Origin: Allomyces arbusculus
Taxonomy: Eukaryota > Blastocladiomycota > Blastocladiomycetes > Blastocladiales > Blastocladiaceae
Assembly (NCBI GenBank): GCA_027604705.1
Contig: JADHYV010000011.1
Span: 451,903 to 515,902 of the forward strand
Reading direction: 5' to 3'
DNA length: 64,000 nucleotides
Shown here: piece by piece, positions 1 to 64,000 of the stretch
How the letters are laid out: every line of letters begins with the position of its first letter
Numbering within the stretch: position 1 is the first letter of the stretch
Notes under the pieces: generated by a model
What the model was told of the DNA's origin: nothing
Seen by the model: only the letters and a program-made list of their open reading frames with translations
Databases searched by the model: none
Program-made: the position numbers and the translations under genes

Positions 1-453
1 CAATTTTGAAGTCGCTGTTAAATATTTGCCGCCAAAGAATCTCTGAAAACAAGGTCAAGGTCAACTCATTGCGTGCCGTGTCGGGTGCGGAAATCACAAA
101 CCAAAAGAACGAACGCAAATCCATCCATCCATCCATCCATCCATCCATCCATCCACGATGCCCACGACGACGCGGCCCACCCCGGCGGTCGAGAAAAATG
201 TACAGCCAATACAACCACCACCATGGGACGAGGGAAAGGGAAGAGAGCGGGACGAGGAGAGCGGACCTACACCTCCCGGCGCCAAGGGCTTGCCGACCTC
301 GGCGGGAACGATCGACTTGCGAACCGACACACACGGCGCAGACGGCGCGTCGTGCCCCGTGACGCTGGACCAGAGGAGCGCCGATTCGGCCAGGCGGGTC
401 CGTCCTTCTCCACCCCACTCTCCACGTCCTCCTCTCGACGCCAACCGACCGCT
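1..453. other. 3' flank of the RBR ligase gene, no gene seen
   Basis: This stretch lies downstream of the minus-strand RBR ligase gene and probably contains its 3' untranslated region. The open frames crossing it on both strands are low-complexity and have no family features. The only distinct element is a short CCAT microsatellite, listed separately. Confidence 0.5.
121..154. repeat. (CCAT)n microsatellite
   Basis: About eight and a half uninterrupted CCAT units are seen directly. The run lies beyond the stop codon of the neighbouring gene and is expected to vary in length between strains. Confidence 0.95.
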
Positions 454-2086
454 TCATGGCCGCACCGTCCACGTCCACCGGCCCTCCTTGAGCCCGCGCG
501 CCGTATCCTCGACCAAGATATCGCGGCGCTGCTGCACGTAGACCGTCTTGTCGAGCACTTTTTGCCGCAACTGCGGGATATTCGCGGGCACAATCTCCGA
601 CTCGAGCAAACCCGACAAGTGTTCGACGGCCAACTCCAAGTCGCGCTGGTTCGACTCGAACAGTTCCGTCATGTTGGTGCGGTCGAGGTAGAACGCAAAC
701 GCGTAGGTCCACTTGAGCGTCATGCGGCACGACATGACAATATCGACGGCGCGCTTCAAGAACTGCACCTCGATCCACGACAAGTCCGACTGCAGCTGCA
801 TTTCCTGCATCTTGGCCTCGGTCGCCTGGTAGACCTTCTTGTCGAGCTTGGCCGACTGCTCGTGGTTGGCGTACCGGTTGTAGTAGTGCAAGTACCGCTC
901 AAGCGAGGCACGCGCCTTGGCCTGCGCGTCGCGCGCGTTGACCGACGCCGTTTCGTCGAACCGCCCGCAATTGTACCACGAACTGCCGTGTTCCGCCCAG
1001 GGCCCCAAACACACCCAGCACCACTCGTACCGGCACTTTTTGCACGTCATGTGGTTGCACCCGCCATTCTTCTCGATCGTCGACTGGCATTTCGGGCACT
1101 CCTTGGTATTGGCCGAGATCCAGTTGGCCGTTTCCGAGTCGTCCTGGCATTTCTTGAGCCAAATCTTGACGAGAGAGCAGACGCACGGCTGGTGGTCGTC
1201 GAGCGCACACCCGAAACAGAACCGGTGGCCGCAACTGCACGTGACGGTTGGCACGACCTTATCGAGCTGCGTGCGCGCGACATGACACTCGATCGCGCGA
1301 TCGCAGTTGGGTGCGGGGCACCACCGCAGGTACTTGCTGTCATCGACAAACGTGCGCAGCAATAGCGTCTCGTACCGGGTCAGAGTCGCGGCATCGACGA
1401 GCGCGGCCACCGTCGCGGCATCCACAATCAGCTTGCATTTGGCGCCCATGCACGTGATCCGGCGCGACTCGCCCTCGTCGCGGATCTTTTGCGTCAGGTA
1501 GTGTGAGTAGCACGCCGCACAGAACCGGTGGCCGCACCGCAGTGCGACCGACGGCACGTCGTCTCCTTCATCGTAGCACACCTCGCACGTGAAGTTTTTC
1601 ACGGTCGAGATCACGGGCCCGGAGTTCGACGACCCGTCGGCATTGGCCAACCGCACGCCGGCTTCCTTTAGCACGCGCACCGGGTCGTCCATGTACCGCT
1701 CAATCAAGAGCTCCTTGTTCCAGGTAAAATGCCGCAGCAGCGTGGCTGCGTGTTCGGGCGCAATGTCAATGATGCCGGCGACGTGGTCGGCCTCGCGTGT
1801 CTGGAAGGCGCGAATCTCGTCGAGCGTGTGCACGGCAAACTCGACCTCCGAGTCCTTTTGCTCGTGCTTGGCCATGTCGGGCAAAAGGCCGTCGTCGAGG
1901 TCTATGTCCATGTCCTGGTCGTCGTCGTCGGTGCCAAACTCCTCGTACTACACGCATCGGAGGAATGTGGGGTTCCGTCAGGCAAGGGAACGCACGAGAC
2001 TCATCTCGGAGAGCTGCAGACAAGTCACGCACCTGGTCGTCATCGCCGCTCTCGTAGGCAAAGTCGTCAAATTCCACGTCCGACAT
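454..2086 (-). CDS. Ariadne-family RBR E3 ubiquitin ligase
   Basis: Two exons, 2033..2086 and 454..1947, joined across an 85-nt GTGCGT...GTAG intron, give 515 residues starting MSDVEFDDFAYES. After an acidic N-terminus and a UBA-like helical stretch come RING1 (starting CEVC near residue 139), an IBR zinc domain (about 210-275) and RING2 (about 302-336). RING2 contains KNGGCNHMTC; the Cys in GGC, near residue 315, aligns with the catalytic cysteine that takes ubiquitin from the E2 in Ariadne ligases. The C-terminal 170 residues match the helical Ariadne domain, which autoinhibits the ligase until it is activated, in animals by neddylated cullins. Length and domain order are those of ARIH1. 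A UBC4/5-type E2, the usual partner class, is encoded near 39 kb, but that linkage may be chance. Confidence 0.95.
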
Positions 2087-2732
2087 GGTGATAGCGTGCG
2101 CTGGTGGGGCGAGCGAAGAAGCGGGAGCGGGCGGGTCGGCGCGGCGAGTCCCCGGCGGCGCGTTCGCGGGCGTTGGGACACTTGATCACGGTTCAACCGA
2201 GACGCGCGCGAGTCGGACGCTGCGTCAGCGGCGGTGGAAGTGGTGCGGGTCGGGACGGCTCGGGTCCAGTCGCAGCGCGAGCAGCACGCGCCGGATCGCG
2301 GATCAGCGGGCACGATGGGCCGAGAAGCGCGTTCTTGGTTCGATTGCGACCAGTCGCGCTGCTCGCGGTCGCGGGCGAGACGAGGAAAGGGGTGGTTTTC
2401 GGGGAGAGCGAGAGTTGGATAGAGCTGAGGCGCCAGTTTGGTCATGTCTTTGGTCGACTTGGAGCGGTCACGTGTTCACTGGAAAGCCGCTCACTGACTC
2501 AGATGGACCAACCTATCGCGTCACTTGTCACTTGGGCTCGCTCACCCAGGCCCGCCTTCCACGAGCATCACAGCCAACCATGGCTGATTTTGCCTCGAAC
2601 AACAAACCGCCACGAACCCCTCTATTTTCTGTTGTTCGAACTGCCGGTCGTTCGTGGCATAGCAATGCCTTTGATCCACATACGTCCTCCCTCCCTCCAC
2701 GCCCGCCCGCACGCCCGCCCCGCTCCCCGGCG
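2087..2732. other. Intergenic, RBR ligase promoter and PAQR 3' flank
   Basis: This 646-nt gap separates two minus-strand genes. It should hold the promoter of the RBR ligase (ATG at 2086) and the 3' untranslated region of the PAQR gene. No convincing coding exon, TATA box or repeat was seen. Confidence 0.5.
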
Positions 2733-4618
2733 CTACGCCGCGGCCGGGGCGGGGCACCCCGACTCGATACGCCACGCCATGATCTCCATGGCACTCACCG
2801 TGTGCACGACCGCGGCGGCCACGACCAAGACATGCCAGATCTGGTGCGAATGCCCGACCAAATCCACCTTCCCGGGAAACCACCGCTCCGGGATCTTGGC
2901 CGCGTACACGGCCGCGCCCGCGATATAAGTCGCGCCCATGACCAGCCACCCGTAAGTGGCCCACCACGGCGCATCGTGCGGGACGCCGTGCACCATCAGG
3001 AAATGGAAGACGGGCAAACCGGCAACGAGCCCAGAGGTGATATAGATGAGCGTGCGCCAGACGCGGAACCGCGCCGTGGTCCAGACGGAGAAGAGCGGAC
3101 CAATGATCCCGACGAGCGAGATCGCCAGGAGCGAGACCACGTAGACAGTGCGCAAAAAGCGCTCGCAGTAGAAGACGTAGTAGGTCAGGACGAGCGCCGA
3201 GCCGCAAATCAGCAACGAAATGCCTGTAGTGTCGGGAGATGCGCCAAAAACGTGAGCATTCGCGGAACAAAATGACGGGCGAAGCGATAGTGACGAACCT
3301 GCGTAATCCAAGCATCCAAAACGAATGTAGGCTTGCCGACTGTTGCAATAGTGCGTGTGGAACAAAGTGCTGTTCAAAATTGATCGGGAACGGTCAGCCT
3401 CGTCGCGTCGGATAAACAATGGTCCACTGTGAGCGCACCTGAACAGAAAGCACTTGCAGGCCGACAGCAGGAACACCACAAAGACGACGCGGTCCCACAC
3501 GTCGGCCGCGGGCGGGACCAGGTGATCCGTAGCAAAGACCAAGAGCAGGAACCCGACGAGACCGAGCAAATGCGTCCTAGCCGCGATAGAAAAAAGACTC
3601 TGGTGAGAGTCATTTCGGCAAAGTTCGCGCAATACGGCGCAATGACGAACCAAATGTTGCCCGTCTCGTTGTGTATGTAGAGCATCGACCGCCACGCGTC
3701 GCGCATCGAGTAGGCGGCGCGGTACCCGCGGTGAATGTACTCGTTGTCCTGGAGATACGTTGGCACTTGATCGATGCGATATCTGCAACAAACCGCACGC
3801 GCTAGAGCATCAGTTCTCAGGGCCCATCCACGCATCCCATCCGGAACGAAGAGCAAGCAGAGTACCGACGTTGGCAACCGCTGCTCTGTCCAAAACGCGG
3901 AAATGTACGTCGGTTTGCCGACCGGCATATCCGAGTGATTCTCACCCAACAACCCCGCACGTGCCCCGTCCAACGGGCTCACATCATCGTCATCGTCGTC
4001 AGCCAAAGACCTTCGCAGCCCCAACTGCACCGCCGTTGCCGCAAGCCCATCGCTCGTACTGTGCCGCGACCTCGGCCCCGGCACCAGTAACTGCAATGGA
4101 ATCTCGGCGCCATTCGTCAGCGACGACCGGCGCTCGGTCATCGATTTGTCAGAGGTCGGGTAGACAGACGCGACGCTCTTGGGCGCGGTCATGGATCGCA
4201 GTGCGGCATTGACCATATCGGCCATGGCGCCCGCGGGCGCCGAGACCGAGTGCGCGATCCCGCCACCACCGGAAGTGCCGTCCGGGTGGTGCGCGACGAT
4301 CGTGTGCACGTGCAAAATGTCGGTGCTCGTGCGGCGTGACCGCGACGCGCTGGGCACTTCCAGGACGACATGATCACCGTGGCCATCGTTGTTGTCATGA
4401 TCAAGATCGTCGTCCAGATGGTTGCGCGCCGATGATCCGGGGCATGTCAGGAGCGGGCTCGTCAAGAGCGTTGTCGTCGGGCGCGCGTCGTCGAGATCGT
4501 CGTCGACGTCGGGAGAGGAAGGCGCTGGTGCAGTCGCGTGGCGACGGCGCGGGGCCGTGGCCGGGTCCGACGCCGAGGCCGTGTGCCGGTGGCGCGCCCG
4601 CGTCGTCGGCACGCTCAT
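2733..4618 (-). CDS. PAQR-family (adiponectin/progestin receptor, Izh-like) membrane protein
   Basis: Five exons (3909..4618, 3651..3782, 3439..3576, 3299..3369, 2733..3223) give 513 residues. A polar N-terminal tail of about 235 residues is followed by the PAQR core: DNEYIHRGYR, HNETGNIW before helix 1, FHTHYCNS at helix 2, LDYAGISLLICGS at helix 3, and the final GHSHQIWH, which supplies two of the conserved zinc-binding histidines. Seven transmembrane segments are expected. In yeast the Izh proteins of this family act in membrane lipid and zinc homeostasis; animal members are lipid hydrolase-like receptors. Introns 2-4 are fixed by the conserved blocks. The first donor (GTACAT at 3908) is one of two in-frame choices, so the exon 1 edge is uncertain by about ten residues. 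Confidence 0.92.
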
Positions 4619-5282
4619 GCTGGTGTTCGTTGCCGAGGGGAATCTCGCGGGAAAGTGGGCGGGGACCGTGCGCGCGCGTAGAGGGCACTGCCAGGGGGAT
4701 GCAGCGTGTTGAGCCGAGGGGTGCTGCTACGGCTTGGAGGGTGCGGTAGAGCCAGGGCCGGCTTGGCGTTATCGCATTCACGGTGTCGTCGGTGTCGGGC
4801 GCGTTCCGCGGCGAGCTGCAGGACGATCGGGACCGGCGTCACAGTGTGCTGCAGCAGGTCGAGCGTGGGCGTCGCGGCGTCGTCGTCGGATGGCCGAGGG
4901 CGACATGTAAATGCAGGCTGATTGGGGTCGCTGTCGTTGTCGCTGTTGCTGTTGCTGAGTGGATTGTCGCGATCGGCTTTGCAGAGCAAGTGGTGGCACA
5001 TTGCACGTGACCGCGTAATGGTTGAAACAAGACAACGTTGCACTTTGTATTGCAGAATAAGCCTCTATTTCCCTATCTGGCGGCTTCGGTCTGCTCCTTA
5101 GGCATTCATCTCCGCTCTCGACGACGACGTCAACGACGATCATCCAGGCTTCCTCGCGCTTAGCTCCTTCCTGCAATTTGCCGCACTCGCTCAAGACTCT
5201 GTCGGACCCGCGCTAGCCGTGCCGTATTGCCAGAATCCCGCCGCCCTCTTGCTTTCCGTGACCGACCGACCCGCACCTCGCC
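4619..5282. other. Divergent intergenic region between PAQR and CFAP97 genes
   Basis: The PAQR gene (minus) and the CFAP97-domain gene (plus) diverge from this 664-nt gap, so both promoters should lie here. The open frames in it are short and CGA/CAG-rich without family features. No clear TATA box was found. Confidence 0.5.
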
Positions 5283-6163
5283 ATGGCCGACACCGAGGCG
5301 TCGCCCGCGCTGACTCAGTCGACCGCCGCTGACGACCGCACCGCGTCGCGCGCGACCTCGCCCGCTGGCAGCAACGCGCCGGGCCTGCAGCGCCGTCTGC
5401 TGAGCGTCGAGCGGTTTCCCACCATCCAGCCCGTCTCGAACCGCCTGCTCGCCGAGCGGTGGGATAAAAAGCGGTTTGAGCTGCACCGCAAGGCATTGCG
5501 CGACGCGCAAACGACCGTCGACGACTCGTGCCCGGAATCGTTTGGCGAGTGGCGCAAAGTGAACCCCAAGAAGGTGCAGATTGAGAAGGGTACAATATTT
5601 AACTCGCTCCGACATGTCGAGGCAATGGTGCTCACATTTTTGCGGGTGCCCGAATGAAATAGACCAGCAGGCAACGGTCGACCACCGCAACCAGTTGCTG
5701 CTCAACAAGTTCCAGCAAGTTGCCGTGCGCACCGAGCAGGCCTATGCAACCGATGGCACCATGCTCACTTTGCGCGATACGCTCTCGGAACGCGTGCACG
5801 CCAAGCGGTGCAAGCAATTGCGCCAGATTGATCACGAGAACCGCGTACGTGCCCTACTGGCTCGACTTTTGGCGCTTCGCGCTGACGCCCGCGCTCTCCA
5901 CTCATCGACAGACGCTCCTCGCGCGGCTCGAGTACAAGGCGCCGACCTACAAAGTGGCCTCGTGGAACACGCAGCGGCTGCAGACCTTGCATTACCTCGT
6001 CAACGTTTCGCACCACAAGTCCAAGTACGTCAAGGAAATGCACCATTTACAGACGGCCACCCCTCACGACAAGGCCAACCGGTCGGCCAATGCCACGCGC
6101 ACAGGCTCACCGCTGCCGGACATTCATGGCAAGCGCGCCGGTGGGAGCGCGCCGACGCGGTAG
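5283..6163 (+). CDS. CFAP97/Hemingway-domain protein (cilium-associated family)
   Basis: Exons 5283..5589, 5663..5844 and 5912..6163 (introns 73 and 67 nt) give 246 residues. The join at 5589/5663 rebuilds the diagnostic CFAP97 stretch: HRKALRDAQTTVDDSCP, then NPKKVQIEKDQQATVDHRNQ and LLLNKFQQV. This matches the family pattern of an invariant VD..P followed by a charged helix with a final R/HN.LLL.K. The second intron is supported because IDHENR then continues as TLLARLEYKAP. CFAP97/Hemingway proteins are axoneme-associated and found mainly in organisms that build cilia, which supports a flagellated fungus. The region after residue 160 is not recognised. The start is the first ATG of the open frame and has an Ala/Ser-rich disordered lead. 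Confidence 0.8.
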
Positions 6164-6793
6164 AGGTACCCGATCGCGCTGGGGGCGTCGGATTGGTGAC
6201 GCCTGATGGTTGGGATCAAGGGAGAACTGGAGACTTGATATGCGTTAGTTTGGTAGGTCATGTTCGAGCGGTAGAACCTGTTGGGTGCTGGGACCGCGTG
6301 TCGTGATTGATATGGATTGCTTTGCCGAATTGATAGTTCCTGGTCAGCGTGAGGACGGTTCGATTGCCACTACACAGCAGACCAATGGGTAGAGGACAAA
6401 CGCTCGACGCCTTGCGCACCGATGACCAGCCACGATGCGCGCGCGGCCACCCAGCAGACGGAAAACAGCTCGCTCATTGGTCCGCTTGCAGGAACGACTT
6501 TCCGACGTGCCATTCAGGCAAAGGGCGGCGAATGTGACCTGTTACGAACCAGGGCTGGGCGTGTCGGTGCGTTACGTCGCCGACCTAATGCGCCGACATG
6601 GTTTCACCCTCGACGCGGGCAGCCGTCGTCACCGTCAAAAAGACGGGGATAACGCGAATTGACCGCGTCCGCAACAAGCGGTCCATCCCTGCCGCGACGA
6701 CGCCGCGAGCAAACGTGGAACGCGCCATGATGCGCTCTGCCCACAAACTCCGAACTCAGCCTCATCGTGAACACTCAAAAAAACACTCGCCGG

Positions 6794-6840
6794 TCCTTCA
6801 ATCACGGCCGTCGTTGGCGCCGCGAACCAACGTGTGCCGC
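6794..6840. repeat. Direct repeat, copy A (partner at 6953..6993)
   Basis: TCCTTCAATCACGGC is found here and, with one change, at 6953; both copies then run CGTCGTT, diverge slightly and end in CAACGTG..CCGC. The spacing is about 160 nt. No coding role or mobile-element ends are visible. Confidence 0.6.
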
Positions 6841-8149
6841 ATTCGTCTTTGAAAACGAATCCCACCTGTATTCCTCAAGTTTCACGGTATGAGCAGGGGA
6901 GAGGTGGGGGCAGAGCATCATCATTTGCATGAGAGAAGCGTCTGCCCAACGATCCTTCAATCACGGCTGTCGTTCGTTCCAACGTGCGCCGCCCGCGCTA
7001 TCCCCCTGGTTACCCAACGATGGGATGGCAGGAGAGAGGAGGGGCCGAGGCCTCCTGTTCAAGTTACCATGCTGAAGATTTGATGTTCATTTCATTGTGA
7101 GTCTAGTTAATGTTCTCCCACAAATCCTTGTGGGGTGGCACATCGTCTGTGCCGCCTGCACTGTCCCATGACTTGTCGAGTTGGGATGGCAGGTGAGACG
7201 TGGGGACGAGGCTCTGTGCAATTCTGAATGCAGTTGAAGCGTGAGCTTCAGGTTGTCAGCCGATCTGCACAAGCAAAGCAGTTGCAGTTCCGGACATTCG
7301 ACTTAGAGCCGTGTGTGTGGGGTTTTTGCCGGAGGACTCGACTGCGCGCTCCTCTCACATTGTAGGTCTATGCACAGCCATTTACAGCACAGCTGTAAAT
7401 GGAGAAGAAAAAATGAATCAAAGCCCAAGCTGTGCACGTTCCCCGGAAAATTCGCAACATTTTGGTGTCATTTCTACAGCGTGTTAAGTTATTCCAACTC
7501 AGGCGATAAAGAGGAGTATTTCGCTGCCGGCGGCGCGGGAGACTGAACGTGAGGCCGCAGCGAGGCTGCTGGCCGCGTACTCGCTGAGATGAGCCGTGGA
7601 GCCAGCGACGCGTGTCCTGCGAGACACTGTCTCTCGCCCAACGTTGCGTCAGCTGCCGTTCCTGTCGGCTCCGAGCGCTGGCTCCGAATCCGTGCGATAC
7701 AACCGCGACCAGACAAGGCATGAACGGGCATGAGGCGCGAGCTGACCGGCTCGTCAACGTCAACGTCAACCTCACCCTTGGGCCCTGAATGCCGTGCGTA
7801 AGTTAAGACAACGCCGCATGTTTCGCTCAGTTCGATCAGAATCTGTTGACACGTCACATTTTGCTTGTGTTGCCGCTGATTTGTCTTGCTGTCTTGCAAA
7901 CAGGCACGAAAAATCAGGCCAATGTCATGAATCCTTCTGCTCGGACAATGGCAACCCTTTCAAGAGACGTTGATGCAATGCCGGCTCGACTGCAGGAAAC
8001 GACAAAACGGGTGATTTGGCCAATCGGCGTGCGGGTGCGGGCGTGACGTTCTAAGAAGGGGCGCTTCGACTTTGAGAGACCACTATCAAGGAATCGAGCG
8101 TAACGTGTTTCACGATTATCATGGCAACGTGCAAGAAGAATGAGAAGTT

Positions 8150-8640
8150 CCCAAGTCAAAAACGCACATTGATCAGACCACTGATGTTGGGCCAGCTCTT
8201 GCAGGACATACCGTCAAGGTTCAACGAAATCAGCATGTCAACATTATTCGCTGCGTGACGCCGCCGCACTGGAAAGGAAGTGCTCAATCGCCAAAACGGA
8301 CTGGGCCGACCGAGAGCCCAAGTTGAGGTCCGTGAGTCGGGCAAACAGCCGGTCCGGCGAATGCCCTTTCGAACCATCGACCAGAGCCGGCAAAGACGGC
8401 CCGTTGGCATCAGCCTCGCCTCCACACTCAGCGCCAGCCAACCAGAAAATGCGGCTGGTTGTCCTGTTCGAACAACCTCCAAAGTTTGGGCGTGATGAGT
8501 GCATCGAGAAAAGCATGAAGGTCAAGGGGATTTTTCGGCCCGAAAGTGCCATTGAACAGCGCCTGCGCCGGCACCTTCATTTCGCCCAACCTCCTTGGCG
8601 TCGGTTGCGCCTCACCATGCATGTTTCGCTCGCACCAAAA
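8150..8640 (-). pseudogene. Possible decayed leucine-rich-repeat gene fragment
   Basis: Read on the minus strand, one frame gives NPLDLHAFLDALITPKLWRL and ends at HFLVGWR before a stop. The sense continues one base out of frame as LFARLTDLNLGSRSA and then in a third frame as MLISLNLDGMS. The two LxxLNL patterns about 60 residues apart look like LRR or F-box/LRR protein pieces broken by frameshifts. No start, splice sites or full repeat were found. It could also be chance coding potential in GC-rich DNA. Confidence 0.3.
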
Positions 8641-9657
8641 CGGGGGTTGTACGAACTTCACGTTCCAAGTCGTTCGCGCGCGCGTCGTGTTGCATCGCCT
8701 CATGACGACGCCAGCCAGGATGGACGATGGGACATGAGTTGCGCGCCATGGGTCTGGCTTGACCCGACGTGGTTTGCCGCCCGCCGCCCGCCCGCCGTCG
8801 ACGTGAACGGGTCCACCGGCCCAGCCGCATTTCATATCGCGCGGCCTGAGTAATCGTCCGTTTCCGAGCTCACAATTAGTGAGGAATCGGGGACAAAAAG
8901 GACGCGTTTTTGCCAGTCCCAGGCCCTGGCGCGCCATTCACGGATGGAGAACTCCAACGAGCTTCTTGTGCTCACGTCGCCCTACCATCGTAAGCGTTCG
9001 CGGCGCAGTACGTCGAGGCGGCGCCGGCGGCGGCGCCCGGTACTCGCGTGGGCCGCTCTCCCCCGCGCGTGTTGCAGCGCTGCGAAAACGCGACCGCGCG
9101 CAACGGCCAGCAGACGAGGCGACGTTGCTGTGGTTGTTCTCCAGCTGAACAACGCCAATCCAAAGTACAAGATTGAGGCGATCCCACGTCCCGACGTTGC
9201 TGCCCTTCCCCGCGCGCGAAGTTCCCCTCCGCGCATCGACCGAATCTCCCCTCGCGCGCACCCGCATCTCGCATACGAGCGCTCCCCTAGCTGTTCCTGC
9301 CGACCACCGTATCGTTCGCGCACGAGCAAGCGCCAGCCAACAGCACCCGCTCGCATCGCATCAACCGACGCACTCGCGCCCGCTCCAAAGCCGACGCCGA
9401 CATCGTTCGGTTCACCGCCCCGCAAACCCTTTGGGCGCCAGGACCCGGACCAGGAAGGCGAGGAGAGGACGGGCCGTGGTGCACGCCGTTGTTCCCTGAA
9501 CGGCAGAGCCTCGCGTCGGAATCGGGCCGGCGGCGTTCACGAAAAGGGCCGCAGAACCGGTCGCCTTTGGACCAGCGTCGTGCAGCCGTCGGACACGGCG
9601 CAATACCCCCGCCTTGACCATCAATCACCGTGACCAACGCACCAATACTCGACGGTT

Positions 9658-12424
9658 ATGGCCCCTCGCACAACTGCCTCCCGCGCACCAGCGCCACCAG
9701 CGCCGCGAAACCCCTCCGAGTCGGCGGCTGCGGCGTCGTCATCGTCGTCGCCGTCGCAGGCCGGTAAACCGCGGCGGAAATGGATGAGGTGGTCGGACGA
9801 TGAAGTGGCGGCGCTCCTGTCCGGTGTGGTCAAGGTACCGTTGCTCTATTTTTCCGAAATATGCCTTTCGGCCCGCTGGCGCGCGCGCGTACGCTCTCCA
9901 AGGTCGATTTTGCCCGATGGCGACCATCTCGTGGTCGTTTGCCTTCTATTCCTGGGGCAGGAGCGCGCGCTGGCAGCTTAGTCGATTTGACTGCTGTTAA
10001 ATCTGACAACCAATGTCGCCTCCTTCTGATACGATCGACTCCAGCACGGCGTCGGTGCGTGGTCCATCATTCTCGCCGACAACGAGTTCCAGTTTGACCC
10101 ACGCCGGACGTGGTGCGTTTAATCCTTCCGTGGCAAGTATGGTTGGTGCTGCGCATGTTTGCTGACCCCAAATGTCATGGTTTCCCGGACGATAGTGTCG
10201 ACCTCAAGGACAAGTACGTCCACGGCTTAACGATTGATCAGTGGGGGAAGAAGGTCGTTCTCGCAATACCGTCACTGATTTCGATATGCTTGTTTGTTTT
10301 CTGTCCAGATGGCGCGTCTTGACGTCCGCGCGCAAAAACGCTCCGCCCGCCGTGATCGTGACGCCAACGCACCTGCGAGTCAACATTCCACTGCGCCTGA
10401 CGACGGGCGAATTGCCCACCGCATCGGCCTTAAAGCGGTCACGCGAGGACTCTCCGCTAACCGGCTCTGCACCGTCGACGAAGATGTCCGGCGTCGATGC
10501 GCTGCCGCCAACCTTGGCACCGGCTTTTGGCGGCCAGACGATGGTGCATGGGCCGCCGGCGGTTCCGCATCCGTTCTCCACTATGCCGTCGCCGCCGAGT
10601 GCTGTGGGATCGGCCGAGTCGAGCCATTATTTCTCGCAACCGCACTCTGCACCAGCCATGGAACCTCCTCTGCCAAGTCAATTCGTGGGACAATCGCCGT
10701 ACGTGGGGACGGGTGCGATACCAGCGCACATGTCGCCGTCGGTCGGGCCAGCGGCAAGTACGCCGTTTGGGACTGCACCGCCGCCCGCATTTACCAGCTA
10801 CCACGAGCCGCTGGCTGCCCCACCGCCATTTTCGCCGCCCGTCTCGCACGCGTCGATGACCGCGCTGCCGCCATTCTCGCCGACAGTCGATTCGCACGAG
10901 ACTATGAACGCGACGCTGCCATTTCCATCGTCGTATTCTCCACCCGTTGGCTCGCACGCGCCCTTGGCGGCACCTCCACCCTTTGCTGCACCGGCTCCGT
11001 TTACGACAAATGGCCCGCAGTACGTGTCGGTACCGCCACCACCGCCGCCAACAATGCGCGCGCCAGTCTCGGAGCAGTACGATGGAGGATTCGCGCCAGG
11101 CGCGATCATGCCCACGATCTCGACACCAACATCGATGCCCGCGTTTTTGCCTGCTCCGCTCCCAGCGACGGGGTTGCAGAAGCGGCCCCAGTCGCCTGTC
11201 GTCTCGACGCCAATCATGACGCACTCGGCGCCCGGCGTGGCGCATTCGCATTTGGAATCGGTCTCTCAGCCACTTCCACCCGCACCCGAGTCGTCCATGG
11301 ACGTTGGTGACGAAGGAAGTGAAGTCGGGGATATGGACGATGAGGAACACGTCGAGTATGAGCAAGAACTCGACCCAAACGAGCTGCCGCCGATTCCGTT
11401 CTCGGGCGACTCGCTTGGGTTTGGTTTGCTCGAGGATTTTTTGCAGGGCATGGACCAGTGGGGCGGTGGGTCGTGGTCCAGTGCTGCACCGAGCACCACG
11501 CCCGCGTCTTCGAGCCAGCCGGCACCCGCATCGTCCCAAGTGCAAACCGATGCCAATATCGTCACGCAAAAGCTCCTGGCTGCGCTCTCCACCACCCCGG
11601 ACCGCGCGCCCGTTCCAGACAAGGACATTATGATCCGGCTCGCCGGTGTCGACGACGCGGCGTGGACGCCGCTCATGACGCGCGGTCTCTTCGACCACCC
11701 CTCGGCACCAATCGACACGATCACGTCCGCCGGCACGGCCTCGGCCGGTCCCGGCGCCGGGTCCGACTTTTTCAACGTGCGGCACCACCCGCACCCGCAC
11801 GTAGCCCCGACCGTGGCCCCAAGCACTCGCATCTGGCGACAATTTGGCCTGCGGCGGCAATTTGGTCTGCGCGCGACCGCGCGCGACGGTGGGCGTCGGC
11901 CCGCACGCGACTCGCTCAGTGCGCTCACGGCGTACCGCGCATCGACACCGACTTCGCCCGCACTCTCGTCGCGCAGCGCGTCGCCGACACTTGGTAATTT
12001 GTCCCCGCGGTCGCTGCCGGGCGGCGACGACCATGTGGGCGTGTCGCTTGGCGAACTTGTCGACGCAGCGCTGCACCTCGACCCGCCGGCACTCGCGTCG
12101 GCGCTGGCCGTCATGCGCGACAAGCCGTTTTCGCGGCCGTCATTCATGTCAGCGGCGCGGAATGCGGCGACCACGACGACCACGTCGTCGGGTTCGTCGT
12201 CGACGTGTGTCTCGGCGTCATCGCCGCTCAGCCCAATGCCGCTCGAGTTGCCGCCAGTCGCAGGGATCGGATACTGCGGGATGCCCGCCGCGACGTGGGC
12301 ACCGAAATGGGCCGCGGTTGGTGCGGCTGCTAGCGATCCGTATTCCTGGATCAAGGACGTTGACGCGCGGCTGCGGCATGCGAGTGGGCGGCCGCGGTCC
12401 AAGAGCCAAGGAGAGTTGAGCTGA
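9658..12424 (+). CDS. Telobox-type Myb/SANT protein 1 (candidate telomere-repeat or regulatory DNA binder)
   Basis: Exons 9658..9834, 10045..10112, 10196..10213 (only 18 nt) and 10309..12424 give 792 residues. They join to a single Myb repeat at about residues 40-95: WSDDEVAALLSGVVK, HGVGAWSIILADNEF, DPRRTCVDLKDKWR. The ending VDLKDKWR is the telobox signature of TRF-, Taz- and Tbf1-type double-stranded telomere-repeat binders. The long remainder is Pro/Ser/Thr-rich and mostly disordered, with an acidic patch. Unlike TRF1/2 or Taz1, the Myb repeat is N-terminal, as in plant SMH/TRB proteins. A paralogue at 41,407..43,274 shares the last intron position inside DLKDK. The exact splice joins are fixed by alignment to that paralogue. 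DNA target is inference. Confidence 0.85.
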
Positions 12425-13588
12425 TGTTAATGGTGTGAGGGTAGAATGGCGCGTTGCCAGGAGTGGGCGCGTACATAGAATACCACAACCAACAGTATCG
12501 GTAGAGAAGATATTTTCGGCGATGAATTGTTGTCAAGATGATTGAGCGCCAAAGAACCGCTGCGGCCTCGAATGCACAGTCAGTTTCACACCACCATTTT
12601 GCGTCTTTCCTTAGGCAACGAACACAAATGCCAAACCATCTTCCCCACCAGTTTTGGTCGCTTTGGAACTTACATGAGCTCGAACAAAACAGTGCTCTCT
12701 ACCTCCTCCGCCCAGCGTTTGTCGGAATAGGATCCTGAGCGAGCGATAGATTCGCGGACCATCGACCAACCCAACGCTACCGACCATTATGATCTGTACG
12801 AACCGCATGGGGCGTGCCCTTGCGGTTAAAAGCACGAAGACGCTTTGACCATGCCACCTTTTTCGAGTCGTCTGTGCAAAAGCGCATCCATACAGCATGC
12901 TGTGCCACCGTCCCTGTGGGATAGGGTATTGGGCCAGAATCTATCGCGAAAACGGCAGCGTCGCACGGCTCGTGTGCTGCTAGACGTGGTCGACATCAGC
13001 TGCAAGTATTGGTTTGATCTGTTGCCTCATGGCGCCGATCGAGGCTCTGGCGAATCTCTGGCCAGCATTGCCAAATTGCGCGCGCCAGACGGAACACTCT
13101 GTCCACACTTTCGTTCCAGGCAAGAAAAGCAGTAATTTGCCCTGAAGCAAGATGGAGGACTTTGAGCATCCGTCGCAACATCAACCAGAAACATGAGTCT
13201 CTCACTCCCAGCGACGTCTTTCGGAATGCATGTTGTCAAAGAACAGCGTACTCCATCTTCTCCACCTGTATTGCTCGCAATGCGACCCTTCCGAGACTTA
13301 CCGCTGGCCCAGTCACTCTCGCGACGAGCATTTGCGACAACCATGCCGCTCGTGCGGCTCTGTTTGACAATCGCTTTTGGGCTCTATTTGTTGCTGCAAG
13401 CTTCAGCTGCTCCAAATCCTTTTCGCATTTTCGCTGTGCTAAGAGGGCACGATTTACTCAAAGGCACTAACCAACAATCACACGCACCGCTGGACGCGCT
13501 GGGAAGAAAAATGCACAAATCAAAACTGCATTGCGACCTTACCGGTCAATTACAACCTTCTCAAAACTGAATGCATCTCGGCATCGAC
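12425..13588. other. Intergenic, one weak small secreted-type ORF
   Basis: This gap lies between the converging Myb gene and the secreted repeat protein gene. The only candidate is a plus-strand frame from ATG 13343 to 13570 (75 codons) that begins MPLVRLCLTIAFGLYLLLQA, which resembles a signal peptide. It has no homology I recognise and lies antisense just beyond the 3' end of the neighbouring gene, so I do not call it a gene. Confidence 0.4.
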
Positions 13589-14734
13589 TTAGTAGCCGTA
13601 GGCAGGCGTCTGCGTCGGCTTGGGCGAAACCGTGCCGTACGCGGCCGCGGGCGTCGACTTGACCGGCTCCTCAGGCGTCTCGAGCTCACCGTACGAGTCA
13701 TCGGCGGGCGTCGTAGCGATCGGCTCCTCGGCCGACGGCACCGTCGTCGTGGCAACGGGCACCTCGGTCACAATGACGGTCGACGGGTAGGTCTCGGCGG
13801 GGTGCTCAACCACAATCGTCGTCTTGGGGTGACGGCGGCGGCGGTGGCACTTGCGCTTCTTCGGCTGCTCAACCGGGGACGTGGCAACGGGCAGCTCGTC
13901 GGACGGGACCGTCGTCGTCGGCTGCACGTTGATCGTCGAGTAGGCGACGGGCACATCGACCGTCGACGTGACGGCGGGCTGCTCGCAGGGCGTCGTCTCA
14001 GCGGGCGATTCGGGGACAACGGGCGTCGGCGTGACAATCACGGTCTCGGTGCAGTCAGGCTGCGTCTCAACAGGCGACTCGGGCGCGGCCGGCGTCGGAG
14101 TTGTGGTCGCAATCACCGTCTCAACGCAGGGCTCCGTCTTGACGGGCGACTCCGGCGCGACCGGGGTCGACGATGGGGTGGCAATGATTGTCTCGACGCA
14201 CGGCTCTGTCTTCACGGGCGACTCAGGCACGACCGGGGTCGATGACGGCGTCGCGATAATCGTTTCGACGCACGGTTCCGTCTTGGCGGGTGATTCGGGC
14301 ACGACGGGAGCGGTCGTCGGGACAACAGGTACCGTGGCGACAATCGTCTCGGTGCAGGGCTCGGCGGGGGCCGTCTTGGCGGGCTCCTCGGTGGCCGGAA
14401 CCGTGGTCGCAACGACTGGGACGGTGCCGACAATCGTTTCCGTGCACGGCTTGGTCTCAACAGGCACCGTCTGGGCGGGGATCTCGGTCGCGGGGACAGT
14501 CGTCGCGACAACGGGCACGGACGTGGCCGTGATCGTGGTGATGCACGGCTCAGCGGCCGTCGTGGTGGCCACGGGCGTCGCAACGACCGTCGACACGGGC
14601 GCAGCGGTAGCCGTCGGCGGGAGCGCCGTGATCGTCGTGATGCACGGGTCCGTCTCGGCGGCTGGGACGGGCGCGGCGAGGGCAACGGTCGCGACCGTGA
14701 GGGCGAGGAGAGCCTTGATGGTAATCTTGACCAT
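13589..14734 (-). CDS. Secreted Thr/Pro/Val-rich tandem-repeat protein (mucin-like, cell wall or matrix)
   Basis: 381 residues. The frame is open further upstream, but I chose the ATG at 14734 because it begins MVKITIKALLALTVATVALA, a clear signal peptide cut near AAPVPA. The mature protein is a chain of repeats: about 34-residue units with PC(T/I)ETI and VPVVATTVPATE, then about 24-residue units of the form ATPSSTPVVPESPVKTEPCV. Nearly every unit has a single cysteine in a PC motif, giving evenly spaced Cys that could form cross-links. Thr/Ser density predicts heavy O-glycosylation. The last third has a basic KKRKCHRRRRHPK patch and ends AYGY. No GPI signal or enzyme domain is seen. Function in wall, cyst coat or adhesion is inference. 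A TATA box lies about 210 nt upstream. Confidence 0.85.
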   Translation of the reverse strand: MVKITIKALLALTVATVALAAPVPAAETDPCITTITALPPTATAAPVSTVVATPVATTTAAEPCITTITATSVPVVATTVPATEIPAQTVPVETKPCTETIVGTVPVVATTVPATEEPAKTAPAEPCTETIVATVPVVPTTAPVVPESPAKTEPCVETIIATPSSTPVVPESPVKTEPCVETIIATPSSTPVAPESPVKTEPCVETVIATTTPTPAAPESPVETQPDCTETVIVTPTPVVPESPAETTPCEQPAVTSTVDVPVAYSTINVQPTTTVPSDELPVATSPVEQPKKRKCHRRRRHPKTTIVVEHPAETYPSTVIVTEVPVATTTVPSAEEPIATTPADDSYGELETPEEPVKSTPAAAYGTVSPKPTQTPAYGY

Positions 14735-16103
14735 GACGATGGAGTGGAAAAGAGGGATGCGACGAGGCAGCGAGCGGGTGGAGAAGGTCGAGGGTGCGGG
14801 TGAGGTCAACTCACTGCGCGGTCTATGCAGTCTATGGAGTCTATGCGAGCGAGTCGGGACAGCCGGGCGTCGAGGTCGGGTGTCGCGAGCAGGCTTGGTT
14901 CGGTGGTGGGCGGATGGAGGAAAAGCGGCGGGCGGGGGAGGCCGGGGTTATATACTCGGCGCCGAGCCCGGCTTGTGCTTGTCGACGACGGGAAGGGGGC
15001 GAGGCCAAAGGATGAGGGGTGCTTCCCTCGCGCGGTTCTATGAACAGCGTCGCGAGTTGCGCACAACGGCGCCACGAGACCAAGATGCGTTCGACGAGAT
15101 GTGAGCGTCGCGCGCGCCATCGTCGGCGCTGCCCACATGGTCCTGACGCAAATCGGCACGGCCCAATCGGTATCGCGCGCTGGAGTTTTACAAATTTTTG
15201 CCAAGGCTGGTCGATCCCCACGAGCACCGGATCTTCGGCAAGCGCCATGACCGGGCGATGTGGCGTCGGCATTGTGCACGGGCGAGGCGGAAAAACAGGG
15301 TTGCGTCCGAGAAAACCAATGTGGCGTCTGAAGGCGCTTCTTTCGCCCGAGGGAAGGAAAATACCGCGCAAAACGAGAGAGCGCGAACAAAATGGGGATG
15401 CGAAATGAAAGTTACGGCTCAATGTGACTTGTGCGAACAACCATGGGCCACCATGGGCCAAGGAAGGCGCCAAACTTCAAGTTCACCTCTCAAGGCGTGG
15501 CTGCACGTCGAGCCGTGCGACGAGCCAGGCGGAGAGCGCAGACAGCGCGCGTGGGGTGTGTCGCGCGTCGTCGAATTTGCGGCATCTGGATTGTTGCTCG
15601 CAAATTTGGTCACGGTAGGAAGCGCAGCGCGCCTGTGCGGCGGTCGTGGCGAGGCGAGCGTCGGCGCGCGGGGTGTCTGGGACGTTGCACGAGACAGTGG
15701 GATGGAGACACTGTGGGCGGAAACATCTCGCGTCTCGCGGCATTCGGCGTGACAGGCGCGTGGCGTGGCACAGTCAACGCCAGGGGAAGCTGCCTGCGCT
15801 CAGCCAAGTGCGGCCGCCAAGCACGCCGAGGCTGCCGCTGCCTGGGCGACTCGCGCAACCACCGCCGCCACGATCCACGACGCGACGCGACCGACAACGC
15901 TGCGCTGCGGCGGCCAACGACAAGAGCTCGACGACGAGCGCTCCTCTGCACGCGCAACCTGCCGCACTCGCCGCGCCGGGATCTGCTCGCGCGCACGTCG
16001 CCTACCGCTGCGCGCGGTCGCGTCAATCGCACATAGCGACAGATCATCGACCCACACTCAAGTTGCGCCAGCAAACGCCAATACCCAACTGATACGACGA
16101 GCA
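14735..16103. other. Divergent intergenic region (secreted repeat protein / SF3B3-RhoGEF gene)
   Basis: Promoters of both flanking genes should be here. The minus-strand side has a TATA box at 14948..14954. Several open frames cross the region, but they are shadows with alternating CGA/GCG composition and no family features. Confidence 0.5.
14948..14954 (-). promoter_or_regulatory. TATA box of the secreted repeat protein gene
   Basis: TATATAA on the minus strand sits in an otherwise GC-rich stretch 214 nt upstream of the chosen ATG at 14734. A consensus TATA element is rare in this window and fits a strongly or inducibly expressed secreted product. Its use is inferred from position and sequence only. 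Confidence 0.6.
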
Positions 16104-18718
16104 ATGGCGCCCGCATCGTTGCCCGACTCGCCCGACGCGTCAGGCGCGCCTCCGCTCACGATTCCCGTCGTGCAGCGCCGCGCCGTCACGGGCCACTTTG
16201 CCGGCGCGCAGTGGGGCGCGCTGCTGCTCACCACCAACGGCGCCGCCAACATTCAGCTCTATCAAATCGACCCGCATTCTTTTACGCTCATCAAGATTGC
16301 CGAGTGCTTCCTTGGGTCCAACATTCATGGCATCGAGCGCTTGCGCGTTGGCAGGGCCTCCAAGGGTATACATTCGGGCGGAAACGCGCTGCTTTGATCC
16401 ATGGCCGATGCACTCACGCTCGCTCGCACCCCATCGACCACGCACAGACTACATTCTCGCCGCGCTCGAGGGCGGAACGATCCTCATTCTCGAGTACATG
16501 CCCGCCACCGTCACCTTCGAGCAGCTCGACATGGAGCGGTACCAATTCACGCATCACCCGTGGCTGCTGTGGGGCCGCAACATGACGGCCGACTGGCGGT
16601 CGCGATGCGTGATCATTGGTCCGTTTTATCCGCACATCTTCGCTGTCAGATACGCGTCCAGCGCACTGACACTGGTTTTGGCGTTTGCGATGAATGATGT
16701 TCAGGCAACGTCGAGGAGTGCAAGATTGTCTACATTCTCGTTGACCCGGTCGAGACTAAACTCTCCGTCGCGCTGCCCATGGTCGACGCGCTGCCGCATT
16801 CCGTTCTCTACTCGATTGTCTCCGTCGAAATGACCTGGCGCAACCCCGTCTTTGCCTGCCTCGAAGCCTATCGCCCGCACCCGCAGGACGCGCCCATGGC
16901 CGAAACCGCAGCCGCGGCTACGGCCTCACGCGAGGAGGCCATCATGACCGGCGCCAAGCGGCTCGTCTACTTTGAACTCGACCTCGAACAGAACCAGGCT
17001 GTGCGTCGCTGGGACGTGCCCGTTGACCGATCGGCTAATATGGTCGTGCCCGTACCCGGCGATTACGGTGGGCCCGGTGGAGTGCTGGTCTGTTCTCGCA
17101 ACCAGGTCGTTTGGACGCACGAGCGACGCACGCCGCAGGTCGTGCCGATTCCGCGACACCCGTCGCTTGGGCTCGAGCCAGACCTGTACCTCGTCTCCTA
17201 CACGACGGTCCTGCTCGCAGCGCCCGTCGGGAGCAGCGGCGACAGCGTGCGATCGTTGAACCAGAGCCAGCAGCAACAACAGCAGCAACCGCAGCAGCCG
17301 CCATCTCCCGGATCCGCCGCGTCGGGCGGGGCCAAGGGCACCGGCACGGGCGGCGGTGCCATGATCCTCGCGCAATCCATTTTCGGTGACGTCTATGCGC
17401 TCGAGTTCAAAAACGACATTTTGACCATCAAGTTCTTTGACGCGATCCCGCAATCGGAGCAACTGTTCTTGCTCAACAACCGGTTCCTCGTCGCGTGCTC
17501 GCTCTTCGAGTACCCGCGTATCTACTACCTGCTCTCGGTCACCGACGACGAAGACCCGGACCAGCTCGTTTACTCGGCCATGGAACCGACCAAGAAAGAG
17601 GACGCGTTTTTCCGGCCGCGGCCGTTGCGGCACTTGACGACCACGCTCTACCTGACGTCGGCTGCGAACGCGCGGCAGACACAACTGACGAGTCGCATGT
17701 CGATCAGCAGTGGGGCGGGGGTCGTGCGCCGCGGCACCGTCGCATACGGATCGCCGTTCCCGTCCGCACAGCAGCAGCAGGTCGGGTCGCCGAGACCGGG
17801 TGCCCCTTACGGTAAGCCAGCGGGCCACTCGCCGCCGATGAGCGCCATGGCCCCACCAAACTCGCCGCAGTCACCGCAGCAGTACGCGGCGCAGGGGCCG
17901 CCGTCGCCATACATGGGCCGCGTCGCGTCGTCGCCGCTCGCCGCGCAACAGCAACAACAACAGCAGCCGCACATGTCCCCGCCGTCACCGGCCTACCAGC
18001 AGATGATGATCCAGGCGCCGCAGCCGCAGTACCCGCCGGGGGTCGTTGCGCCACAGCAGCGCGCACAGTATGGGGTCTCGCCACAGCGTGCGCAGCAAAC
18101 GTCGCCCGTCTACGCAATGCGGCCAACCCCGCAGCAGCAGCAACAGCAACAACAGCAGCAGGCCGGGTACTACTCAACATCGACGGCGCTCGCGGCAGCC
18201 GCGCAGTATGGACGCGGGTCGGCACAGGGGGCCGCCGTGCTCATGCACCGGCACTCAATGCTCGTGCCGCCGTCGGCCTATCAGCAACAGCAGCAGCAGC
18301 AAGCCGCTGCGCAGAAGCAGCACCAGCAGCAGCAGGGCGGGTACTATAATTGGGCCGTCCCGCCGCCGTCGCCTGCGGGCAGTGCCACGTCGCTGCCCGG
18401 GCCGGCGCCGTACGGGTCGCAGCGGCAGTCATCGCTCGCGCACCGGCAGCAGGTGTTGGTGGGTGGTCGCGCACCGTCGCTTCGTCGGCCAAGATCAGAG
18501 ACGCAGATTATGATGGCGAATGGGAACCCGGCGAACCCGGCCTACCGTATGGTGCAGCCGGCTATGGTTAGCAAGCGGTACTCGTCGCTGAGACGGCAGT
18601 CGTCGACGCCCGGTGGGCCCGCGTATGTGCCCATGGACATGGCCGGTGGGGCGCGGCACTCTAGCTGGGCGCCGGCACCGTCGCCGTACGACCCGCAATT
18701 GCAGCAGATGCAGCAGAT

Positions 18719-18755
<37 letters not shown>

Positions 18756-21245
18756 TTGCAGCCGCACCCGTCCCCGGCCCTATCGCAGAGCCACGATTCG
18801 GGTCTGAGCATGACGTCGAGTTCTGGAAGCAGCGTCGGCTATGGTGGCGGTGGGTCGGCTGTGTCTCCGAAACTCGATGCAATTTCCGAAGAAGGTCACG
18901 GCGCGGGTGGTCGACCGCCGTCGCCGTATACCCCGTCGTCGCCCGTGCTCGACAGCGCCATTTCCATGTCGGACCTGCACTCGGGCGGGACCGCGTCGCC
19001 GCAAACCATGACGCCGCCACCGTTGGCAGCCTCGACGGTCCCGCTCACGCCCATGTCCGAGAGCGACGAGAAGCGGCGGCGCAACATGGAACTGCGCGGG
19101 TACATTGCGCACGAAGTCTACGAGACGGAAAAATCTTACTGCGAGCTGTTGGGTGTGCTCTGGGACCAGATCCGCACGCCGATTGCCGAGCAAAAGATTT
19201 GCTCGGACGTTTTCACGCGCATTGTCTTCACCGGGATCCCGGCGCTGCTGCAGTTTTCGCGCACGTTTGCGGCCGAGCTCGAGCAAGTCGTGGCCAACTG
19301 GGACGACACGACTCACTTGGCGCCCGTCTTTCTCGCGCACCGCGACGACTTTTCCGTCTTCTTGAAGTTTGTCGACAATTACTCGACAGCGCTGAGTATG
19401 GTGCGCAGTGCCGAGCAGTCGAACCTCGAGTTCCGCGCGTTTAACGAGCGGTGCAAGCACGCCAAGGAGACGCACCGGCAGCAGATTCAGGATTTCTTGA
19501 TTTTGCCGATTCAGCGCGCGACGCGGTACCCGCTGCTGATCAAGGACGTGCGCAAGCACACGCCGCTCGACCACCCCGACTACGAGGACTTGTCGGTTGC
19601 GCTCGACATGATGAACGAGATGGCGGCGCAAGTCAACTTGGTCAAGCAGCAGGAAGAGGAAATGACGCGCATCTTTTCCATGTTCAACCAAATGGAAGGG
19701 TGTCCGGCGACCGTCATCAAGTACTCGCGCCGCGTGATCATGGAGGCCGACGTGGGCGACGCGTCGTCGTCGCTCGCTGCGTCTTTGGCGTCGGCCGTGT
19801 CGGGGATCGCGGCGATCAAGCCGACCTATCGACTCGTGCTCATGAGCGACTTGTTGTTGCTCGCGAAGTTGCACAAAAAAAAGTACAAGTTCAACCGGCT
19901 GATCGACTTGGCCGACATCAAGGTCGGTGACGACCCGTCCTCGTCGTCGTCATCTTCTTCCTCGTCGTCGCGCAACCTCGCATGCCGGATTGAGATTGCG
20001 AATGGGTCGCTCTCGTCGCACTCGTCGACGCTCATCAACAAGCACCAGGTGGACCCGAACACGACGCTGCCGTCGGTCTACACGTTCCTCTTCCTCGACG
20101 AAAAGACGCGGCACAGCTTTGTCCTCGCTCTCTCGGCCAAGATTCGCGCCACGCAGGACCAGCGGCAACTCGAGGGGAACGTGTTCTCGCTCCCGCGCGG
20201 GTTAATTGGACAACCGGCCGCGGGACCCGGCGCCGCAGCGACGCTGGCGCGGCGTGGGGATGGCCCACGGCCCGTTTCCATGGCTGGGCCCGTCTTGCCC
20301 GTGTCAGTCCCGATCCCAGGTGGTGCCGGCGCCGCGTCGAGTATCGCGGGGAGTAATGGCGAAGTTACGACTCCCGTCATGTCGCGGCACAGTGGAAGCG
20401 GGCATGGACCGTTGTCAGGGAACGCCGCTGCAAGCAGTACGGGCGCGGTCTTGTCGTTGGCCGTGCCCAACATTTCGCTCGTTCCACCATCGCCCCCACC
20501 TGGTCCAACACCGACGGGTGCGCGGCGCACGTCGCTCATTGTCTTGACGGGCGGCGGAGACAAGGAGGACGAGCCGTCCAAGGAAAGCGACAAGAGCACC
20601 AAGTCCGAGAAGAGTACCAAGTCGGCCGAGCGCGGGCCTGACGATGATGGTGAGTGGGCGCGCCGGCCGTCGGCTGTCACGGACGTGTCGGATGCGCTGT
20701 CGTTTATGGCGCTGCAGGATGAGCCTGTAAACCATCATCACCACCGCGGTCCACCAGCGGCGTCCGCTGCTGACCCAGCCGTGTTCGACGAACAGGGTCT
20801 GGCAATGCCCGCGCGACCAGACGAGGACGACGACGAGTTTGTTGATGCGGCCGAGTTCCCGCCGAGCGCCGATATCCGGCAACGGCGGTCCGCGTCGATG
20901 CCGGCACCGCCAACACCCACGACGGGCGACCCAATCATGCGGCCCATGACCGACGAGCCTTTACCGTCGCCGGCGTCGCTGTCTTCTCGCGTATCGTCGG
21001 CGTTCGGTGGTGTTTTGAGACGCGCGACTTCCCCATCGGGGCCGCGATCGAGTACGGTATCGTCGTCGTCGGGCGCACGGTCGCCGCCGCACACGCCAAC
21101 ACAACACCGCAGCATGGGGTCCGACGACTGGGCGCGTAAAATGTCGTGGACGGCCGCGGCCATGGGCATGATTCGCGGTGGGCCGAGTGCCGCGGCGGCA
21201 GCACAGAGTTGCGGGAGCGCGGCGGCTGCGCAGGGGCCCGAGTAG
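16104..21245 (+). CDS. Fusion: N-terminal SF3B3/Rse1 propeller segment joined to a DH-PH RhoGEF
   Basis: Exons 16104..16365, 16448..16618 and 16705..21245 give 1,657 residues. Residues about 20-455 follow SF3B3 (the SF3b 130-kDa subunit of U2 snRNP) block by block: GHFAGAQWGALLL, DYILAALEGGTILILEY, ECKIVYILVDP, NPVFACLEA, LVYFELDL, GGPGGVLVCS, then EDAFFRPRPLRHL. The two introns are fixed by this match. SF3B3 normally continues for about 800 more residues; here it stops at nt ~17,640 and the same uninterrupted frame runs through a Gln/Pro/Ser-rich linker (~480 residues, polyQ) into a DH domain (about 935-1125, starting ELRGYIAHEVYETEKSYCEL) and a PH domain (about 1150-1305, KPTYRLVLMSDLLLLAKLHK). 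The tail is disordered. DH-PH proteins activate Rho GTPases. A separate RhoGEF start at the ATG near 17,697 cannot be excluded. Confidence 0.85.
18720..18752 (+). repeat. (CAG)11 polyglutamine tract
   Basis: Eleven perfect CAG codons inside the linker of the SF3B3-RhoGEF gene, flanked by more CAG/CAA. Shorter Gln runs occur at about 17,270, 17,950, 18,135 and 18,285. The tract is likely to vary in length. Confidence 0.95.
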
Positions 21246-22549
21246 AGTGGTGAAGAGAGCATGTAGAGGTGCCAATTTTTCCTTGACAAGAAGATCAAAT
21301 CGGTTTTGCGAGGGATGCTGGAAGTCTGCCAACGCTGGAGATACCAGTCACACAAGTTTTTGACAAAGACCATGCCCTGATGCGCACTTGACTGGACGTG
21401 GCATATTCTCCCCGCAAAAAACATAAGGATGCGACCTAGCTCAGAACCAAACCAAATCAGAAGTAGGTTTGCGGCCAGATTTTGGTCTGCATACGTGGCA
21501 AACGATCTTACTTGTTATCCATCGCACCATGAATCGAATTGTGATTCTACAACAAAAATGCCCATCAACCACAGCTCTCCTTGACTGTCGTTGGCGCATT
21601 GGTCCTCACGCAATCAGGGACAGTACTAGCGCCACTGCAGACACAATGCTTTCCCTCCCTCGCTCGCTGCCGTTGTCCACGAGTTCCACGAGTGGGCAGG
21701 CTAGTTTGGAGAGAGAGGGCGCCCAGCGACATCTCCCCTTGACATCATCGATGGTTCCCTCGCCTTCTCTCCCTGCATTTTCCTCGAGTTTTCATGAGCT
21801 GGGCAGGGGCAGAGAGGGGGAGGGGCCAAGATGTGAGGATGATAGAAGGTGTACTCTAATTCCGTTTATCTGGATCGAGTCTGATGCGCTGACGTATTTC
21901 TGGACGTCGAACACTTCCGAGTCTCAGTCTATGAAGAGACGAAAAAATGCACCTGAGCTGCCACTCCTGTTGGACGCACGTGCCAGACCGTGGAAGACTC
22001 CTTCGCGCCAAGCGACAGGGGCTTTCAAAGCCGGGCTTCCGACTTTTTTCACCACGGAAATACGAGAAAAGTGGCTAATGGGAAGTGGAGGCCTCCAACC
22101 AAAATCGCGTTTGCCGACTGCCCACTTCCGCGCTTTTTGTCGTTCGCGTCAATGTTCACGCAAACCGGGTGCTCCCCGTGGGTAGACACCTCGGAAGTCA
22201 GCTGACTTGCCGCACAACGCGAACGCGAACCCGCGCGCTGCACCACCGGTCGTCCCCACGGGCGCCACGGCCCACCCTCACCACGACGACGACTTGGCCA
22301 GATCCATCACAGATGGTGACCCGCGGCCGGCCGCGCCGCGGCTCCCCACGTTCCACGATCTGCGCAAGACCGCACGCTTCCCCGACGCCGCTCACCAAAC
22401 TCACCCTCGCCGCCGGGCACCAAGACCATCATGGGCTGCAGAACGAGAGCGCATGGCCAGGCAGCGCCGCGCCGGCGCCGGCCAACAACGCGCAGGGCAA
22501 AGCGGCGCTTGCCAATCGGTCCACCTCTCATCTCGCTGCTCTCCAGGTC

Positions 22550-22853
22550 TGACAACGACTCCTCGCACGAAATCGCGATTGTCGGGCCCTCGCCGAGCTC
22601 GGCATCCAAGCGCAAGGCCGCAGCTCCCGCCGCTGTGGCAGAGCCACCCGCGCCAGTGCAGGCCCAAGCGCACGTGCCCGCTACCGCGCCACTGCACCGC
22701 AGCGCTCATGAACCTGTAACTCGCGCGCGAGCAGATGGAGCTCGACCGCGCGCGACTCGATTTTGAGAAGTTGCAGCTGCAGTTGCAGCAGCGGCAGTAG
22801 CTCGACTTTGAGTGCGAGGAGTACGCTCATGGTCGCGTGCAGGCTGAACAAGT
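22550..22853 (+). pseudogene. Degraded Ala-rich/coiled-coil coding remnant
   Basis: One frame gives DNDSSHEIAIVGPSP and an Ala/Lys-rich stretch ending in a stop. In a second frame from about 22,730, EQMELDRARLDFEKLQLQLQ reads as a typical coiled coil, is interrupted by TAG where CAG is expected (22,797-22,799), then resumes LDFECEEY and ends at a stop. This is the pattern of the C-terminal part of a nuclear or transposon-derived protein that has decayed. The family is not recognisable. Confidence 0.4.
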
Positions 22854-23285
22854 GTGAGTTGATTTGCCAGTGCGGTGCAGCGGGTCGTGGGTTGGGTGGT
22901 TTGTGGTTGTTGGTGTTGTTACGTGTTGAGCGGTTCGTGGTGAAGAGTGGTGAAATCGCGGAAACAGCGAAACAGTGGGATCGGCCAAAAAATGCGGGTT
23001 CGAAGTGACAAGGTCAGAATGGCCGACTGCACGCGATAGACACCTTGTGCCGAGTGAAGCCTGCAGCAGGGGGCCGAACAATGCTGCACAGCTAGGCAGC
23101 ACACAGCCATGCTGTAAAATATTGGAGAGCAGGCTTGAATCGATTCTGAAGGAATCAGTGCAGACGAAACCACTTCTCTCGAACCACGAGGAGCCCAAAG
23201 TAGAGAGCATCAGATACGTCAAACACTGCATTTATGATTCGAAAAAACGTCGCGCCCGCTTTTCCTCGCGGATTACCAGTGCCAA

Positions 23286-23430
23286 TTGCAATTGTTTGGA
23301 ACATGGTCTGCATGATCTTTTGAGCGCCGAGTACTTTTTCAGCGACTTGTCAGCTGCCACGTTGCCGCTTGGCGTGTGCGACACTGCCGATATGGCTGCA
23401 AGCGCACAGCTCAAGCTGAATTCGACATCT
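23286..23430 (-). pseudogene. Partial duplicate of the IQCH gene 3' end
   Basis: On the minus strand ALAAISAVSHTPSGNVAADK and YSALK align with ALAAMSAVSRVPSGNLGADK and NSALK at the end of the IQCH gene about 580 nt away. The DNA match covers roughly 145 nt at about 80% identity by eye (compare 23865..24012), including the antisense CTCAAGCTGAATTCG block. Frame and stop are not kept. The copy probably arose by a local tandem duplication of the gene end followed by decay. Confidence 0.75.
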
Positions 23431-23854
23431 CGGCCCCTCCCCCTCTCTTTCTTCAGCTGCCCAGTCGTGGAACTCGAGGTTCACGGCAGCGAGACGAGCG
23501 AGGAAGGAAACCCCAGATGGTGATGTCAGGTAGAATGCCACTGGACGCATGCTCTCCCTCTCTCGAATCTCTGATCTCGCCTGCTCACTCGTGTAACTCG
23601 AGGCTCACGGCAGCGGGAGAGAGGGAACCTTCAGTGGTTGACGGGCTTTTTTGCTCCACAATCACGATCGGGATCAGTTCAATCTCGGCAGAAGTGACTG
23701 TTGGATGAATGTGATCTGTGCCAGCCTACTGCAAATTAGATTTACAACAAACCAAAGGAGCACCAACCGTGCGACAACATCATGTTTCAATCAGACGACT
23801 CAGGTGTTCACCCTCAAACCCAGTTCCACCCGCTGGTCTCTCTCAACCAACAAG

Positions 23855-26800
23855 TCAGTGCCGGTTGTGAATGTTCTGGAACATGCTATGCATGATCTTG
23901 AGCGCCGAGTTCTTTTGCAGTGGAGACTTGTCGGCCCCCAGGTTGCCGCTTGGCACGCGCGACACCGCCGACATGGCCGCCAGCGCGTAGCTCAAGCTGA
24001 ATTCGCCATCGTCAGCATCGTCGTCCTCGTCGTCGTCGTCCTCGTCCTCGTCGTCATCCCCGTCACCCTTGGTCGTCCCCGTGTCGTCCTCAAACGCCCG
24101 CGAAATCCGCTCGTCGCGGGCGAGCCGCAACGCTGACGCCGTCGCCGACCTGAGCACAACCGTACTTGGAGCGCGCGGGAGCGCCGACCGACTCGACGCG
24201 GCCGCGAGTCCGCCCGTCGCACTCAAGACTCTACCACCATCCGCGACCGGCGACCTGGGCTCGGCAACAACCGAAATCGTCGGCCCAATCGGCGTATCTG
24301 CACCCGACCCAGTATCAACGACGCCCTGCATATCGCGGTCCATGCCGTGCACGTCCACCCCACCGGCAGCCAACGACAAGGCCGCCATTCGGTCTGCCTT
24401 GAGCGACCGATTCACTTGCCGCCGGCGTTCGCGCAACCGGTCGCGTCGCGCGCTTGATGCGGCCACGAGTTCGGTACTGAGTTGCGCGTTGACGGCGGCC
24501 ATATCCGTGGCCACACTCGTGAAGTCGCGCGCGGTCACGGTCAGCGTGTACATTTCCTGCGCGAGGAGCGCCGCCTGGTACATGTCGGCCGCATCTTGCG
24601 CGGTCAGGGCGGGCGCTGCGTCCGGGTCCTTTTGCACGTCGCCGATGAGGTGCCGCTGAAGGGTATCGGAGAGAGTGACGCGGCGGAACACGCGTCGCAC
24701 GAGCGGGTCCGTGAGCACGGGCTCGACCGTGTCGGTGGTCGTGAGTGGCGGCGCGGCAAAGAGGTCGGCGGTCGAGATGACTGCCGTCGAGGTATTGAGC
24801 GCGTCGCCAAGTGACGCAATTGGAGCGAGCGGGGTCGCCGAGACACCGGCTGTTGGGACGGCGAGAGCCGTACTTGCGGCCAAAGTGCCAGTCGCAGCGT
24901 AGTTCGTCACGAGGTCCGGGAAATCGACTGCGTCCATGGGCCGGATTCTCTTGTCGAGTCGATGGAGCAAGTCCATCAAGGCCTAGTTTGGGGAGCGGTT
25001 GGGTCAGAACGACGCGCACTGAGAGAACAGTGAGAATCGAGTCCCGTACCACAAAGTTGCAGTTGTGCTCCGTCAGCGACACCCCCTGCATCCTGTACGC
25101 GAAAATCGCGAGCGCCTCCTTGGCCCGTTGAATAGCGCCAGTGCAATGAATGTCGGAGGTGCTGTAGGAAAAAATGTTGCGTCAGTGTGACCTTGGCCAA
25201 GGGATAGAATCGAATCAACGAGTGGCATGCACAGACAAGAGCAGTTTTTGCGGCGCACCGAGAGCCAGTGACCCCACTCGTTTCTATTCGGTCAAGCTTG
25301 AGGGTGAGGGCCGATACTGCCTGGCCGAGGAGTGAATGGCGACGCACCATGTCGTCCATTTCGGCACCGCAAACGGCCAGCATCGCGTTGATGGACCGGT
25401 GTGAGACCTCTGGGAACGCCGGGTGCACGATCCCGGACACAATCACGGCCGTGCGGACCTCCTCGCCCGTGTTCCACTTGCGGTCCTGGACGATGCGGTC
25501 AGCCTCTTGGTTGAGCAGCTCCTAACGACGAAATGAAACAAGAGCGTGAGTATGTTAATCTCACACCCACGAGGTAAGAGCACGGTCGCGAATCGTACGT
25601 AATTGAGCCACTTGGCCTGGCCCGCCATGCGCAAATTGGCCGGTCTCAGGTGCGACAAGTCGGTCGTGAGGAACCCACGGCTGGCATGGCATAGCGCACG
25701 CGCCGAATCAGCCACGGCTTGCACGCACGTTTCCGGTGCTGGCGCTTGGTTCTTGATCGGGGACGTCGCCACGGCAACTGGCTCGCCCGTCATACCGTGG
25801 TAGACCGGGAAATCGAGCCGCGCGTCGAGAATGATCTTGCACAAGCCGGCGAGCGATGCGTGCTCGGACCAGTACGGCTTGACATCGATGCAGTGCAAAA
25901 CGACTTCGTCCTAGTTCAGCGAAAAAAAAATGGTTAGAGAGCGTTCAATCATAGGATCTGATAGGAAAGCTCGACAAGTACCCGGTCCGTGTACGTGATA
26001 AAATCAAAGCACACGTGACCCAAGATGCCGCGCTCGATGCACGACGGAACAATGTGGAGGACGTGGGTCATGAGGTCCTGTGTCGATATTTGCCGGACCG
26101 GAACGATTGTAACGCAATAGTCAAAGTCGACGAGCGGGGTCTGGGCAAGTCAAAAAGACGGCCCATTGAGTCAAAAAACAGTTCTGTCAATCCACGCGCG
26201 AAACCTTTTCGAACACTGTACCTGCTCCCAAGTGGAGACGAGAACCACATGACCCGTCGGCTGAATCTCGACGTGGCAGCCGACAAACAATCGCTCCGCG
26301 GTCAGTCCGTCAAACATGGCCTCGATAGTACCGCCTGTCTTCAAAAACGAGCTGACAAACCCGGCCAACGTCGGGTACGCGAGCTGCGCTGGTGGAGGCG
26401 GTGCCGAATCGCCCACGGGCTTGCCGGTCTGCGACGCGGCGCTCCCCACTCGTGTCGACGCTGCCGTCGAATTGGGTTGTCCCGGCCCATTCGGTCCCCA
26501 CACGTTCGACATGCGTCGCCCGAGTACGGCCGCCGCTTCTTGGCCGAGCAATGCGATCGGGACCCCGGCTTGCGCAGCTGACGCGCCGACGGTCGCGTGT
26601 GGCGGCCCTATGTAGGTGATTGCTTCCGGAATCGCCTTGATCTTGACGACAATCTCGTCAACGTCAAACTTGCTCACGGTGAACGTGAGCCGGCGCCGGT
26701 GGAAGAGAGCGACGCCGCGGCGCCCGGCCTCGTCCTTGATCTTGAGCATCCAAATGTTGACGGCCGGGTAGGTCAAGAGAAACTGCGCGAGCGTGTGCCA

Positions 26801-28831
26801 CATTGTGTCCTCGTCGGTGACGTGGCACAGGTGCGGCTGCCGTCCGGGCCACGCTGACGAGACGGTGTACGGGCCGCCGCGTGCGTGAGAGAGCGTGTGC
26901 CGAGTGGCCGATGCCGTGGCTGCACCAGGTGGAAGTCGGAGGGACGGCGCACCCGTGCGTGAGAGTCCCGACGCCGAAAACGCCGAAAACGCGTCGTGTT
27001 TGATCCCGAGCCGTGCTGCGGTAGCCTCCATGATCTCGTGGAATCCGGGGCGCGTCGAGTACTTGACCTGCTGGTCGAGCGGGAGCATGAGCATTGGGAT
27101 GTTGAGCGCCGACGCGACGCGCACGTCGTAGTGGCCCATAATGTACCCGTGCAAGATGGGCGACGCGCCTGGGTCCTGCGCAATGATGCCACGAATCGTG
27201 GACTGCGCAGCCATGCTCGCGTGCATGGCGATGCTGAGCGGGCTCATGCGCGGCACGTGTGTGCGACATTCCGGGTAAATGATGGTGCACCGCGACGCGG
27301 CGCGCGGGAATCGGGTCGATCGGCCCAAGTACCTCAGCGCGAGTTCGACGAGCGGGTCATCGGCGGTTGACGTCACATAAATGACCTTGGTGCGGTCGGC
27401 CATGGCCGACGCGAGCCGCCCGGCGTGCATCGACTCGAACTGGCGCACGTCCTTCATCATGAACCGCACGCGCTCCTGCAGCGACGACGACGGAACGTGA
27501 ACGTGGTAGAGCCACGAGCTCTTGACGTGGTCTTTCCAGTTGGTGACGAGGTGAGAGCGCAGCAGGGCGCACCGCGAGACGTGCGACTCGAGCGCTTTCT
27601 ATGGGCCCCAGGAAAATGACAATGATAAACAAACGAGCAAGCATGCGCATGGCAGAAAAGCATACCGGGCACGGACCATGACTTGCTCGTAAAATTTGGC
27701 GCGCGTCAAGCATTTGCGACGGAACGCCAAGATCAGGCGCACGGCCGACTTGGACACGCACATTTCCGAGTAGACGCGGCGCTGCTGGGCCATGCGCCAC
27801 GTGGCCTGGATCTTGACAATAGCGGCCCAATGGCCGTCCATGCCGCGAAACCGTCGACCGGGCTGCGCCAAGAGCGCTTGCACGTGCGTCGCATTGATGA
27901 TGGCCGGTGCGCAATAGGCAAACGAGAGCTTGAAGGGGAGAATCCCGAGCGCCAGCTTCAAGGTGGTGCCGCCGTCGATGCGGATCAAGTCCACTAATAC
28001 GTCGAGGCATGAGTAAGTGGAGTCAGAGGGCGCTGATGAACAATGTGGAGCGTCGAGAAATATACCAGCGTACAAGAGGCAAACGCGCTCGAGAAACTGG
28101 ATGAGGGTGACGGCGTTGGCGAGGACGGCATGCGAGCGACCTTGAAGAAACTGCGCCAGTGCGGCATTCTCGACTATCCGGCCATTGGAAATAAACAGCT
28201 CCTGTCTAGATTCCTTTAGTAGAGTCAGTTATAGTCCTTCGACAAGAAACTGCGCGGTAGTCGCACGCTTGGGGCAATCGTACCGCGTGTCGCAGCCGGG
28301 TTCCGGATTGCCCTGGTCGTGGTCGTCGGTCGTCACGTCCAAGACTGACGGGAATGGCGTCTTGGGCACCAGAGATAGTGCACCTGGAGGCAAAGATGCA
28401 AGCACGTCAGCCGGGCCAAGCGCCGCAGCCCACTGTTGAGCGTCTCGCTCCCATCATCATACGTGGTCGTTTGCAGGCAATCGACTTGATGCCGGTCGTC
28501 GGAATGAGCGGGGCATGGTCCTGCTTGTTGCCCACCGTCCCATTCTTTCCCTGGGCAGGATCGGTGTGGATGGGCGTGGCTTTCGGGTGGAAATTGGCGA
28601 GCGCCGGCGAGAAGTCGACAAAGCGCGGGAGCACGCCGCGATTGATCAGCGGGTAGAGGCCTTGCTACATGGAAATGAGCGCGATGAAGGACGTCAGGTT
28701 GTATGGCGACGTTGTCGAACTTTGGGTCGGCCCGTTTGGGGCTCTTGCACAGGCCGGCAGCGCTGTGCAATGCGGTTGATGCCCACCCTTTCTACGCGCT
28801 CGGTCCAATATGACTGATTCCGTTGATCCAT
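23855..28831 (-). CDS. IQCH: IQCH homologue (IQ motif-containing protein H)
   Basis: Eleven exons: 28796..28831, 28463..28664, 28284..28383, 28066..28205, 27677..27993, 26222..27598, 25982..26140, 25599..25910, 25259..25521, 25050..25161 and 23855..24982; total 4,146 nt, 1,381 residues. An IQ motif (IVKIQATWRMAQQRR, about residue 220-235) should bind calmodulin. It is followed by the long conserved IQCH region: HVSRCALLRSHLVTNWKDH, MADRTKVIYVTS, ILHGYIMGHYDVRVASALNI, VNIWMLKIKDEAGRRG, FVSSFLKTGGTIEAMFDGLT, GHVCFDFITYTDRDEVVLHC. The C-terminal ~300 residues are poorly conserved, with an Asp/Glu run. In animals IQCH is testis- and sperm-associated. Exon 1 (12 codons) and its 131-nt intron are tentative; the others are fixed by frame and conservation. 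An apparent in-frame TAA near 28,238 lies inside the 78-nt intron 28206..28283. Confidence 0.85.
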
Positions 28832-29230
28832 GGTGCCTATGCCAAGTTGGGTCGCGCTGCCGGAGGTCGGCAGCGGTCGGCAGCGGTCGACAGCGTTGTC
28901 GACGTGTCGCAGCAGCAAATCGACGGCGAGCGAGCTGAAGCTGGAAAGACGCGATATCGACACGTGCCAGTGACGTAGAGCGAGAACAGCCGTGATGGGC
29001 TGCTTTGAAGAGCGAAATGCGACACATCTTCAACGGCCACGTCGGCCAACACCTCCTCTTCACGTCCGGCACGCCGCTGTGGTCCAAGCTCTTAACGACT
29101 TCTTGCACGACCCTCTGCTTCAGCGCCAAGTCGCCGCTGCCGCTCCCGCTCGCTCCGTGCTCCAGCTCCTGCCACGCCAACCCGCACGCGACTCTCGCTC
29201 GCCGAACCCAAGTTCGACTCCAAATCCAGC
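28832..29230. other. Divergent promoter region, IQCH / riboflavin kinase
   Basis: A 399-nt gap between divergently transcribed genes. It contains a short tandem array near 28,865-28,895 of a 10-11-nt unit (GGTCGGCAGC twice, then GGTCGACAGC). Part of the IQCH 5' end may extend into it. Confidence 0.5.
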
Positions 29231-30001
29231 ATGTCGCCCGCCATCCCGCTCTCCGCGTCGGGCCGCCCGCTCATTGTCGGCGACAGCGAGCCGACAGCGC
29301 CCTACCCCGTCTTTGCCAAGGGCCTCGTCACGACCGGGTTCCAGCGCGGCAGCAAGCAGCTCGGCATTCCGACCGGTAAAAATTTTCGCATTGGACACTT
29401 GCAGGCGGCCAATTTTGGGCTCGCGGCTGATCTACAGCGTGTATGCTAGCGAACATGCCGCAGGAAGCGGTCGACCACATTGCGCACACGGTTCAATCTG
29501 GCTCCGGCATCTACTACGGGTGGGCGTCGGTCGGAAACGACGCGACCGTCTACCCCATGGTCATGAGTGTCGGCTGGAATCCGTTCTTCAAGAACGAAAA
29601 GCGCACGGCGGTGCGTTTTCTCGCGCTCGGCTTCCTTGTGTTACGGCTCGCACTGCCTGACCTGCGATGACGTTCATGTAGGAGGTGCACATTATCCACC
29701 AATTTGACGAGGACTTTTACGACCACGAGCTGCGCATCATTATCGTCGGCTACATTCGCGACGAAAAAAACTACACGTCCCTCGGTACGACGTGATGCGT
29801 GATTCTCGACCCTCCTCCTGCTTCGTGGACGAACAACTGACCTGATGCTCGCCCACAACAGATGCACTGATTGACGACATCAAGACCGACATTCAAGTCG
29901 CCGAGCACTCGCTGAAGCGGCCCGCCTACCTCGCTCTCAAGTCGGACGCGTTCTTGGCCCCGCCACCTCCAGCAACGACCAACGCTAATGGGACGAATTA
30001 G
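29231..30001 (+). CDS. FMN1: Riboflavin kinase (ATP:riboflavin 5'-phosphotransferase)
   Basis: Exons 29231..29375, 29450..29610, 29682..29784 and 29862..30001 (introns 74, 71 and 77 nt) give 182 residues, the usual size of monofunctional eukaryotic enzymes. The first splice restores the family signature GIPTAN at residues 45-50, whose Thr and Asn bind Mg-ATP. It is followed by SGIYYGWASV, VMSVGWNPFFKN, the catalytic-Glu region EVHIIHQFDEDFYDHELRI, and the C-terminal DALIDDIKTDIQVAE helix. The enzyme makes FMN from riboflavin, the first step towards FAD. There is no organelle signal, so it is probably cytosolic. The start is the only ATG that gives the conserved N-terminus YPVFAKGLVTTGFQRG. 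Confidence 0.96.
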
Positions 30002-30357
30002 CCCTCGAGTCGCTGGCCATTTCGCTTGCTTTCATCTGACACTTTGCTGGCCGCGAGCTGCCGTGCGCCGCCAGTTTATTTTTGTGTTGATTTTGTCCTT
30101 GATCGACGTGTATGCATGTTCGATTCGTTGCCCACTTGCGCAAATCCAGATGTTTTAGCGATCCGAATACAATACGAGCCGTGTCTAGATGACGCAGCGT
30201 TACAACTTGCACCGTTCGCGTTGCCGAACCTCTCCCTCCTCCATTCATATGCCTCCACCGCGAGGGCGCGAGGAATAGCTGGTATCACTTGCTCTCTCGA
30301 TGAGCCAAAATTAAATACATTTGCCTCAAACCATCACACCAAAGAAAGGAACATGTC
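30002..30357. other. Convergent intergenic gap
   Basis: The 3' ends of the riboflavin kinase gene (plus) and DPH7 (minus) face each other across 356 nt. The gap is AT-richer than the genes and probably holds both polyadenylation regions. Nothing else is seen. Confidence 0.5.
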
Positions 30358-31637
30358 CTACTCTATCGCTGCTGACCAAAAATGCAATGCATGATCGTAA
30401 AACGAGCAACTTGCGACGTGCGATCCACCCGGCAGGCACCAGTCGACGCCATACGCGAGCGATTCTTGCTTGGTGTACGAGTGTGCGATGGTCGCGCCTA
30501 GGATGCATCCGATCCCAACGTCAGTGCCGGCCGAGCACGAAATGATGCCCAGCAGCAACGTACCACCAGCCGCGTCCACGTCTACCACAAAGAACCCGGC
30601 GTGCATCCCCGCCACGACCATCCTCCCTTCGTCGTGCGGGTGCCACTTGATCCGCCATGCGCCGCCGCCCACATGCACGTCGTGTACCGGCCGACGCATC
30701 GCGCGGCGGTCCCAGATCAGCACGTGCTCGTCGTAGCTGCCCGTGGCCAGAATGTGATCTTTTTTTGGGTGCGCCTGCGCGGAACACACACCGGCCTCGT
30801 GTTTCCGGCTCGTCACGATCGGCGACAACAAGTCGGTGCGAGTGTCCCAGAGCTTGAGCAACATGTCGTCGCCACCCGTCACGAGCGTCGTCGGATCCGC
30901 ATAGGCCGCGATCCAAGCTTCAAAGTCGTGCGCGGCAAATTCGGTGGCTGCGGTCGCACCCGTCGTGGTGCATTGCAGAATGGTGACGGCGCCCGTGCTG
31001 AGACTGACGGCAATGTTCGCGTCGGCGGCGTAATATCTGGCGACGAGGAAAGAGGAAAAGGGTCAGGATCATGGGAGGAGGAGGATGGTGCGCGAGTCCG
31101 CCGGATGCTGCGTACCGTGGCAAGCGATTGGCCCAGTCGAGCGACAGGCAGAGCGTCGTCGGGTCGTCGAGCGAGAACGTGAAGTGGTGCGCGAGTTGCG
31201 GTACTGCCGGCGAGGACGCAGCGGTAAGCTGCCAAAACTGCACTTGACCGACTGAATTGGCAATGGCGAGTGTTTCCTGCGCGAGGTGCGGGTCGACGGC
31301 GGCGCCCCACTTCATGTCGAGGATCGCGGGCATGTCGACGCGTTGCGTTTCCTGAATCGCAAATCGACACTGGCTGTCAGCAACCACTGGCGTCGGGTCA
31401 GGCCCACATCCTCGGCGTGATCAAGCTAAGCACCTTCAGCCCAGCTGGGGACGCCGTGTACAGGACCAGCCGCCCGAGCCGGTCGGCGGGCTTGGCATTT
31501 TCCACGGACCCGTCATCGCCCGGCTTCTTGCGCAGCTGGTAGGTGCCGAGCGTAACGGTGGTGGGCTGGCTCGGGCACGTCTCGACCGAGTCGGCCGAGT
31601 ACTCGGTGTCGATGGCCTGAAGCGTTGGTGGTTCCAT
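30358..31637 (-). CDS. DPH7: DPH7, diphthine methylesterase (WD40)
   Basis: Exons 31434..31637, 31116..31351 and 30358..31036 (introns 82 and 79 nt) give 372 residues. The order of blocks is that of DPH7/WDR85: DTEYSADSVE near the start, GTYQLRKK, VDMPAILDMKWG, LCLSLDWANRLPR, HDFEAWIAAY, TLVTGGDDMLLKLWDTRTD, HEAGVCSAQAHPKKDHILA, GSYDEHVLIWDRR and WRIKWHP. The protein is a WD40 propeller that removes the methyl ester of methylated diphthine on elongation factor 2, before the amidation step of diphthamide synthesis. The ATG at 31637 is chosen over one 7 codons upstream because MEPPTLQAIDTEYSADSVE fits the family N-terminus. It shares a 445-nt divergent promoter region with the ATP synthase beta gene. 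Confidence 0.94.
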
Positions 31638-32082
31638 CACTGTGGTCGCGCTGATCACTGAGGAAGCTGCTGCCGTCGACGAGTCCGGTCCAAGCGCGCG
31701 TGATGATCTTACCGGGGCTAATTGTGCTGCAAGTCTTTGCGTTCAAGTTGTCGAGTTGGTGGGTGGTTGGCGTGCATCCATCTGGGTCCCGGTTGAGTCG
31801 AGGCCGCGATCTGAACCCCTCGAAAGCTGGATTGGCGATACCTGCCACCTGCTTGCGGGTGGAAGCAAATGAGCGGCGAATCACGTTATGTGATGCGTCG
31901 ATGAAGGTGATTTGGCAAAAATACAGCTGGAGATTACGCACGTGCATGCACGTGTTGTTGTGCCTGTGCCGGACGAGCTCGTCGTTTCGGCTGGCGGTTG
32001 GCCCACAGCGCACCACGTCGGTTGTCGTGTCTGCCCGCCGCTGTCATTCGCTGTTGCGCACGACCCCGGAAGGAGTACCAAC
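31638..32082. other. Divergent promoter region, DPH7 / ATP synthase beta
   Basis: A 445-nt gap between head-to-head housekeeping genes. No TATA box or coding exon was seen. Open frames in it are shadows. Confidence 0.5.
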
Positions 32083-33930
<1,848 letters not shown>

Positions 33931-34419
33931 GGCGGTGGTGCCAAGTCCCGGTCGTTGAGTCAGGTCGACGTGCGCATCGCGTCGGCTGGACACGACGAAC
34001 CATGTCGCGATGGCGAAGTCGTGCCGGTAACCCAAGAGGTCGCGGGCGCGGCATGGTGTCGTGATTTGCTCTCAGTACCCCTACCCTTTTCTCTCGCTTC
34101 GTTCGTCCAAGCACACATTCGTTTGTTCCGTAGTTGTGTGATCGCTTGTCCATCTTCTTTTTTATAATCCAAATGGCTAGCTCGCGTTCCTTTTTTGCTA
34201 TTGCTAGACCAGTTTCGGGATGGCGTTGCACGAACCTCCAAACCAAACAAATAAAACTGGAATTTCGTTGAGGAACAATCAAGACGCGCGTGCACGTCGT
34301 GACGAAGGTCGAGTTCGAGTTCACTCCTCTCGTTCCCTGGATGTCAGCTTTGCCAAACAGCATCAGACCGACGTTTCGCATCCGAAACCATCACTATTTC
34401 CGTTTTCTTCCTTCCAACG
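33931..34419. other. Convergent intergenic gap
   Basis: This 489-nt gap separates the 3' ends of the ATP synthase beta gene and the LRR protein gene. It contains T-rich plus-strand stretches near 34,150-34,195 suitable for 3' end formation. No gene is seen. Confidence 0.5.
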
Positions 34420-36826
34420 TTACACTCCAGCTGGCAGGCCGGGCCACTCGCTGCGGCACGCGGCCGAGCAAAACGCGAACCGGCATGGCACATCGCGATT
34501 ATCCAACACGCGCAAGAACACGACTGTTTCAAACGGCGTCTCGTGCGCGGCCCCCTCCTCATCATCGCCGCCTCCGTCCCCCCGAACCACCTCCTTGTCG
34601 TCACCAACGACAGGCACCGAGTCAGCCCATCCATCGACCCTCGCCAAATCCTCATCCGTAGTAAACGCGCCGCCGCACGCGTCGCACCGCCGCGGCTCCT
34701 TGAAGTACGCAACAACGCGGTCCGGCAACCCGACCGTCGCGGCGGACAAGCAGTCGGGTACAAGAAACAACGGCTGCGACCTCAGAATCCCATTCACGGC
34801 AAGCGTGCGCAATCGCGGCGCGGTACGCGGCACCGACTGCACGATGGGCGCGCCGACGACGGGCGGCACGTGCCATGGGTTCGAGTAGAGCGCGAGGTGC
34901 CGCCAGTTGAGTGCCGCGAAGGCGGCGGGGATCGCCGTGAGTTGGTTCTCGCACACGTCGAGCGCGCGAAGACTCGATGCAATGCGTGGGGTAGGGGACG
35001 ACGCGGACCGCGTGTATCGGAACCGTGACGGGAGGGAGGTGAGCTGGTTGGCGCGGACGTTGAGGTAGGCCAGGTGTGGGAGGAGGAAGAGCGACGGTGG
35101 GAGCGCTGTGAGCCGGTTGCGCGAGAGATCGAGTTTCTCAAGGTACACGAGCGTCAGGATGCTCGGGTCGAGCGAGACGAGTTGATTGCTATTGCACGAC
35201 CGTGTCAGCGAGAATGACGGAGACGTTGAGAGCGGGATGTACCTATACAGCGTCAAAATACGCTGGAGCCGAATGGATGTCACTTTCTCGTTCTCGTGCA
35301 ACCAGATTCGGAGGAGAAGAACGAACCAGCGCTTGAAGTGGAGACAAGTCAGGCAAACTCGAAAGTTGGTTCCCGCCGAGACCCAACTCGCGAAGCCGCT
35401 TCAGGCCGCAAATATCGGGCGGGAGCTTGGTCAACTCGTTCTGGCTTTCATTGATCAGACCGAATCAGTCATCGAGTTGGTATCGAGCGAAGCCGAGCGC
35501 GAAATACACGGACCTCAAGTTGAGCCACTCGAGGCTGCGGAGCGAGCCAATCTGGACCGCGGCCAGTCAGTCCAAGCGCACCAGACGCGAATGAACACGG
35601 TGTGGAGGGGTGACGGACCTCGGATGGGAGCGAACGAATCCGATTTGAGCTCAAGTCGAGCTTGACGAGCCGACGCAGCTGGCCAATGGCTGGTGGCACG
35701 TCCTGAAGCCGGTTGTTGAAGAGCGCGAGCTGCACGAGACGGTGGAGGCTCAAGACGGCCTTCGGAAGACTAGTCAGACCGCACTCGCTCAGCCCGAGAC
35801 CCGTGAGTTTTCGGAGCACGGCGAGCACGACGAGCGACGGCAGCTGTTCCGTGTCACCCTGGATCGGATTCGACGTCAAGTCGAGCCAGGCCAGAGATTC
35901 GTGAAGCAGCTCGAGGCAGGCGGGTAGGCTCGCGAGTTGGTTTCGAGCGCTGAAAACGTTTCACGAAGCCTTCGTCAGAGTTGTATCGTCGACAGTGGGT
36001 GAACTGGACGGATCGAGAAACGAACAGCGAAAGTCGCTTGAGGTTCGAGAACTGCTCAATCGACTCGGGCAGTTCGGTGAGACCTACGTTTGGGCCGATA
36101 AAACGCTCAGAACTCCTGCGGCCTAGTTATCGAGCATCAAGTCAACGTACGGTTCTGCGAGAGATCGACCGCGACCACCGTATCCGGATCCACGCCGCTC
36201 CACAAGTCCTCGGTGACCAGCTCCAATCCGCGGCGGCTTAAGTCGTGCGACACTTTGGCCTCGGGTCCCGGGACCACCGCAGATCCTTTTGCGTGTCGCT
36301 CCTTGGGCCGTAAACTGAACGTGACGCGCCGCGTAATGTTGGCCGGGCTCGGTGGGGCGGTCGCGTCGGCAGTGCGCACGCTGCGAAGTGACGAGGCCGC
36401 CGACGCGGTCGGGGTTGGTGGCTGCGACGCGGTCGTGCGAGCCGGCAGAGCCATGGACCGCGGACTCGCGGGCATGGCGGCGGGCTTCATAGGCGTCGTG
36501 ACGGGTTCCGAAGCAACCGAGGCGGACCGGAACCGGCGCAGCGATTCGGCCGACGCACTGATGGGACCAGCAGCCGCGGGAGCGTTTGCGAAGCGGTCGT
36601 ACTGCGTCTTGGGCCGGCGCACGAGCCGCACGAGAATGGGCAGGCAAAGCGTCCACGCGGGCGGGTCTGTCGGGACCGGCTGATGCGTTGCGGGTGCGGG
36701 ACCGTTGCTTGAGCGCGTGGGTGGGTAGAGTTGGCGGCGCACGGCGGTTGCGGGCTCGGCGGTGTGCGCGGCACGGAGCAGGTCGGTGCGGTCGAGCGTG
36801 GCCGTGCTGCTGGCTGGGCGGTTCAT
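34420..36826 (-). CDS. Leucine-rich-repeat protein with a C-terminal cysteine cluster
   Basis: Seven exons: 36151..36826, 36026..36083, 35619..35949, 35514..35551, 35327..35444, 35243..35262 (20 nt) and 34420..35188; 669 residues. After a disordered Ser/Pro/Ala-rich N-terminus of about 190 residues comes a run of LRRs whose spacing is perfect only when the exons are joined as given: VVAVDLSQNRLTELP, RLSLARNQLASLP, LDLTSNPIQG, LDLSSNRIRSLPSE, WLNLSQNELTKLP, ELGLGGNQLSSLP, ILTLYSNQLVSL, LDLSRNRLTALP. The C-terminal part has RRCDACGGAF and CRFAFCSAACRSEW, a likely zinc-binding pair. Plant- and animal-type cytoplasmic LRR scaffolds look similar; the combination is not one I recognise. The frame is open 72 codons further upstream but without an ATG, so a 5' exon may be missing. 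Confidence 0.8.
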
Positions 36827-38755
36827 GCTGGTCCAGCTGGATCGCGACTTGAAGCTGGTCGCTGCGGGCGGATCGACAGCGCGGCCGGGCGGCAAACCAT
36901 TCGCCTTGCAGTCGACTGGCGTTTGCAGCAAGTTGTGGGCGCTCACGCCGTGCAGGCGCTGCTCAGTGTTCGGCTGCAGATTAAGCCGACGGTGGTTGAA
37001 CAGGCTGCTTTGATGCACTGCCAACTCGCGTGTCGCAGTCACCTGATGGCAATCAGAGCAAAATCAAGGCCGTCGCGGCCAGCACTCTGCGCCATCTGCC
37101 GCTCGATGAGAATGACGCGGCAGAAGACATCGGCGAATTCAACTTGAGCCTCGCGTTTGGCGGCCATGTCAGTGGTTTTGCATGCACGCGCTCAGAAGCG
37201 TGGTGGCGGGCCGGTCCATCGATCTTGTTAGATTTCAGAGCCAGCAAAACGGGCCTGCGGGACGCCTTGACCGCGACGCACAGATCGGCCCTCACTCAAC
37301 CGCAATCGGACACTCCTCGTCGCTTCCGGCGGCCAATCCGGGAGCCAATCCGTCGACAGTTCCGACACTGTGGACGAGTTGAGCAGCAAATGTCGGCGCG
37401 ACGCAGTTCCAGACAAGCGGTGCCGTCCACAGCAAGTGTGTCGTCATCGCCGTGCAATCATGAGCGATGGGGGTGCCAGTGGAGGCCAGGCGCTTAAGGG
37501 TGTTGTTTGGGTGGAGAATGTAGCCCCTCGCGTTGCAGCTCACTCAATGTGGTGACGATTGCAACAAGACGTCCGCACTTGTGGATCCAGGGCGGGACGG
37601 GTATGATGGGAGATTACCCTCATCACAAGAATTTGGCCGACTGAGCAGTACAGTTGATCGGCATCATGAGAGTCGCGGAAAGCGTGCCGCTGTAATGCGC
37701 CTCGAGCAACAAAACGAGAAGAAATCACTTCGCCATGCATGCACACCTCTTCAATGAACTGCTTGGCTGCGAGCGAACAGGAACGCCGTGAAGTGGGTGA
37801 GCAGGTCATGTAGCGAGTGTAGATCCCTCGTCGATGCGCGAGTGTTGGCAGTAGGCCCAGACTCGAGCAGTGGTTGGTCGCAATTGTGGCGGGGCTCTCC
37901 ACCTCGCCGACAGCAGTGATGACGATGACAAGCAGAGGAGCTTGCTCTCAAGTCGGGATCGAACGCATTGTCGGTGTCAATAGTTGCGGACTCGGACACA
38001 CGCAGATCGAAGTCTTTGCCAATTTCTTGAGTTACGACAGCGTACCGTCAAAGTCCTCGGACAGCTTGAGCAACAGAAACTCTGATAACACGGAGTCGAG
38101 CCAAATAGACATGTCGGTCCAAACACGCGCAGGTACACATGCTTGGCGAAAGTGCGGGCATGGAGGTCACGTCCGGCTGGCGGTTCGGCGTGGGAACCGG
38201 GTTTCGGCCGCATCGCCCATTAGCGGGCAATTGTCGGCAATTGTGTCGCGACGAGCGAGCAAGAGGGGCGGGAAGAGTTGATAACGTGTTGAATAGGTCG
38301 TTCGCTTTTGCTGAATCAAGGTGTTCTCGAAACTGCCATGTCACTCGCTCATGACTATGACATGGCCGGCAGAACACAGTTACGCGTTCTCTCCAGCTCC
38401 GGCTCAGTTCACTCAAATGTCCTTGACGGCCTTCTAGCCCGCTTTCTATCGTCATGATGGCAATCGAGGTGTGCCTGACTTCGTCGGCGCGATGCGCGAA
38501 CCATGCGACCGCGTTGACCCTATCTCTGTGTCGAACTGAGCGCAATTCGAGAGGCCAGAAACAACAGTACTCGTCGACAAACAACAACAGAAGCGAACGC
38601 CATCATGTTCAACGGCATCGACAAGAACCCCCAACGAAACGACAGCAGCTGTAACCGCCTATTTCAACGGCGGCCGGCCGCTCTCTCTCTTTCTCTCTCT
38701 GATCGGCACAGACGATCCTCCCTCCTCACAGCCACACCAACGCGACTCGTCGCCT
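36827..38755. other. 1.9-kb interval without a supported gene
   Basis: It lies between the LRR protein gene and the UBC4 gene, both on the minus strand. The part nearest 37 kb may hold an unresolved 5' exon of the LRR gene: a short minus-strand frame from ATG ~37,166 (MAAKREAQVEFADVF) ends at a CAG|GTGACT donor, but its phase does not fit the next acceptor. Other open frames lack family features. Confidence 0.45.
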
Positions 38756-39680
<925 letters not shown>

Positions 39681-40041
39681 GGTGTTGCGTTGCGGGTAGA
39701 GAGGAGCGGTGTTGGAGGGCGGTACGCGGCGTGAGCAGCGGCTGCAGCAAGTCGACGGTTCCAAGCGGGCCACGCAGGAAGTGACGAGGAGGCGGCGGCC
39801 GAGAGATGGTTTGGTCGGGTTTGCTCTCGCGACGGCAGCGAACAAGCCAAAGCAACAGGTGCGCTCCCGGCCCAAGGGTCGCGCGCGCGTGGCCTGCGAC
39901 AGGCCTGGCATGTCACGATCGCCACCTTTCTGAGCGCGCCGTCCTGTCCCCCGCTGTCTCCCGGATCGCGAATCCGGATCCGCGCTCACAAATCCCTCCC
40001 CCTTTTAACGTAAACTGCTCGAAACAGCCTCCAACATAAAT
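39681..40041. other. UBC4 promoter region
   Basis: A 361-nt gap upstream of the UBC4 start and downstream of the POP4 stop. A G-run of about 12 preceded by GGGGGGGA (39,586-39,602) lies just inside the UBC4 first intron. No gene is seen in the gap. Confidence 0.5.
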
Positions 40042-41019
40042 TCACGCCATGTCGACCGTCGCGCGCGACTTCATCTTGCGCGCCGCGCGGTCGGCCGACC
40101 GGTAGGCCACCTGGTCGCCGTGCACCGTGTACTTCCACGTGCCCAGCACCACGGTCCACTGCGCGCCCGGCTTGGCCACCGTCACGACGCGGTTCGCTTC
40201 GGTCACGACCTTGAGCGTGCGTGCTGACTCTTGCACGACGATCCCGCTCACGCCTACCAGCGTTGGGTTCTTGGCGCGCGTCACCACCACCTTGGCCCCG
40301 TGCCAGTCGGCCTTCGCGACCGCCGCCGCACGCAGCGCTGCGTCGGCCATGCCCGCAACCAGATCGTCCATGTACGCGCGCCAGAGCGCGTGCAGCGGCG
40401 CGTACGTTGCGTACTCGCGCGCGACACCCGACGGGATCGCCGTCAACTGCATGCGCCGGCGCTCGGTCGCCGACAGCCGCTTGCGTCGTGCGTCGGCCTT
40501 GGCGGGTCGCGACCGGTGCTTGGATGGCCGAAACTCGTCGGGCAAGTTGTCGAGCGGCAAGGCCACGTCCGAGGCCACGCGGTCGGTCGTCGACTTGACA
40601 ATCCCGCCCTTGTTGGTGTGCGGCGACTCGGACGTTTCAATCGCGTGTTTGACAAACGTGTGCGCAAACGGCCGCCGCCGTCCTCGGTGGTCGACAACCG
40701 AAGGATCCTACTCCAAGCGCAGACTTTGTTCAGGATGGGTCCAGTGCATTGGATGGGCACCGTCATGACGGCAAAAAAATATAACGGACCTTGAGGTCGA
40801 ACGTGCCGTAGCGCTTGGGCAAGTGCTTGTACAGCTGGTCATCTTGCACCCGAAACAAATATAATTGTCAGACTTGGGGATCTCGGCGACCATGGTGCAA
40901 GCAGGAGAGCCGTGGGGCTGAATCATCCATGCTTGTTGGGAAGCAGCTTGGCGAGACGGACCTGGTGCGGTCGGGTTGGGTGCAGACGATGATGATGATG
41001 GCGCGCTGCTCGAGTCCAT
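40042..41019 (-). CDS. POP4: RNase P/MRP protein subunit POP4 (Rpp29)
   Basis: Exons 40962..41019, 40790..40842 and 40042..40707 (introns 119 and 82 nt) give 258 residues. The C-terminal half is the Rpp29/Pop4 Sm-like barrel: YAPLHALWRAYMDDLV, ADWHGAKVVVTRAKNPTLVG, GIVVQESARTLKVVTEANRV, VLGTWKYTVHGDQVAYRSAD. The N-terminal exons supply DDQLYKHLPKRYGTFDLK and RPFAHTFVKHA. The protein binds the catalytic RNA of RNase P (tRNA 5' maturation) and MRP (rRNA processing) in the nucleus. Both donors are GTCCGT. The ATG at 41019 is the first in frame; the frame is open upstream without another ATG. Confidence 0.93.
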
Positions 41020-41406
41020 GATGCTGGTGGGCAAACTGTTCCCGTAGTATTGCAGCAAGTTGCGGGAATAGAGAAATGGTCGTTCAGAGAGAACGATGAC
41101 GAATATCGACTCAAGCTGCGGTTGCTGCTTGTCTTTGGTGAGTCGAGCATGCTCTCAAGCCGATCAGAAAGAAATCACATTTGTCCTAAAACAACCGAAG
41201 AAATCTGGACGTGTTGCTCAGGGAATGATTGTTATTCACGGGCCTTTCGGGCCCGGGCAAGAGGAATAGGGACGAGATAGGAGCCACGATGGGCTCAGGG
41301 GATTAAAAAGATTGGGTGTAGTGATACTCACGGACAACGATCTCGAATTCATCGAAAACCAAAACAAAACGGCATGTGGCCAAACATTAGAAAAAATTGA
41401 ACAACG
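41020..41406. other. POP4 promoter and telobox-Myb 2 3' flank
   Basis: A 387-nt gap between two minus-strand genes. No coding exon, repeat or clear promoter motif is visible. Confidence 0.45.
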
Positions 41407-43274
41407 CTACAGCAGCGCCGGCATCATGGGCCCCATGGTGGGCCGGCCTCCGTGCGGCCACGCGAGCATCGCCGGCTCATCGTCGTGCATTCCGACCATC
41501 ATGGCGCCGAAGGGCGAGTTGCTCGACGAGAAATTCATGCTCGACCCGCGCCGTTGCTCCTCCATTCTCCTCCATGGGCATGACCCAGCGGCGGAGCCGC
41601 CATCCAATGCCGCGAGCCGATTCGCAACCGCAGCGCGATTCCGGCGCAAACTCGCCCAAGGACTGTTGTCGACAATCTCGTCAGCCGCAGGTGCGGCGGC
41701 AATTGTGGGTCGAGCTGCCAGCGCATCGACCGGGTACCGGCCCATGAGCGTGACCAAGTACTCGCGGTACACGCACTGCACCTGGCCCGCGGCAAATGTG
41801 CGTCCGTGCAAAATCGCCAACGTGCGCGCGCGCGTTTCCGGGTCAAGGTGGCGAATGGCCGTGACCAAATCGGCCACGGCCGGGCCGCGCGTGGCCACGA
41901 CTGCGGTCGCCAACGAGGACTGGGACGCGTCGACGCCTGCGGTCGTGAGCGCGTTCTTGAACGGGCACCGCGACGTGCCCGGCGCGGGCGTGGGCCGTGC
42001 GACCGCCTGAGCGTGGCACTTGCGCATCGCCGTGGACGCGACGGGGCACTGCGAAATCAATCCGGTCCACATGGCGCCGACCGACGCGGTCGAGTCGGTG
42101 CGCACAATGTGGTCGTTGGTCCCGCCGAGCGCACGCGCAGCCACGTCAAGCCGTTGCCGCACTTGCACAGCTGTTTCCGTGTCGTGTGGGAGCGACTGCG
42201 ACGCCGTCAGCGCCGTCGTTAGCGATTCCATCCACTGCCGGTTCTCTCCCTCGTCGCCCTCATCGTCGCTAAACTGTAGCAATTCAGCGAGCGGATCGGC
42301 GTCAACGAGTGCCGGTGGGCCCGACGTGGCGAGCCACGAGTCGGGCACGTCCTGGAACAGGTCCGACGCGAAGAGCCAGTCGCTCGGCTCGTCGGTGGGC
42401 CGTGGGCACAGTCCAGCGGCGGCGACCGCGTCGGGAGACCGCCACAGACCCGAAAACGGGCACATAGTGGGTGGAGCAGGAGATGGTGACATGGACGAGC
42501 TAGCCAATGACGAGGTGCTCGGCGTAGGCAACGACGGCGAGTCGCGGCCGTTGTTGGTTTCCTTACGGTGTGCGGGGATGGCGTGATCAACATCGTCATC
42601 TTCCCGCGCACGCTTTTGTGCTGTGCCGGAGACTGGAACGAGTGCGGCAAAGTGCGTGCCCGGAATCGGAACCCCGCGCATGTGCTTGGGCGCACGCGGG
42701 TTGTAGGCGCGCGGGAGGTGATTGACGTCGAGCGGGACCGGCGGGACGTGGGCGGGCCGGCGCGTCGTCATGCAGCGCCATCTGCGGGCGCAAGAATTTG
42801 ATGAGCGATGAGTCAAGATGATCCACAAAAGAAGAAATGACAAACGCACTTGTCCTTGAGATCGGCAGGACGGCGGCGCGGATCAAACGGTAGGTCCGGG
42901 TCAGCGACCATGGCCGACCACCCACCAACGCCGTGCCGCTGTACGCCGAGCATCAGCGCGGCGACCTCTTCGTCGGACCATGGGTGGCGAGCACGCTTGC
43001 CGTTTGTGGGTGCGAGTGCCGGCGCCGATGTGGGCGAGGGCTCAGCGGCGACCGTTGTCGCGGGTGTGGAAGTGGAGGGTGCGGTTCGGCCGGTCCTTGG
43101 ACAGACTCGAGCCGACGAATCTGATTCGGCAGCGCTGGCGGCGTGGACCGGAGTGTTTGCGGCAAAGACCGGTGCATACGAGGTGGGGACGTTGATCCAA
43201 GCGGGGTTCGTGGCAACGGCGGCGGCAGCGGCAGCGGCGGCGGCCCACGGGCAAGCGGGGTTGCTGGCCGACAT
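41407..43274 (-). CDS. Telobox-type Myb/SANT protein 2 (paralogue of the 9.6-kb gene)
   Basis: Exons 42850..43274 and 41407..42781 (intron 68 nt) give 599 residues. An Ala-rich N-terminus is followed by one Myb repeat at about residues 90-145: HPWSDEEVAALMLGVQRHGV, GGWSAMVADPDLPFDPRR, ADLKDKWR. The closing DLKDKWR matches the telobox signature, with Ala in place of the usual Val. The intron falls after the second base of the Lys codon in DLKDK, identical in place and phase to the last intron of Myb 1, which shows common descent; Myb 1 has two extra introns inside the repeat, or this copy lost them. The C-terminal 450 residues are Ala/Ser/Pro-rich with no second domain. The ATG at 43274 is the first in frame. 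Telomere or promoter binding is inference from the signature. Confidence 0.87.
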
Positions 43275-44302
43275 GGTTTGGCTGGACGGGGGTTGCGATC
43301 CAAATTGGTCCTTGTCGAGGCCGCTTGCAACGTTGAAATAGGCCACAGAAGACGTGCAGGAGAATGCAGCAAGTCGCGCGCACGGTGGAGCGGTACAGCG
43401 GCCGACAGCAGGTTCGGGGCCCGCGAGATTGGCGCAGCAGCGGGGCGGCGGAGGACGGGGGCTGGTTGCGAGTGATTGCTGTCGCGATCACGCCTTGCCA
43501 GTTGGGAGCGGACCGAAGTGCCTCTTGGCGCTGCCTCCTGTATTTATCTGCTGGGCGCGTGAGGGGTCGGCCACGCGTTACCGCTCCTCGTCGACGATGA
43601 TGGGCGGAAGAGGAGTCCCTTCCCCGCGGCGTCGCGCGGTTGCGACGGTGCTGTCCCCTTGGCGTCCTGCCGTCCCTTCCTTCCGACCATGAGCGGCCCG
43701 CGCGTGTGCACCTTAGTATGTACGCTCCCACCACCGCGCGTGGGGCGCTCGCCGACCCGCTCCTTGGTGGCGCCCCGAAACATCCCGTTGCCCGAATTTT
43801 GGTGCGGTTGTTGTTTTTCGCTGTGTGGTGGGGGGTGCACGTCCCCTTGTCCCCTCTGGCCGGTCGAGCATGTCCTCAACCACGCGCGGCCCGTGCGGCC
43901 GCAGTGAGATTGCATCAACAATCAACAGCTTGTCGGTCTATTGATTCTCCAACGCGCGTGCCCCACCACGCTGACCAAGCACACCTCGCCCACTTGGACA
44001 GTTGTGTCACTATCCAACGCGTCGTGCCTCGCGCTGCCTTACCATGATTGCCGCAGGAGTGACCGGTGACTCTGCTCCCTGGCGTGCAAAGTCGTGAACA
44101 GTGACCACACACGCGACGCGTCGCGACGCGTCCCACCTCATCTTACGCTGCGGAACGACACGGTGGCCACGCGGGCCTCCTCTCATCTCTTCCCCACCTT
44201 GTCCCGTCTGCCCATCGCCACGACATGCCGCGCATTTGATGGCCGCGGCACGCGTCCCGCATCTCACCGCCCCCCACTTGCGCGCGCACCTACCCGCTTT
44301 GG
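43275..44302. other. Myb 2 promoter and NAD kinase 3' flank
   Basis: A 1.0-kb gap. Open frames on both strands are short, change frame and have no recognisable domains. A TATTTAT-like stretch at 43,541-43,547 lies about 270 nt upstream of the Myb 2 start and could serve as a weak TATA element. Nothing else is seen. Confidence 0.45.
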
Positions 44303-45824
44303 CTAACAAGACGACGACGGATCCGTCGCGCCCGACGTGGCACCGTGCTCCATAAAGTTTTGGTTCCACCGGAGCCGCTCGTTGATGTTGGCCACCCAAT
44401 CGGCCCCACCCGCGCCCTCGACGTGCGAAATGTACGGCACGGGCTCGCCGCCGCCGTGAATCTGTCGGTCGTAGCACGATCAGTTCCTGCCAAAGCGGTT
44501 GCCAATCGGTGAATCCGTCGAGCTACGTACATGAACGGCGTCGTTGGGCGCGACTTGCCCAATCAGCTCGCCGTCGACCGACACGTCGAGCGAAACCGGC
44601 GCACGCAGACCTCTACCGGTCGCCTGCAGCGAAATCAAACTTGATTGCGGGAACAGCGCCGGTCGGAACGAGAGCGACCGTGGGCAAATAGGCGTCAAGA
44701 GAATGCCGGGGACCTCGGGATGCACGAGCGGGCCACCCGCTGAGAGCGAGTACGCGGTTGATCCGGTCGGCGTGGCAATAATGAGACTAGAAGACGAAGA
44801 AGATCAGTTTGTGGTTCTTGCACGGGAACGGTCGCTTCACAGCGTGGCTACGAACCCGTCTGCCTGCGATTGGGACAAGGAGGACCAGAGCGTCAGTTCT
44901 CGCCACAGCAAAAAACTGCAAGAACACCGTTCAACGTACAATCGCCTGCGTCAGGAGCTGACCATCGACACGGCAATCGATACTCGCCATGGCCGGGACA
45001 GGCGTGCGGTGCACCAGCACCTCGTTCATCACGTGCAGCTTGAGCGGTTTCGCTGCTGTCGCGAACGATTCCCCGTTCCCGCCCTTAGAGCGCGACGAAA
45101 CAAACTGGCGCACGGCCGCGGCCGACGTCAACGACGCCGGCGAGTCCCGCACAACGTGGCACACGAGCCGGTCGCGGTACGAGACGCGGATTGCGCCGTC
45201 GTAGGCACGGTTCAACACGCCCGGGAACTCGTCAATGCCTGTTTTTCGCAAGGAAAGGTACGGTCAGCGATTCCGCAAATGAATGAAGCCAGCAGAATGA
45301 GGCGAAAAGGAGCATACGGAACGGAGGGAGGAAGTTGAGCGTGCCAAGCGAAAACGACGCAACGGGCGGTACGGGTCCTTGGAACAGTGAGGAAACGTGG
45401 AGCAGGGTGCCGTCGCCGCCAAGCGCCACGACCAAGTGGATGTCCTTGGCGAGTGCACGTACCTCTACATCAACGCAACATTCAGGAGCATGCTCGAGCA
45501 TGTTCTTGCACCGAGCTCCGTAGAGAGAGCAATTAGGTACTCACCCGCACTCGACACCATGTCGCACGATTGCGCCAAGCGACGCATCGCATCGCCGTCC
45601 GGTCTCGGTTCGATATGGTCGGCGTCGGTGTGGACGCCTGGCGGCGGCGGTATGCGAGTTGTCGGAAGTTCGAGTAAGATTTGTGTGTCTGGGTGCTCGC
45701 GCCGGAGCCACGTTGCCATATCGGCGGCAGCGCGCAAAGTCCGCGGGTCGCCCGGCTTGCGGACCAGCAGGATACGGCGCAGGGCCCCGCCGAGAGCTGG
45801 GAAAATGGTGCGCGGCGGGAACAT
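44303..45824 (-). CDS. NADK: NAD kinase (ATP-NAD 2'-phosphotransferase)
   Basis: Six exons (45558..45824, 45318..45504, 44940..45238, 44856..44863, 44531..44786, 44303..44461) give 391 residues. The substrate-binding GGDGTLLHVSSLFQG motif (GGDG at about 118-121) is followed by VASFSLGTLNFL, KLHVMNEVLVHR, IDCRVDGQLLTQAIADG, LIIATPTGSTAYSLSAGGPL and a C-terminal ANINERLRWNQNF. The enzyme makes NADP from NAD and ATP. Exon 4 is only 8 nt (GCAGACGG); without it the ADG-LIIATPTGSTAY motif cannot be built. The first intron is read as 53 nt with a GTGTCG donor; a better-looking GTGAGT 12 nt downstream does not keep frame. The N-terminus (MFPPRTIFPALGGALRRILL) could be a weak organelle signal or cytosolic. 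Confidence 0.92.
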
Positions 45825-46193
45825 GGTGGGCGTGGTGTCGCGGTTGGTTGGAGCGGTGCTGGTAGCAGTTGGGCACCTGGTTGCTACGCGGCGCGCTCGA
45901 CCTCTAGAGAGAAGCGGGTCCGGCCGGGTCGAATGCCCATGGTGGTGGTTCCTCGTTTGTGTAAAGGACGTGCTGATCGGTATTTGCAGCGGTTGATCAA
46001 CAATGCGGACGATGGGACGCGCGTCGAGTCAAACCTGCAAATCCCACGTGCTCGTGCCGCACGACGCGTCCCGGCCAAATCAACTGGCGATCGAAATGGT
46101 GCTGAACCACCACCGCCCAATCCATGTTGCCATGTATTGTCGAGGTAGAAAGCGACAAAGGGGGGCCATAAGCGCCAAGGTGCGCGATGAAAT
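45825..46193. other. NAD kinase promoter, dehydrogenase 3' flank
   Basis: A 369-nt gap between two minus-strand genes. Long open frames crossing it belong to neighbouring shadows. No motif is recognised. Confidence 0.45.
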
Positions 46194-47563
46194 TTAAGAC
46201 TGCTTGGCCTTGCCTTGCCGGTACGCCGCCTGGCCGTACAGCGGCGCCTTGGCCTCGGGCAGGAACCCGTTGGCGTCCATGACCTGTCGTGGCCGCTTGT
46301 GAGACAAGGAGCGAACGTCTTGCCAGCTGGCTCACTGGAGAAAGCAGAGCGCGTACCCAGTGTCCGAAATCGTTGAGCCACAGCGGCACGGCGCGCGCAA
46401 TCAATGAAGTCCACACAAACGCCGGCAGCCACACGTCTTGCGCGCGGTTCTTTGTCAACACATCCACAATCGCGCTTGCCACATAGTCGGGCTCCAAGGA
46501 CGAGAGAATGAACGGGAACGCCGGTTTCACACTGGCAAACAGCGTCGTGTTGATGTGGGTTGGGCAAATGATGCTCGTCTTGATGTTGCTGGATGGAGGA
46601 TCGAGAGACGGTGAGCGTCATGTACGAGGTGCAAAACCGGGTGAAGGAGCGTGCATACGTGTACTGCAACTCTTGCCGAAGCGACTCGTGGAACCCGTAC
46701 AGACCCCACTTGGACGCGCAGTAGTCGGCTATGAACCAGAACGACGAGTTGGATCGCGTTGGAATCAAGGCTCGAGGATCGCCACTCAATGTAACGTACT
46801 CAACCACGCTAACCCAGTCAACCCAGCGGCCGACCCGACGTGGACAATGTGGCCTTCGTTGCGATCGAGCCAGTACTTCGTAAGCACGGCCCGCGTCATG
46901 GTCATGGGCGCGACGAGGTTCACGTCGAGCGTGCGCTTGACATCGGCCGTCGTCAAGTCGGTCAGGTACTTGCCCTGGACCATGCCGGCGTTATTGACGA
47001 CAAAGTCGGGCACGCGGCCAGCGTCGCGCACAATGGCGTCGAGCGTGGTCGCGATATGGTCGTGACAGGCCAGGTCGAGCTCATAGAGATGCACGCGTCC
47101 GCCGAGGTGCGCTGCCCACGACGCGGGTGGCACCGGGTTTCTGTCAATGACGGCGACGCGGATGGTCGGGCTCAGGTGGAGCAGTTGGTTGACGAGGCAC
47201 TCGCCGACGCCCTGGCAGCCTACGGCCGGGATCGTATTGACGGAGTGGTGAGCGAACAGTCCGGAGCATGGCGACAGCTGCAACAAGGATCGCACAACCT
47301 CCAGTCACGACGACGAGCCAGGGGCGTGCGTGCCACGCGATTTTGCGCCGCCAGTCGAGGACCTGGCGGATGGCGAGACCAACGGCGAGGACAGCGAGCG
47401 CCACGACCGAAAGCACGGCGAGCGTGACGACAAAGGCGCGCGTCACCGTTGGCACATCGAGCCCTTCCACAATGAGGCCAGCAGCCCTGGCCTTGTCGAG
47501 GAGGCCGGTGGCTGCGTCAAGGAGGCTGGTCGCCGAGTCGAAGAAATCTTTGAACGAGTCCAT
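46194..47563 (-). CDS. Membrane-anchored short-chain dehydrogenase/reductase (RDH10/HSD17B11-like)
   Basis: Exons 47299..47563, 46800..47219, 46665..46728, 46357..46588 and 46194..46283 give 356 residues. A hydrophobic segment at about 43-66 (AFVVTLAVLSVVALAVLAVG) anchors the protein. The Rossmann fold starts with VVVTGGCQGVGE (TGxxxGxG, residues 87-94). ELDLACHD and FVVNNAGMV follow, then GHIVHVGSAAGLTG with the catalytic Ser and YCASK (Tyr231, Lys235). IKTSIICPTHINT is typical of the classical SDR16C/17-beta group, which acts on retinoids, steroids or other lipid alcohols on the ER or lipid droplets. The ATG at 47563 is the first in frame; its 5' side faces a divergently transcribed membrane protein gene. 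Confidence 0.9.
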
Positions 47564-48177
47564 TTGCCAAGATCGCGTCGGGTGCCGCCAGGAGCAGCGC
47601 AATGTGCACGAGAGTGTCCTGCGTGCTGGAGAGTGTCGTGCGTGCCGGAGGGTGTCGTGCGTGCCGGAGAGTTGCTGTTGCGCGGTGACAAGTGGTTTGG
47701 GTCGGTCGCCGCGCCAAGTCAGCCCTTGTCGTGTCGCTGCAGCGCGTCGAGGCGTGGCCCCATGGTCGTCCGTTGGCCGGGTCGCGGCTGGCCGAGACGG
47801 TGGGCGTGGTGATGTTGCCGTGGGCTGCCATGGGGTCGTGTCGTCGTGAGAGACGCCAGACGTCGACTTTGATTATTGGCGATTTTTGGCGATTTTTGGT
47901 GCCGGCCGCAACTCGCGTCGACTCTCCAGTCCCCTCTCTCGTCGCTTTCGTCGACCTCGTCGCTCCTCCCCCTCGTTCGTGTCCTCTCGTCGTCGTACTT
48001 CCCGCACTCGTCGCAGCACACGCGACCGCACCGATCCCTGCGCTTGCGAGCGCGTCACTGTGGCCCGCAACCGTCCAACAGGATTCTTCGTCGTCGCCCT
48101 GACCCGTCGCGACATCTCGATCCACTTCGCGCAACGACCGCGTCGCCGTCTTGTCCTTCTCGCATTCCGCATCCATC
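47564..48177. other. Divergent intergenic region with a 19-bp tandem repeat
   Basis: This gap should contain promoters for the dehydrogenase (minus) and the membrane protein (plus). Besides the tandem repeat listed separately, a GGCGATTTTT motif occurs twice in a row at about 47,877-47,897. No gene is seen. Confidence 0.5.
47611..47667. repeat. Three tandem copies of a 19-bp unit
   Basis: Units at 47611..47629, 47630..47648 and 47649..47667 read AGAGTGTCGTGCGTGCCGG with two changes in the first and one in the third. The array starts about 50 nt upstream of the dehydrogenase ATG, so it may lie in its 5' untranslated region or promoter. Confidence 0.85.
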
Positions 48178-49464
48178 ATGGGCGTCTTTAGCAAGGTGCG
48201 CTCCGCGCGCGATCTGTGTGGATTAAGACGCCAACGATGCGGATCTGACCCACCAACGTGCGCCGTGAATGTAGAAAAAGGACAAGGACAAGGACGACGC
48301 GCCCAAAAAGGACAAAAAGGAAGACAAAAAGGATGATTCGAAAAAGGACAAGCAGGACAAGGACAAGGACAGCAAAAAGGCGGCGGCCGCGGGAGTGCGA
48401 GCAGCACCAGCGACCTCGACGGCCCCAACGCCCGTTCACATTTCGGCCTCGGCCCCCGTCTCGCCCATCAGCGCCACGACCACGGCCGTCGGCACGCCCA
48501 CGTCCCCTGCTGGTGCCGCACTGACCAAGGCACCGGCTTCGCTCCACGACGATGGGTTGGTCATGCACTCGGCGCCCGTCACGCCCGTGACCGTGCAGGT
48601 CGAGCACGCCGAAGTCAAGGCCTCCAAACACGATCTGAAGATGACGCCCACCGCGTCCAACGAGGTCGTGGCCGTGAACTTGCCGTCGGGCGCCGACGAG
48701 ACGGGAGCCGGCGGCCTGCCCGAGAAACCGCGCGTCAAGTGCTGCTTGGTCGTCGACATGCCTATGTCGATTGTGCTCATGATCGTCGTGCTGCTGGTAC
48801 GCTCTCCTTATCCACCCTCCGCGCTCGCTGGTTTCCGTTTCCGCGCCGCATTTTGACCGACCAGGGTGATGCGGTAGTGCAACGATATTTGGTTCGCATG
48901 GTACTCGATGACGCAGGCCAACCAGACATCCGGGTTCACGCAGCTGCTGCGCACGGCCTGGAACAACGATGGCATGCTCGCGGCCGCCGCCAAGCTGCGC
49001 CATGTGACTATGCTCTTCAACGCCAATGTCGGCATTGCCGTCGCCGACATGATCGTGACGCTGCTCGGGCTCGCCGGTGTCGACGGAGTACGTTATCCAT
49101 TCATTGCACCCGCATGGATCGCTCCGTCTGCCGATTGGGTGACCGAACTGACGCTTTATTCTTTTCGTACGCTCGCAACTAGGAATCGTTCCCGCTGTTT
49201 GCCACGTTCACGGCCTGGAAGACGCTGCAATTTGTCTACTCGGTGGCCACTTCGATCGTGACCGTGGTCCTCGTCGGGTCGGCCAACAAGTCGTTGCCCG
49301 CGACGATTGGTGCGTCGGTGCGGCAAACAGTCATGTGGGAAGTGGGCGTGTCGACGGCCGGGCTTGTGCTCGAGCTCTACTTTTTGGTGTTCATGGGGCT
49401 CTACGTGCAGTACCTGCACCGGTTGCAGCAGTACCGCATCGCGGCCTCGGGCGGCAAGGTGTGA
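48178..49464 (+). CDS. Unknown membrane protein with about four transmembrane segments
   Basis: Exons 48178..48195 (18 nt, MGVFSK), 48275..48796, 48878..49087 and 49183..49464 give 343 residues. The start is the ATG that precedes a GTGCGC donor; the next exon opens with a Lys/Asp-rich run (KKDKDKDDAPKKDKKEDKKD). After a Thr/Ala/Pro-rich stretch the C-terminal half is hydrophobic: MSIVLMIVVLL-CNDIWFAWY, ANVGIAVADMIVTLLGLAGV, TLQFVYSVATSIVTVVLVG and VSTAGLVLELYFLVFMGLYV, suggesting four helices with a cytosolic N-terminus. A CC pair lies before helix 1. MGVFSK could be N-myristoylated, and the CC could be palmitoylated, but neither is certain. No family is recognised. Confidence 0.75.
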
Positions 49465-50013
49465 GTGGTGTAGTCGACGAATACGGATCGGTGAACGGGG
49501 ACTAGACTCGAGGACGGGGACTATTTGGCGTCCGGAACGGTGGGGCCTTGCTCGAATTTGAAATACATCCGTACCTTTACTTACCGGGCCTAACCTTTTC
49601 CACGGACTTCGAGTCGATCGAAACATGAGGAAGTGAGGGTCAATGAATTTATGTACAACAGGGATCGATGCCAGCGCAACCCCTTTGTCTTCGCTAACGC
49701 TGCGCGCACCCCGACACTTTCTCCAAAAGAACAAATCGGCCGTTCCCACGCTCGGGTGAATGCGACAAGTCCCAAACGAGAAGAAACAAGACGAGGGCAC
49801 GAGGGCACGACCTCACGCGCACGCGCGAGTCGACAGCCCTGCTCCAACCATCAGAGCGCAGCTTCGACGCGCGCAACGCATCCTCGTGCCGAGCCAACGT
49901 GGGGGAGCGATCTAAGGTGCAGCACTCCAACCAAACGAACAAGCGACGACGAGGGCGCGACACCCTCGTTCGCGTCACGAGATCAAATCAATCAACGCAC
50001 GGCGATAATGCGA
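49465..50013. other. Convergent intergenic gap
   Basis: The 3' ends of the membrane protein gene and the Pex22-like gene face each other across 549 nt. Short open frames only; no motif recognised. Confidence 0.5.
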
Positions 50014-51087
50014 TCACGGCGCAGCGATCATGGCGACAGCGTTGGCGACGGGCCCACGCGGCGCCACGGCGGCCGCGAGCGACGGCAAGACCACGACGTT
50101 TGGCGGCAGAGCCGCGTCATCGTCGCGCAGCGGCAGTGCTGAGGCGAGCCGCAAGTCGTGGTCCGAGACAGACGAGTTGCTGCTGCTGTCCATGGCCGTC
50201 GGCCGAATCGCGGGGGGCGACCCTGGCGGCGTGAGCAGGCCCGTGGCTGCGGATGCCTGTTGCTGTTGCGGCGGCAGCGACGACGGCACGACCGTGTGAT
50301 CTGATTCGGACGAGCACGTCGAGCCGAGCGAGTGCGACCGTGCCATGCGCGTCGCGCCGGAATGACCCGACGCGAGTACCGTGGCGCGGCGCGGATGGAC
50401 CCAGATGACGGTGGTGGCCGGAGCGACAGCGGCGGCCATGGCGTGCAAGGACCGTGCCGACCGTGTGCCTTCAATGTGCAGGTGCGGCCGAATCTGTTCG
50501 AGCAGCTGGATCTTGGTGCGCGCCGTGGCGGTCAGGCCGCGCGTCGGTGAAATACCGCGTGTCGCGCCGGCCTCGAGCTGGACCAGGTGCACGCGATCGC
50601 GCGGCACGTGCGCGAGCAAGCCGGCGGTCGCGAGCAGGCGCAGGATGGCGTCGGTCTCGGCCGGGGACGCGACCATGGCGAGGATGTGCAGCTCGATGCG
50701 CGCGTCGGCGGCCAAGGCGCGCGCCAGGGCGGCCTTGGCACCCTCCATGAAGGCGTAGTTTGGGCGCAGCGGGTCGGCTGACGGCGACCACAGCGCCGTG
50801 TTGCGCAGTGTCACGGACACGCGCAGCTTGGAAGACGAGGGTGTGGCCGACTCGGCATCGGTTTCGGCGGCATTGGCCGACGCGCTGGACCGCGCGGCAG
50901 ACCTCGATTGTCGCCACCAGTGCACGACGGCGCCGGTCGCAGCGGCCACGGCCAGCGCGGCGGCAGCGGCGGCCAGGGGGTGCTCGCGCGCCCAGCGGCG
51001 CCTGGACGGCAACGGAGCCGCGAGCGCGTTCGAGACTGCGGCAGCAGCGGTGGCGGCGGCCGCGGCCGCGGTGGGAGAGACCGACAT
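50014..51087 (-). CDS. PEX22: Pex22-like peroxin (membrane anchor of the peroxisomal E2 Pex4)
   Basis: A single exon gives 357 residues. A short Ala-rich lead is followed by an N-terminal transmembrane segment (about 38-57, LAAAAAALAVAAATGAVVHW) and a cytosolic domain opening LRVSVTLRNTALWSPSADPL. It continues NYAFMEGAKAALARAL, IELHILAMVASPAETDAILR and VPRDRVHLVQLEAGATRGI, and resumes at IRPHLHIEGTRSARSLHAMA. The core matches the Rossmann-like fold of Pex22, which holds the ubiquitin-conjugating enzyme Pex4 at the peroxisome for Pex5 recycling. The C-terminal 130 residues are a Ser/Gln-rich insert before a final VVVLPSLAAAV. The match is by pattern, not by a catalytic motif, so another TM-anchored Rossmann protein is possible. 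Confidence 0.65.
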   Translation of the reverse strand: MSVSPTAAAAAATAAAAVSNALAAPLPSRRRWAREHPLAAAAAALAVAAATGAVVHWWRQSRSAARSSASANAAETDAESATPSSSKLRVSVTLRNTALWSPSADPLRPNYAFMEGAKAALARALAADARIELHILAMVASPAETDAILRLLATAGLLAHVPRDRVHLVQLEAGATRGISPTRGLTATARTKIQLLEQIRPHLHIEGTRSARSLHAMAAAVAPATTVIWVHPRRATVLASGHSGATRMARSHSLGSTCSSESDHTVVPSSLPPQQQQASAATGLLTPPGSPPAIRPTAMDSSSNSSVSDHDLRLASALPLRDDDAALPPNVVVLPSLAAAVAPRGPVANAVAMIAAP

Positions 51088-51909
51088 GCTGCGGGGTCCG
51101 TGGGCAGGCAGGCAGGCGGGCTTGCGGGCGGGCGGGGTAGGGGCACGGCGCCGGCAGGATCCGGCGCGGTGACGGCGGCAGGGTCGGGGCGGCGGCAGGG
51201 TCGGGGCGGCGGCAGGGTCGGGGCGGCGGCAGGGTCGGGACGGCGGCCGCGATGGAGACGAGACGAGAGCGAGGAGCGCCGACGGTCTTCACGACGAGAC
51301 GGCGCGCGCCTGCCCGCCTGCCGGCAACCAAATTCAACCGCGTCGCCTGCAGGGCGCCGCCGCGCTGCTGCTGCCTGCTCGCGGTCGCTCCGCTCTCTTT
51401 GGTTGTGTTTTCACTGCATTGCTGGTGCGGACGCGCGTGTCGTTGAAAATGGATGGTCGTGCGCCCCGTGCCCATGTGAAAACAGAGTCGGCGTGTGCCC
51501 CGCCTGCCGACGTCATGGCTCACGTTGCGCGCGCTTTAACGTCGAAGGCTCTCTCGCGTCTCGATCGGCGCTCGATTGAGTGGCGCGCGCCGCAAGATCG
51601 GCGGCTGCCCCTGCGTGCGCTCCAAATCGGGTGTCGTGAGCGCCCTGGCAACACATCAGATGCGGCGCACGTGCCACGCACCTTCGGCCTCACCTCGCTC
51701 GCGCACCAAGGCCGCCACCTCTCCTCAACCGTCTGCGTCTGCAGACCGTGTTGCTATTTTACCCACGCTGAAGTCTTTGATGGTGACGATCCACCGCTGG
51801 CACCAGTCGGAACTTGCCAATAGTTCGAAAACCCTGTCGATAGCTTTTAGCGGCGCTCATTTATACGCCGGGCGCCCCGAATCGAAGACAAATGCACCTG
51901 TTGCTGGCT
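51088..51909. other. Pex22-like gene promoter, unknown gene 3' flank
   Basis: An 822-nt gap between two minus-strand genes. It contains a 17-bp tandem repeat starting about 90 nt upstream of the Pex22-like ATG. The rest has no supported gene. Confidence 0.5.
51179..51246. repeat. Four tandem copies of a 17-bp G-rich unit
   Basis: CAGGGTCGGGGCGGCGG is repeated four times without gaps (51179, 51196, 51213, 51230), with one change in the last unit. The plus strand has closely spaced G-runs. The array probably lies in the promoter or 5' untranslated region of the Pex22-like gene. Confidence 0.92.
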
Positions 51910-53279
51910 TTATTCTGCTTGCTCGCTCTGCTGCCTGTGCTGCAACACACCGGCAACATCTCTGTACAAATTTGGCAGTAACGCGCTATCCAGGACTGCC
52001 AGCATCATGTCGCCAAGCCGCTTCTCAGCACGCAAATTCCTCCCACCACTATACACAAACCCGTCCGCAACTCGCAGCGATCCGTCACGGGCCCAGTGCG
52101 CGACCGTGTCGGCCAAAGTATGCGCAGACATGCTCCCCACGACGAGCCGCGCATGCGCAACGGGACTCGGACGAACGTCGGCCACGAGCAGCGATGGCTC
52201 TCTGTGACCGCTGTCGCGCGAGAAGACGCGCCATGCGTCGCAGGCGGTGTGCACGACCTGCATGTGCAGCGCGTCCAGGTCGATGCGCGCCAGCAACTCG
52301 CACACGACCGTAGTGAGCGGCACGGCCCTGGGGAGGTTGGCGAGCATCACGTCCATGGTCACCGAGTGCAGTAGCTGGTGCGGCGTGAGTTTAGTGCGCG
52401 GGTGGGCGACAGCATAGTCAGCGTTGGGATCAGGTGCACAAAGAGGATGGCGGCCGAGAGCTTGCATGACGCGACGAGGCGGCATTCCGTCCCCGCCGTC
52501 GCCTGCGGCATACTCGAGACGGAGTGCAATGAGCGGCGCACTCACGGGACGGGACCACATGGGCGGGGCGGGAACGTGGGCCGTGAGCGTGGCCGTGGCG
52601 CCAGCGGCCAAGGTTGGCAAGAGCGTGGCCGTGATGGGTCGCGCGTAGGTGCCACGCGCCAATGAACCGGCGGCGGTGCCGTGGGTCGTGGCGACGAGCA
52701 ACAGGTCAGCGACAGATGCGCTCGCGTGGTCGTTGGCCACGGTGACCGTGACCACCACATCGGTCGGGGTCGTTTGCACCAAGGCAATGCCCGTAATCGC
52801 GAGCCGTAATGGGAGAGCGGTGCTCGTCAATGGAGTCGTGAGCGGGAAAAATGCAGCCGAGGTCAGGCCAGCCAGGCTACGTTGTCGGAGCGTGCGTGCT
52901 GCGGCGCGCGTCGCGTCGGGTGCGGACGGGTGGAGAATCGCGACGTGAAACGGGGAGGGCAATCCGGTGCCATCGGGAGACTCGGATGACGGCGCCGAGA
53001 TGGAGCCATTGGAGGTCGCACCGTGCTGTAGGTGGCCAAGGCGTTCGTTGAGCAGCGTGCAGCGGAGGCGCGCGACGAGATGGCGCTTGCCGAGGATCTA
53101 GCGTCGCGCAGCGTTCATGGCGCCGTCAGGAACGGGGTCGAGCAGTTGGACGCGAAATGGCGATGGCGCAGGCTGACCTTGGCGTGCAGCGCGCGCGCGT
53201 GGGCGGCGTGGGCGTGTTTCGCGGCATCGAGCGCGGCGCCAAGCGGGGCCGCGGCGCGGTCGTGTGGCGGCAAGGTCAT
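51910..53279 (-). CDS. Unknown protein with a beta-rich central region
   Basis: Exons 53178..53279 and 51910..53097, joined across an 80-nt intron (GTCAGC...CTAG), give 429 residues. The join turns two separate frames into one helical stretch, AAHARALHAKILGKRHLVAR followed by LRCTLLNERLGHLQHG. The middle alternates hydrophobic and Thr/Val residues (LRLAITGIALVQTTPTDVVV), suggesting beta sandwich folding, and the C-terminal third is helical, ending LGDMMLAVLDSALLPNLYRD. No family is recognised. The first ATG in frame is at 53279, but the frame is open upstream, so a 5' exon may be missing. It is divergent from the forkhead gene. Confidence 0.65.
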
Positions 53280-54192
53280 GGCCGGCTCGAGGTGCTCGAG
53301 GAACGCTGAGAGCACTGCGCGACGGTGGACTCGGTTAGTGGCGAGGAAGCAGGGGACCTGAGGCAACTGGTGGAAGCAGAGGCGGGAGGGAGCAGCGACT
53401 TGCAGAGACAGTCAGACTGGTGCGGGACGCACGCGACGGCTCACGCGCGGCACGCAGCGTCACGTGGCGCGCCCACCGCAGGCCTGCCTCGCTCGGTGCA
53501 AGTTCCTGTGGTTTGCGTGGGCGTCACGTTTCCCGTTGAGGCCGCCGCCGTCCACCAGCGCACCGTTGCCATCGCCGCTCCCGCCGTCACCTGGCCCGTT
53601 GCCACGCAGCACCCCCGCCACCACGACCTCGCGCAACGCCGTCGGCCCCCCTGTCCGGTACCTATGCTGTGCTTTTTTGCTGTCCGCAGCGACTTGACCC
53701 CCCCCCCCCCCTCGTCGCGCCGGCCTGCGTGTGCCACACTCGACCCGACCCTCCCGGCCGCCGTGCAGACGACCGCGATCGGGGCCCGATGCTGGTGGCG
53801 GCAGCGTCCTCGGCAATGGCGTCGGCCCCGCAAGGGTGCGGGCCGACGAAAGGCAAAGGTGCCCACGCCGGGGAATGCCGACGAGACGACCCTCCTCGAG
53901 GCACTCCTGTCCACCGAATGGCCTGCAAAAGTGCCGGCCGGCGGGGCCCGCTCACTGGGTGCATGCAGGAGGGCGGCGCGTCGACTCACTAGCCAAGACG
54001 GGTCCAGCGGCCCAGGCCGACCGCACGGCTCGCGCGATTCGCAGCGCGGGGTCCGGACGGGCATGCTGTTCACGGGCGTTGCTGATCCAATCCGCTCGTC
54101 ACACCGTGTGGTTGCCGACTTGTTTAGCCTGCTGCCAAATTGACCGTACTGCGGCACTGCGGCTCGACCCCCCACCCCTACACCACAACCCC
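53280..54192. other. Divergent region upstream of the forkhead gene
   Basis: A 913-nt gap with a C-run of about 12 near 53,699-53,710. The plus-strand frame in front of the forkhead ATG is open for 154 codons, but its composition is unlike the FHA domain and I regard it as untranslated leader or promoter. Confidence 0.5.
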
Positions 54193-57100
54193 ATGGACGC
54201 CGACGATGTGGCCGCTCTCGGAGTCCCGCCCGCCGACCTCCTCGGTGCCGGTGGCACCGACGCGACCCACCCACCCTTGCGCGTCGCCGAGCAGTACCCG
54301 CGCGGGCCCGACGACGAGCCGCAAATCTCGGCCTACGCCAAGCTGGCCGGCCACACCTGGACCTACTTCATCACCAAGACCGTCATCACTATTGGCCGCG
54401 CGTCCGAGGTGGAGGAGGACCCGGACGTCGACCTCGGCCCGACCAAGACCGTCTCGCGTCGCCATGCCGTCATTCAGTTCAACCACGCGACCGCCGGGTG
54501 GGAAGTCGCTGTCACGGGCCGCAACGGCCTCAAGGTGAACGGCACCGTCTTCAAGCCCGCTGACCCGCCCGTTGCCCTGCACCACGGCGACAAGATCTGG
54601 GTCGGCGGCGAGGAATTCATCTTCTGGCTCCCCACCAACCCGGCCGACGCGGCCAATGACGATGCGCCCGCCGACGAGGACGACCTTGCCCCCGACGCCA
54701 TCGCAGTCGAGGAGGGGACTGACGACGACCACGGCCGCGACCACGATCACGATCACGACGGCGACGACGACGGCACCTACGATCCGGGTGCCCTGTTTGA
54801 GTCCTCGTATATCGAGCCCGCCCTCGTCGAACAGCCACCCGCGCCCAAACCGCGCGCCAAGAAACGTGGCCGTCGTCGTGCGACGCAGGACGACGAAGTC
54901 GAGGCCGACGAGGATGCCGCCGAGGCCGAGGCGGCGGCACCTGTGCCGCGGACAACCAAGAGGACCCGGGGAGCGAGCAAAAAGAAGACGGCCGCCGCTC
55001 GCCCGAGCGACGGCGCCCCGACGAAAAGAGCCTCTGCGCGCAAGGGCAGTAAGCGCGCGGCCGAACACGACGCCGAGCCTGCCGCGGTCGATGTCGGCGA
55101 GTTGCCGCTCGTGACGCGACCGAACAAGCGAGCTCGGGCAGCGGCGGTCGCGGCGGCTGCAACCATCGCCGCCGCGGCAGGTGCAGGAGCGTCATCAAAT
55201 CCGTTTGCCGAGGCGACCCAGGTTGACGTGGCCGACCTGGATCTCAACAACGACTTGGACCTGCTCGATTTTGAACAGCACATGGCCGAGACGGCCGAGC
55301 ACGACAACGTGCCCATGGACCTCATCAACTACGAGCCGCGCTTCCCATCGCCGCCCGCATTCGAGTCACTCACGCCCGCCGCGATCCGCGCCGATTTTAT
55401 GCGCCGACGGTCCGTCGACTACAGCGACGACCGGTTCCGCGACATCAAGCCGCCCTACAGTTACGCGACGCTCATTGCCGAGGCCATCAACTCGTCGGAT
55501 ATCAAGGCCATGTCGCTGTCCGAGATTTACCAGTTTATTTCCGACCAGTACGCGTATTTCCGGCACGCGACGCACTCGTGGCAAAACTCGGTGCGACACA
55601 ACCTCTCGCTCAACCGCGCCTTCCAAAAAGTCGCGCGCCCGGCCAACGCGGCCGTGCCCAAGGGGAAAGGGTGCCTGTGGCGCATTGATCCGGCGCACGC
55701 GCACGAGCTCACCGACGAGCCCAAGCGGCCCAAGCGCAAGGCCGCCGAGCTCTACGGACTCGACGCCAATGGCAACTCGGCGCTCACGGCCAACTACCCG
55801 CAGCACCCGCCGATCCCCATGCACCCGGCCCTCGCCGGCGAGTTTGGCCCCTACGGGCCCATGTACTCGAGCAATTTTCCCGTCTTCCCGCCGGCACCGG
55901 CACCAGTGCTCGCGCACCTCGCTCACCCATTTGCCCCGCCACCCGGGTTCCCGCTCCCGCAGCCGCAATTGCCCGAAGCGGTGCTGGCGGCCGCAGGTGC
56001 CGCCGCCATTACTCCGCCGGCGTCGACGAGTACGACCAACCTGTCATCCGCTGTTCTCCTACCGCCGGTGCCTGTGGTGACGACGCCGGCGCCACTCAGT
56101 ACGCTCGCGTCGCTGTCGGCGGCACTTCCCTTGGTTCCTGCGCCGCCGATCCCGCACGTTCCGGCGCCCCCGCAGGTACCGGCACCCGCACCGTTGGTGG
56201 CAGTCGACGACGTGGTCCCGGTGCACGCAGCGACGCGGCCATACCGGTCCTACTACTCGCTCTACCACACGACGCCCGATCTGACGCAGTTGCCCACGCC
56301 GGCATCGATCATGAACTCGCTGCCCAAGGTATTCAAGACGTTCCACGCCATGGATTTGCCGCCGCCCACCGACGCGCCTGAGCTGGTACTAGGCGATTTT
56401 TTGAACCGCGGCTCGTTTGCGCGCATCGGCACCGAGCTGAATCTGACCAAGGATCAGGTCAAGCAGAACCACGCGGCCGCCGTGGCCGCGGCCGCGGCCT
56501 CGGGGGACGTGGTCGCGTTCACGCCGCAGATGCTCCCGCCGCAGCGGCGCAGTGTCGCGTCAGCACAGGCTGCGTCGCGACCAAGTGTGGGACGTGGAGG
56601 AGCGCGGTCGCGGAACGGGCAAGCGTCGCGCAGTGGTGGTGGTTCGCGCGCGGCAAATACGGCATCTGCGGCGCGGTCCGCATTGGGCCATGGCGGCGCG
56701 CGCGCGGCAAGTACGGCACGCGCAATCGGTTCGCGTAGTGTGCTCTTGCACCCGTTGACGATGCGCGACCACCCGGACGCAAATGTGCTGCAGTTTACAT
56801 TGACGGCGCCACCGCTGACCGCATCGACGCCAAGTCCAAGCGCAGGTCTGGGGCCGCGACCGGTCGCTGTTTCAGCGTCGACCAGCAGCTTGCCGATGAC
56901 GAGTACGCCCACGACCGCGGCGCAGTTTGTGGCCATGACGACCGGCCCGGCCACGACGGCCGTTCTCGCCATCCCATTAACGACGACTGCAGCCGCTCCC
57001 GTGCCCGCAACAACAATTTCCTCAAACCCGGTTCGCTCGGGTATCGTTGCGCCACCACGTCCCGTCACGCCCATCCCGCGCGCGTTCCCGCCACCACCTG

Positions 57101-57477
57101 GCATCCCGCCGGTTACTGGCATCGCGGCGCCACCGCAACCGTTCTTTGCCCCACGCCCGCCCACCATGTACTCGCCATCGCCCTACACGCCGTACTACAC
57201 GCCCGCACCTCCATACGGCGCGTTCGGCGTCGCTGGGTATTATGCGCGCATGTTTGCGCAGCAGCAGTTGCTTGCACAGCAGCAGCAGGTGCGGCCGCCA
57301 CCACCAGCAATACTGACGGGCGAGCCATCGCTGGGGGCGCCGCCAGGCATTCCGCCCTCAACAGGGGCAGGGCTGGTTGCACAAACAGCAGTGCGGCCTC
57401 CTGCACCACCAACAAGTGTGGGGACTGTGGGTCTAGGAGGTGGAATTGTGACACAACCTTCAGCCGCATCAGCTTGA
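54193..57477 (+). CDS. FHA-forkhead transcription factor (FOXK / yeast Fkh1-Fkh2 type)
   Basis: A single exon gives 1,094 residues. An FHA domain at about 40-145 (TVITIGRASEVEE, SRRHAVIQFNHA, GRNGLKVNGTVF) binds phosphothreonine partners. A long acidic and Lys/Arg-rich region follows. The forkhead winged helix is at about 418-505: KPPYSYATLIAEAINSS, MSLSEIYQFISDQYAYFRHA, SWQNSVRHNLSLNRAFQKV, GKGCLWRID. The FHA-plus-forkhead order is that of FOXK and yeast Fkh1/2, which regulate cell-cycle and replication timing genes. The C-terminal half is Pro/Ala-rich except for a conserved-looking block near 690-770 (YRSYYSLYHTTPDLTQLPTP, then GSFARIGTELNLTKDQVKQN) of unknown role. The start at 54193 is chosen because MDADDVAALGVPPADLLG leads directly into the FHA region. 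Confidence 0.95.
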   Translation: MDADDVAALGVPPADLLGAGGTDATHPPLRVAEQYPRGPDDEPQISAYAKLAGHTWTYFITKTVITIGRASEVEEDPDVDLGPTKTVSRRHAVIQFNHATAGWEVAVTGRNGLKVNGTVFKPADPPVALHHGDKIWVGGEEFIFWLPTNPADAANDDAPADEDDLAPDAIAVEEGTDDDHGRDHDHDHDGDDDGTYDPGALFESSYIEPALVEQPPAPKPRAKKRGRRRATQDDEVEADEDAAEAEAAAPVPRTTKRTRGASKKKTAAARPSDGAPTKRASARKGSKRAAEHDAEPAAVDVGELPLVTRPNKRARAAAVAAAATIAAAAGAGASSNPFAEATQVDVADLDLNNDLDLLDFEQHMAETAEHDNVPMDLINYEPRFPSPPAFESLTPAAIRADFMRRRSVDYSDDRFRDIKPPYSYATLIAEAINSSDIKAMSLSEIYQFISDQYAYFRHATHSWQNSVRHNLSLNRAFQKVARPANAAVPKGKGCLWRIDPAHAHELTDEPKRPKRKAAELYGLDANGNSALTANYPQHPPIPMHPALAGEFGPYGPMYSSNFPVFPPAPAPVLAHLAHPFAPPPGFPLPQPQLPEAVLAAAGAAAITPPASTSTTNLSSAVLLPPVPVVTTPAPLSTLASLSAALPLVPAPPIPHVPAPPQVPAPAPLVAVDDVVPVHAATRPYRSYYSLYHTTPDLTQLPTPASIMNSLPKVFKTFHAMDLPPPTDAPELVLGDFLNRGSFARIGTELNLTKDQVKQNHAAAVAAAAASGDVVAFTPQMLPPQRRSVASAQAASRPSVGRGGARSRNGQASRSGGGSRAANTASAARSALGHGGARAASTARAIGSRSVLLHPLTMRDHPDANVLQFTLTAPPLTASTPSPSAGLGPRPVAVSASTSSLPMTSTPTTAAQFVAMTTGPATTAVLAIPLTTTAAAPVPATTISSNPVRSGIVAPPRPVTPIPRAFPPPPGIPPVTGIAAPPQPFFAPRPPTMYSPSPYTPYYTPAPPYGAFGVAGYYARMFAQQQLLAQQQQVRPPPPAILTGEPSLGAPPGIPPSTGAGLVAQTAVRPPAPPTSVGTVGLGGGIVTQPSAASA

Positions 57478-58485
57478 ATACAAATGGCCCTCTCTTTGTC
57501 ATTCTTCAAAACCACCAGCACATCACATGCATGACGACTGCCACAGCATGCTGCACCAGCATTAACAAACAGGCCAGCCAACATGGGCCTGGTGCATTAT
57601 GGCAACAGCATGGCAGGGTATTTGACCATGACCTTAAAAAGAATGATGCTGACTGCAATAACTACTCTGCATGCAACATTTACAGTGGCAGTTATGACTA
57701 CCCATGAATTGGCGACATGTTTGACAGCATTTTCATAGCACTGAGGACAAGCACAATGTCTGGGACATGGCAAGCACTGGTGGATCGGACTAACTTGTAA
57801 TGAGGCTGTCATGCAAAACCAGGCCAATGCCATGCAAAAGAGTTTGGCATGCCATGCAACATCTGACCAATAAGTCAGGCCTGAAAGAAACTGCTGTGTG
57901 TCATACTCAACTTGTTTTTGGTGTGGCAGCCCATGCTGAAGTGTGTCTGGCCAGGTGCATGTAGTGAAGGACAATGCTGTGGCACCAGTGTCATTGTGGA
58001 GCATGAGCAAGGATGGACCTGCAACAATGTGAACCTGCTCCATGGGCCTCCTTTGCATTGATGCGTATTAATTTGCATTTCAATGTACAGTGATGGTTGC
58101 CCTGGATGTGGAGACATCCTATTTTATCCCATTATGCATTTGAAATTTGAAATGCAAGGAGGCTGAGCATCTCACTAATGCTGACTACCCACTGGTGCCT
58201 GTGTGAGATAATGCCCACAACTTGCTCCAGGACTGTTTTCAGCCTGATCGCCCCACCAATGGGACCTTCATTGTGCTGCTGTGCCAGTGTGGCCAATTGT
58301 TACAACACATACCTGAAAATGTGGGCTTTGTTGGTCGATTTTTGTTGCTCAAAATGATGCATGAGAATGCTGCTGACTCACCATTCTTTGCATACTGATG
58401 TGTGAAGACACAAAAAGCTCCCTAAGGCCACTACTGCATGGATCCCACTGCTTCTGCTGCAAGGATGCCTCCTCCTCCACCTCCT
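57478..58485. other. CpG-poor, TG/CA-rich decayed DNA
   Basis: Directly after the forkhead stop the sequence becomes AT-richer and almost free of CG dinucleotides, while TG and CA are abundant. No open frame has family features. It is probably old, mutated transposon sequence flanking the copia element. Confidence 0.6.
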
Positions 58486-58673
58486 TGTCAAAGTGTTCAG
58501 CTTGCATTTATTTCTTTCCTTAGCCATTGTTCCTTGTCATTTTCTTTGTTGGGGCAGTTTGAGTTGGATCCACTTGTAAATGATGGTGGCAACTGAATTT
58601 ATGGTTGCCACCACCATGAAGTGCAGAGTGCACTCACCAGATGAATTCTTTCTCCCTGCTGAACCTTGCAAAA
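58486..58673 (+). repeat. 5' LTR of copia copy 1 (188 bp)
   Basis: It starts TGTCAAAGTGTTCAGCTTGC and ends just before GGTTATGAGCC. It is the same length as, and aligns along its whole length with, the LTRs at 62971..63158 and 59110..59297 (TGTTGGAGTGTT... start). It keeps the internal inverted repeat GGTGGCAAC/GGTTGCCACC. Many CpG sites of copy 2 are TpG or CpA here, for example CCGCCG becomes CCACCA. Confidence 0.85.
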
Positions 58674-58691
58674 GGTTATGAGCCCTGGGCA
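58674..58691 (+). promoter_or_regulatory. Primer-binding site, copia copy 1
   Basis: GGTTATGAGCCCTGGGCA follows the LTR directly. It is complementary to the anticodon arm of eukaryotic initiator tRNA-Met (which contains GGGCTCATAACC), not to a tRNA 3' end. Drosophila copia and relatives are known to use such a half-tRNA primer. Confidence 0.7.
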
Positions 58692-58963
58692 CATCCCAAG
58701 CACTCACGGACCAAACGAATGCTGCTGAATGACTCGTCATGGACCTGCTGCTGCTGCTGCTGCCAATTTTTGGTGCATCTGAACCCTGCCCACCAATCAA
58801 TGAGGGGGTGCCACACTGACCCATCCATTTTGACCATGACAATGAAATACAACCAAAACCCGCACCACCACTGCTTGAAACTTGCTGCATCTGCTTGTGG
58901 GAACGCAACACTGCTATGTTTCGAATCGATTTGGACAATTTTGCTGATTTTTTGACCCGCACC

Positions 58964-60980
58964 ATGCCCGTCACCACCACCTTGTCCATGTTGGTCAAGA
59001 CACCGATTTCTGGCCAACCAGCAACAATTGAAACGCTCAAGGCCAATGGCTTGAACTGGCCAATGTTCTCCAAATGCATTCTGGGCTTCTTAACGTCCAA
59101 CTAACTTGATATCGAAAGGTTCAGCAGGGAGAGAGAATTCATTTGGGGCGTGAACTCTGCACTTCATGGTGGTGGCAACCAAACCCTAGGTTGCCACCGT
59201 CATTTACAAGTGGGACCAACTCACACAACTCCAGCGGTGAAACGACAAAGGAAAAACATCAAAGGGGAAACACAAATGCGAGCCAAACACTCCAACACTT
59301 GAAGGCCTGCTCAAACTCAAGTCCTACAAGATATTGGTTGACACTGAGTACGAGACTGTGGTGCTGGAACAGCAAGAGGAAATGACGGATGTGCAATTCA
59401 AGAAACTCATCGAGGTTGACTCAGATGTCAAGTTAGTTGCCAATGCGATTTTTTGGAATGGCCCTGCCATGGCTGAGTGCAAGAAGTGCATGGCCCACAA
59501 CTGCTACAAGGCCATGTTGTGCATCTGGACCATCATCAAGGTCATTTTGCCGTCTGCCGTTGCGTCTGAGCTGCTGCCAATTTTTTCAGACGCCACATGT
59601 GTTGCTGATGCATGGGCTCTGCTGTGTGCTCAATTCGATAAACACTCTGCCCAAGCCCACCTCACGAATGTCAAGGGACTGTTCATGAAGCCCATGTTGG
59701 GCTCTGGCACTGCTGTGGTGCATGAACACATTGCTGATTTGCAGCGTCATTTCGACGTGATTTGGCGCCATGAATGCGCCAAGTCGTCATTGCACCTGCA
59801 CACCAGATTTGCTGACTCGTTTTTGGTACTCGTGCTGCTCGCATTGCTGCCACCTGAGTATTCACCGATGGTGCTCTTGTTGGGTGAACACTATGAAGAA
59901 TTGTCACTCGTCAAGCTGCAGACAATTCTTGAAGGCGCTGCAGGCCAGCTAGTGGGCGGTTCTGGGTCCGAGGTGCAGGTGCTTGCTGTAACGAAGTGCA
60001 AGGACATGAATGCGTGCTACAACTGTGGCAAGAGCAGCAATTATGCCCGTGTCTGCCCACACTGTGACCAACAGTGCAAGGGTGGTGCTGAAAGCTCGAA
60101 CTGGCGCAAGAAAAAGGACGCAAATGTCATGGCCAAGAACGGAGAGGAGTGCGCCATGGTGCATCTGTTGGTTGAAGAGTATGAGCATTTGATGGCATTC
60201 GCCCATGGTGCAGACGCAGCTGGTGTTGTTTTTGGTGCAGCTGAATTTGACGGATTTGTGTACTACCCGCTTGTCGCCCTCTGCCCCGAAAACGTGAGAC
60301 TTGAACGTCAAAGCCATCAGGGCACGGCGATGCTGCCTGGCACGTATCTGCCCATTATCCATGTTGATGCGTCGAATTATGAAGAACCAGATCCTCACCA
60401 CAACCTTGCGCGCACACTGGTGCCTTTGTCGTTGCACTCCTGTCTTGCACAGAGCCCAAAAGTTGACCCAGCCACCAGCACGCATTTTTGCAGTGACAAG
60501 TCGCTGTTTGCCATGCTTGACGACATGCAACCAGGCGATGGGTTCCTTGTTTCCCTCAGCGACCACTGCGTGTGCTTTCTGATTGGCAAGGGCACAATGC
60601 GCATCTGCACACCAACAGGCAGTGTTATCCACTTCAACCTGGTCTGGTATATTCCCAGATTCAAGACACTTGTGTTGGTCTCTGAGCTGTACGATTGAAC
60701 TGCTGTGCATGTGATGTTTGGGGAACAGAATGTGCAGTTTGTGCACTGCAAGACAGGCGATTTGGTCGCCAAGGGCGTGCACCATGGCGATACGTGGATT
60801 ATCCCAGGCGCGTGCAAAAAGGGACCGACCAAGGATGCGTGTGTGCTCGATGTTTGGGGTAAGTGCCCTGTCGGTGTGCATGTTGCCAATGCGGTCAAGA
60901 AGGTGTTGCTCACTGAGCTGTGGCACACACATCTGTTTCACATTGGTCATGATTGTGTTTCAGCCGTGTGCACGCTGTGA
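58964..60980 (+). pseudogene. Copia copy 1 gag-pol, inactivated
   Basis: The frame opens MPVTTTLSMLVKTPISGQPA and is stopped by TAA at 59102..59104, where copy 2 has CAA (Gln). A solo LTR is then inserted. It resumes with KSYKILVDTEYE, continues through DVQFKKLIEV, FWNGPAMAECKKCMAHNCYK and the gag capsid-like region to a zinc knuckle CYNCGKSSNYARVC in which the His is replaced by Asn. The protease-linked segment STHFCSDKSLFAMLDD and GKGTMRI follow. An in-frame TGA at 60696..60698 precedes FVHCKTGDLVAKG and the pre-integrase LWHTHLFHIGHDCV, which ends at a stop at 60980. Reverse transcriptase and most of integrase are absent. Confidence 0.9.
59110..59297 (-). mobile_element. Solo LTR (188 bp) inserted in copia copy 1 gag
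   Basis: This is the reverse complement of the family LTR: on the minus strand it begins TGTTGGAGTGTTTGGCTCGC and ends CTGAACCTTTCGATA. It is flanked by a perfect 5-bp target duplication CTTGA at 59105..59109 and 59298..59302. Removing the insert and one CTTGA rejoins the gag reading frame (LEGLLKLKSYK), matching LEALLEIKSYK in copy 2. It closely resembles the copy 2 LTR and keeps more CpG than its host element, so it came later. Confidence 0.95.
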
Positions 60981-62405
60981 GGACACAAATGGCTTCAGGG
61001 GCAAGGCGCTGTCACAAAGCAGGCAGAGGAGAAGGGCAGGGGAAGCCCAGGCTCAGCAAGAGGCACAGGTGATCGTAAGTGTCCTGTTTCACCACAAAGC
61101 TAGCAGTGCACAAACAGCCTGGAGGCAGGAGCAAACTGAAGAGGAACGCTACAGATAGCTCGTGAAAAGCGTCTCCACCCATCAAACCCTCCCACAAATC
61201 GTTCCCTGGTGCACCAATCGTGCAGAACAATGCAGTCCGTCTTGCTCGCTTCACAAAGGCGTGCGCATTGTGGTCGTACTTCAAATGTCATGCCAACAGA
61301 AAGAAAAAACGGGCCTGCACGTACCTGTTGTCAGAGGGGACAGCCGTTTCGCGTGTGGGACCTGGGGGGGGGGGCACTCATTGTGCGCCCTCAAAACCTG
61401 GTCAAAATGTGCGCGTCGATGATAGCTGTGACGAAACTCTGAGCGACAGGGACGAAGCACGTCAGCAGGCAGTTCTCTTTCAGCGGGGCAGGGCAGGCGT
61501 GTGCAAAGGACTCCCACCCACAGGCCACCAACTCCTTTGAACTCGCCCTGCAACATGCCCGCCGTCACTCAGGGGACCACAACAAACAGCAGAGAGGCCT
61601 GGGCCCTCAGCAGCACGCACATCAGCAATGGCGGCGGCTGCAAACTGTTTCTGCGTGCCAGCCTTCACACGCGCAACAGCGTCCTGGGGCGCATTAGCCG
61701 CCACCCACCATGCTGCTGAGACAGAGAAGGAGTGAAAGGGAACGACGAGAACGACATGGTGGACGATGGCGGCCACCATCGGCTCGGCCCAAAGAGAAGG
61801 GAGGAGAAGGAAGCCAGCGTCAGTGACCGCTGGTTGGACTCGCGCGCGACCTCGTCATGTGCCTGCGGACAGTGGTCCGTCATGCTGGTCCTGGCATGGG
61901 ACCAGGACAAGGTGTGCTGGCTTCATCGACGCCACGCTTCAGTGGGCGCGATCAACCTGCACGGAAGAAGAGGCTGGCTTCCGTTGTCGCGGCTGGGCGT
62001 GGCGAGGCGGCAGAAAACGGTGACGAGGACGGAAAGGTGGAGGTGCGCAACGTTGCGCGTCGACGACAGCGGTCCTGATGAAGAGAGGACCAGAGGCAGT
62101 CGTGACAGGCCACAAACAGCAGCTTGAGGTCGTGGCATATTTACGCAAGCAGAAGTGCAGCATGAGGCGTGTAAGAAAATGAAAGGAACAGGGCCAGGGA
62201 GTGAACTGCGGGTGTGAGCAAAGTCAGGTTTGAGCCGGCGGCCTCAACTCAGTGGCCGGGAGTCAGTGATCCGTCCTGGTCGCACGAACCGCCACTGACC
62301 AGATCTGACCCCTGCTGCCAAGCACCGACAGGACCATTGAGGGCGATGTCTGATGGTGGCCCTGTGACATCACCCCCTGCGATGAGCGAATGGGGACCCA
62401 GGCGC
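60981..62405. other. Transposon-flanking sequence, possible gypsy 3' region
   Basis: No gene is supported. The position, between the truncated copia copy 1 and the stop of the gypsy integrase frame, suggests this is the 3' untranslated region and LTR of the gypsy element (minus strand), but I could not define LTR ends because the partner LTR is outside the window. A run of 12 G lies near 61,363-61,374. Confidence 0.45.
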
Positions 62406-62970
62406 TCAGCTACAAAGACAAGGGCCACCCTCGCGGCGGGAATAAAATGGCTTCACCCGGTGAACCGAAATGGCCAGTTGAAGCCGCGCACCGTCGAGCT
62501 CCACTAGTGTCAGCTTGCTGTCGCAGTTCTCGATCACGCGGGACGGTCCAAGCCATCTCTGTGCCGTCTTCCGTTCGGCTGCAAATGTCTTGTCGAAGTC
62601 GTTGTCCCAAAGGAGCACCAGGTCGCCGGGTTGGTTCAGTTGAGCGACAACCATGTCAGCATGCTGGTTGCAGTCACGCGCACGCTGGTTATCGACCTTG
62701 GCCAGCGCCTCCTCGACGCGTTTCGGAAAAGCGAGCAAGGCCAGCATGCGCACCCTCAAAAGTTCCTCATTCTCCACCGGATATGCATCGGCAAGACCCG
62801 CCCAGTCGGCCAAATGTAGGTCGATAGGCAAAGCGCACTCACGTCCATGCACCGAGTAGAATGGCGTGTGGCCCATACTGCGCTGGACCATCGTGTGATC
62901 TGCCATGACCACAAGCAGCAACACCTTTGGCCATTTCCTCCTCGTCTGCTCGCAGACCTTGGCCAGTGAC
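62406..62970 (-). pseudogene. Ty3/gypsy integrase C-terminal fragment, cut by copia copy 2
   Basis: Minus-strand frame open from 62970 to the stop at 62406: SLAKVCEQTRRKWPKVLLLV, ADHTMVQRSMGHTPFYSVHG, RECALPIDLHLADWAG, then QPGDLVLLWDNDFDK and KTAQRWLGPSRVIENCDSKL. This is the end of the integrase core and the C-terminal GPY/F-type domain of Ty3/gypsy elements (SMGHTPF..HGRE, GDLVLL, RWLGPSRV). The frame is intact up to 62970, where the copia LTR begins, so the insertion broke an otherwise open reading frame. The rest of the element should continue beyond the right edge of the window. Confidence 0.88.
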
Positions 62971-63158
62971 TGTTGGAGTGTTCGGCTCGCATTTGTGATT
63001 CCCCTTTGATGTTTTTCCTTTGTCGTTTCACCGCTGGAGTTATGTGAGTTGATCCCACGTGTAAATCACGGTGGCAACCTAGGGTTTGGTTGCCACCGCC
63101 GTGAAGTGTAGAGTTCACGCCCCAAATGAATTCTCTCTCCCCACTGAACCTTTCGATA
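62971..63158 (+). repeat. 5' LTR of copia copy 2 (188 bp)
   Basis: Starts TGTTGGAGTGTTCGGCTCGC and ends CTGAACCTTTCGATA, directly before the primer-binding site. It contains a 10-bp inverted repeat, GGTGGCAACC and GGTTGCCACC, separated by TAGGGTTT. The 188-bp length equals that of the other two copies. Confidence 0.95.
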
Positions 63159-63176
63159 GGTTATGAGCCCTGGGCG
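63159..63176 (+). promoter_or_regulatory. Primer-binding site, copia copy 2
   Basis: GGTTATGAGCCCTGGGCG immediately follows the LTR. The first 14 bases are complementary to the anticodon arm and loop of yeast-type initiator tRNA-Met, as in copy 1, so reverse transcription is probably primed by a cleaved 5' half of that tRNA. Confidence 0.75.
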
Positions 63177-63448
63177 CATCCCAAGCACTCACGGACCGAC
63201 CCAATGCTGCTGAACGACTTGTCGAGGACCTGCCACTGCTGCTGCTGCTGAATCTCAGCACAAATTGCCCGATTTCACCGACCAACCAAGGGGTGCCACA
63301 CTGACCCATCCGTTTTGACCACGACGACGATAAACAGCCAAAACTCGCACCACCAGCACTCAACACTTGCTGCATTTGCTTGTGGGAACGCAACGCTGCG
63401 CTATTCCAAATCGATTTCGACGATTTTTGTGATTTCTCGACCTGCACC

Positions 63449-64000
63449 ATGACCATCAACACCACCTCTTCTGTGTCGGTCAAAACGCCAATTTCCGGCC
63501 AACCTGCAATGATTGAAATGCTCAAGGCTGATGGCAGCAACTGGCCCACCTTCGCGGACCGGATTTTCGGGTTTTTGGCGGCTGATCAACTCGAAGCATT
63601 GCTTGAAATCAAGTCCTACAAGGTTCTGGTCGATGCAGAGTACGAGATCGTGATGCCAGAAGAACAGGAGCAAATGACCGATGTGCAATTCAAGAAACTC
63701 ATCAAGGTCAAGTCGGACGTCAAGTTTGTTGCTGATGCAATTTTCTGGAATGGCCCAGCCACAGCCGAGCGCAAGAAATGCATGGCCCACAACTGCTACA
63801 AGGCCACATCGTGCATCCGGACCATCATCAAGGTCGTTTTGCCATCTGCTGTTGCATCTGAGCTGCTGCCGATTTTTTCAGACGCCACTTGTGTTGCCAA
63901 TGCGTGGGCGCTGCTATGCGCTCGATTTGATAAACGATTGGCCCAAGCCCATCTCGCAAACGTCAAGGGGCTGTTCACGAAACCCATGTCGGGTTCTGGT
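63449..64000 (+). CDS. Copia copy 2 gag (gag-pol), 5' part, open to the window edge
   Basis: 184 codons are open from ATG 63449 to the last base. The protein begins MTINTTSSVSVKTPISGQPA and continues MLKADGSNWPTFADRIFGFL, KSYKVLVDAEYEIVMPEEQE, FWNGPATAERKKCMAHNCYK, ASELLPIFSDATCVANAWAL and AHLANVKGLFTKPMSGSG. This is the N-terminal half of a copia-type gag related to UBN2-like capsid domains. There are no stops or frameshifts in the visible part, unlike copy 1, so the element may be recent or still active. The zinc knuckle, protease and polymerase lie outside the window. Confidence 0.88.
   Translation, partial: MTINTTSSVSVKTPISGQPAMIEMLKADGSNWPTFADRIFGFLAADQLEALLEIKSYKVLVDAEYEIVMPEEQEQMTDVQFKKLIKVKSDVKFVADAIFWNGPATAERKKCMAHNCYKATSCIRTIIKVVLPSAVASELLPIFSDATCVANAWALLCARFDKRLAQAHLANVKGLFTKPMSGSG

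Follow-up and report, generated by a model that had tools for sequence, protein, structure and literature searches.

A single SF3B3-type beta-propeller joined to a predicted Rho activator of the DH-PH type in a duplicated gene of Allomyces arbusculus

A gene of Allomyces arbusculus is modelled to encode a protein in which one propeller of the splicing factor SF3B3 precedes a complete DH domain and a PH-like region. The gene lies at positions 16104-21245 of the forward strand of the window (the whole stretch of 64,000 nucleotides that was analysed), and its three modelled exons run from an ATG at 16104 to a stop codon at 21245 (product of 1657 amino acids; Table 1). A paralog with the same order of parts (propeller, linker, DH domain, PH-like region, and tail) is located on a second contig, C98 (14990-9535, reverse strand; modelled product of 1758 amino acids). 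Between the two copies, constraint is strongest on the propeller, followed by the DH domain and then the PH-like region. We propose that the product is probably a Dbl-family RhoGEF in which a repurposed SF3B3 propeller serves as a targeting or regulatory module.

The preliminary description of this locus had one frame running from the propeller through the linker to the DH domain, and we found an open frame of 1515 codons (16698-21242, forward strand) without a stop between them. The first two exons, which gave no Pfam match when scanned separately, were placed by alignment to the C98 paralog and to the SF3B3 gene of the same genome; exon 1 is 84% identical to its C98 counterpart over 70 amino acids. 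One GT-AG pair was tried for intron 1 and nine for intron 2, and the pairs chosen are those that preserve the frame together with the homologous sequence. For intron 2, two further GT-AG pairs preserve the frame but lose conserved residues. The borders of the regions in the product were set by hand from alignments.

Table 1. Parts of the fusion gene and of its modelled product, in positions of the window.
Feature	Window positions	Product residues	Strand	Remarks
Exon 1	16104..16365		+	ATG start and short N-terminus; SF3B3-type propeller A begins at about 16161
Intron 1	16366..16447		+	82 bp, GT-AG, phase 1, within SK/D
Exon 2	16448..16618		+	propeller continued, DYILAALEGG to RSRCVIIG
Intron 2	16619..16704		+	86 bp, GT-AG, phase 1, in Gly of I-G
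Exon 3, including stop	16705..21245		+	rest of propeller, linker, DH, PH-like region, tail
Propeller A, SF3B3-type		20-455	+	exon-3 remainder 16705..17636, ends at RPRPLRHL
Linker, Q/P/S/A-rich, 484 aa	17637..19088	456-939	+	
DH (RhoGEF) domain	19089..19691	940-1140	+	PF00621; best PDB sequence match ECT2
PH-like region	19692..20168	1141-1299	+	weak Pfam PH match; behind DH; conserved in C98
Tail, low-complexity	20169..21242		+	conserved motifs RRTSLIVLTGG, ARKMSWTA

The frame of exon 3 matches the first propeller of the SF3B3/RSE1 type (Beta-prop_RSE1_1st, PF10433; E = 8.7e−15; residues 5-158 of the frame, profile positions 123-254 of 351), and exon 3 was the sole part of the window gene matched in the profile search of the genome. 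Compared with PDB chains at E ≤ 1, the exon-3 propeller retrieved 10 sequences, namely SF3B3, RSE1, and one "putative pre-mRNA splicing protein." A Q-rich insertion lies inside the propeller at about 17260-17350. Similarity to SF3B3 stops at RPRPLRHL (residue 455, nucleotide 17636), in agreement with the abrupt end after an RPL+HL block that had been reported from the letters. At E ≤ 1, a Pfam search of the fusion exon found no second propeller (PF23726), no CPSF_A region (PF03178), and no CNH domain. AlphaFold2, run on the exon-3 part (window 16707-17654) from a single sequence, gave a mean pLDDT of 38.9, which is too low to use.

DH-PH proteins are activators of Rho GTPases, and the second half of the product would correspond to such a protein. 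The RhoGEF match (PF00621, E = 1.1e−42) extends over profile positions 1-180 of 180, that is, over a complete DH domain. The motif regions YETExSY, ILPIQRATRYPLL, and AAQVNxVK of this domain, which we take to have the catalytic role, are kept in both copies. Pfam matches the PH-like region with PF22286 alone, below the cut-off (E = 0.22); the position of the region and its conservation in C98 would fit a PH domain.

The propeller and the DH domain belong to one gene rather than to two neighbors. The stretch between them has no stop in the C98 copy either, and the window and C98 contain no N. The 484-codon linker is free of stops, as were none of 2,000 base shuffles (0/2000). Its similarity to the C98 linker (score of 241) exceeds that of shuffled sequences (mean 41, SD 22, maximum 107, n = 200), and its short basic serine motifs (RQSSLAxRQQV, RRPRS, and KRxSSLRR) are conserved in C98. 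Because the linker aligns far above shuffled sequences and its motifs persist, we conclude that it is coding in both copies. With the same architecture on a second contig, the junction can be explained neither by an assembly join nor by neighboring genes that share a frame by chance. An earlier suggestion for this locus was a RhoGEF gene that follows immediately on a truncated SF3B3 copy and is in frame with it by accident. Such a pair of adjacent genes would account for a propeller that is a partial SF3B3 and for the abrupt end of similarity, but it is contradicted by a C98 copy that keeps the order without an intervening stop while having diverged by about 20-60%, depending on the region, by the conserved linker motifs, and by strong purifying selection on the propeller. 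We therefore consider adjacent genes highly improbable. The probability of an assembly chimera or a pseudogene is negligible, given two separate N-free loci that share the architecture and a dN/dS of 0.14 in the propeller. The C98 copy and the pattern of constraint are our grounds for rejecting the separate-gene, pseudogene, and assembly-chimera readings. On this gene model, the fusion would be translated as one protein, and isoforms that lack the propeller half or the GEF half may also be made.

In the C98 paralog, the first exon is uninterrupted and matches PF10433 (2-123, E = 2.2e−6), and its RhoGEF domain is matched by PF00621 at E = 7.8e−42. Conservation between the two copies varies among the parts of the protein. 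By global alignment, identical residues amount to 326 of 404 in the propeller (81%), 147 of 362 in the linker (41%), 133 of 201 in the DH domain (66%), 81 of 148 in the PH-like region (55%), and 116 of 298 in the tail (39%) when its final 30 residues, of which 6 are identical, are set aside. MAFFT gave 320/408, 143/358, 133/201, and 81/148 for the first four parts, respectively, and 144/325 for the whole tail. The dN/dS values (Nei-Gojobori) are 0.14 for the propeller, 0.27 for the DH domain, 0.42 for the PH-like region, 0.51 for the linker, and 0.57 for the whole tail. This ranking places the borrowed propeller under tighter constraint than the catalytic domain; as the best preserved part of the protein, the propeller probably performs an important new function. 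The corresponding dS values are alike in the propeller (0.93), the DH domain (0.88), and the PH-like region (0.94), and therefore both halves were duplicated together; dS is higher in the linker (1.21) and in the whole tail (1.39).

The similarity between the two loci is limited to the fusion genes themselves. When the 64-kb window was compared with the whole of C98 (57,870 bases) in frames of at least 80 amino acids at E ≤ 1e−8, the neighborhoods showed no similarity, and all 11 matches, with those in antisense or shifted frames counted, fell inside the two fusion genes. At this threshold, no sign of a segmental duplication was seen, and the two copies are dispersed.

An intact SF3B3 gene, for which a search of the full genome had been advised, is present on contig C18 with all three Pfam regions, including PF23726 and PF03178. 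Its model of 1240 amino acids aligns at 1183 bits to the SF3B3 chain 5o9z_w of the PDB, which we take to be human. Near its C-terminus, the model has about 35 residues that the alignment passes over, and it therefore probably includes one unspliced in-frame intron there. In this gene, the equivalent of RPRPLRHL (KPRPLRNL) sits between the matches to the first- and second-propeller models, which identifies the borrowed unit as propeller A. The propeller-A part of the C18 gene has two introns, both in phase 1 (within SK/D and in the glycine of the I-G block), and the window gene carries both of them at the identical codon and phase. The C98 paralog shares intron 2 at the identical codon and phase and reads through the site of intron 1. 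Because both SF3B3 introns are shared with the window gene, the propeller was most likely copied as genomic DNA and not via mRNA.

DDB1, CPSF1, and SF3B3 belong to one superfamily of three-propeller proteins. Genome-wide, PF10433 gave at least 10 matches at at least five loci: the SF3B3 gene on C18, a DDB1 gene on C25, a gene on C9 that was taken as CPSF1 by elimination, and the two fusion genes. Unlike the case of SF3B3, no PDB chain of DDB1 or CPSF1 is among the matches to the exon-3 propeller at E ≤ 1, and the DDB1 and C9 genes of A. arbusculus show no interruption at the site of intron 2, as judged by eye (a lead rather than a test). Taken together, the C98 paralog, the alike dS values, the shared introns, and the complete SF3B3 gene elsewhere uphold the earlier proposal that a RhoGEF acquired part of a duplicated SF3B3 as a new N-terminal domain. 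We suggest that the first beta-propeller (BPA) of an SF3B3 gene would have been copied with its introns, ending near the BPA/BPB boundary, to become the N-terminal module of the RhoGEF, and that the fusion gene would then have been duplicated as a unit to give the window and C98 copies.

The captured propeller has diverged far from SF3B3. In the exon-3 part, the human and A. arbusculus SF3B3 proteins are 56.5% identical, whereas the fusions are 31-36% identical to either of them (31% to the human and 33.5% to the A. arbusculus protein for the window copy) and 76% identical to each other. We examined the 141 columns of this part that are identical in the two SF3B3 proteins and occupied, without a gap, in each of the two fusions. 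The SF3B3 residue is kept in both fusions in 56 of these columns and is not kept in both in the other 85; in 62 of the 141, the two fusions have an identical other residue. This pattern fits a loss of the old binding surfaces and a gain of a new one that was later frozen.

We hypothesize that the DH-PH half loads GTP onto a Rho-family GTPase and that the propeller, having lost much SF3B3-specific sequence, is most likely a protein-docking or autoinhibitory module that would set where or when the GEF acts. The flexible Q/P linker would tether the propeller and may carry phosphorylation motifs. In this, the propeller would resemble the C-terminal CNH domain of fungal Rho1 GEFs of the Rom2/Rgf type. 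A decidedly less probable reading is that the fusion keeps SF3b or snRNP partners of SF3B3 and directs Rho activation to the nucleus or the spliceosome, a placement that had been put forward in the preliminary description. Its descent from SF3B3 and the 56 retained columns speak for this reading. In SF3b, however, BPA and BPC clamp SF3B5 and the C-terminal HEAT domain of SF3B1 between them, according to the part of PMC7452928 available to us, and BPC is absent here. Since a lone BPA cannot form the clamp, the splicing role is unlikely to have been simply carried over. The absence of propellers B and C, the 85 columns not kept, and the 62 columns with a shared other residue likewise count against it, as does the lack of a simple NLS-like pattern shared by both copies: a crude regular expression (K-K/R-x-K/R) found none common to both outside the PH region, with copy-specific occurrences at residue 934 of the window product and residue 1748 of the C98 product.

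It is also possible, though unlikely, that the propeller is not a docking module but a lid with an autoinhibitory effect or a surface that binds Rho directly. Fungal Rho1 GEFs provide a precedent, in that the CNH domain of Aspergillus fumigatus Rom2p contacts switch II of Rho1 (PMC9697909, in the part available), and the tighter constraint on the propeller than on the DH domain is compatible with such a surface. Against this reading, the 484-residue linker is long and poorly conserved overall. More of a long shot is the idea that the propeller acts as the sensor of a Rho-activation switch. It would then bind a conserved partner, possibly still one that is SF3B1/SF3B5-like or SAGA-linked, and the two paralogous GEFs would make the control of actin and the cell wall in a zoosporic fungus responsive to the state of the nucleus or of splicing.

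Compared with known systems, the fusion resembles SF3B3/Rse1 in the sequence of propeller A, in intron positions, and in the RPLxxL block, but it is without the second-propeller and CPSF_A regions and is joined to DH-PH. With the Dbl-family RhoGEFs, it shares the full-length DH domain, behind which lies a PH-like region. ECT2 has BRCT repeats at its N-terminus, where the fusion has the SF3B3 propeller. Rho1 GEFs of the Rom2/Rgf1 type also combine a DH-PH GEF with a domain of the seven-bladed-propeller class (available part of PMC9697909); their CNH domain is C-terminal and is not known to derive from SF3B3, whereas the propeller of the fusion is N-terminal. The same part of that source describes the C-terminal CNH propeller of fission yeast Rho1 GEFs as required for cell wall function (Rgf1p) or for viability (Rgf3p) and the function of CNH in fungal Rho1 GEFs as unknown.

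The genome (25.9 Mb in 197 contigs) has 23 matches to PF00621, and the RhoGEF architectures that we compared are those of the two fusions and of genes on C17, C2 (Cdc24-like), and C8 (CNH type). CNH matches are found on C8, C117, C35, and C15; C8 is the sole contig with both CNH and RhoGEF matches, and these belong to one gene that is separate from the fusions. The same genome also contains an IFT57 gene (best match of 143 bits, with three archaeal controls below the cut-off) and twelve chitin synthase matches, a combination that points to a fungus with zoospores, probably a flagellated one. A scan of the exon-3 propeller against viral contigs found no relative. We found no description of an SF3B3-RhoGEF fusion in the portions of the open-access literature available to us. 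RhoGEF is listed in a table of promiscuous domains in PMC4102429, the available part of which does not mention MMS1 or CPSF.

The propellers of SF3B3 are parts of a three-propeller scaffold in SF3b. In the one species whose genome sequence revealed the architecture to us, a single one of these propellers appears to have been taken over together with its introns and attached to a signalling enzyme; since the duplication, it has been more constrained than the catalytic domain of that enzyme. We suggest that the fusion propeller would parallel, independently, the CNH propeller found in fungal Rho1 GEFs and that the gene pair would be a clear example from nature of how a domain of a splicing complex can be reused in GTPase signalling.

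In the second gene of propeller-RhoGEF architecture in this genome (on contig C98), the coding sequence runs uninterrupted through the site of the propeller's first intron, and a separate 72-bp intron is located at the DH-PH junction (NVIK|YTRR). Alignment of both copies revealed that the window copy carries a Q-rich insertion within the propeller itself (about 17260-17350), whereas the C98 copy has a shorter Gly/Thr stretch at that place. The additional CPSF_A match is found on a contig distinct from those with the SF3B3 and DDB1 genes and the C9 gene, taken as CPSF1 by elimination.

Features of the window and of other contigs of the A. arbusculus assembly (G000)
Feature	Location	Strand	Source
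Pro-rich frame, 728 codons	window 10238-12421	+	open frame
Thr/Pro-rich frame, 452 aa, secreted-looking	window 13592-14947	-	open frame
IQCH-like ATP-grasp match	window 26174-27598	-	Pfam
Frame with FHA and forkhead domains, 1259 codons	window 53698-57474	+	Pfam
Pol_BBD frame with weak copia-type gag match	window 59241-60695	+	Pfam
Weak CPSF_A match, 33 bits, E 3.1e-7	G000:C12:264862-265167 (L012)		profile search of genome
Fusion-gene paralog	G000:C98:9535-14990	-	loci L027/L031

Pfam scans of the Thr/Pro-rich frame, which contains imperfect 72-bp repeats (14058-14305), and of the Pro-rich frame returned no matches. The Pol_BBD frame, overlapped by the region of lowest GC in the window (0.49, 58-60 kb), is probably an LTR-retrotransposon fragment. 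IQCH is linked to sperm or cilia, and the IQCH-like match fits a flagellated fungus.
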